A program made the position numbers and the translations under genes. The notes beneath the pieces were generated by a model. The model was given only the letters and a program-made list of their open reading frames with translations, made no database searches and had not been told where the DNA came from. Below are positions 1 to 64,000 of a stretch of 64,000 nucleotides of DNA, in pieces (position 1 is the stretch's first letter; each line of letters starts with the position of its first letter). The stretch is from a virus. The stretch spans positions 1-64,000 of the IMG/VR virus record IMGVR_UViG_3300025889_000107; one strand, written 5' to 3'.

Positions 1-12
1 GAAAGAAAAGTT

Positions 13-756
13 TTAAGTAATTAATTTTTGGTGTAAAATCTCATTATGAATTAATTGATGTCGGACATGGGTTTCGTATTTTTCCTTATGTATTATAGCA
101 TCCTTTCCAGAAAATTCCTCAAAAGCACTCACGAACATATAAAAATAATGCCAGTGATTTGGCGGAATATACTGCGGTGACATACACACAAAGATATGAT
201 CAAAGTTATAATTATCAAACTTATAATTCTCTTTCTCTACATTTTGATAGTTAGGAACTACCTCAGTATTATACTCATTACGTGCTTTATTCCCACTATT
301 TTTATTTCCTATCCAGGTAAAAGAATTAAGTTTCCCATTTCCTCCCAACCAAGCACCCCAATTTCCTTCATGAACTTTATTGTGTTTTAGAATTTCATAA
401 AATTCTCTTTTGTATGCATCTTCATCAGACATTTCTTCAGTATAATCTCCTCCAAAAACATCATCATGATGATCAATATTGATTAGATCAATATTTTCAC
501 AGTCAGCAATACTAAACAAAATAGAATCATGTTCATATCCAAAAGAAACACTATCACAATTTTTAATTCCTTTTAGAAATGTATTATAACAGAATAGTAG
601 ATTGGATTGATCAATATAAAAATGATTTTCTTTAAAATTACTTTGATTGAATAAGTTGTCCCATCTTATTGTAGGATGGTTTTCATAATAAAGTCCATTA
701 TACAATTCTATTGTTGGACCCATAATATAGTCTAGGTCAATACTTAATACTTTCAT
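13..756 (-). CDS. UPF0489 / arginase-fold-like protein
   Basis: A 247-aa soluble protein. An early SIDLDY motif, an IDHHDD motif near residue 95 and a later EGNWGAWL segment resemble the metal-binding layout of the UPF0489 family. That family is related to arginases, and some members convert arginine to ornithine in peptides. The start ATG shares one base with the stop of the LSm-like gene upstream (TAATG), so the two are probably translated together. Family membership rests on motif recognition only; the substrate is unknown and a plain hypothetical call would also be defensible. Confidence 0.55.
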   Translation of the reverse strand: MKVLSIDLDYIMGPTIELYNGLYYENHPTIRWDNLFNQSNFKENHFYIDQSNLLFCYNTFLKGIKNCDSVSFGYEHDSILFSIADCENIDLINIDHHDDVFGGDYTEEMSDEDAYKREFYEILKHNKVHEGNWGAWLGGNGKLNSFTWIGNKNSGNKARNEYNTEVVPNYQNVEKENYKFDNYNFDHIFVCMSPQYIPPNHWHYFYMFVSAFEEFSGKDAIIHKEKYETHVRHQLIHNEILHQKLIT

Positions 757-1016
757 TACTTGGTAAGTTCAATATACTTTTTCAAAAGTTCTGAATTTGG
801 ATCGGCAAGAGTCAGAATCTTATCCGACGAAATCATATACCTATTATCAGAAGTATAATCAATCAACCAAGGAGAAAGTGTGAGACTTGATTGATTCAAT
901 AAAAATGGTTCAATCAATCTACAATCAGGTTCTCCAAGTTCTGTTGATACTTCCTCAATCTGACTGATCAGAATTTGATTGCTCATCAGTAGAATCACTT
1001 TGATCGTCTTGTCCAT
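756..1016 (-). CDS. LSm/Hfq-like small protein, paralogue A
   Basis: An 86-aa protein with the same layout as three others in this window. It has an N-terminal strand beginning IKVILL, a central segment ending in SPWL, a SSDKILTLADP segment and a C-terminal helix. The layout looks like an Sm-like small beta-barrel, which usually binds RNA; that fold call is an inference. The upstream ATG is chosen because a GAGGAG ribosome site lies 7 bases before it and because the strand beginning IKV aligns with the start of paralogue B. As a result it overlaps the end of paralogue B by 62 bases. It is more diverged than the others and lacks the GE(E/S)V turn. Confidence 0.6.
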   Translation of the reverse strand: MDKTIKVILLMSNQILISQIEEVSTELGEPDCRLIEPFLLNQSSLTLSPWLIDYTSDNRYMISSDKILTLADPNSELLKKYIELTK

Positions 1017-1323
1017 TAATCATCTCCTCATAAAGTTTTTCAATTTCTTTTACTGGAGTCACGACAGTAACTAACCAGTCATATCTTACAGGTATTTCCT
1101 TATCTGATGTAAGACAAATCCAAGGAGTAAAATTAACTCCTACATTTCTATCTTCTGGTGGAGTTTGACCTTCCTCCAAAAGAAGAACCTCTTCATTAGA
1201 TGCTAGATCTACAATATAAGGATTCTTAAACAGATATCCACAAATCTTTTCATCAGAAATCAGTTCTTTGATATCGGCAATTACCGATTCTCCCGATTTC
1301 AATAATGCAATCTTAATCGACAT
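955..1323 (-). CDS. LSm/Hfq-like small protein, paralogue B
   Basis: A 122-aa protein. MSIKIALLKSGESVIADI matches the first two strands seen in the copies at 6.3 and 18.6 kb, followed by NFTPWICLTSDKEIPV and a helix containing KLYEEM. The last 20 residues are acidic and polar (Asp, Ser, Gln) and probably disordered. It is the first gene after the promoter near 1345, with GGAGAGG before the start. The Sm-like fold is inferred from the motif pattern and the role is unknown. Confidence 0.65.
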   Translation of the reverse strand: MSIKIALLKSGESVIADIKELISDEKICGYLFKNPYIVDLASNEEVLLLEEGQTPPEDRNVGVNFTPWICLTSDKEIPVRYDWLVTVVTPVKEIEKLYEEMINGQDDQSDSTDEQSNSDQSD

Positions 1324-1344
1324 TTTTAATTTACCTCTCCGAGT

Positions 1345-1373
1345 ATTATAGCATAAAAAAGGAGGGGTTACAA
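1345..1373 (-). promoter_or_regulatory. sigma70-like promoter inside terminator arm
   Basis: On the minus strand TATAAT lies at 1350-1345 and TTGTAA at 1373-1368, separated by 17 bases. It drives the LSm-like pair below. The -35 box lies in the 3' arm of the hairpin that ends the endonuclease transcript. Confidence 0.6.
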
Positions 1374-1397
1374 CTGGATTTGGCCAGTTCCCCCTCC
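1355..1397 (-). terminator. Rho-independent terminator after HNH gene
   Basis: A long hairpin: outer arms GGAGGGG and CCCCTCC, inner arms AACTGG and CCAGTT, followed by six T residues. It lies just after the end of the HNH endonuclease gene at 1429. Confidence 0.8.
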
Positions 1398-1428
1398 GTC
1401 TGCGACGACGATATTTTTGAGAAAATAT

Positions 1429-2001
1429 TCATAATATATTTAGCACTTTGCATTTCCATCCCTTATGATGGTTTCTTTTACCTTTCGACACAAGGGACAT
1501 ATTTCTATGATCTAAGTTATTCTGCTCACAAGTCTTTCTCAAACTGGTAGTTTCTATTTTATCTCCTTTTGGGTCTATAAGTTGATATGTATATCTCTTA
1601 TATTTTTCATTTGTGTTATATTTCTCTTTCTTCTTATATTTCTTCTTATATTTCTTACCACCTTTCCAATTCCAGTGTAGAGAACCCGTCATACTTTTGC
1701 TTCTCTTTTCTTTTGCGATTTCGTATAGGTAAGAATTGAAATATCTACCTTTACTTTTCATATTGATATGGGCACATAACATTTTCTGTGTTCTTTTACT
1801 TTCTACCCCATATCTTTTTTCACACATCTTTTGTAGAAGTAGGTGTGCAATATAATGTTCTCTTCCAGTAAGCACAACTATTCTGTCATTGTTACCGAAT
1901 ATACTTTTCGGAAATACGTGGTGTCTTTCTGTGTAACCTTTAGGACAATCTCTATCCTCTGCCCTTTTAATAAGGTTACAATAAACCTTTAAATAATTCA
2001 T
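1429..2001 (-). CDS. free-standing HNH homing endonuclease
   Basis: A 190-aa protein. The N-terminal part holds YTERHHVFPKSIFG and then VVLTGREHYIAHLLL, the pattern of phage HNH endonucleases (ERHHI..S, then a LT.REH..AH helix). A very basic Lys/Tyr-rich middle and a C-terminal segment with LRKTCEQNNLDHRNMSLV that looks helix-turn-helix-like probably bind DNA. Such genes spread by cutting uninterrupted alleles. It is a self-contained cassette: late promoter upstream, strong terminator downstream. The target is not visible. Confidence 0.88.
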   Translation of the reverse strand: MNYLKVYCNLIKRAEDRDCPKGYTERHHVFPKSIFGNNDRIVVLTGREHYIAHLLLQKMCEKRYGVESKRTQKMLCAHINMKSKGRYFNSYLYEIAKEKRSKSMTGSLHWNWKGGKKYKKKYKKKEKYNTNEKYKRYTYQLIDPKGDKIETTSLRKTCEQNNLDHRNMSLVSKGKRNHHKGWKCKVLNIL

Positions 2002-2025
2002 TCTACTCTAATTTGACCGCATATG

Positions 2026-2033
2026 TATTTATA
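2026..2033 (-). promoter_or_regulatory. T4-type late promoter
   Basis: A perfect TATAAATA on the minus strand, 24 bases before the HNH start codon. It directly follows the T-run of the terminator at 2036-2057. Confidence 0.7.
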
Positions 2034-2035
2034 AT

Positions 2036-2057
2036 AAAAAGAGGGATTTTCACCCTC
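2036..2057 (-). terminator. Rho-independent terminator
   Basis: GAGGG-TGAAAAT-CCCTC followed by five T residues on the minus strand. It closes the transcript carrying the two small membrane peptides. Confidence 0.8.
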
Positions 2058-2097
2058 TTCCTGATAGATTGCGGTCAAATCAGGTAATTTTATTTAT

Positions 2098-2172
2098 TCA
2101 GTTTTTAGGTGTCATCTTATATGCGCCAAATGTTGTTGCTGAGATTGCTGCGATGATTGCTAGAATTTCCAT
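2098..2172 (-). CDS. 24-aa hydrophobic peptide
   Basis: Begins MEILAIIAAISATTFG and ends YKMTPKN. This is one short hydrophobic stretch with a basic tail, as expected for a single-pass membrane peptide. It follows a similar 27-aa peptide with a 13-base gap and lies just before a terminator. The ribosome site is weak. Small membrane peptides are common in T4-like cyanophages, but I do not recognise this one and coding is not certain. Confidence 0.45.
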   Translation of the reverse strand: MEILAIIAAISATTFGAYKMTPKN

Positions 2173-2185
2173 GGTTCAGGAAGTA

Positions 2186-2269
2186 TTAGGACAAAACAGG
2201 GTACAGCACTCCCCAACTAAAAAGAGATGCTGCTGTACCAAAAAGTATGGTAGTCATGGTGAAGTTCAT
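2186..2269 (-). CDS. 27-aa single-pass membrane peptide
   Basis: Starts MNFTMTTILFGTAASLF and ends GVLYPVLS, with almost all residues hydrophobic or small. An in-frame ATG at 2281 would add four residues. The start at 2269 is preferred because TGGAG lies 6 bases before it. The gene lies between the repeat-bearing promoter at 2302-2336 and the terminator at 2036-2057. A likely inner-membrane peptide of unknown function. Confidence 0.5.
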   Translation of the reverse strand: MNFTMTTILFGTAASLFSWGVLYPVLS

Positions 2270-2301
2270 AATGGTCTCCATCAGATTACATAATTATATA
2301 G

Positions 2302-2336
2302 ATTATACTGTATCACTATGATACACTTCTGTATCA
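2302..2336 (-). promoter_or_regulatory. -10 box with three heptamer repeats
   Basis: On the minus strand TATAAT lies at 2307-2302. Just upstream are three copies of one heptamer in alternating direction at 2309-2315, 2319-2325 and 2330-2336 (TGTATCA or its complement TGATACA). Their centres are 10 to 11 bases apart, about one helical turn. There is no good -35 hexamer, so activation or repression by a repeat-binding protein is plausible. Confidence 0.5.
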
Positions 2337-2361
2337 ACCGCAGCAAAAATTAGTCAGGATA

Positions 2362-2796
2362 TCAAAACCATACCTTCTTTTGATGATGTTCGGGCACAAT
2401 TCTTCCCAGAACAATACTTAACAACCCATCCTCAAATTCAACTGATCTAACTTCCGTGTCCTCTGCCAATGTCCAAGATCTGGTGAAAGATCGTTGAGCC
2501 ATTCCTCTGTGGACATAAGTGGTTTCTGATTCGGTATCCTCTTTCTGTCCTTCGACAAAGAGTTTTCCGTCTTGTGTGTAGACATTTACTTCTGCTTTTT
2601 TAAATCCTGCAAGTGCAAGTTCTAGTCTTGATTCTACGTTGCTGACCGTGACTAGATTAAATGGTGGATAATTCTTCGTTGTTTCGTGGAGATTAAACAA
2701 CCTATCGAAGTATTCATCCATTCCTATGCTATTCCTATTTATACGATCCATCAGCGCAGGCAGGTCCGCAGCAGTATACCGTGCAAGGTTTCCCAT
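2362..2796 (-). CDS. hsp20: small heat-shock protein Hsp20
   Basis: A 144-aa protein with an alpha-crystallin domain from about residue 45 to the end: FNLVTVSN, LALAGFKKAEVNVYTQDGKL, then a strand-rich C-terminal half with SFTRSWTL and FEDGLLSIVL. Hsp20 proteins are ATP-independent holdases and are part of the cyanophage T4-like gene set; a role in virion assembly has been suggested for the family. The start at 2796 is chosen because AAAGGAG lies 9 bases before it; the longer upstream frame has no ribosome site. Confidence 0.93.
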   Translation of the reverse strand: MGNLARYTAADLPALMDRINRNSIGMDEYFDRLFNLHETTKNYPPFNLVTVSNVESRLELALAGFKKAEVNVYTQDGKLFVEGQKEDTESETTYVHRGMAQRSFTRSWTLAEDTEVRSVEFEDGLLSIVLGRIVPEHHQKKVWF

Positions 2797-2853
2797 GATT
2801 CTTAGCTCCTTTAAAAGCGAGTTTGTGTTTTGTGGACCCCGAAGGCATCCATA

Positions 2854-2859
2854 AGTATA
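2854..2859 (-). promoter_or_regulatory. -10 box for hsp20
   Basis: TATACT on the minus strand between the terminator at 2874-2899 and the hsp20 start. There is no good -35 hexamer. Confidence 0.4.
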
Positions 2860-2873
2860 TATTAGCACAAGTC

Positions 2874-2899
2874 ATAAAAAAGAGGGTAGTAAAACCCTC
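2874..2899 (-). terminator. Rho-independent terminator after regA
   Basis: GAGGG-TTTTACTA-CCCTC followed by a run of T residues on the minus strand, immediately after the regA stop codon. Confidence 0.85.
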
Positions 2900-2905
2900 A
2901 CTTTT

Positions 2906-3346
2906 TTATTCGGTTTCCTCTGTCCTTTTCTTCTTCGACCCAATATTATACTTGGTCTCAAGAATCCAGTCTTGCTTATCTCTAAATGCAAGAACCTTAA
3001 TCTGATTTAGTGGAGCAATATCTTGTATTTTATCAGCACTAACGATGCTAATAAGACCCCAATCAGCAAGTAATTGAGCAATACGATTACGTCTTTGAAC
3101 ATCGTTCAATGTCAGATTTGCGTGTTTGCCATCAAGGGCAAATAGTTCCTTAAAATGTACAAGGTAATATCTCCCTTGCTTGTGCAGAATGTGACAGGAC
3201 TGATAGATTTTCTTTTCTTTTCTAGACGCAACTCCGATACGAGTCAAAGTCTCACGCACTTTCAGAAAGTCATCTGGTTCTCCTAGAACCACTTCCACCA
3301 TTTGGTCTGGTGTCCACTTCACTTCAGCTTCTCTAACAACACTCAT
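2906..3346 (-). CDS. regA: RegA translational repressor
   Basis: A 146-aa protein very close to the T4 RegA pattern: GEPDDFLKVRETLTRIGVAS, IYQSCHILHKQGRYYLVHFK and RRNRIAQLLADWGLI. RegA binds the start regions of early phage mRNAs and blocks their translation, including clamp and clamp-loader messages in T4. The N-terminus carries about 13 residues more than T4 RegA. It overlaps the end of gp62 by 4 bases, keeping the T4 order gp62-regA. A terminator follows. Confidence 0.95.
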   Translation of the reverse strand: MSVVREAEVKWTPDQMVEVVLGEPDDFLKVRETLTRIGVASRKEKKIYQSCHILHKQGRYYLVHFKELFALDGKHANLTLNDVQRRNRIAQLLADWGLISIVSADKIQDIAPLNQIKVLAFRDKQDWILETKYNIGSKKKRTEETE

Positions 3347-3726
3347 CCTTTTCCTCCAGTATCAAATTTTGATTTAATAAAATTAAGTTGTTCTTTTGTT
3401 AGAATTTTCAAAGCCTGTTTTGCCTTCTCATTACTATAACCATAATAACGTTTGACATAATCTAGATCTTTGATCTTATCTTGTCGGAGCCAGGGAGAAA
3501 ATCTCTTCTTTTTCCTCACAATATTTATAAAGAAGTCGTATTGTAACTTTTTAGGAAGGAAATTATACTTATTCATTTCATTCGTAAACATCAAAGTATC
3601 AAGATGTCCAGAAAAACAACGATTGATAATATAAGGAGGATATTCTTTTTCGAGTGAAGGGTCTTCATCAATCAAATGCTTCTTTGTTTGATTGATAGAG
3701 TTGAGCCAGTCTTTCAGTTCAGTCAT
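3343..3726 (-). CDS. 62: clamp-loader small subunit gp62
   Basis: A 127-aa protein beginning MTELKDWLNSINQTKKHLID, with YPPYIINRCFSGHLDTLMF and a basic C-terminal half. This matches the T4-like gp62 family, which partners gp44 in loading the gp45 clamp. The start at the inner ATG fits homologues better than the frame start 15 bases upstream. It overlaps regA by 4 bases and the methylase by 8 bases. In T4, gp44 and gp62 are adjacent; here about 3 kb of other genes separate them. Confidence 0.85.
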   Translation of the reverse strand: MTELKDWLNSINQTKKHLIDEDPSLEKEYPPYIINRCFSGHLDTLMFTNEMNKYNFLPKKLQYDFFINIVRKKKRFSPWLRQDKIKDLDYVKRYYGYSNEKAKQALKILTKEQLNFIKSKFDTGGKG

Positions 3727-4606
3727 AAAGTAGAAGGTCAAGAACGTTTACAGTTTCTTTTTCGGTAGGATAATTGGTGACAAGAAGTTCTGTCTTTACA
3801 TTCTCATCAGTTCCTTTCTCACCACGATGTGCCATGGAATATCGAAGTTTCCATTCACGCAAATGATAATCTTTATACAGTTCCAATAACCTATCATTCA
3901 CATTATAGGTAATCATAAACTCATGTGGACACTTATACACATCTTCGGCAAACTTATCATGGTCAAAGAACTTATGCATCTCACGGTCCTTACCATAAAG
4001 GAAGTCTTTGATATCATAAGGTGGATCAAGAAATACGAATACATTCTCGCCAGGAGCATTCATAACCTCCGAGTAATCAATATTTGTAATCTTCCATTTC
4101 TCTGTAAGTTGAGAATACTTCTTTAGTTTCTCAATACCAACAAAAGAAAAATTAGAACGAGAAGCAGTTTTAGAAAAAGTGCTATTCTCGGTCAGACCAG
4201 AAAAACTACACTTGTTTAGAACAAAGAAACTTATGGCACGGTCAAGTCCATCCTGACTATTGATATCGTCCAGTGTTTGATTAAAGAGTTCTTTATGTGC
4301 CGCATCCTTATCATCCTGAGATTGATAGTTTGATACTCTTGATTTAATCTCATTCAGACGATTAGATAATTCTTCACCATTATCCCTCAACTGAACCCAG
4401 AAGTTATAGAGTGTCACATACTTATCATTGATCCATATAGGGACATCTGGGTATGCCTGAGTTGCATAAAATGCCACAGAACCACCACCAATAAATGGCT
4501 CACGATATTCTTTAAAGTCTTCAGGAAACCATGGAGCCAATGTCTTTGTTGCCTTAGACTTACCACCAGGATATCTTAGACAAGTTTTAAGAGGAAAGGT
4601 TTTCAT
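3719..4606 (-). CDS. dam: Dam-type DNA adenine methyltransferase
   Basis: A 295-aa D12-class N6-adenine methylase. Motifs: LRYPGGKSKATKTL near the N-terminus, EPFIGGGSVAF (SAM binding) and VFLDPPYD (DPPY catalytic motif) near residue 195. It would methylate adenine in phage DNA, perhaps for protection from restriction or for packaging control. The ATG at 4606 is preferred over an in-frame GTG two codons upstream; no clear ribosome site separates them. It lies between clamp-loader genes, which suggests a later insertion. Specificity for GATC is not shown. Confidence 0.9.
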   Translation of the reverse strand: MKTFPLKTCLRYPGGKSKATKTLAPWFPEDFKEYREPFIGGGSVAFYATQAYPDVPIWINDKYVTLYNFWVQLRDNGEELSNRLNEIKSRVSNYQSQDDKDAAHKELFNQTLDDINSQDGLDRAISFFVLNKCSFSGLTENSTFSKTASRSNFSFVGIEKLKKYSQLTEKWKITNIDYSEVMNAPGENVFVFLDPPYDIKDFLYGKDREMHKFFDHDKFAEDVYKCPHEFMITYNVNDRLLELYKDYHLREWKLRYSMAHRGEKGTDENVKTELLVTNYPTEKETVNVLDLLLYD

Positions 4607-4802
4607 AATCACGAGGATGATATTTCAAATATTCCCAGAAGGTCAATTTCATTTCCTTCTGAGTCATACCACAATGTTTTGCGGCAGTAGGTAAGTTCAT
4701 TGTAGCACGAAAAAGTGCTTCATTTGCTTCCTTTACATTCTGGGGAGTAGTTTTGACTTTTTCCTCCACCAGTTTGCTTTTATCAATTTTTAGTAGTCCC
4801 AT
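4587..4802 (-). CDS. small helix-turn-helix-like protein
   Basis: A 71-aa charged protein. The C-terminal half, with NLPTAAKHCGMTQKEMKLTF, has the spacing of a helix-turn-helix, so it may bind DNA. The stop overlaps the methylase start by 20 bases and its start touches the stop of the membrane protein upstream. I do not recognise a family. Confidence 0.6.
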   Translation of the reverse strand: MGLLKIDKSKLVEEKVKTTPQNVKEANEALFRATMNLPTAAKHCGMTQKEMKLTFWEYLKYHPRDYENLSS

Positions 4803-4984
4803 CAGAAAGTCTTAGCAGTATCTAAAAGTTCTGTAAGGTAATCTTGAAAACTCAGTGTGCTTTCTGCCATTATCCTATATCCAGTTCCAACATATAGTTG
4901 TCCCAGTAAAACTGATGCTGTAGCAGTTCCCCAAAAGATATAGTAGAACTTGGACTTAACTTGACATTTCTTAGTTTGTTTCAT
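4802..4984 (-). CDS. 60-aa single-pass membrane protein
   Basis: From the ATG at 4984 it reads MKQTKKCQVKSK, a basic N-terminus, then a hydrophobic stretch FYYIFWGTATASVLLGQLYV and a polar C-terminal tail of about 28 residues. The topology suggests N-in with the tail outside the inner membrane. It resembles small conserved hypothetical proteins of T4-like cyanophages, by memory of the pattern only. The longer frame start would overlap the upstream gene by 71 bases and is less likely. Confidence 0.6.
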   Translation of the reverse strand: MKQTKKCQVKSKFYYIFWGTATASVLLGQLYVGTGYRIMAESTLSFQDYLTELLDTAKTF

Positions 4985-5162
4985 CGTAAGTAATAATAAT
5001 TTTTTTAGTGATTTTACCCGTGTTATCATATGTAGAAGCATACTCTAACTTTCCTTTTAGAATCGAAACAACATTATTGAGTTGTTGCTCTACAATAGAT
5101 TTCAATTCCTCCTCTGGTATTTCTTTTTTAGTACTTGATCCCGGTTCATTAAATCCTTCCAT
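4971..5162 (-). CDS. small conserved hypothetical protein
   Basis: A 63-aa acidic-to-neutral protein. The start MEGFNEPG at 5162 is supported by AAAGGAG 7 bases upstream. The middle, EEELKSIVEQQLNNVVSILK, is likely helical, followed by two predicted strands. Its 5' end overlaps the gene before it by 14 bases. Function unknown. Confidence 0.6.
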   Translation of the reverse strand: MEGFNEPGSSTKKEIPEEELKSIVEQQLNNVVSILKGKLEYASTYDNTGKITKKIIITYDETN

Positions 5163-5334
5163 TTTCAAACTCCTTTACTAAACGTTCTGATTGTTTTTTA
5201 TCAATTCCGCAAGGTGCATTTCTCAAACAAATTAAAATACACTCAGTATCACTGATAGTTGGTTTAATTGTAAATCCCCACTTATCAAGTTTACCTTCGG
5301 TGGGTGCTTCGCATGGGTCGAATTCATGTGGCAT
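5149..5334 (-). CDS. small conserved hypothetical protein
   Basis: A 61-aa protein starting MPHEFDPCEAPTEGK, with three Cys residues later in the chain (ECILICLRNAPC). The start lies on the stop of purS (ATGA-type junction region), which suggests coupled translation. No family recognised. Confidence 0.55.
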   Translation of the reverse strand: MPHEFDPCEAPTEGKLDKWGFTIKPTISDTECILICLRNAPCGIDKKQSERLVKEFENGRI

Positions 5335-5609
5335 TATTCAACTCCTTTAGGAAAACTTTCAATTTCAGTCAATTCATAATACCAATCCTCCATTACAGTA
5401 TTGGCGAGAAATCTACCACTCAGTCTAGTTACTTCTTCTGCGGCATACTCTTTATTAGGTGCCTCAATCCAGATGTCAATGACCTTACCTAACCTCAATT
5501 TTTTAATTTCCAGTTCAGACAATCTCTTACAGGCATCTCTCACAGCATTACCAGGAGAGTCATCGACCTGTGATCGTAGACGAATGAATACTAATGCTTT
5601 AAACTTCAT
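5334..5609 (-). CDS. purS: phosphoribosylformylglycinamidine synthase subunit PurS
   Basis: A 91-aa protein from MKFKALVFIRLR. The pattern of PurS is clear: AVRDACKRLSELEI, LRLGKVIDIWIEA and FLANTVMEDWYYEL. PurS is the small subunit of the FGAM synthase complex with PurL and PurQ in purine synthesis. It probably boosts host purine supply for phage DNA. The frame is open 12 codons further up, but the inner ATG gives the normal PurS length and overlaps the upstream gene by only 11 bases. PurL and PurQ are not in this window. Confidence 0.88.
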   Translation of the reverse strand: MKFKALVFIRLRSQVDDSPGNAVRDACKRLSELEIKKLRLGKVIDIWIEAPNKEYAAEEVTRLSGRFLANTVMEDWYYELTEIESFPKGVE

Positions 5610-5805
5610 GGTCGTTCCACCTCTCATCAAGTGCTTCATTAACAATATCCTTTAATTCTCTACGTTCTTCTTCAGTAAAGATACTACGATGCTTTACTGG
5701 CATGGGAGCATAACTACTTGGTTTCTTTGATTTACCAGGAAGACTCATGCCTTGTGTATCAATTTTATCTTGTCTCATTTGTAATAACTCAATGAACCAT
5801 TCCAT
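5599..5805 (-). CDS. small hypothetical protein in pur cluster
   Basis: A 68-aa protein. It begins MEWFIELLQMRQDKI, has a Pro/Ser/Lys-rich middle and a helical acidic C-terminus (EEERRELKDIVNEALDE). It lies between purN and purS with no gap on either side, so it belongs to the same operon. I see no catalytic motif and no family. Confidence 0.6.
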   Translation of the reverse strand: MEWFIELLQMRQDKIDTQGMSLPGKSKKPSSYAPMPVKHRSIFTEEERRELKDIVNEALDERWNDHEV

Positions 5806-6342
5806 TTAATTTATATTTTCAGATAAATTGTTAATTACCATAGGAAGTAAACGATGTTCTGCTCTCTGAACTCTGTGATGTAAGGTCTCTTCCGTATCTC
5901 CTACACAAATAGGAACAGAAGAAGAATCAATACATCCTCCAGAATCTAACTCTTCAGTCACATAATGAACTGTACATCCAGTGATTTTATCACCACTATC
6001 TAATGCCTGCTTAACGGCATTAAGACCTTTATACTTTGGAAGTAATGATGGATGAATATTAATTATCTTATTCGGAAAAGCATGAATCAATCCCGGTGTA
6101 ACAATTCTCATCCAACCTGCAAGAACTACTAAATCAACTTTGTGTCTATTAAGTTTATCGATGATTTTTTGTTCATCAATACTCTTAATACGACAGTTGG
6201 GAATGCCCAATCGTTCAGCCCTTTCTTGAGCACCACATCCTTTGATATTGTAGATCATAACTACAACTTCATGGTCTGGACAATTCTCAACAATGTTCTC
6301 AAAGTTAGTTCCGTTTCCAGAACACATGACTCCAATTCTCAT
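5806..6342 (-). CDS. purN: phosphoribosylglycinamide formyltransferase PurN
   Basis: A 178-aa protein of normal PurN length. The catalytic triad is visible: N95 and H97 in INIHPSLLPKYKG, and D133 in VTEELDSG. The N-terminus shows the GVMCSGNGTNF loop. PurN transfers a formyl group from 10-formyl-THF to GAR in purine synthesis. Together with PurS it forms a small purine-boosting set known from cyanophages. The upstream LSm-like gene ends 5 bases before the start. Confidence 0.95.
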   Translation of the reverse strand: MRIGVMCSGNGTNFENIVENCPDHEVVVMIYNIKGCGAQERAERLGIPNCRIKSIDEQKIIDKLNRHKVDLVVLAGWMRIVTPGLIHAFPNKIINIHPSLLPKYKGLNAVKQALDSGDKITGCTVHYVTEELDSGGCIDSSSVPICVGDTEETLHHRVQRAEHRLLPMVINNLSENIN

Positions 6343-6347
6343 TTAAG

Positions 6348-6641
6348 TCACAGAACCAGTTTTTTAGAGTTTGGAGTAATCAACTTACTACCAAACATTT
6401 CATTATACTTCTTACAGACATCTTCCTGAACCTCTGCGACATATACGACATGAGTTTTAGAAATCGTAATCTCCGGTTTGTCCTTACTAATCACAGTTGC
6501 CCATGGAGCAAATCCAACACCATTATTAGTTGGAAGAACTACAAGACCATTTTGGACTGTAATAGAAGCAGCATTCTCATCTATGAGTTCTGCGATAACT
6601 TCTTCACCAGTCACAATTCGTAGCAGTTTTACATCAATCAT
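6348..6641 (-). CDS. LSm/Hfq-like small protein, paralogue C
   Basis: A 97-aa protein, the most compact copy of the family. It reads MIDVKLLRIVTGEEVIAELI, then a strand with NGLVVLP, GFAPWATVIS, ISKTHVVYVAEV and a helix with CKKYNEMF. The GEEVIA turn and the PW pair line up with the copies at 1.0 and 18.6 kb. Sm-like fold and RNA binding are inferred. Its start overlaps the end of the 42-aa membrane gene by 8 bases, so it is read as part of the gp44 operon. Confidence 0.65.
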   Translation of the reverse strand: MIDVKLLRIVTGEEVIAELIDENAASITVQNGLVVLPTNNGVGFAPWATVISKDKPEITISKTHVVYVAEVQEDVCKKYNEMFGSKLITPNSKKLVL

Positions 6642-6762
6642 TTAAATTCACACTCCATACGTTATAGTTATAATGAAAATATGCATTGGCAACCATACCA
6701 GCCATAGTCAACCAATAGACCATAATAAGGGCCATACCAATTTTAGTTGGAATACTTGTCAT
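6634..6762 (-). CDS. 42-aa membrane protein coupled to gp44
   Basis: Starts MTSIPTKIGMALIMVYWLTM and continues with AGMVANAYFHYNYNVW. This gives one membrane helix with a Tyr/Asn-rich tail. The start codon overlaps the gp44 stop (ATGA) and the stop lies 8 bases inside the LSm-like gene that follows. Such tight overlaps on both sides strongly suggest a real gene. Function unknown. Confidence 0.7.
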   Translation of the reverse strand: MTSIPTKIGMALIMVYWLTMAGMVANAYFHYNYNVWSVNLND

Positions 6763-7700
6763 TGGAACTCGCACTCCACCATTATTTCAGTCAAACAGGC
6801 AAGTAAGTTTATTTCCTGGTCCGCCACAAATGCCATTTGATACTGATACTTAGCAAGGACAAGCACAGCAGCAGGAATACTATTCGGAACCAAGGAATCA
6901 TAACAAGCATCGTAAATACGACGCAACAGGACAGTAGTATCATTGTCCAGGTTATTGACAACCCATTTACGTACTTCGGGAAAATTCTTCTCTTTAAGGT
7001 TTTTAACCAGTTCATTGACGGCAACATCTGAAAAAGTGGCAAGAATACCAGAGTCGATTTTCCCACTTACGGAATATCTTTGGCATTCATTAAGAACACG
7101 TCTCCAATCAGGAAAGTGCTTATTGATTAATTCTACCAGGACCTTGTTATCATATTCAACACCTTCTGCATCCAAGATTTGTTGGATGCGTTTGAAGAAC
7201 TGTGCTGCGATTCCTTGACGTTCTTTTCCTTTGATTCCAAATTCAACGACGGCACATCGGGAATGGAGGGGTTCAAGGATTTTGTTTTTGTAGTTACAGG
7301 TGAAGATGAATCTGCAATTGCCAGCGAACTCCTCAATAAACGCCCGTAAGAGGAGTTGTACATCATTGGATGTGTTATCTGCCTCATCAATGATGATGAC
7401 TTTGTGTTTAGAATCTGACGTAAGTGATACGGTCGAAGCAAAGTTTTTCGCATTATTTCTGACGGTATCAAGGAATCGTCCTTCATCGGATCCGTTGATG
7501 ACATATACATCTACTCCAAGTTCGTTACATAGTGCTTTTGCCACTGTTGTTTTACCGATGCCTGGAGGACCGGCAAGTAGCATATTAGGAATCTCTCCTT
7601 TATCTAGGAAAGATTGAAAGGTCTTCTTTGTACTCTCAGGGAGAATACATTCTTCAATAGTTTGTGGTCGATACTTCTCAACCCAGATGAAGTTGCTCAT
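6759..7700 (-). CDS. 44: clamp-loader ATPase subunit gp44
   Basis: A 313-aa AAA+ protein from MSNFIWVEKYRPQTIEEC. Walker A GPPGIGKT at 44-51, Walker B IIIDEAD near 102-108 and the SRC arginine-finger motif at 147-149 are all present. It loads the gp45 sliding clamp with gp62 using ATP. The ATG at 7700 is preferred over a TTG two codons upstream. The operon continues with a small membrane gene, an LSm-like gene and pur genes, unlike T4, where gp62 follows directly. Confidence 0.96.
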   Translation of the reverse strand: MSNFIWVEKYRPQTIEECILPESTKKTFQSFLDKGEIPNMLLAGPPGIGKTTVAKALCNELGVDVYVINGSDEGRFLDTVRNNAKNFASTVSLTSDSKHKVIIIDEADNTSNDVQLLLRAFIEEFAGNCRFIFTCNYKNKILEPLHSRCAVVEFGIKGKERQGIAAQFFKRIQQILDAEGVEYDNKVLVELINKHFPDWRRVLNECQRYSVSGKIDSGILATFSDVAVNELVKNLKEKNFPEVRKWVVNNLDNDTTVLLRRIYDACYDSLVPNSIPAAVLVLAKYQYQMAFVADQEINLLACLTEIMVECEFQ

Positions 7701-7702
7701 AA

Positions 7703-7924
7703 TCAAATTTCACCAAGTTTCATACTTTTCATTTCATAATGTTTATATTCACCATCCTTATCAACTTTATCTTCACATCTAATATAAAAGATAATGTTAG
7801 TACCACTCGAAAGTTGTTCTTCAATTCCTTCCATAGTTCTATACTTTCCAGTTCTCAGTTTTTCTGGGAGTGAATTAGTTGCATCTTCAAGAGTTTTTAT
7901 TTGTTCTTGTGTTAGTTCATTCAT
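7703..7924 (-). CDS. small hypothetical protein
   Basis: A 73-aa protein from MNELTQEQIKTLEDATNSLP. A helical N-terminus is followed by strands (TNIIFYIRCEDK). The inner ATG avoids overlap with the gene upstream. It ends just before gp44. No family recognised. Confidence 0.5.
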   Translation of the reverse strand: MNELTQEQIKTLEDATNSLPEKLRTGKYRTMEGIEEQLSSGTNIIFYIRCEDKVDKDGEYKHYEMKSMKLGEI

Positions 7925-7932
7925 AATCAAAT

Positions 7933-8238
7933 CTACTTGTCCTTTAGTATACCACAACCTTTCGGTTCTATGTTCAAATCCATACCTTGTCCTTGATTAT
8001 CTGTCCTTGGACTACCTTCGTTTTTCTTTTTAGTTTTTTGAAATGTCACTCTCTCATATCTGTTAGCAAATATATCAGGACACCAATAGGTCACAATCCA
8101 ATTAACGGTAGGATTTAGTTCCATATGTTTTTCAACATTATGTTTCATAATACCTATTTGGATATATCCATCATGCATAATACATCCACCATCTTCCAAT
8201 TCGTAAAGGTAAAGTGTTTTTATTTTATCTTCTTTCAC
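7933..8238 (-). CDS. hypothetical protein
   Basis: A 101-aa protein. The first 65 residues look folded (TLYLYELEDGGCIMHDGYIQ and NPTVNWIVTYWCP), and the last 30 are polar and probably disordered. It is read one base after the glycosylase-like gene upstream. Function unknown. Confidence 0.55.
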   Translation of the reverse strand: MKEDKIKTLYLYELEDGGCIMHDGYIQIGIMKHNVEKHMELNPTVNWIVTYWCPDIFANRYERVTFQKTKKKNEGSPRTDNQGQGMDLNIEPKGCGILKDK

Positions 8239-8239
8239 T

Positions 8240-8758
8240 TTATACCCATTCAGGTTTACGATTTGGTAATTTTAAGTAATTCTTAGATACCCATGGTTTA
8301 GAAGCAATGTACATTTTGTACGCTTCAATTGTACTTATACTTGTATCAAACTTAAACTCTTCAGGCATGGCACGAACAAATGGAGTAAGTTTTGATCGAT
8401 GAATAGCATCTAATGGAAAGATTTTATTTGCATGTGCAAGAGTATGAAGACATGAATGAATTTTTCCATATCGATTAGAATACTCCTCACATAATGCAAG
8501 ACCGTGCCGGATCAACCATCGGGCATTTGCAGCAGTCTCATTTGCCCATACTGTGCAGGGGTGATTGCGGAAAGCACCCTTATCGGTCGCATATGGGGTT
8601 CCATCGGTCTTTGGAAGAGTTCCATACCCATGCCCCCATTTGTCTGAGGCAACAATAGAGAGCATCTGACAGCACTCTAGAGGCATCTTGACGATGTGCT
8701 TATCAGGAAGAACCTGAGCAGACTTGACCGGACTTTCGTCCGTCACAAAGATATTCAT
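8240..8758 (-). CDS. pyrimidine-dimer-glycosylase-like family protein
   Basis: A 172-aa protein of a widespread phage family. Visible pattern: MNIFVTDESPVKSAQVLPDK, then HIVKMPLECCQML, RNHPCTVWANETAANARWL and EYSNRYGKIH. The family is often labelled pyrimidine dimer DNA glycosylase, but the resemblance to T4 endonuclease V is weak and rests on a short helical motif. DNA repair is a reasonable guess; a different nucleic-acid role is possible. It overlaps the membrane gene upstream by 4 bases. Confidence 0.6.
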   Translation of the reverse strand: MNIFVTDESPVKSAQVLPDKHIVKMPLECCQMLSIVASDKWGHGYGTLPKTDGTPYATDKGAFRNHPCTVWANETAANARWLIRHGLALCEEYSNRYGKIHSCLHTLAHANKIFPLDAIHRSKLTPFVRAMPEEFKFDTSISTIEAYKMYIASKPWVSKNYLKLPNRKPEWV

Positions 8759-8970
8759 GTTAAGAGTTTGCTAAAACTGATTGCCAGTAGGAACATAAGC
8801 ATTATAACGACATCCCAAGATTTTGTCCTTATAAAGTAAGGAACTGAAATCATATCAGCAACGAAGTGCAACATCACTCCAAGAGTTATATTGATATGAA
8901 GAACGACAAAGTATGCAGTAATCACTAGGATACTACCAGTTATTCTCATTGGGACATCAACTTTAATCAT
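8755..8970 (-). CDS. 71-aa two-helix membrane protein
   Basis: Two hydrophobic stretches are seen: ITGSILVITAYFVVLHI near residues 10-26 and WDVVIMLMFLLAISF near 52-66, joined by a loop with HFVADMISVPYF. The start overlaps the end of speD by 4 bases. Likely an inner-membrane protein; no family recognised. Confidence 0.6.
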   Translation of the reverse strand: MIKVDVPMRITGSILVITAYFVVLHINITLGVMLHFVADMISVPYFIRTKSWDVVIMLMFLLAISFSKLLT

Positions 8971-9302
8971 TTTAAAGGTCGAGTAAAGATTTCAGATACA
9001 ATATCTGTTGCACCCATTGCTTCATACATGTATGTGGCACCTGATCTGGGATTTGTATGATCTCCACAGGTAAACACATCACATACTGCCATACCATTCT
9101 CCGGCCATGTATGAATACTAATGTGAGACTCGGCAAGAAGTGCTACGGCAGTTACACCATGAGGTTCAAACTTATGTGATGAAATATCTATTAATGTGCT
9201 TTCAGATAATGTTGCAGCATTTGAAAGCACATTACGAATATGTGCTTCATCATTTAGTAATCCATATGGACACCCCTTAAGGGTAAAGAGAATGTGTCTC
9301 AT
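8967..9302 (-). CDS. speD: S-adenosylmethionine decarboxylase SpeD
   Basis: A 111-aa prokaryotic-type SpeD. The self-cleavage site LLAESH gives the pyruvoyl group at S59; H64 in ISIHTWPE and C79 in VFTCG complete the active site, with the same spacing as bacterial enzymes. It makes decarboxylated SAM, the aminopropyl donor for spermidine. SpeD is a known auxiliary gene of cyanophages. It overlaps the end of gp45 by 4 bases, so it is expressed with the replication genes. Confidence 0.95.
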   Translation of the reverse strand: MRHILFTLKGCPYGLLNDEAHIRNVLSNAATLSESTLIDISSHKFEPHGVTAVALLAESHISIHTWPENGMAVCDVFTCGDHTNPRSGATYMYEAMGATDIVSEIFTRPLK

Positions 9303-9964
9303 CCGAATGTCGAATCAGGTTCCAGAGCAATATAATACTTGAGATTGTGCTGTGTATTCGTGAATTGTGACAAAAGTTTAGAAGATACTACTACCTCATA
9401 AGCACCAGGAATAATTTTGATGTTTTCTACCTTAAAGTTAAACTCAAAATCATCACTGGTCTCACCAACAACAATGGCATACTCATTAGAAGTATCATTT
9501 TTCTTATCACGAACCACCAGTTTGATAACACCATTCTCACCAATTGCAGACATATCAGGAAGTTGATATACTGCTGCTGCTTTCGTCAATTTTTCAAGTG
9601 TTACACTATCCAACTGAAAACATACATCTTGAGATGGCAATGTAATCTCCTTCTCTGGGGGAGCAATAATTACATTCGGGTCAGCAAAGAAATACTTCAC
9701 ACGACGCTTGCCTTCTTTGATACTCAAGTAACTGTCTTGATTAAAGTCAAGGTCAGGATCCTGATGAAGACTCAATCCATTCAAAAACTGGTTGAGATCA
9801 TAGATGGCAAAGTCCCGTGGAAAATCTTCTTTGATTTCTGCTTCGGCAAGAATATTCTTTGCCACAGAGATAGTGCGAAGTTTATTACCTTGCTTTACAA
9901 GAATAGAATTGTTAATACCCGCAAAGTTCTTGAGGATAGCAAGTGCGTTGTCAGACAGTTTCAT
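9299..9964 (-). CDS. 45: sliding clamp gp45
   Basis: A 221-aa protein from MKLSDNALAILKNFAGINNS, very like the T4 clamp N-terminus. PRDFAIYDLNQFLNGL and a C-terminal strand with YYIALEPDSTFG fit the clamp fold. It forms a trimeric ring that holds the polymerase on DNA and in T4 also activates late transcription through gp55. The frame is open 7 codons upstream; the inner ATG matches homologues. Confidence 0.95.
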   Translation of the reverse strand: MKLSDNALAILKNFAGINNSILVKQGNKLRTISVAKNILAEAEIKEDFPRDFAIYDLNQFLNGLSLHQDPDLDFNQDSYLSIKEGKRRVKYFFADPNVIIAPPEKEITLPSQDVCFQLDSVTLEKLTKAAAVYQLPDMSAIGENGVIKLVVRDKKNDTSNEYAIVVGETSDDFEFNFKVENIKIIPGAYEVVVSSKLLSQFTNTQHNLKYYIALEPDSTFG

Positions 9965-9987
9965 TGTTTGTTCTTTGAGTTTCATTA

Positions 9988-10380
9988 TTATTGAGGGTAG
10001 GTTTCACGTTTTGCATTCTTATCATTGAAATGCATTAGAAGAACAGCATAGTGGAGGATCTTCATTATATCACGACGTGCCGTACCTTTCTTATCATATC
10101 GTGATGCATACTTAAGAATATTAGATCTACAGAATGGTTCACCATCTCCACAAGCTTCAATCAAATCCAGTGTTTGAATTTTATCATCACCAGCAGAATA
10201 ATGCTGTCTATAAGTTCCTCTAATATACTCAAGAAGTTCTTTTACAATCTCCTCTTCATTATATTTGAACGGAGTTGCTGAAGTTGGAATAAAATCAATA
10301 GGACTTTGTTGCTTATTAAAATTAATGTGGTCATCCATTTTTAAAATTTCATCGTATAGCATGGACCAAGAGTTAGTCAT
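9988..10380 (-). CDS. DUF3310-like protein
   Basis: A 130-aa protein. The C-terminal half reads IQTLDLIEACGDGEPFCRSN, then ILKYASRYDKKGTARRDIMK and HYAVLLMHF, the pattern of phage DUF3310 proteins (sometimes called nucleotide-kinase-like without firm proof). The N-terminal half is probably flexible. It lies 23 bases before gp45. Confidence 0.7.
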   Translation of the reverse strand: MTNSWSMLYDEILKMDDHINFNKQQSPIDFIPTSATPFKYNEEEIVKELLEYIRGTYRQHYSAGDDKIQTLDLIEACGDGEPFCRSNILKYASRYDKKGTARRDIMKILHYAVLLMHFNDKNAKRETYPQ

Positions 10381-10391
10381 AACTTATTATA

Positions 10392-11471
10392 TCAGTTAAT
10401 CTCCTGACCGTCAATCGGCATCACAAAGTCGGCATCCACTTTGTCATAGAGTTCCAAGAATGATTGTTTGGTCTCATCATCAAAACGACTTACACAAACT
10501 TGGATTGCTTTTGCCTTATCTTTGAAGATGCTGAAAGCACGGATGATGTGAACCAAACGACGGGTGCTGATGATTTCGTCAATACCACCATCATAGAAAG
10601 TTTTACGAATAATGTCTGCCCAGTCAACAAGACGTTTGCAGAAGTCACGATCTTCCACTCCAAGATCCAAAGCAATACCCTCAAGGATTTTCTGTTCAGT
10701 CGCAGGAGTTGGATATGACTGCTCAAAGGTTACTGGGAAACGCTCAAGGAATGCTTCGTTGAGAACATTAGTGCCGATAAAACGACCATCTTCAGAACCT
10801 TTACCTTTTGTATTGGCAGTAGCAAATACATTGAAACCTTTTGTTGGTTTTACATACCTACCAATTTTCTTCAGGAACACACCTTTACCTTCAAGGATGG
10901 ACTGGAGACAGAGGATTTTATTGCTAGCAAGGTCAACTTCATCGAGTAGCAAGATTGCTCCACGTTCGAGTGCTTCAATGACAGGTCCGTTATGCCAAAC
11001 AGTTGCCCCATCGACAAGACGGAAACCACCAATAAGATCGTCTTCATCAGTCTCAATAGTAATGTTTACACGAATAAGTTCACGTCCAAGTTGAGCACAA
11101 GCTTGCTCTACAGATAACGTTTTACCATTACCCGAAAGACCCGTAATGAACGTTGGGTAAAAAAGACGGGACTGAATAATTTTTTTAAGATCACCAAAGT
11201 TACCAAACTTGACGAAAGTATCATCTTTATCAGGAATTAAATTTTGCTCAACAGTGGGCATGGCAGGAGGTGCCTGATATGTTTGCTCAAGTTTTTCCTG
11301 AATGGTCAGGTTCCACTTACCACGTCCAACTTTATAATCAGCAATTTTATTCGTAACTGTCTGATAGTTAGATCCATTCATTGCACACCAAGCACGAATA
11401 TCAGCACCAGTTACGGACTCTCCATAAAGTTCCTGTAATGAAGTGACGATGTATTCAGCAGAAAGAGACAT
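10392..11471 (-). CDS. cobS: CobS-like MoxR-family AAA+ ATPase
   Basis: A 359-aa AAA+ protein. Walker A GLSGNGKT at 111-118, Walker B LLLDEVD at 174-180, and a sensor strand with FNVFATANT. The N-terminal 50 residues form a small helical domain. Cyanophage members are called CobS after the ATPase of aerobic cobalt chelatase, which works with the VWA protein CobT. Here a VWA protein is encoded just upstream, so a MoxR-VWA remodelling pair is likely. No chelatase CobN gene is visible, so a cobalamin role is unproven. Confidence 0.88.
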   Translation of the reverse strand: MSLSAEYIVTSLQELYGESVTGADIRAWCAMNGSNYQTVTNKIADYKVGRGKWNLTIQEKLEQTYQAPPAMPTVEQNLIPDKDDTFVKFGNFGDLKKIIQSRLFYPTFITGLSGNGKTLSVEQACAQLGRELIRVNITIETDEDDLIGGFRLVDGATVWHNGPVIEALERGAILLLDEVDLASNKILCLQSILEGKGVFLKKIGRYVKPTKGFNVFATANTKGKGSEDGRFIGTNVLNEAFLERFPVTFEQSYPTPATEQKILEGIALDLGVEDRDFCKRLVDWADIIRKTFYDGGIDEIISTRRLVHIIRAFSIFKDKAKAIQVCVSRFDDETKQSFLELYDKVDADFVMPIDGQEIN

Positions 11472-11501
11472 GATCTTGTTTTGTTGGTTTCAACTGAAGT
11501 T

Positions 11502-11530
11502 ATTATACAAGAAAAAAGGGGTCTTGACGA
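11502..11530 (-). promoter_or_regulatory. sigma70-like promoter for cobS
   Basis: TATAAT at 11507-11502 and TCGTCA at 11530-11525 on the minus strand, 17 bases apart. The -35 box lies within the preceding terminator hairpin. Confidence 0.5.
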
Positions 11531-11533
11531 CCC
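11512..11533 (-). terminator. Rho-independent terminator
   Basis: GGGGTC-GTCAA-GACCCC followed by six T residues on the minus strand, after the 97-aa gene. Confidence 0.85.
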
Positions 11534-11545
11534 CCGATGGACAGT

Positions 11546-11839
11546 TTAAGAATTGGTCAGATGCTCTTTCAACTCTTTAATCAATTTTCTGCGAGAATGT
11601 CTCCTGTCAAGTTCAATACCAACAGTTCTACCATACTCTTCAAGTTCATCCTTACTCATTTCATCGATAGAAACATCACTCTCATATGGAAAAGTTTCAA
11701 CAACTTCTTCCACAGCAATGGGATCAAGAGCAATTGCTTCTACAGGTTCTGAAGGAACTGCAACTGGAGTAGGTTGTGCAGGTGCTGCTGGAGCTGGTGC
11801 CGGAGTTTTTCCTCCTATTAAATCTCCAAATCTAGACAT
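11546..11839 (-). CDS. Pro/Ala-rich protein with HeH/LEM-like end
   Basis: A 97-aa protein. After MSRFGDLIGG comes a Pro/Ala linker of about 25 residues, then an acidic stretch, then MSKDELEEYGRTVGIELDRR and LIKELKEHL. The end resembles HeH/LEM or SAP-like helix-extension-helix domains, which bind DNA or proteins. It lies between the VWA gene and cobS, so it may serve the same complex; that is an inference. Confidence 0.65.
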   Translation of the reverse strand: MSRFGDLIGGKTPAPAPAAPAQPTPVAVPSEPVEAIALDPIAVEEVVETFPYESDVSIDEMSKDELEEYGRTVGIELDRRHSRRKLIKELKEHLTNS

Positions 11840-11853
11840 TCTTAATACCTATT

Positions 11854-11871
11854 ATTATAGAAATATTTATC
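11854..11871 (-). promoter_or_regulatory. mixed late-like and sigma70-like promoter
   Basis: GATAAATA at 11871-11864 and TATAAT at 11859-11854 on the minus strand, before the 97-aa gene. The region overlaps the stop of the VWA gene by 2 bases. Confidence 0.4.
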
Positions 11872-13972
11872 AGGCAACAAGTCCCACAAACTCATTTAGA
11901 ATTTTCTTATTCATTTTTTTATTCTTCAAACTCTTCATAAAAGATTTTTTGATTTGAGTTTTGGAAGCATCTTCTGATACATCAAATTCCGATTCACCTG
12001 CAAGAGTTGTTGCCGAAAGTGCAATATAAGAATGATAACCAGAATTTTTGATAGCAAATGATCTCTCTTTTTTCCATTGGTTTTGTATTTGCTCTTTTAA
12101 TTTATATTCGCCCCAAGTGTAACGACTAATAAAACGATTAGAATCACGAGACTCAAGAACACGAATACCAATAAAATTAGTGTCAGTAAAATTGTCTCTC
12201 AAATTTTGAATCAAAATGTCAGTGTAGTCATCCCACATAGAATTCAAAGAATAAGTGTTTCCCGTTTTACGATCACGGAGATAGCAATTATCACCAATTC
12301 TTCCAAGTCCAATAAAAGGTTCATACTCCCAAGATCTTTGAATCTCACGATGATAAGTAAGTCCATAACCCTCACCATCAGTCAATACGACACACTGAAC
12401 TTTTTGAACTTTAGTATTTTTCTTAAACTGTGGAATAATTTGGTGAAGTGCAATCATCGTCTCATTCAAGGGAGTTCCGGACAATCCCATTCCAACAGGG
12501 ATAGGATACCTTCCACCAAAAGTAATATATTGTGCAAGACGGAACATATTCTTCAATTGTTTTTCCAAAGTTTTAGAATTAACTTTGTGTGACAAAATGT
12601 TCATCAAAGAAAACTGTTCTCCAACCTGCATCAAACCATCTTTTTTCTCATATGGTCTTTTACGACAAAGTTGTTCTCCATCATCACTTACTAATGGATA
12701 CTCATTCGTGAATGCATATACCTCAAATGGAATAGAAACTTTCTTACAGAACCAGACAAGATTGAATAACTGTTTCATAGTATCCATCATTACATGGGTC
12801 ATCGAACCAGACCAATCGAGAATAAAAATCAATCCATGATCTTTACCATCGGCAAGTGTGGTTACTTTCTTAAACAAGTCTTCGTTGTATTTGTAGGTGT
12901 GGAGTTTAGAGCAGTCCAGAACTCCAGTGCGACTAGTAGTAGCACGAGCATAGCTATTAGCAGATTTTCTACATTCGAATTCTTTGACAAGATAATTTAC
13001 CTCTTTCTGTGCTGATTTTTTAAATTTCAGAAACTCACCATCAACATAATCAAACAGATAAGGATCATTTGGATTGTCCCAGAGTTCATCACATCTCTCA
13101 TGTATCTCTTTATTTGGAACAATAATATCATCAAGATTAACTTGAGGAAGTTCTACATAAACATTCTCAATTCCATCCATTGATGCAAGATTTTTGATTG
13201 CATCCTGCAACGAATCCATCGTATCGACTTTAGGTTCAGGATTAGTTTCTCCACCCTGACGAACATGCTCGGTGTCTTGCTCGGCAACATGCTCGGTGTC
13301 TTGCTCGGTATCAGCAGATTCTCCAGGTTGCTGTTGCTCCATAGAGTTATCAGACTGCTCTTCGGATGAACCAGAACTTTGCGATTCTAATGAATCCATA
13401 TCAGTCTTGGTTTCTGTATTCATCTGATCCTGACAATACTTATAGAGTGCCTGTGCCGCAATCAGAACATCATCAAAATCTTCACAACCTTCGATCATGC
13501 GAACGATAGGCATCTCTACATATTCACCAAAAGGAATATCAACAAAGTTTCCAATCTTAAAGTGAAGATTTACACGGTCGGCAAGATTCATCTTACTTAC
13601 ATCTTCACACTCAACACCAAAGAAGTCCTCATCGGCAAGAACATTATATCCTTTATAGAAGGTCTTAGAGATGCCAGCATAACGACGCTTCATCAGTTTT
13701 TCAATGCGAGCATCCTCCACCACATTCACAAACTGTGGAGGAATCTTATATTCTTTTATCCAATCACGATCTGGTGTATAAAGTGCATGTCCCACTTCAT
13801 GTGCCACCAACATATCATATATCTCATTACCTGCCTTATCCCAATTCGGCAGTGTCAGCACACGAGTATGAACATTGAAACATGCAGTCTCAACATTTTT
13901 GTTCTCTACCACAAGGTCTTCGGTGGCAAGAAGTTTGGCAAGTTGAGATTTGATTTCGTGCCTGACGGTCAT
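11870..13972 (-). CDS. CobT-like VWA protein with HEVGH metallopeptidase site
   Basis: A 700-aa protein in three parts. Residues 50-100 hold LVAHEVGHALYTP (HEXXH at 58-62) and VVEDARIEKLMKRR, the layout of a gluzincin zinc site. Residues 190-250 are acidic and low in complexity. From about 378 a VWA domain has the MIDAS motifs DWSGS (386-390), SGTPLNET and LTDGEG. VWA proteins of this kind pair with MoxR/CobS ATPases, and such a gene follows at 10392. The true start is taken as ATG 13972, because the upstream TTG lies in the -10 box. Whether the peptidase is active is unknown. Confidence 0.85.
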   Translation of the reverse strand: MTVRHEIKSQLAKLLATEDLVVENKNVETACFNVHTRVLTLPNWDKAGNEIYDMLVAHEVGHALYTPDRDWIKEYKIPPQFVNVVEDARIEKLMKRRYAGISKTFYKGYNVLADEDFFGVECEDVSKMNLADRVNLHFKIGNFVDIPFGEYVEMPIVRMIEGCEDFDDVLIAAQALYKYCQDQMNTETKTDMDSLESQSSGSSEEQSDNSMEQQQPGESADTEQDTEHVAEQDTEHVRQGGETNPEPKVDTMDSLQDAIKNLASMDGIENVYVELPQVNLDDIIVPNKEIHERCDELWDNPNDPYLFDYVDGEFLKFKKSAQKEVNYLVKEFECRKSANSYARATTSRTGVLDCSKLHTYKYNEDLFKKVTTLADGKDHGLIFILDWSGSMTHVMMDTMKQLFNLVWFCKKVSIPFEVYAFTNEYPLVSDDGEQLCRKRPYEKKDGLMQVGEQFSLMNILSHKVNSKTLEKQLKNMFRLAQYITFGGRYPIPVGMGLSGTPLNETMIALHQIIPQFKKNTKVQKVQCVVLTDGEGYGLTYHREIQRSWEYEPFIGLGRIGDNCYLRDRKTGNTYSLNSMWDDYTDILIQNLRDNFTDTNFIGIRVLESRDSNRFISRYTWGEYKLKEQIQNQWKKERSFAIKNSGYHSYIALSATTLAGESEFDVSEDASKTQIKKSFMKSLKNKKMNKKILNEFVGLVA
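13262..13309. repeat. 24-bp tandem repeat, two copies
   Basis: Two near-identical 24-base units inside the VWA gene, encoding the peptide EQDTEHV twice in its acidic linker. A likely slippage product in a region under weak constraint. Confidence 0.8.
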
Positions 13973-13993
13973 TGGTTTGATGCGTATGAATGT

Positions 13994-13999
13994 AGTATA
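13994..13999 (-). promoter_or_regulatory. -10 box for VWA gene
   Basis: TATACT on the minus strand four bases after the terminator T-run; CTCACA lies 17 bases upstream in the hairpin loop. The leader TTCATACG that follows recurs at the promoter near 14285. Confidence 0.5.
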
Positions 14000-14004
14000 C
14001 AATA

Positions 14005-14033
14005 AAAAACCACCCCTGTGAGGAGGTGGTGGT
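14005..14033 (-). terminator. Rho-independent terminator
   Basis: Minus-strand hairpin with CCACC and GGTGG arms, a G/C-rich upper stem and six T residues, after the 68-aa gene. Confidence 0.75.
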
Positions 14034-14056
14034 CAGTTTGGGAAGTGGTTATCGTA

Positions 14057-14263
14057 TCAAGTAAAGATACGATCAGTGATATCGGGGTTCCCTGTGGCAG
14101 AATATGCGTGATGAACCTCATTGGGTTTATACACATTAGCACGATGACCATATGTTTCTGCCAGAAGATGTGCCATAGCAACCGCTTCTATCCAAAGTTC
14201 AGTTTGACAAGTATAAAAAACTTGAGATGGACTGAAGCATTTGACTGAAAAAAGAGAAGTCAT
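14057..14263 (-). CDS. small hypothetical protein
   Basis: A 68-aa protein from MTSLFSVKCFSPSQVFYTCQ, with a helical middle (EAVAMAHLLAETYG) and a polar C-terminus. It stands alone between two terminator-promoter units. An upstream TTG in the same frame lies in the -10 box and cannot be the start of that transcript. No family recognised. Confidence 0.5.
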   Translation of the reverse strand: MTSLFSVKCFSPSQVFYTCQTELWIEAVAMAHLLAETYGHRANVYKPNEVHHAYSATGNPDITDRIFT

Positions 14264-14284
14264 CAGTTCGTTTCGTATGAACGT

Positions 14285-14290
14285 ATTATA
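14285..14290 (-). promoter_or_regulatory. -10 box for 68-aa gene
   Basis: TATAAT on the minus strand directly after the terminator T-run. It overlaps the stop codon of the 48-aa basic gene. Confidence 0.5.
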
Positions 14291-14432
14291 CAAAAGAACC
14301 CTGCTTTTTGGGCAGGGTCATGTGACAGTTTTTGAAGTGTCTCAGTGCCTCCTTTCGAGAACGCATTGCCTGAGGTTTCAGTTTTCGTTTCTGCTCCTTC
14401 TTGGAGTGATGGTATCTATTTGGGACTTGCAT
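14286..14432 (-). CDS. 48-aa very basic protein
   Basis: Reads MQVPNRYHHSKKEQKRKLKP, then QAMRSRKEALRHFKNCHM and ends KKQGSFV. About 16 of 48 residues are Lys or Arg. The high charge suggests binding of DNA or RNA. It lies downstream of gp46. Its last codons form the terminator hairpin, and its stop codon is part of the next -10 box. The ribosome site is weak, so coding is likely but not certain. Confidence 0.5.
   Translation of the reverse strand: MQVPNRYHHSKKEQKRKLKPQAMRSRKEALRHFKNCHMTLPKKQGSFV
14292..14318 (-). terminator. Rho-independent terminator after gp46 operon
   Basis: ACCCTGC-CCAAAAA-GCAGGGT followed by TCTTTT on the minus strand, inside the 3' end of the 48-aa gene. Confidence 0.75.
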
Positions 14433-14446
14433 TGTTCTTTGATGTA

Positions 14447-16159
14447 TCAGGACATCATACGTGAAAAACCTTTGACTTTCTCAAACCTTATGACACTTTG
14501 GAATTTGTCATGTAAGTCTGACTTATGAGAGATGACGAATATATTAGCATCCTTTATCACATAACGAATAATTTTTAGGAACTCTTCGGTTCCAAATCCA
14601 TCAAGTGAAGAGTCAAATACTTCGTCCATAATCAACAGGTTAGTGTTTACGGAATTTTTGAGTCTCGCAACTTCTCTCCAAGTGAAGAGTAGAGCCAAAT
14701 CTACACGCATTTTTTCACCTTCACTAAAAGAACTATAAGAAAAGTTTTCGTGAATAGGTGACTCAATGGTTTCACCGAACTCCTCATCAAGTTTAAAGTT
14801 GATGTAGAAGTCCATCATTTGAAGATAACGATTAACCTGCTGATTGATGAATGGAAGATACTTCTTGATGATTTTTGTTTTTACGCCATCGTCCCGAAGA
14901 AGGGAATAGGCAAAATCGTAATGAACGATTTCTTGTTTTTTGTCTGAAAGATATTCAATTGTCTTTTGGAGATTGTCTTTAAACTGCTCTAATTTCTCAT
15001 TCTCAGTATTTCTGTTTTGTAAGTTATTGGTAATAGTTTGAATTTCATGTTCAAGATCTCTGATTTGTCTCTGGTTGAGGGAAATCCTAGTATTGTTTTG
15101 AGAAATGCCATGCGTTAGTTTTGTAATCTCCTTAGATAAGGTATTGAATTGACGCTCTCGTTCCTGTTCGAACTTAATTGTTTCTTCAAGATCTTCATAA
15201 CCTTTCTTGAGTTCCTTTGCTTTATTTTGAGCGTCACTAATTCTATTTACACGAAACTCTTCTTTGATGTCTTGTGTACAGGTAGGGCAGACCGTATTTT
15301 CTGTAAAGAACTTATGCTCTTTGGTAATGGTCGCAACCTTTTGTGAGATTTTGCCTTTAAGATTGTTTAGTTTTGATAACTTCCCACGAGCACCAATAAC
15401 TTCTTCCTGTTCTTTTGTAAATTTATGAATATCTTCTTCTATGACAGCATTATCTCTCATATAAACTTCGACTTCACTATCTAACTTAGTGATTTTATCA
15501 CTGTTGGATTTTATATTTGCATTACCACGACTTTCGAGTTCTTCAATAAACTCTTCCTGCATCTTCATCTTATCTTTAAGATTATCTTTCTTAATATCTA
15601 AAGATTTAATTTGCTCTTTCTTTGTGCGAATATTATCTTTAATTAGACTATTCATAGCAGAGAAGATACGAATATCTAACAAGTCTTCAATCACCTCACG
15701 ACGATTGGCAGTCGTTAATTGCATGAAAGGCACAAAGGTGCTACTACCAAGTATAACAATTTGTGTAAATGACTTATAATTTACCTTAAGAATACTCTCC
15801 TCAAGAATGCGTTGATTAGCACGATCATCTGCTTCCTTATGAAGTGGATTACCATTCACCTCAATATCAAAGATATTTGGTTTAATTCCACGACGAACCA
15901 AATAATCACGACTATTCACAGAGAACTCAATCTCCACTAAACAATCCTTCTCATTTGTAGCATTCGCAAGTTGTGGTTTATTAATCTTACGAAATGGTTT
16001 ATTGAATAATACAAATGTAAGTGCATCTAACATCGTAGATTTACCTGCACCATTTGTTCCAATAATCAAATTAGTATGATGTTGTTGGAAGTCAATCTCT
16101 GTAAATTGATTGCCGGAACTTAAAAAGTTCTTATATCTAATCTTTTGAAATGTTATCAT
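14447..16159 (-). CDS. 46: recombination endonuclease subunit gp46 (Rad50-like)
   Basis: A 570-aa SMC/Rad50-type ATPase. Walker A GTNGAGKS at 34-41; coiled-coil arms on both sides of a zinc hook with CPTC near residue 293; ABC signature FSEGEKMRVDLALLF; Walker B LLIMDEVFDSS; and a final VISHK switch. With gp47 it resects DNA ends for recombination-dependent replication and degrades host DNA. Its start overlaps the end of the DUF3110-like gene by 23 bases. Confidence 0.96.
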   Translation of the reverse strand: MITFQKIRYKNFLSSGNQFTEIDFQQHHTNLIIGTNGAGKSTMLDALTFVLFNKPFRKINKPQLANATNEKDCLVEIEFSVNSRDYLVRRGIKPNIFDIEVNGNPLHKEADDRANQRILEESILKVNYKSFTQIVILGSSTFVPFMQLTTANRREVIEDLLDIRIFSAMNSLIKDNIRTKKEQIKSLDIKKDNLKDKMKMQEEFIEELESRGNANIKSNSDKITKLDSEVEVYMRDNAVIEEDIHKFTKEQEEVIGARGKLSKLNNLKGKISQKVATITKEHKFFTENTVCPTCTQDIKEEFRVNRISDAQNKAKELKKGYEDLEETIKFEQERERQFNTLSKEITKLTHGISQNNTRISLNQRQIRDLEHEIQTITNNLQNRNTENEKLEQFKDNLQKTIEYLSDKKQEIVHYDFAYSLLRDDGVKTKIIKKYLPFINQQVNRYLQMMDFYINFKLDEEFGETIESPIHENFSYSSFSEGEKMRVDLALLFTWREVARLKNSVNTNLLIMDEVFDSSLDGFGTEEFLKIIRYVIKDANIFVISHKSDLHDKFQSVIRFEKVKGFSRMMS

Positions 16160-16412
16160 TCTTAGGAGGGATCACAATGTCATTAGGTGTAATAATCGTA
16201 TACTTGTATGAATAATGTTTACAAGTTTTTATAGCAAGGTCATCATCAACTTCTACAATATCCATATCAGCATCTTCTTCGTCATATAGCATCATAGCAT
16301 ATCTTTCGGCATCATCTTCTTCCTCAAACAAAAATAACACTTTATGTCCATACTTATCCTGGACAGCATAAGCACCGTCATCTTTACCATCTTTGAGAGT
16401 TAGAAGATACAT
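16137..16412 (-). CDS. DUF3110-like acidic protein
   Basis: A 91-aa acidic protein. MYLLTLKDGKDDGAYAVQDK, VLFLFEEEDDAERYAMML and the later VEVDDDLAIKTCKH match the DUF3110 pattern, a family common in cyanobacteria. This supports a cyanobacterial-host link. It is placed between gp47 and gp46 with overlaps or no gap, so it is made with the Mre11-Rad50-like complex. A partner role there is a guess. Confidence 0.75.
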   Translation of the reverse strand: MYLLTLKDGKDDGAYAVQDKYGHKVLFLFEEEDDAERYAMMLYDEEDADMDIVEVDDDLAIKTCKHYSYKYTIITPNDIVIPPKNDNISKD

Positions 16413-17447
16413 TTACTCCACTTCGCAAGCCTGACTATACAAATCTTGGAAGATACCTTTGATAATATTTTTATCAAGATCAAATTCAGACTCTTCAATA
16501 TATCGATTTAGAATTGAAAGTGTATTCTCTTCTTCGTCAATATCAAATTCTTCAGACTCTTGAATTTCAAAGTTCTCAATTATTTTTAAATCATGAACTC
16601 CAACAGTATAAAGTTTATCAATAAACTTTTCAAAATCTTTGGGTTTTGTTTTTTTGCGGACAATAACCTTTACAATTTTGTTTTCATATTCAGTTGCATT
16701 GAAGAGTTTGTGATTGGTGTCTTCGTAATAGATGTTATAAAATAATTTATAAGGATTATTAACTGGAGTATGAGTGAGGGTTTCCGTATCAAAGATATGA
16801 AATCCTCTCGTATCATTTACATCATTCCAATACATCTCATAAGGATTTCCTAAGTAGAAGATTTTTCCGTTGTCGGATCGAGTGTGATAGTGTCCCGAGA
16901 ATACCTTTTCGAACTTCTCAAATAATTTGCAGTCCATACCGTCTTCCATGACGTGGCCACGATGAGCTCTGAATCCGTTGAGCTCAAGGTGCCCCATCGC
17001 ACATATGCTAGATGTATTTTTAATAGATTTGACAGTATTCTCAAAGTTTTCTGCATTGATCCAAGGTATAAACAGTATTTTTAATTTATCTAATGCAATC
17101 TCTGATACTTCACTATATGTCTTTATATTATTATAAGTCTGTAGAAGAAGTTCTGGAGAGTTTACATTATTAGTATTCTTATAGTAACAATCATGATTAC
17201 CAATAATCATATGAACATTACAATTTTTGAGTCTGTCAAATACAACTCTCTTTGACCACTCAAGACTTTGATAATCAATTGACTTACGACTATCAAAGGC
17301 ATCACCCATATGAATAACAGTATCAATTCCTTCTGCTTCTAAAGTAGGAAAGAATACATCATCATAGAACTTCTCAAAATGATCATGCAGGTGCTTAGAT
17401 CCTTTGCGGGCACCGAAATGACTGTCCGTTATAATGGCGACCTTCAT
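16413..17447 (-). CDS. 47: recombination endonuclease subunit gp47 (Mre11-like)
   Basis: A 344-aa metallophosphoesterase. Motifs: IITDSHFGAR, VIHMGDAFDSR, MIIGNHDCYY and FSGHYHTRS, which bind the two metal ions. The C-terminal 100 residues form the region that binds gp46. It acts as the nuclease of the gp46/47 complex. The start overlaps the stop of the HNH gene upstream (ATGA), so the endonuclease gene and gp47 are coupled. Confidence 0.96.
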   Translation of the reverse strand: MKVAIITDSHFGARKGSKHLHDHFEKFYDDVFFPTLEAEGIDTVIHMGDAFDSRKSIDYQSLEWSKRVVFDRLKNCNVHMIIGNHDCYYKNTNNVNSPELLLQTYNNIKTYSEVSEIALDKLKILFIPWINAENFENTVKSIKNTSSICAMGHLELNGFRAHRGHVMEDGMDCKLFEKFEKVFSGHYHTRSDNGKIFYLGNPYEMYWNDVNDTRGFHIFDTETLTHTPVNNPYKLFYNIYYEDTNHKLFNATEYENKIVKVIVRKKTKPKDFEKFIDKLYTVGVHDLKIIENFEIQESEEFDIDEEENTLSILNRYIEESEFDLDKNIIKGIFQDLYSQACEVE

Positions 17448-17899
17448 AGCAATTTGTTACTCTTACGAATATTTTCAGTAGCAGTCAAAATCTGCAGATT
17501 ATCGGGGTGGTGTTTACCTCCCTTGGATATCGGGTGTATATGATCAACGTGGTGTTGAACACCTGTTTCCTCCGTAAGTTTAGCACACTCTTTGTAGATG
17601 GTCAATATCCTTTCATGCTCTTCCTGAGTTAATACAGCAGCATCACCAAACTTTTTTGCCCTATATCTGTAAGTTTTATTATTTACCTTCTCCTTTGTTC
17701 TGTAAGGAGCCATCAACTCTTTATTATTGAGTTTCTTAATACCCTCTTCTTTTACACACTTAACACACCCATAAGTAGAAACATATTTTTCATATGTGCC
17801 GCATTTTTTGCAAGGGGTTCCTGAGGTATATGTTTTATCCCCGTTTGCCTTTGCCTTATTTCTATTCTGTTGGGAGATTGCGGGATGTTGATTCGCCAT
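17444..17899 (-). CDS. HNH endonuclease between gp55 and gp47
   Basis: A 151-aa protein. Two Cys pairs near residues 30-50 (CKKCGTY and YGCVKC) form a likely zinc knuckle. The C-terminal HNH motif reads HHVDHIHPISKGGKHHPDNL, then QILTATENIRKSNK. It is likely a homing endonuclease placed between two core genes. It has its own promoter region and overlaps gp47 by 4 bases. Confidence 0.88.
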   Translation of the reverse strand: MANQHPAISQQNRNKAKANGDKTYTSGTPCKKCGTYEKYVSTYGCVKCVKEEGIKKLNNKELMAPYRTKEKVNNKTYRYRAKKFGDAAVLTQEEHERILTIYKECAKLTEETGVQHHVDHIHPISKGGKHHPDNLQILTATENIRKSNKLL

Positions 17900-17900
17900 A

Positions 17901-17940
17901 GAGCACCATAGTATTATAGTTATTTATACACTATGGAGCA
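17901..17940. repeat. interrupted palindrome with two promoter boxes
   Basis: CCATAGT at 17906-17912 and ACTATGG at 17930-17936 are exact inverted copies. GAGCAC follows or precedes each arm as a direct repeat. The centre holds both promoter boxes for the HNH gene. Confidence 0.7.
17913..17928 (-). promoter_or_regulatory. late promoter plus TATAAT box before HNH gene
   Basis: TATAAATA at 17928-17921 and TATAAT at 17918-17913 on the minus strand. The late box is 22 bases before the HNH start. Confidence 0.55.
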
Positions 17941-17942
17941 CT

Positions 17943-18467
17943 TCATCGGTTTTTATATTGAATTGCATCTTTAATTGAATTATACTCTGAACTATGCCCA
18001 GAAAGCAAGCTATCGTCAATAACCATTACTTCATCAAATCCAGTCTTCTCAATAATCTTAGTCTTAATTTCCAATTGCTTCTTCTCCTTCTGAATACGTC
18101 TCAGGAAGGCATAATGAATAATCTGAGTAAAGTATGCAAAAGGGTTCTTAGACCTTTCTGGGTCGAAATTATGAATGTACTGGACGCAATTTTCTATCCC
18201 ATCAGAAATCATATCTTCACGGAACATGTAGTTCACAAAGTTGGGTTTATATGAGAGGTGTGTCGCAATCTTAAGAAAACACTCACCAAGATAATCTGGA
18301 ATACGTGGTTTACCTTCCCATTTTTTTCCTCTTTCCTGTTTCGGAAACTCAGTGAGGTCTTTATTGAAAGTCTTCATGTATGATTTTTCTACCTTAGTTC
18401 GATAGACAATCATTGCCTCCAATAACTCTTTATTGTTTACATAATGTTCTGATTTCTTCTTGGGCAT
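17943..18467 (-). CDS. 55: late-transcription sigma factor gp55
   Basis: A 174-aa protein. YVNNKELLEAMIVYRTKV near the N-terminus, MISDGIENCVQYIHNFD and NPFAYFTQIIHYAFLRRIQK match the T4 gp55 core, which is related to sigma region 2. It directs host RNA polymerase to TATAAATA late promoters together with the gp45 clamp. Many such boxes occur in this window. It has its own strong sigma70-like promoter. Confidence 0.95.
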   Translation of the reverse strand: MPKKKSEHYVNNKELLEAMIVYRTKVEKSYMKTFNKDLTEFPKQERGKKWEGKPRIPDYLGECFLKIATHLSYKPNFVNYMFREDMISDGIENCVQYIHNFDPERSKNPFAYFTQIIHYAFLRRIQKEKKQLEIKTKIIEKTGFDEVMVIDDSLLSGHSSEYNSIKDAIQYKNR

Positions 18468-18500
18468 AATTCATTACTCTTTAAAGTATAAGTTGTTCTA

Positions 18501-18530
18501 ATTATACCACACTTCACAAGGGCTTGACAA
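18501..18530 (-). promoter_or_regulatory. strong sigma70-like promoter for gp55
   Basis: TATAAT at 18506-18501 and TTGTCA at 18530-18525 on the minus strand with an 18-base spacer. This is among the best host-type promoters in the window. It lies in the 112-base gap after the LSm-like gene. Confidence 0.7.
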
Positions 18531-18579
18531 GATGTTGAATTGTATGTAGACTACCTTTGTTAGGGTTGAAGAGGAGGAC

Positions 18580-19017
18580 TTAGCTTTCTTTAGTATCTTC
18601 AAGTTTAAAAATATTCTCTAGAGTTTTTCTTGCTTCTTCTACCGTTGATAAGTATCCCATCTTTCTAGACGGAATAATTTTACCTGAAGGTTTTTCATTA
18701 GAGGACGATTGAGGTTTATAAACGTCTATATCATCTTCATCTTCAAGATAGTTAGTATATATCTCAATCATTCTTTCATCATGAGTTTCTGTCATAGTAA
18801 GAATTTTATCAGGTCTTACAATAAAGAAATCATCAGATGCTAATTCCATCCATGATTTAACTTTAACATGCATTCCATTTTGAGAGTGTAGAAGTTTCAT
18901 TGTGATTGGATTCTGCATCACAATCAAAGGATCACCATCATTCTCATCAATAGAAATAAGTGATAATACTTCTTCACCAGATACTAGTTTTATGATTGCG
19001 TAAAATTCATCTCCCAT
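18580..19017 (-). CDS. LSm/Hfq-like protein with C-terminal tail, paralogue D
   Basis: A 145-aa protein. FYAIIKLVSGEEVLSLISI, QNPITMKLL, VKSWMEL and VRPDKILTMTE follow the same order as the three copies at 0.8-6.6 kb. About 45 extra residues form a polar tail with a final helix (VEEARKTLENIFKLE). The Sm-like fold is inferred. It starts at the stop of uvsW, so it is translated with the helicase. Confidence 0.65.
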   Translation of the reverse strand: MGDEFYAIIKLVSGEEVLSLISIDENDGDPLIVMQNPITMKLLHSQNGMHVKVKSWMELASDDFFIVRPDKILTMTETHDERMIEIYTNYLEDEDDIDVYKPQSSSNEKPSGKIIPSRKMGYLSTVEEARKTLENIFKLEDTKES

Positions 19018-20480
19018 TAGTTCTTTAGCGGTATGTTTACAATATCGTAATTAAAATTCTCTTCGTTATAAACTTTAATTCTTTCGATTAGATGATTAAG
19101 GGTATAGTTCCTCCTGGATTTGTAGGATATGTCGTCAGCAATGTCATAGAGAGTTGCCTTGGTCTTGTTATTACCTTTCCTAAGCACCCTTCCAATAGAT
19201 TGGAGATTCCGAATTCTAGATTTGGATGGAGAAGCAAAAATGACATTGTGGAGATTTTTGATATTAATTCCTGTACTGAATGTTCCGTATGATGCAACAA
19301 TAATCGCATTATTTTCTTTTTCAGTAATCTCCCTTACTTGTTCTCGATCCTTTGTATCTACTCCACCATGGACAAAAAATACTTGTCTTTCATCAACCGT
19401 ATTATTATTTATCATGTGATATAGTGGTTCACCATGACCTTCAACTCTTGCAAAAAGAACTAGAGTATTTCCTTTAAGATCTAGTGCAAGATTTCTTATG
19501 AACTTATTTCTACGTTCATGATTGATAATATACTGAACTTCTTCTTCAAAGTTTTCAAACTTATGTGCTGGGTGCTTCAGTAGAAGTACATTGATATCCA
19601 GTTTAGCAACATGACCCTTCGCCATTAACTCTTCGGTACGAATGATTTTGTACGAAGCACCAAACAATCCCTCAAGAACCCATTTATGAGTTTGTGTTCC
19701 ATCAAGTGTTCCAGTAAAACCAAAACGATATTTTGCATCAGCAAGTTTAGACATTATAGATATTAATGACTTTGATTTAAACTGGTGTGCTTCGTCTCCG
19801 ATAACTACATTAAATCGTTCAAAATATTTGCGGGGAAGTTTGTAGATAGACTGCCAGGTAGTGATGATAACTTGAGAATCTGTTTCTCTCTCCTTCCCCG
19901 CATAGATCTTGTGACAATATGAACCTACATCCCAACCATAGTCTGCAAAGTCTTTATACATCTGCTCTACTAGCGAAGTCGTCGGAACGACTATCAGAAT
20001 ATTTTGTTTCTTCTCAACGTAATATCTCACAAGAGAATATATCATCAGAGACTTTCCAGAAGCAGTTGGGGATATCAACAACTTTCTATTATGTTTTAAA
20101 GCGTCGTATACTCCCTCAACTTGGTAATCTCTCGGAGAATACTTGCAAATAGCATTCATATAATCTTTTACACCTTCCTTTGAAATAAAATTATTCGTCT
20201 CAAAAGGAAGACCATAATACTTATTATCTACAAACTCATAAGTGTATTTGTGATCATCACAAAACTTTGTAACCTTATCTAATAACCCAACATATATCTC
20301 TCCGGTTTGGGTATTAAATAATCTTATCTTTCCATCCCAGTATTTACTACGATACGAGGACATAAACTTTGCACCAGGAACCTCAAAGGTAAACTGGTCT
20401 GATAATTCGTAGTATACATGAGGTTCTGCCTTAACCTGTAAATATACTTCATTCTTTTTTGATATAATCAAATGAGACAT
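19017..20480 (-). CDS. uvsW: UvsW helicase
   Basis: A 487-aa superfamily 2 helicase. The N-terminal domain (RSKYWDGKIRLFNTQTGEIY) matches the UvsW DNA-binding region. Walker A is ISPTASGKSLM, DEAH box VVIGDEAHQF, and later motifs FGFTGTLDGT and QSIGRVLRKG. UvsW unwinds recombination intermediates and R-loops, and helps switch from origin to recombination-dependent replication. A CTAAATA box lies 23 bases upstream. Confidence 0.96.
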   Translation of the reverse strand: MSHLIISKKNEVYLQVKAEPHVYYELSDQFTFEVPGAKFMSSYRSKYWDGKIRLFNTQTGEIYVGLLDKVTKFCDDHKYTYEFVDNKYYGLPFETNNFISKEGVKDYMNAICKYSPRDYQVEGVYDALKHNRKLLISPTASGKSLMIYSLVRYYVEKKQNILIVVPTTSLVEQMYKDFADYGWDVGSYCHKIYAGKERETDSQVIITTWQSIYKLPRKYFERFNVVIGDEAHQFKSKSLISIMSKLADAKYRFGFTGTLDGTQTHKWVLEGLFGASYKIIRTEELMAKGHVAKLDINVLLLKHPAHKFENFEEEVQYIINHERRNKFIRNLALDLKGNTLVLFARVEGHGEPLYHMINNNTVDERQVFFVHGGVDTKDREQVREITEKENNAIIVASYGTFSTGINIKNLHNVIFASPSKSRIRNLQSIGRVLRKGNNKTKATLYDIADDISYKSRRNYTLNHLIERIKVYNEENFNYDIVNIPLKN

Positions 20481-20502
20481 AACTCATAGGTTCACCTATA
20501 AG

Positions 20503-20509
20503 TATTTAG
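20503..20509 (-). promoter_or_regulatory. late-like CTAAATA box before uvsW
   Basis: CTAAATA on the minus strand, 22 bases before the uvsW start and overlapping the stop of the 60-aa gene. Confidence 0.45.
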
Positions 20510-20688
20510 TTCATGTTGTCAAACTGATGTTCTAAAATAAGTCGATAGAAATTATCTCTCATCGCAATTAAGTTCTCTTGTTCTTCAGGATCTCCACCAG
20601 ACCATTTTTGAACTGCCTGTCGAAGACCTTCATGAATAAGTCTAATTCCTCTGATATTTAATTCGATAGAGTAATATTCATCGTCCAT
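20506..20688 (-). CDS. small conserved hypothetical protein
   Basis: A 60-aa mostly helical protein: LNIRGIRLIHEGLRQAVQKW, then DPEEQENLIAMRDNFYRLIL. The start touches the uvsY stop. Its fixed place between uvsY and uvsW hints at a recombination role, which I cannot confirm. Confidence 0.65.
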   Translation of the reverse strand: MDDEYYSIELNIRGIRLIHEGLRQAVQKWSGGDPEEQENLIAMRDNFYRLILEHQFDNMN

Positions 20689-21119
20689 TAGTTAAAACCT
20701 GCTTGGAATTTGTGCCAATCGATTGAGTTCTTAATTTGAAAAGTTCTATTCGAAACTGTCTTAATAATTTCTTCTAAGAACTTGAGCATTACATCATAAT
20801 AACGAACTTTGAGGTCAATAGTATTTAACTTCTCATCGGCATCCATATACCTCTGTAGTGCTTCTTTATCTCTAACCTTATAGGGAAATGGTTCTTCGGC
20901 ATAAACCTCTGCTGTTGCCTTTCCTGTGTAATAGTTGTATCTTTCCAATCTTACTCGATTATAAGTTCCTCTTGCTTTCTCTCTCAAAAGAGTGATGGTA
21001 TTATATAAAGTATAATATTTCGAATGAAGTTGTGGAATTTTCAAACTTTCGTCGTGGAGGTTGTCGGGGTCAATCTGGGAATCTTTTTCCCACATCTCCT
21101 GAATTTGGTCAAGATTCAT
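20688..21119 (-). CDS. uvsY: recombination mediator UvsY
   Basis: A 143-aa helical protein. It begins MNLDQIQEMWEKDSQIDPDN and has RLERYNYYTGKA and DLKVRYYDVMLKFLEEIIK, the pattern of T4 UvsY. UvsY helps load the UvsX recombinase on gp32-covered DNA. UvsX and gp32 are not in the window. The ATG overlaps the stop of a GIY-YIG endonuclease gene (ATGA). Confidence 0.93.
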   Translation of the reverse strand: MNLDQIQEMWEKDSQIDPDNLHDESLKIPQLHSKYYTLYNTITLLREKARGTYNRVRLERYNYYTGKATAEVYAEEPFPYKVRDKEALQRYMDADEKLNTIDLKVRYYDVMLKFLEEIIKTVSNRTFQIKNSIDWHKFQAGFN

Positions 21120-21589
21120 ATGTATCTGCCGAGTGTATCTCTTTCTCGTTTATCTTTTTTATGTGCTTTACTTAAGGCATCTCTATGCTCTTTCGTAAAT
21201 TTTTTACCCTTTTTAGCATCGCTAATTTTTCTGCCGATTGCTTCTAAATCCTTTCTATTCTTAGCATAGGTATTTCCTTTCATTCTTTCCGAAATACCTT
21301 TTCTATTCTCTTCTGAGTTTACCCGCCCAGTTGCCCCTTCACCACCATCAGTCATATTTCTCAATATACCGGTGCCTAAATCTTTTCTACCATATTCAGC
21401 AATTAAACGCATTTCTTCTGCGAATGCCTCTGATTCTGATAGATTCTCTTTTAAGATTTTAATCCTATCGTTTTCTGGAGGGGAGAATCTGTGGTTGTAG
21501 TGTTTATATGCTCTATTACCTTTCCCCTTGCCGATATAATAAGGAGTTCCATCTTCTCTTAAGTAAGCGTAAGTGTAATATGTATTCAT
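21116..21589 (-). CDS. GIY-YIG homing endonuclease
   Basis: A 157-aa protein. The catalytic start reads YYTYAYLREDGTPYYIGKGK, followed by E57 in the AFAEEM region. Two NUMOD3-like DNA-binding repeats follow: SEENRKGISERMKGN and ISDAKKGKKFTKEHRDALS. It is inserted just before uvsY and shares four bases with it, so uvsY translation may depend on it. Confidence 0.9.
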   Translation of the reverse strand: MNTYYTYAYLREDGTPYYIGKGKGNRAYKHYNHRFSPPENDRIKILKENLSESEAFAEEMRLIAEYGRKDLGTGILRNMTDGGEGATGRVNSEENRKGISERMKGNTYAKNRKDLEAIGRKISDAKKGKKFTKEHRDALSKAHKKDKRERDTLGRYI

Positions 21590-21627
21590 AGTTGTATTAT
21601 ATCATTAAACTATCTGAAAGGCAACTA

Positions 21628-22176
21628 CTATAAGGGTGTTCTGTTATCAGCAGCTAAGACATTGTAGATAGTATACTTGAAAGTGACCTCTGCTGTAAAG
21701 TAGCTGATGTCAGTATCACTTGCCTCAAAATCTAAGGAGGTCAAATATGTTGGAAATAAATCTCTAAACTTTACAATAGCAACATCTCTGAAATTGCTAT
21801 TTAAAATATGAAGACTTCCATCACTGAACTGTTCTTTTAAATCTCTAACCCCATCATCATTTGTAATTAAATCTTTAAATTGTTGAGTTGTTTCTGGAAA
21901 TCCTAATCCAGTCAACCAATTATGAACTGCCATATAATTTTCCATATTCTCATCAACTAAAAATCTTAAGGAGAAATCTCCGTAAGATAATCTATCACCA
22001 GGAACATCTAAATCCTTAAGATACGTTGGTTGAATTGCAGAACCTAAACTAATTTCTGGTATTCTTGCTGAATTGCAGAAAAAAGGAATTTTGGGATTTT
22101 TTGATAGTGTAAACTTAAAACCAACCGGAGATAGAAAGTTTCTATTGTTTATTTGGTTGGGAAAATTGCAGGACAT
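21628..22176 (-). CDS. tail-tube-fold virion protein, gp3-like candidate
   Basis: A 182-aa protein. The order SPVGFKFTLSKNPKIPFFCN, ARIPEISLGSAIQPT, VPGDRLSYGDFSLRFLVDE and a helix with YMAVHNWL parallels the gp19 tube protein at 28 kb. In cyanophages the slot between gp23 and uvsY usually holds gp3, the tail-tube terminator; assignment to gp3 is by position only. A gp54-like role is another option. A CTAAATA late box lies 15 bases upstream. Confidence 0.6.
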   Translation of the reverse strand: MSCNFPNQINNRNFLSPVGFKFTLSKNPKIPFFCNSARIPEISLGSAIQPTYLKDLDVPGDRLSYGDFSLRFLVDENMENYMAVHNWLTGLGFPETTQQFKDLITNDDGVRDLKEQFSDGSLHILNSNFRDVAIVKFRDLFPTYLTSLDFEASDTDISYFTAEVTFKYTIYNVLAADNRTPL

Positions 22177-22190
22177 TTTTATTTTTTAAT

Positions 22191-22197
22191 TATTTAG
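22191..22197 (-). promoter_or_regulatory. late-like CTAAATA box
   Basis: CTAAATA on the minus strand 14 bases before the tube-fold gene, overlapping the stop of the HNH gene. Confidence 0.45.
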
Positions 22198-22502
22198 ATA
22201 AGTGAACTGGAAAAATCTGTAGTACCTCTTTCTTCCCTATAATGTCTAATTCTATGACAATTACTACAAAGCATTGCACATTTTTCAACTTCTTCTAAAA
22301 TAGTGTCCCAGTTGCGGTCTAATGCTGGTGCGATCTCAAATTTTTTTTCTAATGGATTAATGTGATGAAAATCATAAGCGCATTTGTGAAATGATTTTTT
22401 ACAATCAAAACATTTATCTCCAAATTTTTGAATCAAAAGATCTTTTCTTTTGTCTCTGCGGCGCCTTTGATATTCATTACGTTCTTCTTTGTTTAATCTG
22501 GG
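22194..22502 (-). CDS. small HNH endonuclease
   Basis: A 102-aa protein from MPRLNKEERNEYQRRRRDKR. A zinc knuckle CFDCKKSFHKC is followed by YDFHHINPLEKKF and CAMLCSNCHRIRHY, a full HNH/zinc pattern. It is inserted between the gp23 terminator and the tube-fold gene. The frame extends 6 codons upstream into an inverted repeat, but the inner ATG gives the usual start. Its own late promoter drives it. Confidence 0.85.
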   Translation of the reverse strand, partial: PRLNKEERNEYQRRRRDKRKDLLIQKFGDKCFDCKKSFHKCAYDFHHINPLEKKFEIAPALDRNWDTILEEVEKCAMLCSNCHRIRHYREERGTTDFSSSLI

Positions 22503-22506
22503 CATA

Positions 22507-22528
22507 AGTATACAACACATTGTATACT
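22507..22528. repeat. 9-bp inverted repeat next to HNH start
   Basis: AGTATACAA-CACA-TTGTATACT, a perfect hairpin with a 4-base loop. It lies 5 bases upstream of the HNH start and downstream of the late promoter, so it would cover the ribosome site in the mRNA. Confidence 0.8.
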
Positions 22529-22529
22529 C

Positions 22530-22537
22530 TATTTATA
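22530..22537 (-). promoter_or_regulatory. T4-type late promoter for HNH gene
   Basis: TATAAATA on the minus strand, a few bases after the gp23 terminator T-run. Without it the HNH gene would lie behind a strong terminator. Confidence 0.65.
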
Positions 22538-22540
22538 TAA

Positions 22541-22561
22541 AAAAAAGGGTCCGAAGACCCT
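22541..22561 (-). terminator. terminator after gp23 with UUCG loop
   Basis: AGGGTC-TTCG-GACCCT followed by eight T residues on the minus strand. The UUCG tetraloop makes it very stable, fitting for the end of the most highly expressed gene. Confidence 0.9.
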
Positions 22562-22585
22562 TCAGTGTGGAATTGTATCCAATTA

Positions 22586-23953
22586 TTACATAAGGTTTTG
22601 AACTTTGACTCTTCTGTAGTAACGGTTTGCGTTAGTCTGCAGTCTACCAGGATTGTTAACAGGAGCAGCACCTTCTGCGAAGGGGTTGGCAACAATACCG
22701 TAACGAGTCTTGAATCCGATCTTAGGCTGGAAGGTGTTCTCTCCAACTGCACGAACCATCTGAAGAGGAACGTAAGGGCAATAGAACAGACCTGCGTCAT
22801 AAGGTGAAGAACCTTTATAACCAGCAACGTAGTACTGACTACCGGTTGCGTTAGGAAGGTTTGCAGAATAAGGGTCGATATAGACCTTATACTTACCAGC
22901 AAGAACACCTGCGAAGGTGTTACCGGTGTCATCAACATTCAAGTTTGCATTGAGTGCAGGGGTGTAATCAAGTACACCAGCCATGGTCAGTGCGGAAGCA
23001 ACGTCTGCGGAACACAGAATCATGTTGCCTTTCCCTCTACGAGTTCTTTGTGCGATTGCGTTCGCATCTCTCTCGATTTGGAAAATAAGACCTTTGAACT
23101 TCTCAACAGACCAACGACCGTTGGAGTCAACGTCAAGGTCGAAAGTACCAGGGGTGGCAACATTCTGTTGAGCACCGGGTTCAGCAACCTTATAGATGGT
23201 TCTGATGACTTCTCTATTGATTTCCGCAAGGATTTCAGTAGAGAGGATGTTGGCAAGTTCTGCCTCGGCATTCAAACCGTGGATTGCCTTGAGGTCTTGT
23301 GCCAGTTCCAGAGAATACTCTGCTTTCAAAGCACGAGACTTAGCAGTAACGGTGACTTTCTCAATCGAGAATGCCATCTCGTTGAATGACTGACCAGCAC
23401 CGAGGTCTTCAGACTGTGCGGTGTCCATACCCTGACCGACAGTGTATCCACTTTCGGTTTGGGTAGTAGGATTAAGTAGTCCAGGATTAGAACCATTCTG
23501 AGATCCGGTAGTACCGAAACCAACAGCATTTCCTTCTGAACCTGCGACATAAGGATTAGCAGTTCCGATTCCACTATTAGAGAATCCGGTATCTGCTTCG
23601 TCGAAGAGTGCTTCTGCACCACTTTGATTCGTGAAGCGTGAACGCATTGCGAAGATCAGTCCAGTAGGACCGTTCATCGGTTGAACACCTGCGAGGTCAT
23701 ATGCGACCAGGTTAGGCATTGCGCGTCTGATCAGTGAGATCAGAACGGGATCGAAGTTATCGATACCAGCTCCGGTGGAGTTGGTAGGTGCTTCAGAAAG
23801 GAATTCTCTTTCCTCTCTGATCATTTTTTCTTGGTTCTCCAGAAGAACTGCGGTAACCATTCTCTTATGAGCATCATTGATGCCTCCGAGACCCTCATGG
23901 TTGAGGATAGGTGCCCACTTCTCCTGAAGGTGTTCAGCATTGAAACCTTGCAT
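22586..23953 (-). CDS. 23: major capsid protein gp23
   Basis: A 455-aa capsid protein. The N-terminal region ends in EREFLSEAPTNSTGAG, where the gp21 protease probably cuts after the LSE sequence. ISLIRRAMPNLVAYDLAGVQ and GPTGLIFAMRSRF are hallmarks of T4-like gp23. The mature protein would be about 400 residues. It forms the capsid hexamers. A TATAAATC box lies about 30 bases upstream, and a UUCG terminator follows. Confidence 0.97.
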   Translation of the reverse strand: MQGFNAEHLQEKWAPILNHEGLGGINDAHKRMVTAVLLENQEKMIREEREFLSEAPTNSTGAGIDNFDPVLISLIRRAMPNLVAYDLAGVQPMNGPTGLIFAMRSRFTNQSGAEALFDEADTGFSNSGIGTANPYVAGSEGNAVGFGTTGSQNGSNPGLLNPTTQTESGYTVGQGMDTAQSEDLGAGQSFNEMAFSIEKVTVTAKSRALKAEYSLELAQDLKAIHGLNAEAELANILSTEILAEINREVIRTIYKVAEPGAQQNVATPGTFDLDVDSNGRWSVEKFKGLIFQIERDANAIAQRTRRGKGNMILCSADVASALTMAGVLDYTPALNANLNVDDTGNTFAGVLAGKYKVYIDPYSANLPNATGSQYYVAGYKGSSPYDAGLFYCPYVPLQMVRAVGENTFQPKIGFKTRYGIVANPFAEGAAPVNNPGRLQTNANRYYRRVKVQNLM

Positions 23954-23983
23954 TTGAATTTACCTTGTTAAAAATTTTAGTTT

Positions 23984-23991
23984 GATTTATA
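23984..23991 (-). promoter_or_regulatory. late promoter for gp23
   Basis: TATAAATC on the minus strand, one base from the T4 consensus, 31 bases before the gp23 start. Confidence 0.6.
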
Positions 23992-24000
23992 ATTAAAAAA

Positions 24001-25125
24001 TCACTTTTTAGAAACTCTGGTCAGAGTATCGAGATATGATTCCATTAAACCAGTAACTGGTTGTGCAATGGATTCTGAACTCTCGGAAATATTCTCTGAG
24101 TTGTCTCTTTGAGCACCAGCATTTTCTGGGAAATATGAATTTCTCAGGGTTGCCAGTTTCTCACGATAGTTGTCTTCACTATCAAACTCAACATTTTCTG
24201 CAAGAGAAGCGAGTTTGTCCTTCTGAGAAAGTGCTAGACCTTCGCAGACCTCGGAGAAGATTACATCAGCAACCGACTCAGCTAATCTTTGATTAAGAGC
24301 AATATTAGACTTAATTTGCTCGTTGAGTTTATATTCCATTTCATCTAATTTCTCTACCATTGCGGTAGTTACATCATATTTCTCTTCAGGGATGTTTACA
24401 TAATGATCTTCAAAAAGACTTCTCATTCCAGTCAAGAATGATTCGGTCATTTCTGCCTTGAGACCTTGCTCGACTGCGAGTTGATTTTCGGAAATCCACT
24501 CTGAGGCAACATACTCAAGGTATGCATCAACTCTATCAGTCAGTTCTTCTTTAATAAGAGTAACTTCTTCTTCGAGAGTTGTTTCATATTGTGCTTTCAG
24601 TTCTTCTTGAACTTCGGCAACTTTTGTCTTGATAGCAGCTTCAAAAATAGTACGTGCTTTCTCTTGGAAGTCTTCGGAAAGTTCTTCACCGGCAAGCAAT
24701 GCTTCAACATCTTCTTCGATGTTATATTCTGCTTCGATGACTTCTTCTTCAGATACAACTTCTTCATCAGAAGTTTCTTCCTCAGAAACTACATCTTCGG
24801 CAGATGCAGTGGTCTCTTCCTCTTCGACGACTTCTCCTTCAACTTCTTCCTCTTCCTTCATACCCTTAGGCATGGGTTCAGCAGGTTTAGCACCTCTATT
24901 CACAATGTCTTTGACAGTTGCGATTTTAGGTTCTGCGATTTTAGCAGAGTTGTCGTCTACTTTATAGTTTTCTGGAGTAGGACCACCAAGATCTTCCCAA
25001 TTGCCAGTTTGGCCTGGTGTAGAAACACCGGAAGCATTGCTTCCTGCCTTTGACATTGGTTCAGATGCAGCAGCTCCTTTAGTTACTACGTTTTCCATTT
25101 CTTGTAAATTGCTACCAACGGACAT
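24001..25125 (-). CDS. 22: prohead scaffolding core protein gp22
   Basis: A 374-aa very acidic protein. A low-complexity Glu/Val/Ser region near residues 95-150 is followed by long coiled coils, as in gp22 of T4-like phages. It forms the prohead core and is cut up by gp21 during maturation. Likely cut sites of the LxE type are visible but not mapped. It lies between gp21 and gp23, the normal position. Confidence 0.92.
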   Translation of the reverse strand: MSVGSNLQEMENVVTKGAAASEPMSKAGSNASGVSTPGQTGNWEDLGGPTPENYKVDDNSAKIAEPKIATVKDIVNRGAKPAEPMPKGMKEEEEVEGEVVEEEETTASAEDVVSEEETSDEEVVSEEEVIEAEYNIEEDVEALLAGEELSEDFQEKARTIFEAAIKTKVAEVQEELKAQYETTLEEEVTLIKEELTDRVDAYLEYVASEWISENQLAVEQGLKAEMTESFLTGMRSLFEDHYVNIPEEKYDVTTAMVEKLDEMEYKLNEQIKSNIALNQRLAESVADVIFSEVCEGLALSQKDKLASLAENVEFDSEDNYREKLATLRNSYFPENAGAQRDNSENISESSESIAQPVTGLMESYLDTLTRVSKK

Positions 25126-25158
25126 TTGATTTTATTAGATTTTTTATACTAATATATT

Positions 25159-25166
25159 TATTTATA
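25159..25166 (-). promoter_or_regulatory. T4-type late promoter for gp22
   Basis: TATAAATA on the minus strand, 34 bases before the gp22 start, just after the gp21 stop. Confidence 0.65.
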
Positions 25167-25168
25167 AT

Positions 25169-25822
25169 TTAAAGATTTGATAAGAATTCATTGAACAAAT
25201 TTAACTTATGTTCATCGAGAGTTCTTTGGTCAACGAGAGTGTTAATTCTCTTCTGAGTTCTTTCTGCAAGTTGCTCACGAAGAATTCCTCCTTCCCAAAC
25301 CCACTCTTTTCCTTCCATAATTCCTGATACAAAAGCATCAGGTGCAGAAGGATCGGCAACGATATCAGCAGCAGTTGCTAACATGAAATCTTCACCAACA
25401 ACTTTCACTCCACCACGATCTTCTCTTAATGAACCAACACCACGAGAAGAAACTCCAAGCATCACACCTTCATCTAAAAGTGAAGATGCAATTTTACCCA
25501 TAGGAGTATTAAGGATTTGTGCCTTACCTCTGAAATTACTACCCTCTTGAGTGAGTGAAGTAATCTTATGAGAAACACGGTCAAGATTTACGGTAGGTCC
25601 ATCAGGATGACCAAGTTCTCCAAGAGCACGACCTTTATTGACAAAAGTTTCGCAATAACGATTTACTTCTCTTGAAAGAGTATCCATAGGATACATTCTT
25701 CCATTACGATTTTTAAGGTCTCCTTGTAAGAAAACTCCCTCAATGTATAGTTTTTGGGATGGTCCTTTCTTACCTTCCTTAATAATCTTTACGTTTGAAA
25801 TTTCTTCTGTGATAAGTTTCAT
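25169..25822 (-). CDS. 21: prohead protease gp21
   Basis: A 217-aa serine protease of the herpesvirus-type fold. H72 in LGELGHPDGP and the serine in GVSSRGVGS (125-126) are the likely catalytic residues. NRNGRMYPMDTL is a family signature. It matures the prohead by cutting gp22, gp23 and other core proteins. The peptide gene upstream ends 5 bases before its start. Confidence 0.95.
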   Translation of the reverse strand: MKLITEEISNVKIIKEGKKGPSQKLYIEGVFLQGDLKNRNGRMYPMDTLSREVNRYCETFVNKGRALGELGHPDGPTVNLDRVSHKITSLTQEGSNFRGKAQILNTPMGKIASSLLDEGVMLGVSSRGVGSLREDRGGVKVVGEDFMLATAADIVADPSAPDAFVSGIMEGKEWVWEGGILREQLAERTQKRINTLVDQRTLDEHKLNLFNEFLSNL

Positions 25823-25827
25823 TTGTA

Positions 25828-26097
25828 TTAACCTGTAAATCCTACTTTAAATCCTACAACTCCTGCATCTGATGCAGAAATTAAATCTTGAGCACCTTTT
25901 TCGAAGAACTCAATCCGATCAGTTGGAAGAGTTACAGTGGCAGTGTTTGCATATCCAGTCGTAGTGCTTTTTGCGACACTAACCGTAGCATCCCCATCAG
26001 TTCCATTAAAAACTCTAACTACTGTTGCATTATCTAAAGAGGTTGCTGTATTGAGTGCAACTTCTGTTCCAATGCCAACCAATAAAGTTCTTGCCAT
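25828..26097 (-). CDS. small virion-associated hypothetical protein
   Basis: An 89-aa protein rich in Thr, Val and Ala with alternating strand pattern (ATVVRVFNGTDGDATVSVAK). Likely a compact beta protein. It lies between the gp67-like core peptide and gp21, and proteins in this slot are often virion components in cyanophages. No specific function. Confidence 0.65.
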   Translation of the reverse strand: MARTLLVGIGTEVALNTATSLDNATVVRVFNGTDGDATVSVAKSTTTGYANTATVTLPTDRIEFFEKGAQDLISASDAGVVGFKVGFTG

Positions 26098-26267
26098 TAT
26101 TCTTCCCCTTCGGAATTATCTTGCTGATCGTCAAACATGGATGCGCCAACTGTTGGACGAATAGTATTAATACGTTCTGCTGCTTTTGCATACAAAACGT
26201 CTTTAATTCTGTCACTAATATCAGATGCCGACGAATCGGATCCGACTAAATTTACAATTTCTTCCAT
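26097..26267 (-). CDS. 67: gp67-like prohead core peptide
   Basis: A 56-aa acidic protein: MEEIVNLVGSDSSASDISDR, then VLYAKAAERINTIRPTVGAS and an acidic end. It resembles the first part of T4 gp67 (MEGLIEAI... with an AKA helix and acidic tail), a minor prohead core protein. Its place between gp20 and gp21 is the same as in T4. The stop overlaps the next start by one base (TAATG). Confidence 0.75.
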   Translation of the reverse strand: MEEIVNLVGSDSSASDISDRIKDVLYAKAAERINTIRPTVGASMFDDQQDNSEGEE

Positions 26268-26292
26268 GAAAATTTAATATATGTATATTTTA

Positions 26293-26300
26293 TATTTATA
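26293..26300 (-). promoter_or_regulatory. T4-type late promoter
   Basis: TATAAATA on the minus strand, overlapping the gp20 stop and 26 bases before the gp67-like start. Confidence 0.65.
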
Positions 26301-27951
26301 TCTCGGCAGCTTTACCGTCTACTTCAGTCATTCCACCATCAATTTCGGGTTCCATCGGAACATCACCCATCATTCCCTGCTCACCTTCTTGTGGTAATGG
26401 TTCTCCAGTTATTGGATCAACAGCACTTGGATCTGGAATAATACCATCTTTGATTTCTTGTTCAATCTGCTCATCCATTTCAATCATTTCTCCATCAGTC
26501 TGACGAAGAACTTTACTACGAACCCACTTCTGGGAATAATACTTACCGATATAAGGTTCAATAGTTGCGAGAACACCAAGTCTCTCATTTAACATTTCTG
26601 TTTCTTTCAGTTCCGCAAACTGATTATCATATAAGAAATCATATTGAATATGATCACCAATTCTATCCCAGTCTTCCACAGAAACAATGTTCTTAAGGAT
26701 TAACTGTGTCTTCAACATATCATTGAACATCTGAGCAAATCTCTTTCTCAGACGACCGACAAACTTAGCAAACTTAAGTTCATCTCTTAAAATTTCAGAA
26801 GAACGACCAAGATTAAAACCACCATCGGCAGCAATTCTTGATTCTGGAACTCCAAGTGCTCTATAAAGTTTCTTTTGGAAATATTCAATATCAGCAAGTT
26901 CTCCTAAGTTTTGACCACCTGGAAGAGTTGTGATTTCAGTTCCTCTACCACCTTCTCTTCTAGGAAGCCAGAAGTCTTCCATCATACTCATAAATTTACG
27001 ATCATCACGGATTTCTCCAGTGTTCGCATCATAAACTTGCTTGTTACGATAACGATTCATAACATCACGAAGATATTGTTCTGCCTTTACTTTAGGAAGA
27101 TTACCAACATCAATATAAAAAATACGACGTTCAGGTGCTCTTGATAATCTATAGATAACCAAAGAATCCTCAATCATTCTCAGTTGATTGAGTGCCTTGA
27201 TTGCTTTATGTAGATAAGAAAGAACATTTCCTTTGTTCCTATCTACAAGACCGGAAGTACAATATGTAATTGCATCCTTTGCTATCTTAGTTCCTTTATT
27301 TCCACCACCACCGGTTAAGTTTCCTGTTGGATAGTTTGGTTTTGGTGTATAAACAAAATACTCTTCAATCTCTGGAGCAATTCCATTTTTTTGTTCATCA
27401 CGACCAGGAATATTTGGTCCAATAAGATTTTTATCCTTTTTCTTTTCTTGACGGACAAACCGCATCTTCATTGGGTCGATATACCTCAGTTCCTTAATTC
27501 CTTCCTGAGGATTTTTGAGATCGATTACCTTATGGTAGTAAAGTCTTCCATCAACATACCAATTTCTAAAGATTTCGTGTGACTTTTTATCAAAATCTAA
27601 AATTTCTTTAATATACTTAAATTCTTGTCTAATTGCTTTCTTTAAATTATCTGTAGCATTTAAATTAGACAATTCAATTTCAATTGGAGAATCATAAAGA
27701 TCACTCACAATTGCTTCATTTACAACATCTTCGATAGCACCATCCGCTTCTGGATGTAGTGACATCTCTCTGTATCTTTTAATTAGATCAAATTCTGTTC
27801 TATATTGTCCTTCAATATCTACATATGAACCATAAAATCCACTACTAATATAGTTATCAACCCCATCCTCGTTATTCACGGGGACAGGGGAAACTACAGA
27901 TTTGGATTTCTTTTCTGTATCATCAATAGAAAAACCAAAAAGTTTTGCCAT
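26296..27951 (-). CDS. 20: portal vertex protein gp20
   Basis: A 551-aa portal protein. YRTEFDLIKRYREMSLHPEA, DGAIEDVVNEAIV and RAPERRIFYIDVGNLPK are characteristic of T4-like gp20. Twelve copies form the DNA channel and start head assembly. The C-terminus is acidic and Met/Pro-rich. Gene order gp19-gp20-gp67-gp21 is kept. Confidence 0.97.
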   Translation of the reverse strand: MAKLFGFSIDDTEKKSKSVVSPVPVNNEDGVDNYISSGFYGSYVDIEGQYRTEFDLIKRYREMSLHPEADGAIEDVVNEAIVSDLYDSPIEIELSNLNATDNLKKAIRQEFKYIKEILDFDKKSHEIFRNWYVDGRLYYHKVIDLKNPQEGIKELRYIDPMKMRFVRQEKKKDKNLIGPNIPGRDEQKNGIAPEIEEYFVYTPKPNYPTGNLTGGGGNKGTKIAKDAITYCTSGLVDRNKGNVLSYLHKAIKALNQLRMIEDSLVIYRLSRAPERRIFYIDVGNLPKVKAEQYLRDVMNRYRNKQVYDANTGEIRDDRKFMSMMEDFWLPRREGGRGTEITTLPGGQNLGELADIEYFQKKLYRALGVPESRIAADGGFNLGRSSEILRDELKFAKFVGRLRKRFAQMFNDMLKTQLILKNIVSVEDWDRIGDHIQYDFLYDNQFAELKETEMLNERLGVLATIEPYIGKYYSQKWVRSKVLRQTDGEMIEMDEQIEQEIKDGIIPDPSAVDPITGEPLPQEGEQGMMGDVPMEPEIDGGMTEVDGKAAEI

Positions 27952-27981
27952 ATTATAAACTAACTTAGACTACTATTTTAT

Positions 27982-27988
27982 TATTTAG
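27982..27988 (-). promoter_or_regulatory. late-like CTAAATA box for gp20
   Basis: CTAAATA on the minus strand, 30 bases before the gp20 start and overlapping the gp19 stop. Confidence 0.5.
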
Positions 27989-28581
27989 GTAATATCTTCA
28001 CCACCTGCTGATGGTCCATTACCTTTATATGCTTCCCAATAGTGGACTTGCATTTCTACGGTAAACTCCTGAATAGTATCAGTCGTCTCATAACTTAAAT
28101 CAATTGTGGAGATGTTAGTTGGGAAAACATCCTTGAAAACATATTTTCTAAGGACTGTTCCTGTGCGATCTAATTGATTTACTTTAGCATCTACTTGATA
28201 AAGTGCAGGATCTGTTTCACCAGTTCCGTTATCCAATTTATTAATATAGTTCATCCACTTCTCAAATGCAGATCTAATATTGAATGAAGTATCATTCATT
28301 ACAGTAATAGTCCATGTTTCGAATGTTCTATCACCTGCAATTTTCAGGATTCTTCCTCTAAAAGGAATATCAATTGGTGCTACTGTTGAAGAAGGTAATG
28401 CTGCTGCTTTTACCAAAAATCTAGCATTATCAAGAACTTCGTTTTCATCCTGAACACCAACACCCGAAGGGAAAGTTAATTCCACTTCGAATAGATTGGG
28501 TCTTGCACCACCACCCTTTAATTTACTTTTAAAATCACTAATAGTTCTTAGTGGTAAAGTATTTACTTGTTGACGAGCCAT
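27985..28581 (-). CDS. 19: tail tube protein gp19
   Basis: A 198-aa protein. LFEVELTFPSGVG, AAALPSSTVAPIDIPFRGR and GDRTFETWTITVMNDTSF are the gp19 tube-fold pattern. It stacks as hexamer rings to form the tail tube. It follows gp18 with a 19-base gap. Confidence 0.95.
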   Translation of the reverse strand: MARQQVNTLPLRTISDFKSKLKGGGARPNLFEVELTFPSGVGVQDENEVLDNARFLVKAAALPSSTVAPIDIPFRGRILKIAGDRTFETWTITVMNDTSFNIRSAFEKWMNYINKLDNGTGETDPALYQVDAKVNQLDRTGTVLRKYVFKDVFPTNISTIDLSYETTDTIQEFTVEMQVHYWEAYKGNGPSAGGEDIT

Positions 28582-28600
28582 TGTTTCTTAAACCTCTAGA

Positions 28601-30796
28601 TTAAACGTTACCGATTACTTCATCAAATGAAACACCAGTTCTGGTGGCAACAAACGTAAGACCGATGAAGTTGATTGATCTTGCGGGTTTGATAAAGATG
28701 TCTGCTACAAACTCATTATTATCTATAATTGCAGCAGTGTTATTTGTCTCATCACAAATAACTACAAAGTCAAAGATTCCTCTCTTTGCCTGAACATCAC
28801 GAAGGAATGGTTCGACAATATTCACAAAGTTAGTTCTTGTGATTTCATCATTAAATTCGAAGAGTTGATCTTTTGCGGCAGCAGAGATTGCATCTTCAAG
28901 ATAGATAAACAATCTACGAACGTTAATACGATCGAATGCCGATGACTTACCAAATCCAGTCTTGTCTCCAAAGAGAACAATACCGGCACCAGGTGAGAAG
29001 ATTACTGGATTGACTCTATTAGAATACAATCTATCTCTCTGTGCTTTAGATGGAGTATATGCAAGTTTAACTGCATTTAGAATTCCACCACGATTTGTTC
29101 CTGCTGGTGAGAACCATGGGAAGTTGTTTGCATCATTTCTGGCACAAAGTCCGGCAATGTCTCCATTTAGTGGAATATATCTGAAGGTATTTGCAAACCT
29201 ATCAAACATATACTTGTAACCACTATCAAAGATTCCATAAGTTGTTGATGTAATGGGAGAATAGAAACTGATTACATTATCAGTAATCGTCTCATCTGAA
29301 TTGATGTTTACTTCTCTATCATCAGAGGTATCAGTAATTGCTGCACCTCTATATGGTGAGATGAATGCAATTGCATCCTTTCTTGCTTCGGCAACTGCAA
29401 TACACTTATTCGCAAGTGCTTGTGCTTCTTCTTTACCATATCCGGCAGATCCCATAAGAATGAAATCTACATTATACTTTTCAGTATTCTCAAATAATCC
29501 GTAACCAGTAACTAATCCATCTAATCCAGAACTTAATGCACCATCTGATGTGATTGCAACTTTACCACCGTAATTAGTTCCAGTAGAAAAACCTGAATTA
29601 TAATTTCCAGTTGCTGCAAAAGTAATACCTTCTGCCTTTTGGTCCCAAGATACATCAGTAGCAATAGCAAAACTACCTGCGGTGCTAGCACTAAATCCAG
29701 TGGTTACAATTCCTGCTGGTGCTGAACCGGCAAAGATATATTGTGAACTATTTGCAGTGAACTTTCTCCAGTATGAAGGAGATCCAAGAGAGAATTCTGC
29801 ATCTTTTGCTTTCGATAGTGATAGATGCTTCTCAAGAATTGTTCCAGAGTTTCCAGTAACACCTCCATCACCATCAATTACAACAACATGGACTTCATCA
29901 AATCTAGATCCTCTTGCTGCTGCATATTCAGAAGTTCCTGGACGATCTGCAAGTTGATTCCACTTAACAGTCGTTGAAGAAGTTAAAGTGAGTGACTGTT
30001 GATCGAACCAATCTTTTGATGATGTGACCTCCGGATTGGTGAGGGTGCTAATTGAACCTCCTACCGAAGTGGTGACTCCAAGAAGAATGGTAGTACCTAC
30101 TCCAGTTGTATTTGAGAATTTATACTTTCCACTTGGTTGATAATCAACTGAAGTTACTGTGTTTCCAGCAGAAACATGTTGAAGTATTTTAACTCCAATT
30201 TCACCACTACCAACTTCAGTAACAAGACCTTTGAAATATCCATCTAATAAAGAAGTTGTTCCTGCTCCGGCAATAACTGTACCAGCAGGAACTACCTGAG
30301 TGACTCCGTAACCAACCTCAATATTAGTTGTAGAAACACCTAAGATTTGATCTGCCTTAGCATCAATAATACCAACTCTTAATCCATTTGCCCAAGAACC
30401 CGGATTTCTTGCCGCAACAACTACACCAGTAATTGTATTTTCATCGTATCCTAAGTCTTCATAGTGCTCTAAACTTTTAATTTTGATACTTGCGGCAGCA
30501 CCAACAAACCCGTTTTGAAGACCAGTATCATCTGCTCTTACAACACTAAGAGAACCACCATATGCTAGATAAGAAGAAGCAACTAACCAGTGCTCATAGT
30601 GCTTATCTGTTCCGTATGGTTTTCCGAAGACATCTAATAAGTCTTTCTCGCTTCCGATTACTGTAGGAAGATCGACAGGACCTTGTGCGAAAGGTGAAAC
30701 AATCGCACCAATACCACCGGAGGTTGGATCAACCCTACCGACAGTTAAGTCTACTTCTCTTACTACAATACCAGGAGATGCTAAATTTAGTGGCAT
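28601..30796 (-). CDS. 18: tail sheath protein gp18
   Basis: A 731-aa contractile sheath protein, from MPLNLASPGIVVREVDLTVG. The N-terminal arm, a variable middle (about residues 190-420) and the conserved C-terminal sheath core (INVRRLFIYLEDAISAAAKD, then LFEFND and FVADIFIKPARSINFIGL) are visible. GAGGA lies 9 bases before the ATG at 30796; the longer frame has none. It contracts on infection. Confidence 0.96.
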   Translation of the reverse strand: MPLNLASPGIVVREVDLTVGRVDPTSGGIGAIVSPFAQGPVDLPTVIGSEKDLLDVFGKPYGTDKHYEHWLVASSYLAYGGSLSVVRADDTGLQNGFVGAAASIKIKSLEHYEDLGYDENTITGVVVAARNPGSWANGLRVGIIDAKADQILGVSTTNIEVGYGVTQVVPAGTVIAGAGTTSLLDGYFKGLVTEVGSGEIGVKILQHVSAGNTVTSVDYQPSGKYKFSNTTGVGTTILLGVTTSVGGSISTLTNPEVTSSKDWFDQQSLTLTSSTTVKWNQLADRPGTSEYAAARGSRFDEVHVVVIDGDGGVTGNSGTILEKHLSLSKAKDAEFSLGSPSYWRKFTANSSQYIFAGSAPAGIVTTGFSASTAGSFAIATDVSWDQKAEGITFAATGNYNSGFSTGTNYGGKVAITSDGALSSGLDGLVTGYGLFENTEKYNVDFILMGSAGYGKEEAQALANKCIAVAEARKDAIAFISPYRGAAITDTSDDREVNINSDETITDNVISFYSPITSTTYGIFDSGYKYMFDRFANTFRYIPLNGDIAGLCARNDANNFPWFSPAGTNRGGILNAVKLAYTPSKAQRDRLYSNRVNPVIFSPGAGIVLFGDKTGFGKSSAFDRINVRRLFIYLEDAISAAAKDQLFEFNDEITRTNFVNIVEPFLRDVQAKRGIFDFVVICDETNNTAAIIDNNEFVADIFIKPARSINFIGLTFVATRTGVSFDEVIGNV

Positions 30797-30830
30797 CTTG
30801 TTTTTTCCTCGCATCCAATTTACCTAAAAA

Positions 30831-30837
30831 TATTTAG
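30831..30837 (-). promoter_or_regulatory. late-like CTAAATA box for gp18
   Basis: CTAAATA on the minus strand, 34 bases before the gp18 start, in the small palindrome CCTAAATATTTTTAGG. Confidence 0.5.
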
Positions 30838-30877
30838 GAAAAGGGGCATTTCTAATGGGGAAACAGTGCGTGAATAC

Positions 30878-31099
30878 TTACCAATCAGGATATTCCCACA
30901 ACAAAGTGCTCTTTCTGCCTCTACTCACTCTCTTAACCGTACATTCTTTACATTCATATGAATATGCTGACGGTAATGTTTTTCTACCTTTTCGAGTCAA
31001 ATAAAAATCATCCATCAAACTTTTAACCACCCCACAAACTCTACATTTCCGATCAAAAAATAATAAATGTTCTAATTCAATTTCATCATCAATAGACAT
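30878..31099 (-). CDS. small zinc-knuckle protein, possible endonuclease remnant
   Basis: A 73-aa protein. CRVCGVVKSLMDDFYLTRKG and a later YECKECTVKRV give two CxxC pairs, as in the zinc part of phage HNH or endonuclease-VII-type proteins, but no HNH active site follows. It starts on the gp17 stop and ends 81 bases before gp18. It may be a truncated homing endonuclease or a small DNA-binding protein. Confidence 0.6.
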   Translation of the reverse strand: MSIDDEIELEHLLFFDRKCRVCGVVKSLMDDFYLTRKGRKTLPSAYSYECKECTVKRVSRGRKSTLLWEYPDW

Positions 31100-32265
31100 T
31101 ACCTATAATCCCACATATATGAACGATCTCCGTATTCGTCCGCATACCATCTATCTCCAGAATCATCTACAAAAGTTGTCTCACCGTTAATTCCATCTTC
31201 GATAAATCCAAAGGGTGCCATGTCCTGATCAATTTGATTCTTCTGCTCTTCATATATTCTCTTTCTTACATCATTCTCTGTCATCTCCTTAAAATATTCT
31301 TGTGCAACTAACCAAGAAAATATTACAAGACACATTGCCAAGTCATCATTACATCCTTCTTCTGCTTCAAAGGAGTTTCCTTTTTGTGAAAATGTAGTTA
31401 GTTCTGATATAATTTCATAATCAGATGCAAGTAATTTATCATCTTCTATAAGAGTTTTAAGATTTGAACATCCTAATTTTTTGACTGCTGAAGTTGTACG
31501 AACTCCAAGTTGAGTTTTTTTACCAGAAAATCCTGTTCCCACTATCTGTCCATTTCTACCTCTCATAGTTGCCATTAAAATATTTTCATATTCCAAATCA
31601 TATTGAAGAATACTAGCAACTTGATCACCAATATCATTAACTTCTATCAATAACCAGGATTGATTATAACCTTTTGCTACATCAAATATGATGTTAGGAA
31701 ATAACATTGGTTTGATTTCATTATTCCTATATTTTGCAACTACTTTATAAGGAAACTCTGTAATATCAAAAACAATAAATGCTGAATAATCATTACCAAG
31801 TCCACGGGCAACATCAACTGTAATTAGATAATTATGATCCTCAATAGGATTTTCATAAACATCTAATCCGGCATTTCTTTGTATTGGATCTTCATATACT
31901 AAAGTTTTGAGTTTTGATGGGTTGATAAGAGTATTGACAGAACCCAAGAACTCACAATTATGTGAAACTATATTGTTCGAATAGTAAAGATTGTCTTCGC
32001 CAACATCAAGTAAATCATAAAGATAAATTCCTTCTTCTACTATTTCATTATATAATACTTTCTTTTCTTGTAAAATATCATCAACTTTAATTGTTGATGC
32101 CTTAATTTTTTCTTTTCCGAAAGAATGATTATCTGAGCATTTTATTTCTGATCCGTCATCAAATATTATCCAATGGTAAAAAGGTTTATAAACTTTTTGT
32201 ATTCCTGAAAAATCTTTAAATCCATCAGGTGTTTTTACTTTAATATTTTTATTAATCTTAAACAT
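31099..32265 (-). CDS. 17: large terminase gp17, C-terminal part with split C-intein
   Basis: A 388-aa chain. Residues 1-103 are a C-intein ending IVSHN, and residues 104-388 are the C-extein starting CEFLGS. The extein is the RNase H-like packaging nuclease: LITVDVARG (first Asp), LIEVNDIGDQ and EGCNDDLAM (last Asp) match the T4 gp17 catalytic acids. Trans-splicing with the product of 32855-34720 would give full gp17. The start lies within the last codons of the endonuclease gene (8-base overlap), so the two are coupled. Confidence 0.93.
   Translation of the reverse strand: MFKINKNIKVKTPDGFKDFSGIQKVYKPFYHWIIFDDGSEIKCSDNHSFGKEKIKASTIKVDDILQEKKVLYNEIVEEGIYLYDLLDVGEDNLYYSNNIVSHNCEFLGSVNTLINPSKLKTLVYEDPIQRNAGLDVYENPIEDHNYLITVDVARGLGNDYSAFIVFDITEFPYKVVAKYRNNEIKPMLFPNIIFDVAKGYNQSWLLIEVNDIGDQVASILQYDLEYENILMATMRGRNGQIVGTGFSGKKTQLGVRTTSAVKKLGCSNLKTLIEDDKLLASDYEIISELTTFSQKGNSFEAEEGCNDDLAMCLVIFSWLVAQEYFKEMTENDVRKRIYEEQKNQIDQDMAPFGFIEDGINGETTFVDDSGDRWYADEYGDRSYMWDYR
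31957..32265 (-). other. split C-intein (103 aa)
   Basis: MFKINKNIKVKTPDGFKDFS begins the half and NNIVSHN ends it, before Cys+1. The block B-like motif is CSDNHSF. Size and sequence pattern match the atypically split TerL inteins such as AceL-TerL, which have a very short N-half and a long C-half. Confidence 0.9.
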
Positions 32266-32827
32266 TTTTCCAACACTCGTTTAAAATAATCTTCTTCAAT
32301 CCTTGAGGAGTTAAATTATATTCTTTGGCATATTCTCTACAAAATGCCTGAACATAAGACATTTTTTTGCCATTTTTCATAGTCATTCCAACATTGTGTA
32401 AATATGGTTTTTTATTATATAGTTTTCTTATTGTTCTTATTGTACTATCATCAATTTTTCTGCTAAAAACTCTGCCCTTTCTAGAGTTACTCATTTTCAC
32501 TAAAGTTTCTTCGGAAAAGCAATTTTTAATTCCTTTGTTCCAAGGAATATTACCTTTCTTAACTCCACCAATTCCTTTTCTTTCATAATCTCCAAAACCT
32601 TCACCACCAGTGGACTTGTTCCAACCATTTTTAAAAGTATTAAATTTTTCTATGTAAAAAATTTCTTTTTCCTTTGCTTTTTCTGGAATATCTATTTGCT
32701 CTTTTATTTCAAAAGTGTGTGGAGGTTTATTTCTTTTATGTTCTCTTTTTCTATCATCTAAATTTTGAGTTTGTCCTACATATTTGACTTTGTTGCTTGA
32801 ATCTTTAAGAAAGTATATATGATACAT
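32258..32827 (-). CDS. GIY-YIG homing endonuclease inside split gp17
   Basis: A 189-aa protein. MYHIYFLKDSSNKVKYVGQT is a variant GIY-YIG start, then LDDRKREHKR and E54 in KEKEIFYIEKF. NUMOD-like repeats (KKGNIPWNKGIK, SEETLVKMSNSRKGR) and a helix-turn-helix end (YVQAFCREYAKEYNLTPQG) would bind DNA. It lies between the two halves of the split-intein gene. The C-half gene overlaps its last codons. Confidence 0.88.
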   Translation of the reverse strand: MYHIYFLKDSSNKVKYVGQTQNLDDRKREHKRNKPPHTFEIKEQIDIPEKAKEKEIFYIEKFNTFKNGWNKSTGGEGFGDYERKGIGGVKKGNIPWNKGIKNCFSEETLVKMSNSRKGRVFSRKIDDSTIRTIRKLYNKKPYLHNVGMTMKNGKKMSYVQAFCREYAKEYNLTPQGLKKIILNECWKNV

Positions 32828-32835
32828 TTTATTAT

Positions 32836-32843
32836 TATTTATA
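32836..32843 (-). promoter_or_regulatory. T4-type late promoter in the split-gene gap
   Basis: TATAAATA on the minus strand, 9 bases before the endonuclease start. It could drive both the endonuclease and the C-terminal terminase half. Confidence 0.6.
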
Positions 32844-32845
32844 AT

Positions 32846-32861
32846 CCAAAAAACTCACAAT
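32846..32861. repeat. copy of the C-extein junction sequence in the gap
   Basis: Sixteen bases here match 14 of 16 at 31943-31958, the codons for the CEFLG start of the C-extein. In the +1 frame it reads CEFFGL then stop. It may be a leftover of the original junction or of the homing event. Confidence 0.65.
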
Positions 32862-34720
32862 CGTTCATATAAATTTTCCATAGAAGTTTTTTGTACTATT
32901 CCATTATCATCCAAAATTTCAATCTCTGTATCACCACCCAAACATTCAAACTCAACACGGAATTGTTCTTCTGATGTGTTTGCAATTGTCTGCTCTTTCC
33001 AAACAACATCTCTACCAGGAACTTCTGACCAGTGAACTTCTGTAGGAATATATTCGTTCTTATTTCTTTCCGCATCGTGCCACATACGGTAGAAGTGATT
33101 CATGCCGTGTGGTGTGGATACAATAATTACCTTTGTGCTTTTGCCAGAAGTAATAGTAGGATAAACAGATGCAAAGAAGGAGTCAGCGACGTGATTAGGG
33201 ACGAATGCGAATTCGTCGAGAAATAAGATATTGAACGACATGCCTCGGACAGCACTCGCAGATGTAGATGATGCCAATATCTTACTGCCATTTTCGAGTT
33301 CTATATTTCCTTTATTCCATACCAAAATACCTTGCTGCATCCATTTTGGTAAGTTTTCATATGCAGTTGATAATCTTGCTAACAATTCTCTGGCAGTAGA
33401 TGCTTTGTTTGCCAGAATACCAATGTTTACACTGTCATTAAAAAGTGCATAATGTAAAAGATATGATACTACAGTAGTTGAATTATGTGTGGGAATAAAA
33501 GTTCTACCACACAAAAATAAATGATCTTTACTATCAACCTGTATACAAGCAACAGGCACACTATCAACCTTTTCTATTTTGTGAATATAATGTCTACCTT
33601 CTTGTTTTCTTTCAGATTTTGTTGAATTGATATTTGCAATTTTTCTTGGAAGATTAAATACTTTCTCTTTGGTTGAAAAAGATACTGTATAGTAATAATT
33701 TCCTTTGATTTCTTTTCTTCTTATGTTTGATTTTATGCCAAGAGAAGAAAGCAACTCAACAACCTGTAAGATTAGATCATAATTTTTTTGATAGAACTCA
33801 AAAGATCTACTATTTTTTCTGATTGAACCATCAGTATCCATCAACCCACGAAGAAGTTCTAATCTGTCTTCATAAGAAGAACGAAGATATTTTAATGGGA
33901 TGTGCTTATTTTTAACTAAATTATAGTTTTTTAATTTTGTATATAAATTTTTTATTTTAAATCTAATACAATTATTATTATTTTTTTCATATTCAATATC
34001 AAATTTTGTTTTATAGAATTCGTAATCGTGTTTATGTGCAATAATTCTTCCATCAGATGAGTAACCATCACCTAACCATACGCCAAGCAAATAAGGATCA
34101 ATATTTAATTCACTTTTAATAAATTTGATTGGATTAGATTTATGAACATAAAGAGAACCTTGAACTCCTTTTCCTCTTTTATTTACTGATTTTTTTTGAT
34201 ATTGTTCAAATATTTCTTGAGAAGTTATAACTTTTTTTCCAGTTCTCCAATAAGAACTATCAACTTCCCATAAATGATCTGCATCTGCGACTATTTCTTC
34301 ACCATTATCAAAATATAATTTATAACAATTATGATTATGCATAGTTTCGGTTTTCATAGTAACCAAAACTGCATCACCAGTTGGAGAAAAAATTTCATCA
34401 CCAACCTTGAGATCTCCCATAGTAGTCCAACCAGTTGGTGTTGGAATTGGAGTATCTAACGATAAAGCCTTACCAGTCTGTCTTGGCATTTTACAGATAT
34501 TAAACCTGTTATTGTGAAAATTGTGAATTAGTTTCTCTTGAAAATGATATGGATGAAACTGTGTTAAACCTTCATCAAGAGAAACAATTTTAATATAGTT
34601 ATTTGCAAAATAAACCGGATCTTGTTTACATTTCAGAAACTCAATGATTTGATCCTCTGTAAACTCAATCGCAGTATTTGCTTTTTTTAATAATGGATTG
34701 CCAAGATATACGTCACTCAT
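32855..34720 (-). CDS. 17: large terminase gp17, N-terminal part with two inteins
   Basis: A 621-aa chain. N-extein residues 1-84 end in MPRQTGK, the first half of Walker A. Residues 85-413 are a full intein. Residues 414-592 continue the ATPase: STTVVSYLLHYAL, Walker B ILFLDEFAFVP and a coupling motif VSTPHG. Residues 593-621 are an N-intein. The extein parts here and in the C-half add up to about 548 aa, close to cyanophage gp17. It drives DNA packaging. The apparent frame break before 32855 is a gene split, not a frameshift, because both intein halves are intact. Confidence 0.95.
   Translation of the reverse strand: MSDVYLGNPLLKKANTAIEFTEDQIIEFLKCKQDPVYFANNYIKIVSLDEGLTQFHPYHFQEKLIHNFHNNRFNICKMPRQTGKALSLDTPIPTPTGWTTMGDLKVGDEIFSPTGDAVLVTMKTETMHNHNCYKLYFDNGEEIVADADHLWEVDSSYWRTGKKVITSQEIFEQYQKKSVNKRGKGVQGSLYVHKSNPIKFIKSELNIDPYLLGVWLGDGYSSDGRIIAHKHDYEFYKTKFDIEYEKNNNNCIRFKIKNLYTKLKNYNLVKNKHIPLKYLRSSYEDRLELLRGLMDTDGSIRKNSRSFEFYQKNYDLILQVVELLSSLGIKSNIRRKEIKGNYYYTVSFSTKEKVFNLPRKIANINSTKSERKQEGRHYIHKIEKVDSVPVACIQVDSKDHLFLCGRTFIPTHNSTTVVSYLLHYALFNDSVNIGILANKASTARELLARLSTAYENLPKWMQQGILVWNKGNIELENGSKILASSTSASAVRGMSFNILFLDEFAFVPNHVADSFFASVYPTITSGKSTKVIIVSTPHGMNHFYRMWHDAERNKNEYIPTEVHWSEVPGRDVVWKEQTIANTSEEQFRVEFECLGGDTEIEILDDNGIVQKTSMENLYERL
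32858..32944 (-). other. split N-intein (29 aa)
   Basis: Begins with Cys1 in CLGGDTEIEI and ends SMENLYERL before the stop. It follows the extein sequence FRVEFE. This very short N-half is the mark of the atypically split TerL inteins. It pairs with the C-half at 31957-32265. Confidence 0.88.
33482..34468 (-). other. 329-aa class 3-like intein with LAGLIDADG motifs
   Basis: Inserted between GK and ST of the Walker A loop. It starts with Ala, not Cys or Ser, and ends IPTHN before Ser+1. W67 in DADHLWEV, C308 in VACIQVD and T327 in PTHN fit the Trp-Cys-Thr triplet of class 3 inteins. The endonuclease motifs are LLGVWLGDGYSS and LELLRGLMDTDGSI. Insertion at this site would inactivate the ATPase until splicing. 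Confidence 0.9.
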
Positions 34721-34728
34721 AAAAATAA

Positions 34729-36006
34729 TTACCTTTGTTCGATCCAGTTAAGTACTGCAAGTGCTTTCTTGTTAGTATTAGGTGAAGCACATGCTAAAGT
34801 GTATATATCACTGATTGTTCCAATACCACTTCTACCAATTTGTAGTTGTGCTTTTTCATCAATAGGAGTTAGAGCTGCACCACCAGAAATCGTAAATCCA
34901 CTCAGGACAATATTTCCACCAGTTGTAGCAGTAGCACTTGTGTCATATTGTGTAAAGGAGTTTTCATCTGGATGATCTGTCCAACTTGCACCAGTTAATG
35001 TTGGGTTCTCAATCAATTTCCAATAGACATTAGTATTATCATTCGTTACTGCTTGTAGAGATCTTAACAAAGCAACAGCACCCAATTGATTAGATTTTAA
35101 TCTGAGACTTACGACTGGATAAAATGTATTTGCATCTGCCAGTGTAGTGCCAGCAATCGGATTAGCAATACTTTCAAGAATACCAAGTTTCTCTGGTTCA
35201 CCTTCCTGAATCAAAGAATTAGAACCCTGATAGATGTAATGAGTTCCTGCAACACCAGTTACATTTTCAATCTCAACACGAATGGGTAAGAATGGAGTAG
35301 AACACCAAACAGTATCCAAAGTATTTGAGTTCTCAAATGTATGAGATGCAATTGTCTCATTTTGCATTAACCAGGCAAACTCAAGAAGACCAGCACCATA
35401 CCATTCATAGTTGATGGAAATCATCTGCTGTTTTGTTGCATCGGCAGTTATACCAGTATATCCATTACCATCAAACTTTTCACCATTCCAATCGTCTCTG
35501 TAAACTCTGGTTTCTGTAACAATACCTGTTGTATTACTACGAATTACATAAGAATAAGTTCCACCATCATCCTCAAAGTAAGTACCATTATTTTCATCAA
35601 ATAATCCAAACCTTCTACGAATACCGACTTGTGGAGTATCAAGACGAATTGCAAAGGCAAGAGTAGCAGATCTACCAGGAATGTATCTCATCACATTCTT
35701 GGTCTGACGAACCACACTACTACCAGCAGCAGAACCAACTTCCATTATTACATTACTGGATGATGCATTAAAAGTAGCAGTTGCACCGACTCCGACTAAT
35801 CTTTCATCCCAGACATCAGTTTCCTTTCCATATTGGAAGGTGTTGAAGAATACTGTTTGAAATGGTGCAACCTTTAATCTATTGTTATTACTAAACTGAG
35901 GTCTCCAATCTGTTTGGTTTCCCCAATGATCTGCAATATTATATACCTCAAATAGACTTCTCTCTTGATTGAGAAAGTCTTGTGTATTCTTATTCCACTG
36001 TGCCAT
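34729..36006 (-). CDS. virion structural protein
   Basis: A 425-aa beta-rich protein without signal peptide or membrane segment. FQTVFFNTFQYGKETDVWDE, NVMRYIPGRSATLAFAIRL and WYGAGLLEFAWLMQ recall a conserved structural protein of T4-like cyanophages encoded near gp16-gp17. The lectin-like strand pattern suggests a surface or decoration role, but this is not shown. It is translated with the small gene that follows gp16. Confidence 0.7.
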   Translation of the reverse strand: MAQWNKNTQDFLNQERSLFEVYNIADHWGNQTDWRPQFSNNNRLKVAPFQTVFFNTFQYGKETDVWDERLVGVGATATFNASSSNVIMEVGSAAGSSVVRQTKNVMRYIPGRSATLAFAIRLDTPQVGIRRRFGLFDENNGTYFEDDGGTYSYVIRSNTTGIVTETRVYRDDWNGEKFDGNGYTGITADATKQQMISINYEWYGAGLLEFAWLMQNETIASHTFENSNTLDTVWCSTPFLPIRVEIENVTGVAGTHYIYQGSNSLIQEGEPEKLGILESIANPIAGTTLADANTFYPVVSLRLKSNQLGAVALLRSLQAVTNDNTNVYWKLIENPTLTGASWTDHPDENSFTQYDTSATATTGGNIVLSGFTISGGAALTPIDEKAQLQIGRSGIGTISDIYTLACASPNTNKKALAVLNWIEQR

Positions 36007-36326
36007 TAGTCACTCCACGATAATCTTTCAGGTTGATACCTTTGAGAATTTTTAATCCTTGAAGTATTTACCTCACCCGGATAAACATTATGAACTATTG
36101 CTCCAGGATATTCTCCCTGAATTTGTTCGGCAAGTTCTTTATTAGAAAGCATTTTGCCTTCTACTTCTAAACGATACATCTTACCTTCCCACACTACATC
36201 GGCAAAGTAAGACTCTGATGCTTGTTCTGGTTCGGAACCTCCTACATTGAGAGTTCCATTAAAATCACCATTAATAGTGATGCTTTCTGAAAGAAATTGT
36301 TTAAAGTTTTTCATTTTCTTTACCAT
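36006..36326 (-). CDS. small hypothetical virion-associated protein
   Basis: A 106-aa protein. The N-terminal MKNFKQFLSES resembles the F..FL.E leader seen in many T4-like virion and core proteins. A Gly-rich strand (GDFNGTLNVGG) and a helix with SNKELAEQIQGEYPG follow. The start may be at 36326, overlapping the upstream stop, or four codons later at 36314. Function unknown. Confidence 0.6.
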   Translation of the reverse strand: MVKKMKNFKQFLSESITINGDFNGTLNVGGSEPEQASESYFADVVWEGKMYRLEVEGKMLSNKELAEQIQGEYPGAIVHNVYPGEVNTSRIKNSQRYQPERLSWSD

Positions 36327-37924
36327 TTAACCTTATTTGACCAGTATGCCGCAGACATTTTTCCTTTAGAAATGTTTTTAGCATGTCTTGTCTTAAATCT
36401 ATTGCGACGAGATGCATATTCTTTTGACTCACCTTCTTTTTTTGGAGAACCTTTCACTCCTCTTTGTCCAAAACGAATAATTTTTTCTTTACCACCTTCA
36501 CATGCCTTAACAACATGTGATTTTCCCGTTTGTGAATCACCAACTGCCTGTGCCTTTGGTGAATTGCACTTCATCTTAGACTTATCAATTGCTTCACCAA
36601 GTTCATTTCTCCAATCAGAGAACTCTTTTTTTTTAATTTTTGTTTTGAACTTTCCAAATGGTGTGGGCAGTTCCTCTCCATAATCTCCAGTCTTCTTCTC
36701 TACTTTATCATTAGGATCTACATCACCATCGACATCATAATCTATTCTTTTTACTGCCTTTGCTGTAAGTTTCTTCAAGTTGCCACCACCAACTTTTGAT
36801 TCTAAATCAGATTTAGTTGCGGTATGCTTTGCTTCATCTACAAATTCTTCCTTCTTCACACAATTATTTACAACTTTACCAAACATCTTTTTGGTTCCTT
36901 TCTTCTCATATCCCTTCCAACACTTCTGACCTTCACCAAGTGATTCGGTCTCTTCTCTTCTCATATTTTTCTGTGCTTTTAATCTTGCCTTTTCTGCCTT
37001 AAATTCAGCTTGCCTTCTCTTCATTAATGCATCAGCAGGACTTAACCCTGATACATCTACCTTACTTGCAGATTCTCTGTCCTTTGCCTTTGCAGTATCT
37101 TTTTGTTTTTGTAACTCTGCAGATTTTTCGGCATTAGTAATAGATCCAGTAGGTTTTCCTTTAACCCTACCCATTTTAGCTAGACGTGATTTTCCAGATG
37201 AAACATTTTCATCAATTTGTTCTTGTCCACCTTTAATAGGTTCTGGTTTGATAATATCAACGAACTCATATTCCATTGCCTGAAAATCATTTCTCCAATC
37301 AGAATACTCTACAGACTCTGACTTATTTCCCCAGTTAGCAGCACCAACCTTACGACACTTTACAAGTGCTCCGGAAGCATATGCAGAAGGCCAAACACTA
37401 TATCTACTCTTGACCTTCTTATAACAGGCATCTTTCTCACCTGCCTTTTCTACTACATTTTCTTCAGTCTTCACGTTGATTGCCTTCCCTTTTCTATCTG
37501 GATTTGGATCTTGACGTTGCTTTCTATTAAATGCTGCTCTCTCTTCATCTTTATCTAGATTTCTCTTCATTTTTGAAGAACCACACTTTGGTTTTGTAGT
37601 TTGTCCTGGTTGTTTGGCACAGGGTTTTCCGGCATATTTGCCACCCAATTGAACCCAACCAGGCTTGCCATCACTAGACCTACTCTTGCCAAACCAGTCA
37701 CGCAAAGAACTATCACCACTTTTCGATTCACTTACTCCTCCACCATTTCCATTACCACCATTTCCATTACCGTTGGTGTTTTCTCCATTTTCACCATTTT
37801 CTCCAGAGTCTTCTCCGTTTTCTTTACGGAGATATCCACTAGATGCCACACGATATCCCATCGGAATTCGTTTACATTTTTTGTCTGTATAACAATAATA
37901 GTATCCTTGCTTACACTTTTTCAT
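36320..37924 (-). CDS. modular basic Cys-containing phage protein
   Basis: A 534-aa Lys/Gly-rich protein. It has a Cys-rich start (KKCKQGYYYCYTDKKCKRIP), a Gly/Asn/Glu linker, a CYKKVKSRYSVWPSAYAS module like DUF5872, an EF-hand-like run DYDVDGDVDPNDK, and an end module IRFGQRGVKGSPKK with RRNRFKTRHAKNI. Such modules recur in large phages and giant viruses. A virion or DNA-binding role is possible. ATG 37924 is preferred to a TTG one codon upstream. Confidence 0.65.
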   Translation of the reverse strand: MKKCKQGYYYCYTDKKCKRIPMGYRVASSGYLRKENGEDSGENGENGENTNGNGNGGNGNGGGVSESKSGDSSLRDWFGKSRSSDGKPGWVQLGGKYAGKPCAKQPGQTTKPKCGSSKMKRNLDKDEERAAFNRKQRQDPNPDRKGKAINVKTEENVVEKAGEKDACYKKVKSRYSVWPSAYASGALVKCRKVGAANWGNKSESVEYSDWRNDFQAMEYEFVDIIKPEPIKGGQEQIDENVSSGKSRLAKMGRVKGKPTGSITNAEKSAELQKQKDTAKAKDRESASKVDVSGLSPADALMKRRQAEFKAEKARLKAQKNMRREETESLGEGQKCWKGYEKKGTKKMFGKVVNNCVKKEEFVDEAKHTATKSDLESKVGGGNLKKLTAKAVKRIDYDVDGDVDPNDKVEKKTGDYGEELPTPFGKFKTKIKKKEFSDWRNELGEAIDKSKMKCNSPKAQAVGDSQTGKSHVVKACEGGKEKIIRFGQRGVKGSPKKEGESKEYASRRNRFKTRHAKNISKGKMSAAYWSNKVKW

Positions 37925-37938
37925 CAATGAAAAGTAGT

Positions 37939-38355
37939 TTATTCTTTATTATTTAGAAAACCTTGCTTGAGCATTTTTTGAAGTTCTGATGTCGATCCAA
38001 CAAACACTGCATTATTAGTAACATTATTTGTGGTTTTCTTAGTTTCGTCTTCTACATCCTTAAGTTTCTTTTGCAAGTCAATCAACTTATCAGTAGTATC
38101 AGCAACACTCTTAATCAACTGTCCTGCGACCTCGTATGCCCTTGGACTGCCTCCTTCCCCTGCTACCTCCATAATGCCGTTGATTGCCTCCTGACCCTTC
38201 TCTATGAGGGAGTAGAGGTTCGCACGACTATAGATATAATCTTTTTCTATATCATCATCCTTCGATTTTATAATCTCTGGTTTTTTAATTGGTTTTGACT
38301 CGACAATATCACTCTCAATATTCAGAGCCTCATCGATTGAATCATAATTATTCAT
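37939..38355 (-). CDS. 16: small terminase subunit gp16
   Basis: A 138-aa helical protein. The central coiled region (SLIEKGQEAINGIMEVAGEG, SPRAYEVAGQLIKSVADTTD) and the C-terminal STSELQKMLKQG match T4-like gp16. It forms the ring that recognises or regulates packaging of concatemers. It lies just after gp15 and before the accessory virion genes. gp17 is about 3 kb further on, not adjacent as in T4. Confidence 0.9.
   Translation of the reverse strand: MNNYDSIDEALNIESDIVESKPIKKPEIIKSKDDDIEKDYIYSRANLYSLIEKGQEAINGIMEVAGEGGSPRAYEVAGQLIKSVADTTDKLIDLQKKLKDVEDETKKTTNNVTNNAVFVGSTSELQKMLKQGFLNNKE
37950..37956 (-). promoter_or_regulatory. late-like CTAAATA box
   Basis: CTAAATA on the minus strand, 25 bases before the modular basic protein gene and inside the end of gp16. 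Confidence 0.45.
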
Positions 38356-38361
38356 AATAGA

Positions 38362-39162
38362 TTAGTAATCCTCTTTTTTAGTGGGACTGAATTCTTTAGA
38401 GTCTCCTAAAAATTCCCAACTTTCTGTAAATCCAAAATCATCTCCAGGTTCTGCGTCAATTGGGTCAGGAACAGCAGTATATCTCATTTCACGTTTTGCT
38501 GTCTTAGTATTTGTATCAGCATACAAATCAACCTGAACTTTCTTAATAAGTCCATCAGTGCTATCTGCAACAGGACCGAATATGTAAGTTTTTGCAGTAA
38601 ATCTTAAAGTGTAAATTAATGCTCTACGAGTTTGAAATGAACCTTCATAATCGTCTTGAAAATCTATACTATCTAAAACAATAGGAACATCCCTTTTTTC
38701 TCCAATAGATTCTACCAAATCAACTGTAACATTAAATGATGGTTGAAAAAATGGTAGTATTTGCTCAACTATTTGAAGAGCATCATCATTTAATTTAGTG
38801 AAAATATTTAACTCAAATCCTATATTATAAGGAACTGGCATGAAAACTTTTTTTACCTTTCCATTTTTGTCACATGCCTTAAAGGTTTGTACTATTCCAG
38901 TTTTTCTTGATGAATCGTATTGAATACTAGTCATCTCAAAAGACATTCTTGGTAAAGTAATCGCAACAGGTTTTGTTAGATCTTCCTGCTGCTCAATTTT
39001 TGCAAGAAATTTCTGCATTGGTCCATAAGATAAACCAACTCTCATATCAGAAATTACATCTTCAGAATTATCTTTATGTTTGATATGAATATCATTAAAA
39101 AGAGTTCCAAACGATATAATCGTTTTTCTAATTATTTCGTTATAATAGTATGTTCCTAACAT
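38362..39162 (-). CDS. 15: tail sheath stabiliser gp15
   Basis: A 266-aa protein. MLGTYYYNEIIRKTIISFG, GTLFNDIHIKH and QIVEQILPFFQPSFNVTVDL match T4 gp15 throughout. It caps the tail tube and sheath and joins the tail to the neck. It overlaps the gp14 stop by one base. Confidence 0.94.
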   Translation of the reverse strand: MLGTYYYNEIIRKTIISFGTLFNDIHIKHKDNSEDVISDMRVGLSYGPMQKFLAKIEQQEDLTKPVAITLPRMSFEMTSIQYDSSRKTGIVQTFKACDKNGKVKKVFMPVPYNIGFELNIFTKLNDDALQIVEQILPFFQPSFNVTVDLVESIGEKRDVPIVLDSIDFQDDYEGSFQTRRALIYTLRFTAKTYIFGPVADSTDGLIKKVQVDLYADTNTKTAKREMRYTAVPDPIDAEPGDDFGFTESWEFLGDSKEFSPTKKEDY

Positions 39163-40637
39163 TAATATGCGCCGAATGGATTTGATTCTGTAAAGTCTAA
39201 TATTTTGTCTGCTTCTACCTCAAATTCATCATTATCCGAATATTGATCACTTGATGAAGTATCTGTGTCATATGACTTTAAAGTGTAAATTGCAGAGGAA
39301 GAAGATCCAACTATATTTTCTCCTTCACTAAATGTTCCACTATTTAGTGAAACTCTCAAAATCTTATCAATGTCTTGTCCCGGATTAGTCCAAGATTTGA
39401 CTTCTGCAGTAACTCCAGAGAGAGAACCAGTGACTGTTTCCGAAACAATAAAGGTTCCAATTCCAACTGAAGGTGGTGGAGAAACTGTGATATTTGGTTT
39501 AGAAGTATATCCAGAACCTGCATTTGTTAACAGTACTTCTGATACTCTTCCATTGAAAATTCTAGAGATTGCCGTTGCTGTTGTTCCTCCACCGACTGGT
39601 GGATCTATTGTTATAGTTGGTGCTTGATAATATCTATCACCCTTATCTGTAACTTCAATCTTAAGAATTGGACTTTCGGATATAATGCAAGTTGCAATTG
39701 CACCAGAACCATTTCCTCCAGCAATAGTTACAGTAGGAGGTTCAGTGTATCCATATCCAGTATTTGTAATGACTATCTCTTTAATTGATATTGCATCTCC
39801 GACTGATGTAGTTATTGCAACTGCGGTAGCTGTCAGAGAAAATTCATCAACTCCTATGGCACCTGTAATGGTACTAACATCCACATCTGCAAAAAGTGGA
39901 GATCCAAGACCTGGAGGACTTATTGTTACTGTTGGTATTCCTGTATAATTATATCCATCATTTAGTAGAACAACATTAGTAACACCTGAAAAACCTGGAA
40001 CAAGTATTGAATCGCATTCTGCAGTTCCACCGAAGGCAACCAATTTCAAATCGGCAATATAACCAACATCTTCTAGAACATCATCTATTTCTGGAATTCC
40101 GGTATCAATTTCCTCATCTTCATATTCGAAGAGTTCGCATGATAATTCGTAAACATAATTTCTACCTAATTGATAAAATGGTTTTTCTACTTCAACTCTT
40201 TTAATTTCAAAAAATCTTTCTCCTAAAGGAAAATAAACTAAATCTCCTTCTTTTGGTCTATCAACAAATGCTAGGTCTTCTCCTGGATAATATATTCTAG
40301 ATATTGAGGCAATTTCTGCTAAGTATGGTGAAATTGATTCTTCAAATCTTTCTTTTGAAAGAACTAAAGTTATTTCATTTTTAAGTCTTAGACCAAATTT
40401 GGTCATGATATCACTATCAGGTGCATACCCATCATAATTATTTAAATATGCCTCAATTACGAAACTTGTATCAAATTTTGAAGACTGAACTTCATTAAGT
40501 ATATCATCAGTTTTTAATAGTTTTCTTGGAATATAGTAAACCTCTATTCCATACATTTTTAATTGTTCATTCACTAAGTCTTGTACAAGACTCTGTTCAC
40601 CAGATGAACCTTGAAGAAAATAGGGATTCAGTGCCAT
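39162..40637 (-). CDS. 14: neck protein gp14, enlarged
   Basis: A 491-aa protein. The first 200 residues match T4-like gp14 (NPYFLQGSSGEQSLVQDLVN and DGYAPDSDIMTKFGLRLK). After that comes a block of beta repeats of the GYTEPPTVTI / GSGYTSKPNITV type, then an acidic end with ESNPFGAY, again gp14-like. T4 gp14 is 256 residues, so the repeat block is an insertion of about 230 residues. It may extend from the neck as a fibre-like part. Confidence 0.88.
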   Translation of the reverse strand: MALNPYFLQGSSGEQSLVQDLVNEQLKMYGIEVYYIPRKLLKTDDILNEVQSSKFDTSFVIEAYLNNYDGYAPDSDIMTKFGLRLKNEITLVLSKERFEESISPYLAEIASISRIYYPGEDLAFVDRPKEGDLVYFPLGERFFEIKRVEVEKPFYQLGRNYVYELSCELFEYEDEEIDTGIPEIDDVLEDVGYIADLKLVAFGGTAECDSILVPGFSGVTNVVLLNDGYNYTGIPTVTISPPGLGSPLFADVDVSTITGAIGVDEFSLTATAVAITTSVGDAISIKEIVITNTGYGYTEPPTVTIAGGNGSGAIATCIISESPILKIEVTDKGDRYYQAPTITIDPPVGGGTTATAISRIFNGRVSEVLLTNAGSGYTSKPNITVSPPPSVGIGTFIVSETVTGSLSGVTAEVKSWTNPGQDIDKILRVSLNSGTFSEGENIVGSSSSAIYTLKSYDTDTSSSDQYSDNDEFEVEADKILDFTESNPFGAY

Positions 40638-40639
40638 AA

Positions 40640-41479
40640 TTATCCAATTAGATCTAAAGGTGGTAGTTCATATTCAGAAGACATTCTTTGTTTTATATCT
40701 TCTAAATCCCTTTGAGCATCTTCATATATCTGCCTTCCATTTAATTCAATTCCGCCAGGAAGTTTGACACCATTAAATTTAATTAAGTTTTGACCCCATT
40801 GTCTTTTTATCAATGCCGTCAAGTATTTTTTTACAAATGAATCATTATACACTTGAGTAAATGATTCGGGATCTAATGCTCTATAACAATCAATTACGAA
40901 AAAAGTATCTTTAGATTGTGCTCCCCAGTCTATATCTAAGTATAATCTATCTTGTCTTTTGTTATATCTTATCTGTTTATCTGTGGTAAGTAAAAAATCA
41001 ATATCTTCAAGATATGTTTTTGTCATTGCATAAGTTAGTAAGTCAACAGAACTAAAGTAATAAAGATCATTTAAGAAAAGTTGATATTTAATACTAAACA
41101 TTCCTCCAGAAATTGAACTAGTATCAAACTTAAATATTTTTTCAACTCCTATTACAGAATCTGGAACTTGTATATAATTCGAATTTTCGTAGAAATTAAA
41201 AGTAGTTGCAGTTCCTACAATATTTGAAGTCCCAGTAGTTGTTACAATTCCTACACCATCTGTTCCACTAGCCTTTCCTCTATCAATATCATCTTGAGAT
41301 ACTTTGTATTTTAAATACATTCTCTCGACACCATCATAATGTCGTTCATTAAAATATTGAATAGTATCATCAACTAAATCATCTATCTGATCATCATCAA
41401 CATTGATTTCTAAAACTGGTGCTCCCAGTTTTCTGAGACAATAGTCAATTAATCCTTGTCTTGTACTTGGTTTTGCCAT
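40640..41479 (-). CDS. 13: neck protein gp13
   Basis: A 279-aa protein. TRQGLIDYCLRKLGAPVLEI, NVDDDQIDDLVDDTIQYFNE and FVIDCYRALDPE are typical of gp13. It forms the head-tail connector ring with gp14. The next gene starts two bases after its stop. Confidence 0.94.
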   Translation of the reverse strand: MAKPSTRQGLIDYCLRKLGAPVLEINVDDDQIDDLVDDTIQYFNERHYDGVERMYLKYKVSQDDIDRGKASGTDGVGIVTTTGTSNIVGTATTFNFYENSNYIQVPDSVIGVEKIFKFDTSSISGGMFSIKYQLFLNDLYYFSSVDLLTYAMTKTYLEDIDFLLTTDKQIRYNKRQDRLYLDIDWGAQSKDTFFVIDCYRALDPESFTQVYNDSFVKKYLTALIKRQWGQNLIKFNGVKLPGGIELNGRQIYEDAQRDLEDIKQRMSSEYELPPLDLIG

Positions 41480-41958
41480 CAGTATTCTCCTCCATCAAGG
41501 ATACTTGTCCAAGTAACAATTCCAGATGGTTCATCAGTTGTTAATATAAAATTACTTGTCTCTATTGCCGTTGCAGTGCTTCCACTACTTACTAATTTTC
41601 CTTCTGTAGTAAAATATCCAACTCCATTTGGACCATTAAAATTATTTTCATAAATTAGATATTCATCAACATAAAGATCTGAACCTACAAATAAATCCCC
41701 CCTAAAAGTAGTAACTCCAACAACATCAATGTTTTGAGTTGTGACCGTATCAGTTACATTAATATTTTTAACAAATCTAAATGTATCTGTTGTGATAAAT
41801 TTAGAAGTATTTGCATTATATTCTAAAAAGAAACCATCTGCTAAGGATGATACATCAACATCACTTAGATCTACAATTCTAGATACAGATGATCCACTAA
41901 TATTTGAGAGGACTTTTATTACCCCCTGTCCACCAATTCTATCTGGTATACTTGGCAT
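41479..41958 (-). CDS. virion-associated hypothetical protein
   Basis: A 159-aa beta-rich protein. VSRIVDLSDVDVSSLADGFF, NVTDTVTTQNIDVVGVTTFR and GDLFVGSDLYVDEYLI show the fibre-like repeat seen in tail proteins of marine phages. It overlaps gp13 by one base. Likely a structural protein; not assigned to a T4 gene. Confidence 0.65.
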   Translation of the reverse strand: MPSIPDRIGGQGVIKVLSNISGSSVSRIVDLSDVDVSSLADGFFLEYNANTSKFITTDTFRFVKNINVTDTVTTQNIDVVGVTTFRGDLFVGSDLYVDEYLIYENNFNGPNGVGYFTTEGKLVSSGSTATAIETSNFILTTDEPSGIVTWTSILDGGEY

Positions 41959-42308
41959 TACCTTGTTACTCCCGCTCTTACTAAAGCCATACCCTCAAAT
42001 GCTTTATATTTTTTTCCTCCAGAGTCCAATCCCCCGATTTCAACTAGAACATCATAAACATATCTACCAGGTTTTAAACTTAGAGTTTGATTATCAGTTA
42101 GTGAAAGTTCAATAATACCAACTTCAGAATCTAAAATTGTCGAAGCAAAAGAAACTGATGTTGAACTAGAGGGACTTTTTCTTAATTGTGCAGTAACACC
42201 ATATCCAGTAATATTGAGACTGGAATTGGTTCTAGAGTCACCTAAGGCAAAAGAGCTGGAAAAATCAAATCCCTGCTCAATCACAATATTAGATGCATAA
42301 ACTGCCAT
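41958..42308 (-). CDS. small beta-sandwich virion protein
   Basis: A 116-aa protein with alternating strands: FDFSSSFALG, GYGVTAQLRKSPSSS, IIELSLTDNQTLSLKPGRYV and YDVLVEIGG. The pattern resembles an Ig-like or baseplate-upper-protein N-terminal domain. A TATAAATA late box lies 27 bases upstream. No direct evidence of function. Confidence 0.6.
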   Translation of the reverse strand: MAVYASNIVIEQGFDFSSSFALGDSRTNSSLNITGYGVTAQLRKSPSSSTSVSFASTILDSEVGIIELSLTDNQTLSLKPGRYVYDVLVEIGGLDSGGKKYKAFEGMALVRAGVTR

Positions 42309-42335
42309 TATCTTTGTAAATTATAATCCTTTAGA

Positions 42336-42343
42336 TATTTATA
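42336..42343 (-). promoter_or_regulatory. T4-type late promoter
   Basis: TATAAATA on the minus strand before the Ig-like small protein, gp13 and gp14. Confidence 0.65.
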
Positions 42344-42361
42344 TGAATTATTGGTGGCAGT

Positions 42362-42565
42362 TTATTTGCTTAAAAAATCTTTGAGTAAATTTTTTATTTC
42401 TTCAATATCTTTTTTCATATTATTCAACTCTTCTTTCTCAGAATTTTTTCGTTTCACTCTATTCTTATATCTATCATAAGCAATATCGTCACAATTAACA
42501 ATTGCTCCAGTATCCTCATCTCTGTAAAGATGAGGATGATCTTTAACTCTTATTAAATTCTTCAT
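42362..42565 (-). CDS. small coiled-coil protein
   Basis: A 67-aa protein. MKNLIRVKDHPHLYRDEDTG and AIVNCDD form an N-terminal part common in T4-like cyanophages, by memory of the pattern. The C-terminal half is a basic then acidic coiled coil. The start overlaps the stop of the 2437-aa gene (ATGA). Role unknown, perhaps virion assembly. Confidence 0.7.
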   Translation of the reverse strand: MKNLIRVKDHPHLYRDEDTGAIVNCDDIAYDRYKNRVKRKNSEKEELNNMKKDIEEIKNLLKDFLSK

Positions 42566-45500
42566 GCTAATGCGATTGTTCGAAGGTCACTAATAATTGG
42601 TGCATTTGCCTGATCAGTTCCTGACATAATAATTTTAATTGAATATCCACTAAATTCTCCCAAATCATTAGCACTAAACTCATATTCTAAGAACTGATTA
42701 GCAGAACTTGCAGGAACTTTAACATCAGATTTCCCGTTATTTAAAGATGGATCAACAACTCTAAATCCACCGTCAGAAGTTGCCTCAAGATTCTCATATC
42801 CAGGGAACAATTCAAATTCTTGTTCAATTTCTGATGAATCATCTCTAACAAGACTATAAAGAACTCTAATGTCTGAAGATGCAGGTCTATATGCTCCAAG
42901 TATAACTTTTAAGGAAGATGCTGGTTTGGATAAATTGACAGTATCAGAAACATAGATTGCTGAGTGTGGATCATTTAAAATAGAATTTACTCTATAATCA
43001 GTAGCAAAGTTTGTAACAGGTCTATTTAAATAATTTGATGCAAATTCAACAGTAGAATTTTCGAGATTTATAATTGGAGATAAGTTTTCATCTGTACTGT
43101 TTAGTGTAATTGCTGCAGTAAATGATCTTCTTCCAGAAACATTATTGAATACTGGTTGTTGCAATTCATTTACTCTAGAACATACTATTCTGGTCGATTT
43201 TAAATTATTGAATGAATTTAACTCTACAGGTTCTACTTCATTTAGAAGTTGGAAAGAAGTTTCAGTACCATCAATACTAGTTCCAGTTGTTGTTCTGATT
43301 ACGGCACTTACTGAGGTTGAATCTCCAGGTGCCTGAACAAAGAATCTTGGATTTAGTGAATTAAATTGGATATTCTCAGTTGCATAGACATCATTTCCAC
43401 CACCAACAAACTGTCTATTGAATGATAATTGTAAAGGTGTATCCACAATAGTATCTGAAGATCTGTCAGTGCCATTAACACTTCGATCTATTTCAATATA
43501 ATATCCATTAGAGTCAATACCAGTATCAGAAATATCATGAATTACATTATTAATTCTTCTTAAAGATACTCCATTAAACTCATATTTTTCGACTTTAGAA
43601 CCAACTTCATGCGATTCAGTTTTTCCTTCAACACCTCTACTAATATCTGTTAATTGATTTGAAGATGCCTCTTTATAACTTATAACTTCATCTCCAATTT
43701 TTACATATCCAGGATTAGAAGGACTAACTGTTAGTCCTTCGAAAGTTTCAAATACTGAAGAATCTTCAACAAATATTGTATCAGAACCGGATGATAATAA
43801 ATTTGCAGTAAGAATTGTTGGTGAAATATCAGATTCAACACCACTCAATTGCAACTTATTATTATTGGCATACATTCCATGATTAAAATGACTTACTTCT
43901 AAGAAATTTCCAGAATTTGTACCTGATCCTTCAGTCACACTTGTAATTTGAGTAGTACCTAAAGATACAATAGTTGTATCTGTATCATAATAACTTACTC
44001 CAATACCAGTTCGGAATGCTTTTGGTGAAGAATCGCCTTCACCTTGAACATTAGTCAGATAAAGTGTATCTCTTCCATTGATTGCATCAATACTAATTAA
44101 TGCACCTCTACCTGTTGTGTTACTAGTGATAGTCACTACATCACCAACTTCATATCCATTTCCATTAGCAGTTTTTGTAAGACCGGTGATTGCACCATTT
44201 CCATCTACACTATCGATAGTAAATTTTAATCCAGTACCAAATCCGACAATATTAGTTGTTGGTCTGTTAGATTGAGTTGTATAATTTACACCACCATTAG
44301 TAGTTGTAATACCACTGACCGGTCCACCCGCATACTCAATATATCCATAACTATTTGGAATAGAACCGGCAATTTTTCTACCAGTATTTAAAATATCAAT
44401 CAGTCCAGAATCTGTGAATGTTGTAACTCCAAGATTGACAGTTTTTGGTAGACCTGTAACTGGGTTTGCAAGTAAATTATTTACATATCCATTACTTTGA
44501 TCTAAAGGTGGATTTCCAAAATGAGCAATACCAGTATTTGCGGTGAATTTTGCTTTGTAAAGTTTAAATTTAAGATCTAATTCTTGTGTAGGAGTCCAAA
44601 TAGATCCATTTTGAGACTTAAACAAACTACCAAGTGCGAATTGCTTAGTGTAAATGACTGCTTCTGCATCAGGTAGAGATTGTGTATTAACAGTTCTCTC
44701 TCCCATTTTAGCAATCCAAACTTCATATTCATCTGAAGTAGGTGCAAGTAAAACTACAGCATATTCATTTCCTGGAGCAAGATATTTTGGTTCATCAAAT
44801 GTAACTCTTGTTGCAGTTTCTCCAGTTGTTGATGTTGTAATTTGATCTGGATATAATGTTTTAGATTCACCAACCAAATTTAGAGTTGGGATGCCAAGTT
44901 CTACTGTTCTTATTTGAACTTCAAGAGGTTCACTACCTGCTGGTTTGTTGGCAAAAAAGATATCCAATTCGGTAAGAACTACACCCTTATCATCACTACT
45001 AAATCCATTTAAATCTGGAGCATCAATATCTCTACCAACAACAAATGATTGCGCAAGAGGATCAGATCTTCTCGCTCTAAAGACCTCACGTCTAGTTGTT
45101 GTTACAGTTGTAGTACGTCTTACTGTAGTTTCAATAGTTCTGGTTATTGTAGTTTGTATTTGTCTTGTTAGAAGAGTTCCAACAGCACTATAAGATCCTT
45201 GACCGGTAGAAATTAACTTACTTCCAGGTAATGGTTTGGTATTTGTAGAACTACTAGTCAATAAGTATGTCTTTTTACCAGTAAGAAGTCTTGGATTTGG
45301 TGCTGGATTTATATGTGGATTCTTGATAAAGAATGAACCAAAAAGATCTCCATAATTATCAGTTATCAATCTTAAATCTTTTACATATGCAATTGCACCA
45401 CTCGATTGTCCAACGATCTTTGCACCTTTGGTAACATACCCAAAAAATCTTCCCTGTGCTTCATCAGATAATGAATTCAAATCAATATTTAATGTTTTGG

Positions 45501-48500
45501 ATGATTGACTGTAAGAATTTGGTAAATTCTCCTTTCTTACATATGGATTAATGTTATAAGTTCTTGATGGTGAATTGAAGGGACCTTCTTTATGATTTGA
45601 TGTTGCAAGTCTAAACCGACCTGTTTCTTGTCCACCTTTATATACTTTTACTGTTTCACCTGACGTAAATGATCCTTGTAAAGTGCCAGATGTCTCTAAA
45701 GATGTGCTATTAGCAATTTCTATGAGTTTCGGTATAAAATCTACATTACTATGATTATCTAAGAACTGATAATGTCTTGTTAAAGGTTTCAGTGATCTTC
45801 CGAAGAAAGAAACATTTCTAGATCTAATATACTGCTCATCGCCACTTGAGATTAGAACATCTCTAGATCTTACATTAACTCTAGTTCTAGAAGTTCTTGA
45901 AGTTTGCACTCTAGAACTGGTATTAGTTTCAGTTGTTCTTGTTGTCGTAACTCTGGATCCTCTTCCAGTTTCAATTCTTACTGGAGGAAGAGTTCTGGTA
46001 TTATTAATAGTGTTAGTAACAACATTAGTAGTTCTTCTTGTTATATTCTGTACAGAAGGGGGAATATAAATGGTTCTAATCCAAAAATCATTTTCTGGAG
46101 ATAATTTTACATTTCCAACATATTCTACTACATGGAATGGATTAACATTTTCAACACGAGTAGCAAGTGGTTGCTCCAACCAACCGATAGAATCATATTT
46201 TAGAGTAACAACATTTCCAGTTTTTTGAATATTTGGGTCTAATAACTCAAAGTTGGTTGTTAAATCTAAATTTTCTTCAGAAATTTCTGATGAAGGTAAA
46301 ACTCTTTGTCTTAAGGAATTTGAAAGAAGTCTTGGTCTCAATTGACCTTCACTAATATCTGCTGATGTTAGATTTTCATCACTACCTGTTCTATCTGCGA
46401 AATTATCTACAAAGAAACCGGACTTGAATCTATTATTGCCATCTTCATCTTCAATACGCAATGCTTCAGTACTAACCTCCAATAAACTTAAAGATGTAAC
46501 CCTTTCTAAGTTTTCTATTCTATCTTCAAGTTGACCAATATCTCTCATGGTATATCTTCTATTGTCAACTAGATCGATAGAAACATCATCGGGACTATAA
46601 AGATATGGTGGAAGTATAATCGTTGCCAATTCCATCAAACTTTGATCATTACTTGGAGATGCTTTTGGATCTTTTGCTGAAACACCTTTACTAACAATAA
46701 GATTTTCAAACTTATCAAGATATAATTTATCAATTCTAGGTAGATAAAAATCAAACCCAATTAAAGAACTCTCACCAGGTTTTAGATTATAATCTGTAGT
46801 AAATGTTCTTGAACCAAAATTAAATGGTGAAGCAGTTGTTGAAGAATAATCGACAACTCTTGGTCTAAAGTCTAGTGTATCAGAAGCTCTAACATTATTG
46901 GGACCAATTGTAGGAATATCATTTAAAAATCTATCAGCATCATAACTTAAAACAGTAAATACATCTCCAGTATCTGATGCAGGAACTATATAATGATCAT
47001 AAACAACTAACAATCTCTTAGATGGTTCTGAATCTGTTGTTCTGATCAATCTTGAGTAATCATAATATTCATTTTTTTGACCACCATCAAGAACAAAATT
47101 GTCTGTTACGTTATTATACTTTCCTAATGTAATAGACTGAACCGTAGAAATAATATTAGATTCTTTGAATGTTACGGTTTCTCCAGCAATAAAAGTATTT
47201 TGATTTAGATAAACTACACCTAATTTATTGGCCTTAAGTGCATCAAAATATGATTCTGTAGAATTCTCATTTGTTACTACTCTTGCAACTGTTCCACTCT
47301 CAGAACCAATTATATTTTCTCCAATAATAGCATCTGTTCCAACATTGGATATTGAAGAGAATTCAATTGCATCTAGTGTAGGATCTGCAGTATTCGTTGA
47401 TTCATATACTACAAGAACTTTTGCTACATCAGGAACATTTAATGAAATTTGATCGTCTTGAACTCTAAGTCCATAATATTGATTATATGTTAGTCCATCA
47501 TTGATTGATATACTAGATGCAGATCCAGATTGTGCTAATTTTGAAAGATTAACTACTTTTACTGCACTTCTAGTAAATTTTTTAATTTTACTTTGAATTC
47601 CATTCTTCTTCAGTGTTACATTTACAATACTATTTCCACCACTAGAATTCAGATTAGTAACGGCAATACCAGTTCCTCCCCCAGTAAGAGTAAATGCATC
47701 AGAAGTTATTGTTCCGATTCCACCACCATTATAATGAATCGAATATCTTTCTTGGTCGAATGTCTCATAAAATGAACTAGTAAGTCCAGTATTAGATTGA
47801 TTTAACTCAAGTTCAACATCATTAATGTTTACCTCAATTTGTTTAGATATTAATAATTGAGAATTAGAAAGATCAACAGAGGAAATATTAGATTCTGGAA
47901 GATTTGCATAAAGATATCCATTTTCACTATTTCTTATTTGTGCTTTTCTAAGATTTGCCGTATAATTTCCAGAAGAAATTGCGGTTCCATTAAATACTCC
48001 ACTAACACTACTAGTAGAAGCAATGCCAACTGATGACAAATCTGATGCAATTGATGTAACTCTATTATACCTTAAAGTACTTCCCTCTATGACACTAATT
48101 ATGTCATTTATTTTAACCCCAGAGAATAATTTTCCCGGACTTCTTGCAGTTGATATTCCACTATCAGTCTCAACAACAACTTCTGATATTCCATTAGAGA
48201 ACTTTTTAGAACTTAATACTGCATCTGCATTAAAATCTGGAAATCCTCCCCCGAAAAGACTTGATTGTTTAACAGATTTGAGTTGGTCAATTGTATTTTG
48301 TGTAAAACTTGCAATTGTTAATGCAGTTTCAATTCCATTAACAATCAATTTTTCCCCAGTTACAAAAGTTCCTGAAGTTTGACTGAGATCGAAAGATGTT
48401 GAAGAAGAACCAGCAACAACAAAACCACTCGCACCACTACTCTTTCCTTTTATAAAAGCAGATGTTAAGAGTGTTGTACTTACATTAAAGGTTATATTTG

Positions 48501-49875
48501 TATAAGTTTGAATATCATAAAGATATAAATCCCATTGAGTTGCTGCACCAGAATATGCAGCATCAGTCAAGTTAAAGGTATATACTCTCGCAGCACCAAT
48601 TATCGACCCCCCTCCACCAAGTTGATCATATAAATCTAAAGTTTCATTTTCTTTTGGAGCACCACTAACATTATTAACTCTCAATAAATGTCCCATCTCA
48701 AATGGGATATTAGCACCACTTATACTTTCAGTATCTCTTGGTTTTTCTACATCTATAGCAGTTTCTGTATCTAAAGTAACATCATAACCATCAACATATG
48801 CTCTTCCAGGACTTACCTGTAGACACATTAAATCATCCGATGGAGTATTTCCTTGTTCTGTAGTTTCTCCCTCTAAATATAAACCATCATTATCGATTTG
48901 ATCATTTAACGAATTGAGTGCTTTAACACCAAACTCATCTACGGCATAATGACCAGATTCATCAAATGTTCTTTCTGCAATATAATCTCTTATTAAATTG
49001 TAGACAGGTTTATTTTCAATTTTTTTAATTCTTCCTTCATCTACTCTCAATATCTCTACAAAATCAGTATCTGTATTATTAGATATTTCTTTTTTTGTAA
49101 GTGTTAATGCTATCTTTAATCTGTCTGCTCCTGGTGCTGCAAAATTAGTGAAACCACTTGCATTATCATATAAAGACGAATCATCCTTTGCATTTACAAT
49201 CGTTTCGGATATTTTTAATCCTACTCTATACGAAGGAGTATTGGTATAATAATCTAATATAAGTGTTTGCTTAGAAACTTCTACAAATGTTCCTCTGATA
49301 AAATAAACACCATTATCAATAGATGCTGCTGAACCAACAAATGTTGCATCCTGAGAGATTAATGATGCAAATGCGGTTCCTGCGGTAATTGTAGTATTAC
49401 CATATGTAACATTTTCACTTGCAAATAACTGTTCTCCATCTTGAAATGTATCTACATCTGCATCATCTCCAGATTCTCCATATTTTACATAAATTGTAAT
49501 GTCAGTTACTAAATCACTATCAGATGTAAGTGCAACTTCTTGAATAGATGCTGTTACACCCGAAAGCTGTCCTGTAATTTTCTTTCCAATAAAATTCTTA
49601 ATATAAACAGAGATATCTATACCTAAATTGACAGCATTTAATTTTACTGCAGAAAACTGATTATCAAAAGTTACAGATCCTGGAAGAACCATAGATCCTT
49701 CTTTAAAAATATTGCCACCAAAAGACTCTACTTGGTTCTGTAAGATGGATTGAAGAGTTGTTAATTCTCTAGCCTGAACTGGATATCCTGGTTTAAATAA
49801 AACTTTATAAAAATTTTTATCCCCATCAAAATCATCATAATATGGGCTTATATTTAAGTCTGTTTTTTGTGCCAT
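42562..49875 (-). CDS. 2437-aa DUF4815 tail/baseplate protein
   Basis: The N-terminal 80 residues carry the DUF4815 signature: FKPGYPVQARELTTLQSILQ and FGGNIFKEGSMVLPGS. The long middle holds Ser/Thr-rich beta regions and a coiled segment (RDIGQLEDRIENLERVTSLS). Arg/Thr-rich stretches near residues 1290-1350 and 1590 are odd, with RTTTVTTTRR-type repeats. The end contains GGxxY-P beta repeats. Such proteins are tail-fibre or baseplate-linked structural proteins of cyanophages and may decide host contact. Confidence 0.85.
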   Translation of the reverse strand: MAQKTDLNISPYYDDFDGDKNFYKVLFKPGYPVQARELTTLQSILQNQVESFGGNIFKEGSMVLPGSVTFDNQFSAVKLNAVNLGIDISVYIKNFIGKKITGQLSGVTASIQEVALTSDSDLVTDITIYVKYGESGDDADVDTFQDGEQLFASENVTYGNTTITAGTAFASLISQDATFVGSAASIDNGVYFIRGTFVEVSKQTLILDYYTNTPSYRVGLKISETIVNAKDDSSLYDNASGFTNFAAPGADRLKIALTLTKKEISNNTDTDFVEILRVDEGRIKKIENKPVYNLIRDYIAERTFDESGHYAVDEFGVKALNSLNDQIDNDGLYLEGETTEQGNTPSDDLMCLQVSPGRAYVDGYDVTLDTETAIDVEKPRDTESISGANIPFEMGHLLRVNNVSGAPKENETLDLYDQLGGGGSIIGAARVYTFNLTDAAYSGAATQWDLYLYDIQTYTNITFNVSTTLLTSAFIKGKSSGASGFVVAGSSSTSFDLSQTSGTFVTGEKLIVNGIETALTIASFTQNTIDQLKSVKQSSLFGGGFPDFNADAVLSSKKFSNGISEVVVETDSGISTARSPGKLFSGVKINDIISVIEGSTLRYNRVTSIASDLSSVGIASTSSVSGVFNGTAISSGNYTANLRKAQIRNSENGYLYANLPESNISSVDLSNSQLLISKQIEVNINDVELELNQSNTGLTSSFYETFDQERYSIHYNGGGIGTITSDAFTLTGGGTGIAVTNLNSSGGNSIVNVTLKKNGIQSKIKKFTRSAVKVVNLSKLAQSGSASSISINDGLTYNQYYGLRVQDDQISLNVPDVAKVLVVYESTNTADPTLDAIEFSSISNVGTDAIIGENIIGSESGTVARVVTNENSTESYFDALKANKLGVVYLNQNTFIAGETVTFKESNIISTVQSITLGKYNNVTDNFVLDGGQKNEYYDYSRLIRTTDSEPSKRLLVVYDHYIVPASDTGDVFTVLSYDADRFLNDIPTIGPNNVRASDTLDFRPRVVDYSSTTASPFNFGSRTFTTDYNLKPGESSLIGFDFYLPRIDKLYLDKFENLIVSKGVSAKDPKASPSNDQSLMELATIILPPYLYSPDDVSIDLVDNRRYTMRDIGQLEDRIENLERVTSLSLLEVSTEALRIEDEDGNNRFKSGFFVDNFADRTGSDENLTSADISEGQLRPRLLSNSLRQRVLPSSEISEENLDLTTNFELLDPNIQKTGNVVTLKYDSIGWLEQPLATRVENVNPFHVVEYVGNVKLSPENDFWIRTIYIPPSVQNITRRTTNVVTNTINNTRTLPPVRIETGRGSRVTTTRTTETNTSSRVQTSRTSRTRVNVRSRDVLISSGDEQYIRSRNVSFFGRSLKPLTRHYQFLDNHSNVDFIPKLIEIANSTSLETSGTLQGSFTSGETVKVYKGGQETGRFRLATSNHKEGPFNSPSRTYNINPYVRKENLPNSYSQSSKTLNIDLNSLSDEAQGRFFGYVTKGAKIVGQSSGAIAYVKDLRLITDNYGDLFGSFFIKNPHINPAPNPRLLTGKKTYLLTSSSTNTKPLPGSKLISTGQGSYSAVGTLLTRQIQTTITRTIETTVRRTTTVTTTRREVFRARRSDPLAQSFVVGRDIDAPDLNGFSSDDKGVVLTELDIFFANKPAGSEPLEVQIRTVELGIPTLNLVGESKTLYPDQITTSTTGETATRVTFDEPKYLAPGNEYAVVLLAPTSDEYEVWIAKMGERTVNTQSLPDAEAVIYTKQFALGSLFKSQNGSIWTPTQELDLKFKLYKAKFTANTGIAHFGNPPLDQSNGYVNNLLANPVTGLPKTVNLGVTTFTDSGLIDILNTGRKIAGSIPNSYGYIEYAGGPVSGITTTNGGVNYTTQSNRPTTNIVGFGTGLKFTIDSVDGNGAITGLTKTANGNGYEVGDVVTITSNTTGRGALISIDAINGRDTLYLTNVQGEGDSSPKAFRTGIGVSYYDTDTTIVSLGTTQITSVTEGSGTNSGNFLEVSHFNHGMYANNNKLQLSGVESDISPTILTANLLSSGSDTIFVEDSSVFETFEGLTVSPSNPGYVKIGDEVISYKEASSNQLTDISRGVEGKTESHEVGSKVEKYEFNGVSLRRINNVIHDISDTGIDSNGYYIEIDRSVNGTDRSSDTIVDTPLQLSFNRQFVGGGNDVYATENIQFNSLNPRFFVQAPGDSTSVSAVIRTTTGTSIDGTETSFQLLNEVEPVELNSFNNLKSTRIVCSRVNELQQPVFNNVSGRRSFTAAITLNSTDENLSPIINLENSTVEFASNYLNRPVTNFATDYRVNSILNDPHSAIYVSDTVNLSKPASSLKVILGAYRPASSDIRVLYSLVRDDSSEIEQEFELFPGYENLEATSDGGFRVVDPSLNNGKSDVKVPASSANQFLEYEFSANDLGEFSGYSIKIIMSGTDQANAPIISDLRTIALA

Positions 49876-49881
49876 CTTTTT

Positions 49882-51423
49882 TTAGAATTCCAGAATAATT
49901 TTGATGTCTTCTTTTTGTCTAGAGTCTCTCTGAACTTCGGGTCGGTTGTCAATATAAATTATATCCCCCGTCTTTTTATTTATCTCTGGATTTGCAAGAC
50001 CCTTTGTAAAAGTAACTCCCAGATTAATCTGCTTATTATTAACAACTACAACACTACCGTTTAGATCTGCAATACTTGCAGAACCTCCAGAGGGGTTTGG
50101 TCCTTCTGTAAAGGAAATGGATGGTGGATCATCACCAGAAATAAATGGTACTATATTTTTTGTACTGTTACTAAGTGTTTGATCTACCTTATTTCCAAAA
50201 CATAGTGATCTGTCTTGATAATATTTCAAAACTTTAGTATCATTATCAAATGATGCAACATAACCTCTTGCGATAACGTTATTACCTTGATCTTGCGTTA
50301 TTATTTCTCCAATATTTACATTTCTAGACTCTGATAGTCCGATACCAGAAAGAGATGAGAATGTATTTCCAGTAAAAGTTACTCCTGCTCCAGAAAATGT
50401 TTCGGGATTTTTTATAATACCAACTTGAGCAAATTTAGTATCTATTGGAAAATCTTTAGTTGAATCGTCGAATCTTGCATACATTAATACTTTATCTGTT
50501 CCCAACTCCTCATAAATGTTATAACCATGACCTTTTGATGGAGGAATTATAGGTATTAATTTTGCAGTATCAGTGGGGGAAGATTTGGGTAAATTGAGAA
50601 TTCCATATGTATATCCTTTTCCTCCATTTGTCACCGTGATATCGGTTATTGTACCTGCACTATCTACTGCAATAGAAACTGTAGCACCACTTCCGTCACC
50701 TATGATAGATGCTACTGTGCCATTAGTATATCCAGTTCCGCCATCTTCGATATATACTGCCTTTATTTGATTATTATTAGTATCAGAGTTTCCTCCTTCT
50801 CTAATAGTTTGAATACTAGAATCCGTTGTAGTCAACCAATCATTAGGAACTGTAATATATTCTGTAGAATCAAATTTAATTACATCTGATGGAGAAATGC
50901 TGAATAGATATTTCCATCTATATCCATCAGACCCTGCAACAGACGGTTCTACATCAGTCTGTGTTGGTTCTATTGTTGATCCTGTAACAGTAGGATTAGG
51001 TCCAGAAGAACCATTATCTATACAAATATAAACTTTAAATTCACTTGTGATAACATAATAATTTGCATCATATAATCTTACCGTTTTGGATACAGGTGTT
51101 TCATTTCCTTGACGATAATCATGACGATACATGTCATAAGGAGTATTTGCAACCCATTCAACCTTTCTTATAACTCTTCTAGCGTTTTCTGATGTAATTT
51201 TCTTACCAAATAAACTAGTATCTCTATAATGAGACAAATATTGAAAATTGTCTACAGGATTATTAGTTGTGCTTGTATTCCAATTGTCGGTTCTTCCAAA
51301 TCCAACTGATCCTAGAGTTGGATTTGATAAACCTAAGAAAGCATAATAAGAGTTATTACTGATAGACTCTACAAAAGAACCAGCATTCAATATTCTAAAT
51401 TGATCTGTTACGAATGCGGACAT
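49882..51423 (-). CDS. 8: baseplate wedge protein gp8, enlarged
   Basis: A 513-aa protein. FVTDQFRILNAGSFVES, YYAFLGLSNP, AGSDGYRWKYLFSISPSDVI and the end IIYIDNRPEVQRDSRQKED match T4 gp8 in order. T4 gp8 is 334 residues; the extra part near 218-285 is a GGTGYTNGTVASIIGDG repeat module also found in gp14 and the two giants. gp8 is part of each baseplate wedge. A late promoter lies upstream. Confidence 0.9.
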   Translation of the reverse strand: MSAFVTDQFRILNAGSFVESISNNSYYAFLGLSNPTLGSVGFGRTDNWNTSTTNNPVDNFQYLSHYRDTSLFGKKITSENARRVIRKVEWVANTPYDMYRHDYRQGNETPVSKTVRLYDANYYVITSEFKVYICIDNGSSGPNPTVTGSTIEPTQTDVEPSVAGSDGYRWKYLFSISPSDVIKFDSTEYITVPNDWLTTTDSSIQTIREGGNSDTNNNQIKAVYIEDGGTGYTNGTVASIIGDGSGATVSIAVDSAGTITDITVTNGGKGYTYGILNLPKSSPTDTAKLIPIIPPSKGHGYNIYEELGTDKVLMYARFDDSTKDFPIDTKFAQVGIIKNPETFSGAGVTFTGNTFSSLSGIGLSESRNVNIGEIITQDQGNNVIARGYVASFDNDTKVLKYYQDRSLCFGNKVDQTLSNSTKNIVPFISGDDPPSISFTEGPNPSGGSASIADLNGSVVVVNNKQINLGVTFTKGLANPEINKKTGDIIYIDNRPEVQRDSRQKEDIKIILEF

Positions 51424-51440
51424 ATTAATAGTTTTTTATA

Positions 51441-51448
51441 TATTTATA
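51441..51448 (-). promoter_or_regulatory. T4-type late promoter for gp8
   Basis: TATAAATA on the minus strand, 17 bases before the gp8 start. Confidence 0.65.
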
Positions 51449-51467
51449 AGACAATTTTAGTTTTCAA

Positions 51468-54400
51468 TTATACTTCTCTTTTAGGTAATGCCCCAGTTTT
51501 TCTAATACCAATACCTCTTCTCTGAATTGTTGGATATGTTGTCAATCCAGATACGGTATTTCCAGTAACTCCGATTGATATTGGGTTTGCAGATCTTGTT
51601 CCTCCTTCTAATAATCCCCATGAGTATTTTCCAACAGGATTTAATATATTTCCAGTAGTTCCAAGACCAACTATATTGGAATTTGAATCTACATTACATG
51701 TAATAATTCCAATTGCATCATTATTAGATATGGCAGAAACATAGTAAACATTATCTAGGAAAGTAGTTCCAATTCCAACAACTGCAGAATTTGAATCATC
51801 AATTGAGGTAACTCCACTACCAATTTGAGTATCATAGATATAAATTGGATAACCTGTTGATAATCCACTGAAGTTATTACTATCAATTACTGTAAATTGA
51901 AGTGCTAAAGGAACACCAATTCCAGATGCTGTTGTAATACCAGTTACTATTCCAGAGAAACCTTTAATATTACTAAATCCTGTAATTTTTTCAATATTAA
52001 GATTTGGAGTTTCAGCAAATATTATGGGAGCAACTGTGTATCCAAGTCCAGGATTGGTAATTGTAGTTCCAGTAACTATCCCATTCGTAATAGATGCCGT
52101 TGCTGTTGCTGTTGTTGTTCCTATCCCTACAAATTTCAGATTTATTGTCGTTTGATTTGGTAAATATCCAAAACCAGAATTAGTCGTAGTTATTCCATTT
52201 ACAGATCCATTTCCATCAATCGAAGCAGTAAATAAAGCGGTGACTGGATTAGTATCTTCTATAATAACCGCATCTAATGGAGTAGAAGCATCTGTATAAC
52301 CATTATCAGTTTCATAATTAAATAATTCTATATTATCGACAAATATTTCAGTATCGGTTGTAGACACATCTTTGATAATTCTTGCAGTTGGGAAGATTAA
52401 CGGTTCTAATACATCTCTTGATTTATAAACATATTGGCCATTAATTTTCTTATCTGTTTTTTGCTTAGTCCAAGATAAAGGTTTGTAATTGGTTTCATCA
52501 ACTCCCAATCCAGTATAACGATTAGTCTCAAATTTATCGGAGAAAGTTAAGTTATAAACTGTTCTTTCATCTTGCGTTATTGTATTTGGATAAATGTTAT
52601 TACTTATAACTTGAACAACATCACCAGTTTCTATAGTTGGTATAACATCATCAGATAATGTGGAATCAGTTCCATCAACACCTTTATAGAAGTAAATTTC
52701 AACTTCATCTTGAGGTAGTGGTGCTCTTGTAAATGCAAATGATGTCCCACCTTCAAAGATGTAATTTTCTACTGGTTTTTGCAATACTCCATTAACAAAA
52801 ATTATAAGAACATTGTTAATATTTTCTTCAATTGGAGAATTTTCTTGAGGTTCAAAACTCAGAAGTGCTGAATTATAATTAAGTGGGAATCTAGTTCTTG
52901 ATCCATCTTGTAAGTTTTGAATAGAATCAATATAATCAAGTTCTCCAAATTCCCAAGCAGCAAAATTATCAGAATAAGTATCAACTACTGTAATCTCAAA
53001 ATCTGATATTGGAGAAGATAGAGAACCATCAGTGACTAATCCAACTGGTTTGAATACATCACCTCTTCTGAAATTATATCCTGGTCTTGAAAATTTGACT
53101 TCAGTTACTTCGAATAAAGTGGATCCTATTCCCGTAGATCCACCAACTTTTAAATCTACTAATAAACCATTTCCCGTATCAGTTGTTGCTCCAATTCCTA
53201 ATCTAGAAACACCAATTACGGGAAGATTTTTATATGATGGATCAGAAACAAATATTTCTGGATTTACATAGTTAGTTCCGGCAGAACCAACATTAAATGA
53301 TAAAGTTCCACCAATGCCTATAGAAGAAACCGAAACTATTGCTCCTACACCAGCACCTCCTCCAGGACCTACATTGATTTGAACTGTATTCAATGTAGTT
53401 GCTGCAATTGATACTTGTTGATTGTGGATAGGATCTCCTCCGGATAATCCTCTTCTCAATTTAGTTTTGGAAATTGCTCTTGGATATGGATGATTTGTTG
53501 TATGACTGTCCTTAGAACAAGTAAACACTAATCCATCAGTAGCAATACCAATCGTATTTGATGTTGTTAATCCATGATTGAGAATAGTTAAAGTCAAATC
53601 TCCTGATACAGAATTATAAACAGCGTTTGTTGCAGTATAAGTGCTACCTGTATTAGCAGTAATTGAATTTATTCCGGAACTTACAAATTTATGATCATAT
53701 TCCAAATCTACTACAGTTACTCCGATAGAAACTAAACCATTATATCCAGAACCATGTCCTGTCGTTCCTAATCCAACAGATACAATAGAACCTCCAGCAC
53801 CAACAACAGCAGTCACAGAAGCACCTACAAGTGGTGCAAACCCAAGTCCAGGTGTAGATCCATATGAAACTATAATTCCACCTCTAGGGACTTCATTTGC
53901 ATTAACATCATAGTCAGAAACAACATATTCGAGAGGAAATTCTCCCGGTCTAGTAATTCCAGAGAATTCAACAGTAGATATTCCTGCACTAGAGTCTTCT
54001 AAGATTTGATAATTAAATCTTGTTGGATTATTATCAGTTTTGGGTGATTGATAAATGTTATTAATAAAAACTAAACCACTTGCACCTTCTGTTCCAATTC
54101 CTGTAGTATTTGCACCACCAACTTTTAGTGTGAATGTTCTTCCAATTCCAGTAAATTCATCAGATAAATCATCATAAACTTTGTTATTGTCATAATTAGA
54201 TTTGAAAAATACTCTACCAGTAAATGATGAGGTTTCAAAATCTAAATTATTTTTTGTTTTTGCGATTTGTGGATTACCTCTTGGTGCTTCTGTGAAATAA
54301 ATTTCACTATCTTCAATATTAAATGAACCTTTATGAATTCTTACTAAGGTAGAATCTGTATGAGTTGATGCAGAAGAACCTACAAATCCTCTCTTGACTT

Positions 54401-57400
54401 CAACTAAATTTATACTCCCTTCATTTGTAATCGGTCCTACATTGGTTGTTCCCAATCCAACATTAGTTACACCCATGTATTCATCATCAACTTTCAATAT
54501 ATCTCTTGGATTTATTGTTGAAATTCCACTTAGTGATACAATACTTGTACTATTGTTTAGAGAACCACCAACATTTCCACTCAAAGTATGTGTAATCTTA
54601 GTAGGTGCTATTGGATATTGAACCAATTCATCAACAGTTAAGATGCACTTAGTGTTTCTTTCTTTCATAGTGAATCTATGAGCATTTCCTTCTCCAAGAG
54701 AAGTAAATGTTGTTCCAATTCCTGCAGCAGCTGCTGTAGTTGTTATTGCTACTTTGAAAGTATTTTCGGTTAATTTGATAGCATATACTGTTGATGGTAA
54801 TTCTCCACTAGAAGTAACCACTGCACTAGTTCCAACACCAACGATTGTAGAGTTTGGAGTATATATTAATTCTTCTCCAGTTACAAAGAAGTGATTTTGA
54901 ATTGTAAATATTCCAGTAGATGCATCTAATGCAGATGAATTTGGATTAAATTTCTTTGAGAAAATTGGAATGCCATTATCAGTTAATGTGAAATTATCTT
55001 TATTGATTCTAGATAGATTAATAGCATTATAGAATTTTTCATCAATACTTTCGGTTACAGCACCATAAGATAAATCTAAAGGTTCATTAACAACATCTAC
55101 TTCAGAATAAAATGATTTACTGAATACTTCAATATCAATTTGACCTGTTTGATTTGCATCTGGGAAGAATTTAAGTATCAGATCACTTCCAGATATTTCT
55201 CCACCAAATGTTCCAATACCAGAAGCACCATCTAATTCACTATCATCATTAGATACTGAAAGGAAAGGTAATTGCTGAGTATAAGCATCAGTTCCTTCAT
55301 CAATTATCATAACCTGATGAAGTGCTTTTGTAGAACCTATACTTACTTGAATTAAAGATTTTGATGCATTAAATAAAGATCTATCTAAAGTTTGAATTGT
55401 TGTAGAGGAAGCACCTACTGTAGAATAATATCCAGAATCGTAAATTATACTTCTTTCTTGACCATCAGATTGATCAGAAGATTTAAATCTATATGTACCA
55501 ATTCCAGTAGATGTTGTTCCAAATCCAACAATATTAGTTCTTATCTTAAGTTGATCAGAAGAAGTATTTTCGTGTATTAGTGATAAAACTCCACTTCCCA
55601 AGTCAGTGCAAGTGAATATACCTATTTGATTTCCTGTTGAAGAACTTAAAACATTGCTATCAATATAATATTCTGACATGAAAGTGTTTGTCCCTGCAAT
55701 AGAAACATACAATCTCACATAATTCATGTCATTGGTTTCCGTATTGATCACCTGTGCATTAACATAAAGAGATTCGAAATTATTAGCATCTAAAGAAATA
55801 ATTGTTGTAGTTCCAATTCCTACACTAGTATTTTCTATATCTACAGAACCTGTCAAATTAACAAAACCTATAGACTGCGTTCCGACACCAGATAAAGTTG
55901 AATTAAATATTTGCTTAATTACTTTTAGATCATAATTTGTATTCAATGCATCATTAGGAACGAATCTTAAGAAGGTTTTTTCACTTTCGTCTGTAAATAA
56001 GTCAAAAATACCATAATTAAATTCTTGTCCAGATATGGACTCATTTTCAACAATGACTGATTCTAATTCATTTTTTAAAATAGTAATATCTGTTAACTGA
56101 AGTTCAGTACCATCTTCACTAGACACTCTTAATAAGTAATTGAAATATGTTCTATTGTCAAGTTCGTCTACTAATAAAAATTCTGTAGATTCAGATTCTG
56201 AGTTTGAGAATTGATTTTGAAGATCATCAATTGTTAATACATTAAGATTTTTTAATTCTGTATAATTTGTAAGTCTTTTAGTTTTTAATTTTAAAAATTT
56301 TGATTTTGAATCTACAACATCAACATCAATAACATTATCAAAATTATTAATAGTATCTACTCTTTTCTCACCAATTACATCATAAACTATAGTAATTCCA
56401 TCAATAGTAGTTGTTAAACCTGCACTCGTATTTGAAGATATTCCAGTATCTGCAAAATTTTTCAATCCACTTGTGTGAACTAAACTTTCTACCGGAGATT
56501 GCTGATCTTTATATGTTATTGAACTCTTTACGGAATATGATAAATTTTGATAATAGTCATTATCTGGAGTAACTTGAAAATCTTCACTTAATTTTCCAGT
56601 TTCAGTATCCCAACCAATATCTTTTGTGTTAGAATATCCAACATTAAATGTTCCTTCATTTAAATTTAAAGACTTAATTGTTGCGACAGTGCCAGATTCA
56701 TTTCCAGTAACAACTTCACCTATTGACAACTCATATGATCCAGAAACCTTTAAAGAATCTCCATCACTTCCTGTAACTTCCAAATCTCTTATTATCTTAT
56801 TTGAAGATAAAGTTTCTCCAATGAAAAATTTGGATGGTTCTTGAACTACCTTAAAAGTAGGATAATCATTTTTATTAATTATTACTCCACTAAAATCCTG
56901 AATTGTTTTTGCAATCCCAGTATTTGTAGTGAATTCAGATACACCAATAGAGACTGTATCATTAACTCCCGCAGTGCTATATCCCTTTACCTTAAAGAAT
57001 TTGTATCCATAATCAGAAGAATTGAATCCATCTCCATCTGAACTATATTTTACAATACCTTCAATGAATACTTCATCTCCCTCAGCAAATGGTGGAGTAT
57101 TAAAAGTATTTCCAATACCAGGTGTTGATATTGTGCATGTGAAAAAATCCGTATTTGATGACCCTACCTTTTCAATTGCAACACCATTATTATTATTTGT
57201 TGCAAAAACTTCTACAGTTTCATCAGGTAAACCTTTTGGTTGTATTTTAATATCTAAAGAAGAAATTGCAGATCCTGTTATTTTTGGTTCAATCAATCCA
57301 GAATTTATTACATTTCTTGTTGTGGGATTGACGAGAGTAATAAATGGTGGAGATACATAACCTTCACCTCCACTAACTATTGATATCTGACTTAATGCAT

Positions 57401-60400
57401 TTGAATCTTTTGTTACAATGTTGGGAGAAACATTGACCTTAGGTCTTAAAGTTTTATCTGAAGAATAAGTAAATCTGTTATTGATGACTCTACTTTCTTT
57501 TATAGATCCTACATTTATTGATTTTGCATTTGCAATTAAATCTATTCCAGAAACAGAGTTTGTAGATTTTAAAGAAGGTAATTTTTTATATCCAGTTCCT
57601 GAAGATATAATACTTAAAGATTTAACTGGACCAGATGGAGAAGTTGATGTCGTTGAGTAATCTAATGTATCACATTCTGTTGAACCATAAGAAAGTTTTT
57701 CTGGTTTTTTGTCAAGATTTACATTGAACGTTGTTGCTGCAACACCACTAATAACATATGAATTGTTATAATCACTATCAATATACTTAATACTTGAATA
57801 GTTATTAACATCAGTATCAGATTTAACTAATACTCCATCTTTTTCTAAGGTATAGAATAATTCACCAATTTGTGAGTTATAATCTAATGTAAGAGTTGCT
57901 GTAGATGTTACTCCAACAGTTCCTACCCCAGATACACTGAAAGTATTTGTAGAACCAGTAGAAACAAATTCATTATTAAACTCTTTGTCCTGATATAATC
58001 TCAGACTATAATTTATCAGTGAAGAATCTGAAAGGTCGAATACTAAATTATTATTTTTGACTGGTTGTAATTGTGGATTAATTAAGGATATTGTTTGTGA
58101 AGAACCTCCTGTAGAAGCAAAACTTACAACTGTGGGAGGATTTTGTTGAGAATCTATTAAAGTTTCGCAGAGGTTAATTTTATTTCTATTAACTTTATAA
58201 ACAAAATATTCATTATATCCACTATCTTCATAAAGAACTTTATCACCAGTTACTAACTCATGATCTGTAATTGTGATTTCATTAGTTACTGTATTAATTC
58301 CTGTTGAATTAAATCCAATTGGATTGACTACGATATTATCAATTTCTGATTTATAAAGAACACGAACTGCTGTTGAAGTTCCAATACCCACTGAAAGATT
58401 TGGTTGAACATCTAATGTTACCGTATCTCCATCTTGAAGTTCATGAGATGTTGATACTGAAACGGTTACTACATTCTTATCCACATCTCCCAATATTTGA
58501 GTATAATTGGATTCAAATGAATACTTATCACTATCATCTCCATTATCATGGAAGAATAATTCTTCACCTGTAATTGCAGTCTTTAATCCAATAAGACTTG
58601 GACTTTTCTTAACAACGAAAAGATTACTTGGTATACTTACTGGGACAGATGTTCCATCAGTAGAAACATTTAAGGTTGTTCCACCATTAGTATTAAATCC
58701 GACCGGTTGATTTGTTGTGAAAGGATGATTTTCAATGTAAATTCCTTTTGTAGGAATACTTCTAGTTACAGTTGAAATACTGCCAAATGTAAATGATGTG
58801 CTGTATCCAACACCACTTATAGTTCCAACACCAACAGATTCTCTAGGATTGAAGAAAACCTTATCATTTACTTTTGAATCAAATTTATCTACAGATTTGG
58901 AAATTGTAAAAGAATCTGGAGAGAAAGTTACTGCAGTTCCAACAGTATGTGATACACCTGCCAACCCTCTTTCAATTCTGAGAATGTTTTGATTTTTAAA
59001 TACTTCAAGAACTTTTAAAGTTTCTGTTCCAATATTAATACTACTACCAACAGATACTTGTTCTGGAATTGGAGAAACATAAATTTCTGTCGTAAATCCT
59101 ACAGATGCAGATGTTATAGTAGAAAGACATCTTCCATTTGCATAAGAAGGAACTGTGATTTGATGTGTTCCATTAAGTACCGATAGATTTGTAGAAAATC
59201 CAGATATAGTTACATAATCTAGATTTAAAAGATCATGGTTGGGTAATATTGATACTTTTACTCTACTTGTAGATTCCCATGTAAAAATAGAATTTAAATA
59301 TTCAGTTGAATTTGTATTTAATTCTACGAGACTCTTTCCTTTTACGGAAGCAACACTAACATCTAAACCACTTCCTGAAGTATCAGTATTATCAAATGTT
59401 AATTTATCTCCAACTTTGTAATTATTACCAGAATTTTCAATATCTATAGATTTTACAGAGTCTGATGTTACAGACACTACTTCTATTTTTTGATCTAAAA
59501 CATCACTAGTTTCATTAATAAAATCATAATCAGCCTTTAATTCTGATACTTTGTAAGGAAAAGTATTTCTCAATAAATTTGAATTATTGAAATCAAATGA
59601 TTGATCCAAATCTGAATTGGAAATTAATTTTGATTTATACTTATTACCTATAAAATATGGAAATTGGTCTATTGTAGCATGATATACATAAACACCATTC
59701 GGATACTCTACATTTTTTTCATATCTACCATTATATTCATCCAAGTCTCCAACATTATTAAATTGATAATCCTCAACAAAAAATCCAGCATCAAATCCAG
59801 ATGGTCTATCTTCAACATTCGATGTATTTGAGATATACCCAGATTCTAATGATTTTAGTCCTGATGATGTATCTTCAGGGTTTGTATATCCATAGGGTCC
59901 ATAAATTGGATTGCCATCATAAGACCATCCAATTATGTTTGACCTGCTTGTGGGATTTTCTTTAAAAGAATTTCTCAAATTCTCAAAATACTTTGATACT
60001 GAATATTGAAGTTTATCTTTACCTTCTAATAAAACTTCTCCAGTAGTAAATCTTGTAATATTATCATTTAAAGTTAATTTTCTTATTTGTGGATCAATAA
60101 AGGAATTTTTTCCTGATGAAACAACTTGAATTTTTGTATTTGATGCTGAATACCCAATACCAGTATTCAGAACCTTAACTTCTGATATTTCCCCATTATT
60201 AATTATTGCTCGCAATTCTGCACCAGTTCCAGAACCAGAAACAATCAATTCCGGAACAGAATAATATTCACTTCCAACAAAACTTGTAAAAACATTAATT
60301 ATTTTTCCATCAACGATAGATGGTGTTAATTGAGCAGATTTACCATTCTTTATAGAGATTATTGGTTTTTTCTCTAAGTTTAAAATTGTAGATCCATATC

Positions 60401-63400
60401 CAGTTCCTGATTCGTAAACATAAGCATCAACAATACTTCCTTTTACTACTGGACTTAATACTAAATCTTGATACTCTTGAGTAGTAGTGCCAAATCCTAC
60501 AGAATTATATTTAATAGAAACTGAAATATTAGGATATTTGAAATATTGATATCCACTTCCCGTACTATCAAATGTTTTATAATCTCGTCTTTCATAATTA
60601 GAAACAACTGTTCCCCCAATTCCGGCATCACATAATCTAAATGAATCGTCGTCAACTTTTAAAACAAAGTATTGATTTGTAGTTGTAATTCCAGATATCT
60701 GCCCAGATTCATAATCATATTCAATAATTTCTCCATCATTAAATCCATGATTTTTAAAGGTAACAGTATTGTTTGTTGTAGATATTCCTGTAGGTTTTAC
60801 AATTAACTTTCTATTAGTGTATCCTTCTCCTTTATTAATTACTTTTATATAAGAAACTTGTCTTGAAGACGAAAGAGTTGAGAACTTATGCGTTCCAACA
60901 GAACCTGTATAGATTCCTACGACATTGGTGTCCAATTGCTGATCACTTAAAGTGTTATATAATTTTATTGCTTTGTTGTTAGTAACACCGACATAATATA
61001 CAGAATTAGTGGGAAGATTAATATTATTTCCTGCCGTTCCAATTGCTATTGGATTATTTCCTAGAGGATTGTAAATTACTTCTTGACCATTGACGAAATT
61101 ATGATCTGTTAAAAATAAAATTTGATTAGTTGTCTCACTAACTCCACCACCACTAGAAAATTCATCTGCATTAAATAAAACTTCTCTAGGTTTTTCAATT
61201 ATTACAGGTTTGATTACAGCACCACTACCATTTCCTCCTGAAATATTAATAGAAGTTATCTCTCCAATATTATAATCTTGCGAATCTACATATACTTTTT
61301 CAAAACCTCCACTAATAACAGGTTGAATTTTTGCGGTAATACCAGCACCAGTAGAAACTTCAACTAATGGAGGATTAATTACATCAAAATCTTCTCCCCC
61401 AGAAAGAATATCTACATCTTCAATTGGACCATAATAAATTGCATCTTTAGATTTATAGTTACTAATTTCAACACCATTAATTAACATTCCAGTAGTTCCT
61501 GGAGTTGTTAAGGTTCCGGAACCATTTTCAATATTTTTTTCTAATGGAAACTTTCTTAAAAGTTTTTGTATTCCTAGATCAGTTTTTCTTTGAGAATCTA
61601 AGGTAAAAGTGTGAGTTCCTATACCAGAATTTGGCACTTGAAATGTTACATTATTGTCAGAATCTAATAAAGAAGGTGTAGTATATAATTTAAATTGATT
61701 TGTAGATGTTACTTTTACATAATAATTACCAGTTTGCAATCCAACTAAAGGTTCATCTTGCGGAAGATAATATATTTTATCTCCTGTTAAAAATGGAATG
61801 GAAGGATTGAACTCAATAAAGTTATAGATATTCTTAATTTCGGAAAATTCTGGAATATTAAAAGTACTAGCAATACTTACTTTTTTAATACTGGTTTCAA
61901 TATCAAGACGATAATCTATAATTTTATTATCATCTTCGTCTACAATTCCATTCTTTTCTTCGGAAGGTAATGAATTTGATGCAACATATGCATAATCATC
62001 TTTATCAACATATAAATTAAGGATATCTGATAATACAGAACTACTCCCAAAATCTGAACCTGAAGATTTTGTTTTATTTAATTTTCTTCTTACATCATAT
62101 TCTTTACTGTCTTCTAAAGATGGTTTATTTTTTATTGTTAAAGTATTTTTGTCAATATTAATAGACTCAATATAAGGTGTAGTAGCAGAAAATACTATAG
62201 TTTCACTACCTCTTTCTAATATTTCAACTTGATCTCCAATTTTTAAACTGGATCTATCAATAGTGGATCCTAACTCATTAGTATTATTATTTACAATCTG
62301 GTATCTTGCACTAGTATTGTATATAAAAGAATTTGCAAAAATTTCTTTCCAATTTGAATTTGTATTTTTAATCTTATCCCCAAGATTTTTAACTGTAATT
62401 ATATCATTTTCATCTACTTTAAAGTCTTCATTTTCTTCTACTAAATCTTGTATTACTCCAAGTAATATTAATTCAACCTTCTTAGAAGTATCTCCATCTT
62501 CATAAGAAAAATAAGTATCATTAGATCTAATATTTGATGATGTAGTTATAGTATCATTAATACCAGTACATCCAAAAAATTGATTAATACTTTTTCCAGT
62601 ATAAGAAATAGTATTAGTTCCTGAAATTAATGTTCCAGATTGCGGAAAACTTACCGTCGAATCTACTGTTAAAATAGAAGATCCTATAGATACACTTTCA
62701 ATTAACTTTGTATTTGGAGTAATTTCAAAATTTCCTTCTACTGATGAGGAATTTTTAGTATTTCCAATATAAAATTCAATTCTATGAAATGTTTTACCTT
62801 TTCTTGAAAATGGTTCTATTGCCGATATTGAAGCAGTTGTGTTCTCATCAGTAGTCTTTGTAAGAGTTTGTCCGACAATCTTTGAGGGTTCTCCTGATAT
62901 TACTTCTGCTATTGCAACTTCTCTTCTTACATAATTTGCAGAAGATGGTTTGATTAAATAATCTTCCAAATTTATAATTGAAGGAGTTTCTCCAAAAATA
63001 ACTTTGAAAAGTATTTTTATTGCTTCGTCTGTTCCTTTAGAAGCATAAAAATCTTTTGCTCTTCTGATGAAATTTCCAACATTAATTTCATCTACAAATT
63101 TAATATCTTCTAATCCTGGAGTAAAAGTATACTTCAGTTTTTTATAAAAATCTTTTAAGAATAAAGAACTTAAATTCTGAACAGATGAACTATTAGAGTG
63201 TTCTGCTGCTGTTGATGTGGAAAAAACAAGTTCTCCACGATTTAAATCTTGATGATAATCAGTTACTCCACTAAATCCGCGCACACAACCAGTAAAACTA
63301 TTCGTAGTAATTCCAGTATATGTGATGATTTCATCATCAATTTTAAGAAGTCCATACTGATTTGGAAATCCTTTTGTGCTAGAAACACTAATTGTAGTAT

Positions 63401-63647
63401 CGGAGGATGTAACACTAGCACTAGTTATTGTGCTATCAACAATAACTTCTGGTTTTAAGTTATCTAATTTTAAATACTGATCTAGATTATCACTAATATC
63501 AATAGGACCACCTTGATATTCTTGAGAAATATAATATTGTTTTAAAAATTCTACCGCGTTCGGACTTTCTTCCAAGATAAACTCTGGAAGTTGATGGTCA
63601 ATTAGATCTTGTACTTTGATTCTAGATTCAAAACCAGTTTGTATCAT
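51468..63647 (-). CDS. 4059-aa gp7-like baseplate giant
   Basis: The N-terminal 250 residues contain FIRRAKDFYASKGTDEAIKI and LFKVIFGETPSI near 190-225, matching the FYSTKG..ASYKFLFKVL region of T4 gp7, the wedge initiator. The rest is a very long series of Gly/Ser/Thr beta repeats (GGEGYVSPPFITL type). A YHYH-like domain sits near 1235-1335 (GWSYDGNPIYGPYGY to VYVYHATIDQFPYFIGNKY). Near 3200 there is a further run of Gly-rich strands. The gp6-gp7-gp8 order of T4 is kept. T4 gp7 has 1032 residues. Confidence 0.85.
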   Translation of the reverse strand: MIQTGFESRIKVQDLIDHQLPEFILEESPNAVEFLKQYYISQEYQGGPIDISDNLDQYLKLDNLKPEVIVDSTITSASVTSSDTTISVSSTKGFPNQYGLLKIDDEIITYTGITTNSFTGCVRGFSGVTDYHQDLNRGELVFSTSTAAEHSNSSSVQNLSSLFLKDFYKKLKYTFTPGLEDIKFVDEINVGNFIRRAKDFYASKGTDEAIKILFKVIFGETPSIINLEDYLIKPSSANYVRREVAIAEVISGEPSKIVGQTLTKTTDENTTASISAIEPFSRKGKTFHRIEFYIGNTKNSSSVEGNFEITPNTKLIESVSIGSSILTVDSTVSFPQSGTLISGTNTISYTGKSINQFFGCTGINDTITTSSNIRSNDTYFSYEDGDTSKKVELILLGVIQDLVEENEDFKVDENDIITVKNLGDKIKNTNSNWKEIFANSFIYNTSARYQIVNNNTNELGSTIDRSSLKIGDQVEILERGSETIVFSATTPYIESINIDKNTLTIKNKPSLEDSKEYDVRRKLNKTKSSGSDFGSSSVLSDILNLYVDKDDYAYVASNSLPSEEKNGIVDEDDNKIIDYRLDIETSIKKVSIASTFNIPEFSEIKNIYNFIEFNPSIPFLTGDKIYYLPQDEPLVGLQTGNYYVKVTSTNQFKLYTTPSLLDSDNNVTFQVPNSGIGTHTFTLDSQRKTDLGIQKLLRKFPLEKNIENGSGTLTTPGTTGMLINGVEISNYKSKDAIYYGPIEDVDILSGGEDFDVINPPLVEVSTGAGITAKIQPVISGGFEKVYVDSQDYNIGEITSINISGGNGSGAVIKPVIIEKPREVLFNADEFSSGGGVSETTNQILFLTDHNFVNGQEVIYNPLGNNPIAIGTAGNNINLPTNSVYYVGVTNNKAIKLYNTLSDQQLDTNVVGIYTGSVGTHKFSTLSSSRQVSYIKVINKGEGYTNRKLIVKPTGISTTNNTVTFKNHGFNDGEIIEYDYESGQISGITTTNQYFVLKVDDDSFRLCDAGIGGTVVSNYERRDYKTFDSTGSGYQYFKYPNISVSIKYNSVGFGTTTQEYQDLVLSPVVKGSIVDAYVYESGTGYGSTILNLEKKPIISIKNGKSAQLTPSIVDGKIINVFTSFVGSEYYSVPELIVSGSGTGAELRAIINNGEISEVKVLNTGIGYSASNTKIQVVSSGKNSFIDPQIRKLTLNDNITRFTTGEVLLEGKDKLQYSVSKYFENLRNSFKENPTSRSNIIGWSYDGNPIYGPYGYTNPEDTSSGLKSLESGYISNTSNVEDRPSGFDAGFFVEDYQFNNVGDLDEYNGRYEKNVEYPNGVYVYHATIDQFPYFIGNKYKSKLISNSDLDQSFDFNNSNLLRNTFPYKVSELKADYDFINETSDVLDQKIEVVSVTSDSVKSIDIENSGNNYKVGDKLTFDNTDTSGSGLDVSVASVKGKSLVELNTNSTEYLNSIFTWESTSRVKVSILPNHDLLNLDYVTISGFSTNLSVLNGTHQITVPSYANGRCLSTITSASVGFTTEIYVSPIPEQVSVGSSINIGTETLKVLEVFKNQNILRIERGLAGVSHTVGTAVTFSPDSFTISKSVDKFDSKVNDKVFFNPRESVGVGTISGVGYSTSFTFGSISTVTRSIPTKGIYIENHPFTTNQPVGFNTNGGTTLNVSTDGTSVPVSIPSNLFVVKKSPSLIGLKTAITGEELFFHDNGDDSDKYSFESNYTQILGDVDKNVVTVSVSTSHELQDGDTVTLDVQPNLSVGIGTSTAVRVLYKSEIDNIVVNPIGFNSTGINTVTNEITITDHELVTGDKVLYEDSGYNEYFVYKVNRNKINLCETLIDSQQNPPTVVSFASTGGSSQTISLINPQLQPVKNNNLVFDLSDSSLINYSLRLYQDKEFNNEFVSTGSTNTFSVSGVGTVGVTSTATLTLDYNSQIGELFYTLEKDGVLVKSDTDVNNYSSIKYIDSDYNNSYVISGVAATTFNVNLDKKPEKLSYGSTECDTLDYSTTSTSPSGPVKSLSIISSGTGYKKLPSLKSTNSVSGIDLIANAKSINVGSIKESRVINNRFTYSSDKTLRPKVNVSPNIVTKDSNALSQISIVSGGEGYVSPPFITLVNPTTRNVINSGLIEPKITGSAISSLDIKIQPKGLPDETVEVFATNNNNGVAIEKVGSSNTDFFTCTISTPGIGNTFNTPPFAEGDEVFIEGIVKYSSDGDGFNSSDYGYKFFKVKGYSTAGVNDTVSIGVSEFTTNTGIAKTIQDFSGVIINKNDYPTFKVVQEPSKFFIGETLSSNKIIRDLEVTGSDGDSLKVSGSYELSIGEVVTGNESGTVATIKSLNLNEGTFNVGYSNTKDIGWDTETGKLSEDFQVTPDNDYYQNLSYSVKSSITYKDQQSPVESLVHTSGLKNFADTGISSNTSAGLTTTIDGITIVYDVIGEKRVDTINNFDNVIDVDVVDSKSKFLKLKTKRLTNYTELKNLNVLTIDDLQNQFSNSESESTEFLLVDELDNRTYFNYLLRVSSEDGTELQLTDITILKNELESVIVENESISGQEFNYGIFDLFTDESEKTFLRFVPNDALNTNYDLKVIKQIFNSTLSGVGTQSIGFVNLTGSVDIENTSVGIGTTTIISLDANNFESLYVNAQVINTETNDMNYVRLYVSIAGTNTFMSEYYIDSNVLSSSTGNQIGIFTCTDLGSGVLSLIHENTSSDQLKIRTNIVGFGTTSTGIGTYRFKSSDQSDGQERSIIYDSGYYSTVGASSTTIQTLDRSLFNASKSLIQVSIGSTKALHQVMIIDEGTDAYTQQLPFLSVSNDDSELDGASGIGTFGGEISGSDLILKFFPDANQTGQIDIEVFSKSFYSEVDVVNEPLDLSYGAVTESIDEKFYNAINLSRINKDNFTLTDNGIPIFSKKFNPNSSALDASTGIFTIQNHFFVTGEELIYTPNSTIVGVGTSAVVTSSGELPSTVYAIKLTENTFKVAITTTAAAAGIGTTFTSLGEGNAHRFTMKERNTKCILTVDELVQYPIAPTKITHTLSGNVGGSLNNSTSIVSLSGISTINPRDILKVDDEYMGVTNVGLGTTNVGPITNEGSINLVEVKRGFVGSSASTHTDSTLVRIHKGSFNIEDSEIYFTEAPRGNPQIAKTKNNLDFETSSFTGRVFFKSNYDNNKVYDDLSDEFTGIGRTFTLKVGGANTTGIGTEGASGLVFINNIYQSPKTDNNPTRFNYQILEDSSAGISTVEFSGITRPGEFPLEYVVSDYDVNANEVPRGGIIVSYGSTPGLGFAPLVGASVTAVVGAGGSIVSVGLGTTGHGSGYNGLVSIGVTVVDLEYDHKFVSSGINSITANTGSTYTATNAVYNSVSGDLTLTILNHGLTTSNTIGIATDGLVFTCSKDSHTTNHPYPRAISKTKLRRGLSGGDPIHNQQVSIAATTLNTVQINVGPGGGAGVGAIVSVSSIGIGGTLSFNVGSAGTNYVNPEIFVSDPSYKNLPVIGVSRLGIGATTDTGNGLLVDLKVGGSTGIGSTLFEVTEVKFSRPGYNFRRGDVFKPVGLVTDGSLSSPISDFEITVVDTYSDNFAAWEFGELDYIDSIQNLQDGSRTRFPLNYNSALLSFEPQENSPIEENINNVLIIFVNGVLQKPVENYIFEGGTSFAFTRAPLPQDEVEIYFYKGVDGTDSTLSDDVIPTIETGDVVQVISNNIYPNTITQDERTVYNLTFSDKFETNRYTGLGVDETNYKPLSWTKQKTDKKINGQYVYKSRDVLEPLIFPTARIIKDVSTTDTEIFVDNIELFNYETDNGYTDASTPLDAVIIEDTNPVTALFTASIDGNGSVNGITTTNSGFGYLPNQTTINLKFVGIGTTTATATASITNGIVTGTTITNPGLGYTVAPIIFAETPNLNIEKITGFSNIKGFSGIVTGITTASGIGVPLALQFTVIDSNNFSGLSTGYPIYIYDTQIGSGVTSIDDSNSAVVGIGTTFLDNVYYVSAISNNDAIGIITCNVDSNSNIVGLGTTGNILNPVGKYSWGLLEGGTRSANPISIGVTGNTVSGLTTYPTIQRRGIGIRKTGALPKREV

Positions 63648-63648
63648 A

Positions 63649-64000
63649 TTACTTTCTTACTAAATTTCCGTTTGAATAACTTGATGTATAGAAGTCAGCA
63701 ACAAATCTGGTTCCAGATATCTCATCCCCAGAAGCAATTACATCCCTGACAATATTTATTGTACTTTTAGGAATGTTTAATGAGATATACAAGTCTCTTA
63801 ATCCAACAACATCATTAGATTCTGGGAATGCTTGTATTTCGATTAATCTATTACTCAATGAAGTTGATGTGATATTAACAGTTCCTAAAATTATTTCTCC
63901 TTTTACATAATCCACAGTTCCTGCCGATTTTACAACCACTCTAGTTTCATCAGATACTTGCTTTACAATCGATAAAGTACCGGTCTTTAAATCTGCATTA
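63649..64000 (-). CDS. 6: baseplate wedge gp6, C-terminal end (partial)
   Basis: The frame stays open to the window edge, giving at least 117 residues. SAGTVDYVKGEIILGTVNIT and FPESNDVVGLRDLYISLNI recall the end of T4-like gp6, where a Y..G.I.. strand pair and a D..V..R.. segment occur. The gp6-gp7-gp8 order supports it. The true start lies outside the window; the in-frame GTG at 63939 is not the start. Confidence 0.75.
   Translation of the reverse strand, partial: NADLKTGTLSIVKQVSDETRVVVKSAGTVDYVKGEIILGTVNITSTSLSNRLIEIQAFPESNDVVGLRDLYISLNIPKSTINIVRDVIASGDEISGTRFVADFYTSSYSNGNLVRK

Follow-up and report, generated by a model that had tools for sequence, protein, structure and literature searches.

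Fractured genes, in which the halves of a split intein flank a free-standing endonuclease gene, were reportedly described by Dassa and coworkers in 2009 on phage-like metagenome contigs, with a Vsr-like endonuclease stressed. Liu and Yang are said to have found in 2003 one split intein together with cis inteins in a single protein, encoded by the split dnaE of Trichodesmium erythraeum. For the phage large terminase (TerL, gp17), the closest described systems are AceL-TerL, GOS-TerL and the consensus CatTerL (PDB 6dsl), which, like the gene described below, have an EFE^CE type of junction, a short N half with a long C half, and class 1 residues; genomic context is not treated in the accessible text of PMC11766414 and PMC13014065. 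Two inteins in one terminase have been published for cyanophage Mic1 (PMC7156551, accessible part) and for the crAss Delta group, where both are stated to be in frame (PMC7886860, accessible part). Mycobacteriophage TerL proteins carry P-loop inteins (sites a and b) and class 3 inteins at other sites, five of the TerL inteins having been tested for splicing and two for cutting (PMC5050341, accessible part). Two deposited genomes are also comparable. The T4-like Aeromonas phage PX29 (GU396103) has an annotated split gp17 intein with a GIY-YIG endonuclease at the ATPase-nuclease boundary (gp17A/17B), and in the TerL of Vibrio phage VP-1 (MH363700) Walker A is interrupted by a cis intein and E^C by a GIY-YIG intein, the C-half of the latter being in a different frame, possibly through a frame error.

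The gp17 gene described here lies in a window of 64,000 nucleotides, the whole stretch analyzed (positions 1 to 64,000 of IMG/VR virus record IMGVR_UViG_3300025889_000107). This gene of an S-SKS1-like marine cyanophage very probably holds two independent mobile inteins, a class 3-like cis intein at GK^ST and an AceL-type split cassette at E263^C264, both of which would have to be spliced to give the 548-residue product. It differs from the fractured genes of Dassa and coworkers in its GIY-YIG type of endonuclease and in the presence of a further intein, from dnaE in encoding a phage terminase rather than a cellular DNA polymerase, and from AceL-TerL and GOS-TerL in that its gp17 is host to another intein as well. 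In PX29, unlike the window, the GIY-YIG domain is fused to the C-intein and Walker A is uninterrupted; in VP-1 the cis element is a mini-intein of 179 residues with Cys1, the GIY-YIG domain is fused to the N-intein, and the inteins are unannotated. The Mic1 inteins are apparently in frame, like those of crAss, and both belong to other phage families, while the mycobacteriophage proteins are of families TerL1 and TerL6, with no split intein mentioned in the accessible text of PMC5050341. The preliminary description of the window was aware of no described gp17 with both kinds of intein; in the literature searched no description of a cis and a split intein in one terminase was found, but the deposited VP-1 genome contains a comparable pair.

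Organization of the gp17 locus

All parts of the locus are on the minus strand and all window frames are intact (Table 1). The gene reads, in order, extein, cis intein, extein, N-intein and stop, followed downstream by the GIY-YIG gene, the C-intein and a final extein starting CEFLGS, a layout that agrees to the residue with the one first read. The joined exteins align without gaps to gp17 of Synechococcus phage S-SKS1, which has no intein, and are identical to it at 523 of 548 residues; S-SKS1 gp17 in turn matches T4 gp17 (3ezk) at 1.8e-99 with ATPase and nuclease collinear, identifying the protein as a T4-like gp17. Pfam matches at the locus are Terminase_6N (4.3e-17), LAGLIDADG_3 (2.3e-13) and Terminase_6C (1.9e-12).

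The two insertion sites are 537 bp of coding sequence apart; the cis insertion interrupts Walker A and the split parts ATPase from nuclease. As proposed earlier, this anatomy implies that two splices, in either order, would be needed for a contiguous, functional gp17. With regard to a second gp17 gene elsewhere in the genome, a single Terminase_6N match was obtained for the 66,071-base record, and likewise for each of eight relative contigs (57–188 kb); all of these may be fragments, so a further copy is possible.

Table 1. Features of the split gp17 locus in the window.
Feature	Position	Strand	Support
N-chain ORF	32855-34720	(-)	
C-chain ORF	31099-32265	(-)	
TerL extein 1, 84 aa, to Walker A ...PRQTGK	34469..34720	(-)	ungapped vs S-SKS1 gp17 residues 1-84
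cis intein at GK^ST, class 3-like, LAGLIDADG domain, 329 aa	33482..34468	(-)	Hint + LAGLIDADG
TerL extein 2, 179 aa, remainder of ATPase domain	32945..33481	(-)	Pfam + S-SKS1 gp17 alignment
split-intein N-half of 29 aa with Cys1	32858..32944	(-)	matches CatN 6dsl_A incl. EFE extein
TGA stop after N-intein	32855-32857	(-)	
TATAAATA, late-promoter-like box in GIY-YIG gene leader	32836..32843	(-)	kept in homologous leaders
GIY-YIG homing-endonuclease gene, 189 aa, between intein halves	32258..32827	(-)	PF01541, phrog_314, I-TevI fold
split-intein C-half of 103 aa with own ATG and terminal SHN	31957..32265	(-)	matches CatC 6dsl_B
TerL extein 3, 285 aa, nuclease domain	31102..31956	(-)	Terminase_6C; ungapped vs S-SKS1 gp17 264-548
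C-chain stop	31099-31101	(-)	

Properties of the two inteins

The cis intein begins with Ala, ends in THN and is followed by Ser at +1. Residues W67, C320, T327, H328 and N329 are invariant in all 26 aligned sequences, and the first three correspond to the class 3 Trp-Cys-Thr triad (positions B:12, F:4 and G:5). The window intein has no nucleophile at residue 1, as expected of class 3, and across the 73 loci (each designated L and a number) with both junctions this residue is Ala in 66, Ser in five and Met in two. Class 3 DnaB inteins 6bs8, 6rix and 6riy are matched both in sequence (phmmer 1.2e-25 to 1.5e-24) and in fold (Foldseek TMt 0.81–0.87). Splicing of this intein, which carries an embedded LAGLIDADG endonuclease domain, is thus predicted most likely to follow the class 3 route via Cys320. 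The five cis inteins with Ser1 (L141, L180, L230, L232 and L233) may be class 1 because of that residue.

The E-site element differs in splicing class as well as in layout, being of the AceL/CatTerL type (class 1). Its C-intein matches engineered CatC (6dsl_B) at 7e-55, or 3.6e-57 when CEFLGS is included, and the N-intein with its EFE extein matches CatN (6dsl_A) at 5.1e-11; these matches bear out the original reading of one cis and one split intein with AceL-type halves and junction. Because of the CatC, CatN and class 3 DnaB matches (the last at ∼1e-25), the intein assignments in gp17 are beyond chance. Cys1 is present in 73/73 AceL-type loci readable there, and SHN followed by CEFLGS in 85/85 readable loci. 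In 81/81 resolved E-site loci both halves are retained and the N-half (28–37 residues) ends at a stop, none being contiguous; the seven E^C-site loci that lack an endonuclease all remain split. The C-inteins of the P site (Walker A) and the E site cross-match each other.

The 988-bp E263^C264 cassette consists of the N-intein, the late-promoter-like box, the GIY-YIG gene and the C-intein, with the GIY-YIG stop codon and C-chain ATG overlapping by 8 nt. It has the defining trait of a fractured gene, in that a free-standing endonuclease gene separates the intein halves. The cassette breaks gp17 into two coding units, the products of which would be rejoined by AceL-type class 1 trans-splicing. 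The GIY-YIG gene matches PF01541 (1.4e-6) and homing endonucleases of phrog_314 (3.2e-17); it gave zero matches at 1e-5 among 50,697 phage records. Residues Y5, Y16, G18, R26, H30 and E76 are invariant in 21/21 sequences, and the best fold match is the I-TevI catalytic domain (E 2.3e-3, from a model of only moderate pLDDT, 75). The reading frame is unbroken in 72 of 73 full-length copies (the exception being L113). The box TATAAATA occurs in 67/69 homologous leaders and, in the window, ten times on the minus strand and not at all on the other, and may serve as a promoter.

Recurrence and inheritance among related loci

Scoring of 238 distinct gp17 loci (clusters) at both sites by position indicates that the double arrangement, which the preliminary description proposed to seek in marine metagenomes, recurs: a cis intein accompanies an AceL-type split intein in 17 loci and a GOS-type split intein in six. 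Four loci (L091, L092, L147 and L271) have two split inteins and thus a three-chain TerL, L091 and L092 being close relatives of the window. Two further candidates for three chains were rejected, L275 since only the end of its P-loop intein is visible and L273 since its P-loop intein is contiguous. In L273 the endonuclease gene has been lost and the intein reads through as one, so that fracture as a one-way process is also rejected. Across these marine T4-like phage genes, split inteins probably still move in the form of cassettes (988 or 1448 bp) that comprise both halves and stack on other inteins, and in the four three-chain loci two split inteins of different families would undergo two trans-splicings without cross-pairing.

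An extein tree of 165 rows was built from 164 of the 238 clusters plus S-SKS1, omitting clusters that were not resolved at a site, had a C-motif intein or had too little extein. The 24 double rows require 22 changes of the double state, 16 of them forced by starred branches, compared with a shuffled mean of 22.8, and a stable inherited cis-plus-split design is therefore rejected. Of the clusters retrieved via the C-intein, 13 of 48 resolved ones have the P site filled (22 more were unresolved), versus 0/60 retrieved via the nuclease extein; for the E site the figures are 20/63 for clusters retrieved via the cis intein versus 2/76. Since these sets were chosen by intein and independent tree pairs indicate no positive association (median p 0.625), no association of the two sites is claimed.

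Signs of mobility

Each element would spread by endonuclease cutting of an empty site followed by copying in of the element. The inteins are far more alike than their flanks: the cis inteins of the window and L093 are identical at 986/987 nt, the three exteins at 92.5, 92.0 and 89.1%. Mismatches cluster at the site, as homing leaves them, in several empty/filled pairs, not in all. Between L092 and L269 (E site empty) 11 mismatches lie close to the site (up to offset 48 upstream and 71 downstream), with only two elsewhere in 3224 nt upstream and none farther downstream until offset 1193; beyond downstream offset 1555 there are 106 in 2580 nt (ungapped). Between the window and L086, which has an empty P site and extein proteins near-identical to those of the window, mismatches lie at offsets 14–48 upstream and 2 and 11 downstream, the next only at 171 and 377. 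Little clustering within 75 nt is seen for L093 versus L269 (5/20 mismatches, 2.7 expected), L093 versus L017 (4/29, 4.0 expected), L150 versus L195 (1/6) or L146 versus L195 (3/8). Because most relatives are metagenome contigs, assembly chimaeras could mimic clustered flanking mismatches; in isolates VP-1 and VAP7 presence/absence is supported and a tight mismatch cluster is absent. L086 has the split element only, and L195, nearly identical to L150 and L146 with both inteins, has the cis intein only, so both orders of filling occur. Values of dN/dS are mostly 0.04–0.22, the outlier being a GIY-YIG value of 0.91 (L208, ungapped and probably misaligned).

Alternative explanations

The preliminary description further suggested that double splicing holds the terminase back, that is, that the inteins are retained since they delay or condition DNA packaging. 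The splicing residues are conserved under purifying selection, the insertions fall at Walker A and between ATPase and nuclease, AceL-TerL is reported to be low-affinity with a temperature optimum (PMC11766414, accessible part), and control by splicing has already been proposed for the two-intein Mic1 TerL (PMC7156551, accessible part). However, selfish elements in an essential gene predict purifying selection equally, the double rows are dispersed across the extein tree, S-SKS1 is intein-free, L086 has one intein only, and the P site is empty in 61/61 resolved loci among the 80 nearest by nuclease extein. Because both inserts look mobile and the double state is scattered, a role in packaging regulation is unsupported and seems improbable.

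Still less likely is a split gp17 that works as two chains without splicing, or of which one chain is dead. The nrdA of Aeh1 is reported to work in pieces without splicing (PMC3653736, accessible part), but the invariance of Cys1 and of the SHN-CEFLGS junction, the homology of the halves to an engineered trans-splicing pair and the retention of both halves in every resolved locus argue otherwise. The least probable of these explanations is a pseudogene or the joining of two alleles by the assembler; the source is a metagenome and close relatives have several alleles of the locus, yet the frames are intact, isolate VP-1 has an analogous double, and L088, from another metagenome, has the same arrangement at 99.985% identity over 6591 bp, differing from the window in a single internal base and the final base of its contig. 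The favored reading of the two gp17 inteins is as mobile elements that stack in a single gene, because of the scattered double state together with the clustered mismatches in several empty/filled pairs.

Implications

Arguments on the origin, movement and persistence of split inteins have so far drawn on scattered loci. Among the close gp17 relatives, loci can be compared in which a site is empty, filled, or filled with the endonuclease lost, and the window gp17 is a well-preserved case but not an isolated one. As E^C loci without endonuclease stay split and the L273 P-loop intein is contiguous, both fates of a split intein are open to study. The three-chain TerL would place two natural split inteins side by side, which would be useful for multi-segment protein ligation and, if the three-chain reading is true, would be nature's parallel to the three-segment ligation that has been engineered. 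It would also make it possible to test if DNA packaging in these phages is limited by splicing.

Structure of the terminase locus

The preliminary description read the gene for gp17 (TerL, the terminase large subunit) as two chains carrying one cis and one split intein, and both reading frames (Table) are built as it stated. Once joined, the extein pieces make up 548 aa, which match Synechococcus phage S-SKS1 gp17 at 523/548 residues in an alignment without gaps; because the adjoining 17.9 kb is S-SKS1-like too (86% covered, 94.5% identity), the phage is assigned to the S-SKS1 group of cyanophages. The cis intein lies between Walker A residues K and S (GK^ST, the P site). The split intein lies at E263^C264 (the E^C site), the ATPase-to-nuclease changeover of T4-type gp17: in S-SKS1 gp17, residues 5-268 are covered by the ATPase structure 2o0h and residues 270-490 by the nuclease structure 3c6a. 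The GIY-YIG gene between the intein halves is intact (189 aa; PF01541, 1.4e-6; phrog_314 homing endonuclease, 3.2e-17), and its 3' end overlaps the C-chain start by 8 nt in the window, as in all 69 loci measured.

Coordinates of features in the window and in related terL loci (L-numbers)
Feature	Source	Position	Strand	Remarks
TerL N-chain ORF	window	32855-34720	minus	621 aa
TerL C-chain ORF	window	31099-32265	minus	388 aa
Endonuclease VII-like ORF	window	30878-31099	minus	73 aa; phrog_4723, 4.2e-33; ATG overlaps TerL stop
Very large protein	window	42562-49875	minus	2437 aa; DUF4815
Very large protein	window	51468-63647	minus	4059 aa; YHYH domain
Nine other TATAAATA boxes, possible late promoters	window	2033, 2743, 3529, 17928, 22537, 25166, 26300, 42343, 51448	minus	
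Three-chain TerL	L091	3-4064		
Three-chain TerL	L092	985-5070		
Three-chain TerL	L147	3782-7215		
Three-chain TerL	L271	863-4420		
P-loop intein of split family, reading through	L273	5821-6342		endonuclease gene lost; GOS-type N-half at E^C
Divergent P-loop cis intein (46%), Met1	L003	293-1282		alongside AceL-type cassette
Divergent P-loop cis intein (46%), Met1	L116	3793-4782		alongside AceL-type cassette
GIY-YIG copy interrupted by stop	L113	3999-4565		the only one among 73 full-length copies
TerL with cis mini-intein and GIY-YIG intein broken across frames	Vibrio phage VP-1 (L266, MH363700)	1837-5179		both unannotated
Split intein past Walker B (DE^CAF)	HY03 (L267, KR269718)	1507-4359		TnsA-like-domain ORF between halves
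C-half at DE^CAF site	F367 (L268, MT863725)	1485-2813		
E^C split intein	Vibrio phage EniLVp02 (L314, PP209424)	2390-4676		halves overlap; no endonuclease gene between

The two inteins differ in kind. Residue 1 of the cis intein is Ala in the window, and across the 73 loci with both junctions it is Ala in 66, Ser in 5 and Met in 2, with a THN end in all and a stop in none; Trp67, Cys320 and Thr327, its putative class 3 triad, are kept in 26/26 aligned sequences. The nearest solved sequences are mycobacterial DnaB-1 inteins (6bs8, 6rix, 6riy). An AlphaFold2 model (mean pLDDT 90.5) best matches PI-SceI-type bifunctional inteins, and its splicing domain matches class 3 DnaB inteins at a target TM of 0.81-0.87. 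The split intein, including its EFE extein, matches in both halves the engineered consensus TerL pair CatN/CatC; where readable, Cys1 is found in 73/73 loci and SHN|CEFLGS in 85/85.

Site states among related loci

Among the matches listed, 304 loci (303 from IMG/VR and the window) form 238 clusters at 99.9% identity, whose numbers are not frequencies because retrieval was mostly by intein queries. Both sites are empty in 62; an AceL-type split intein occupies E^C with an empty P site in 46; and a class 3-like cis intein occupies the P site with an empty E^C in 41, and in 3 others that carry an additional cis intein, at the C-motif. A gp17 with both inteins recurs: the cis intein accompanies an AceL-type intein in 17 clusters, including the window, and a GOS-type intein in 6. 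A separate P-loop split family occurs with AceL-type (3), GOS-type (3) or empty (1) E^C sites. One or both sites are unresolved in 56 (P-loop/E^C ?/empty 14, ?/AceL 26, ?/? 5, cis/? 9, P-split/? 2). Retrieval by the nuclease extein alone gives an empty P-loop site in 61/61 resolved loci; across its 80 loci E^C is empty in 77, a C-intein lies at the contig edge in 2 (L240, L012) and 1 is unresolved. In 50,697 phage records, a set that may leave out those very near the window, neither the C-intein at ≥60% identity (81 weaker matches) nor the GIY-YIG gene at 1e-5 found a match.

In L180, L188, L192, L226, L231 and L232 the E^C site holds a split intein of the Ser1 (GOS-TerL-like) type and a class 3-like cis intein is present as well, and four of the six have a DUF559-type endonuclease-like gene (Pfam on L180 and L232). 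In L209, L213 and L234 the additional C-motif cis intein (VS^TP) has an HQ end and accompanies the P-loop cis intein; that of L213 contains LAGLIDADG_3.

The literature search, with subscription papers mostly outside its reach, found no description of a terminase that combines a cis with a split intein, and the preliminary description knew of no such gp17 either; the VP-1 genome, however, has a cis mini-intein and a frame-broken GIY-YIG intein. Its relative VAP7 (L312) has the cis intein alone. The annotation of PX29 gp17A/B names a split gp17 and GIY-YIG. Published papers report two inteins in TerL of Mic1 (PMC7156551) and of a crAss Delta-group phage (PMC7886860), and an intein with an intron in IBB_35 terL (PMC3322345).

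Evidence on mobility and selection

The cis inteins of the window and L093 differ at 1 of 987 nt, whereas the exteins are just 92.5, 92.0 and 89.1% identical. In L091-L094 the parts of the split cassette, too, exceed the neighbouring exteins in identity: the N-half stands at 94-99%, GIY-YIG at 96-98% and the C-half at 98%, against 90-93% for extein 2 and 89% for extein 3. L092 and L269 share the P-loop split element, and the E^C cassette is present in L092 and absent from L269. Counted from the junction as 0, their mismatches near E^C lie at 9, 12, 15, 18, 42 and 48 upstream and at 2, 5, 26, 57 and 71 downstream; further upstream they occur at 927 and 3211 only (3224 nt compared), and further downstream the next is at 1193, with wide divergence of the contigs beyond 1555. 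L091 repeats the L092 pattern with different end points. Counting against mobility, L093 compared with L269 or L017 has little or no such clustering, and VP-1 compared with VAP7 has no tight cluster.

L086 holds the split cassette and an empty P site, at which the window differs from it at 14-48 upstream and at 2 and 11 downstream, the next mismatches being at 171 and 377; a gap of such length arises in 1/20000 random draws (12 mismatches in 537 nt). L150 and L146, with both elements, show no mismatch to L195, with the cis intein only, over 500 nt upstream; 4/6 and 6/8 of their downstream mismatches lie at 38-86, and the 75-nt count is 1 and 3 against ~1 expected, a small excess. Judging by these two sets of comparisons, the double state (both sites filled) appears to have been assembled in both orders.

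Compared with 10 relatives per element (undefined values omitted), the cis intein has dN/dS values of 0.08-0.15; its L093 pair lacked synonymous changes. GIY-YIG gives 0.14-0.22, apart from a single outlier of 0.91 in an ungapped comparison with L208. The C-intein gives 0-0.12 and extein 2 gives 0.02-0.08.

The two-intein gp17 is real. The preliminary description took the double inteins to be a lock holding back terminase activity until both have spliced, and control of packaging is already proposed in the Mic1 paper (PMC7156551). Mapped onto a 165-row tree of the exteins, the P state requires 24 changes and the E state 29 (shuffled means 51.2 and 52.9). The double state requires 22 against a shuffled mean of about 23, with 16 of these forced by well supported branches, which speaks against the lock. 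The stacking of two homing elements explains the finding better.

Endonuclease loss and the leader box

Of 69 leaders running from the stop of the N-intein to the start of GIY-YIG, 67 contain the box TATAAATA, in a spacer of variable sequence and length; the 64-kb window has 10 copies on the locus strand and 0 on the other. The box is read as a putative T4-type late promoter, and as a promoter it would supply a separate late transcript for the endonuclease and C-chain.

Wherever both exteins of an E^C intein are resolved (81 cases), a stop interrupts the intein and none is contiguous. Seven of these are still split without an endonuclease gene: AceL-type L008, L107, L140 and L197, all four also without the box, and GOS-type L188, L231 and L271. 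The lost GIY-YIG gene has left its 3' end behind in L107 and L197 (alignment scores 53 and 49, above 500/500 shuffles); the same test finds no remnant in L008 or L140. In the P-loop split family six of seven resolved members are split; the seventh, L273, is contiguous, with both halves apparently joined through the start of the lost endonuclease. Endonuclease loss at the P-loop has once, in L273, had an outcome unlike that at E^C.

Terminase in three chains

Four relatives encode TerL in three chains, each having one split intein at the P-loop and another at E^C. L092 reads, all intact, a 124-aa N-chain, a 347-aa endonuclease-like ORF (DUF559, 2.7e-6; weak Vsr), a 323-aa middle chain composed of C-intein, ATPase part and N-intein, a GIY-YIG of 189 aa and a C-chain whose ORF has 393 aa, 388 of them counted from the homologous start. 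L091 resembles it, its N-chain beginning at the contig edge; L147 follows the plan with the first endonuclease ORF shortened to 90 aa, and L271 with a GOS-type second site lacking an endonuclease. Judged by the 3.6e-11 match of the P-loop C-half to CatC, the two split inteins are related yet far apart. Ligation of three segments by two split inteins appears in PMC12707363 as an engineered scheme. The relatives provide the stronger result.
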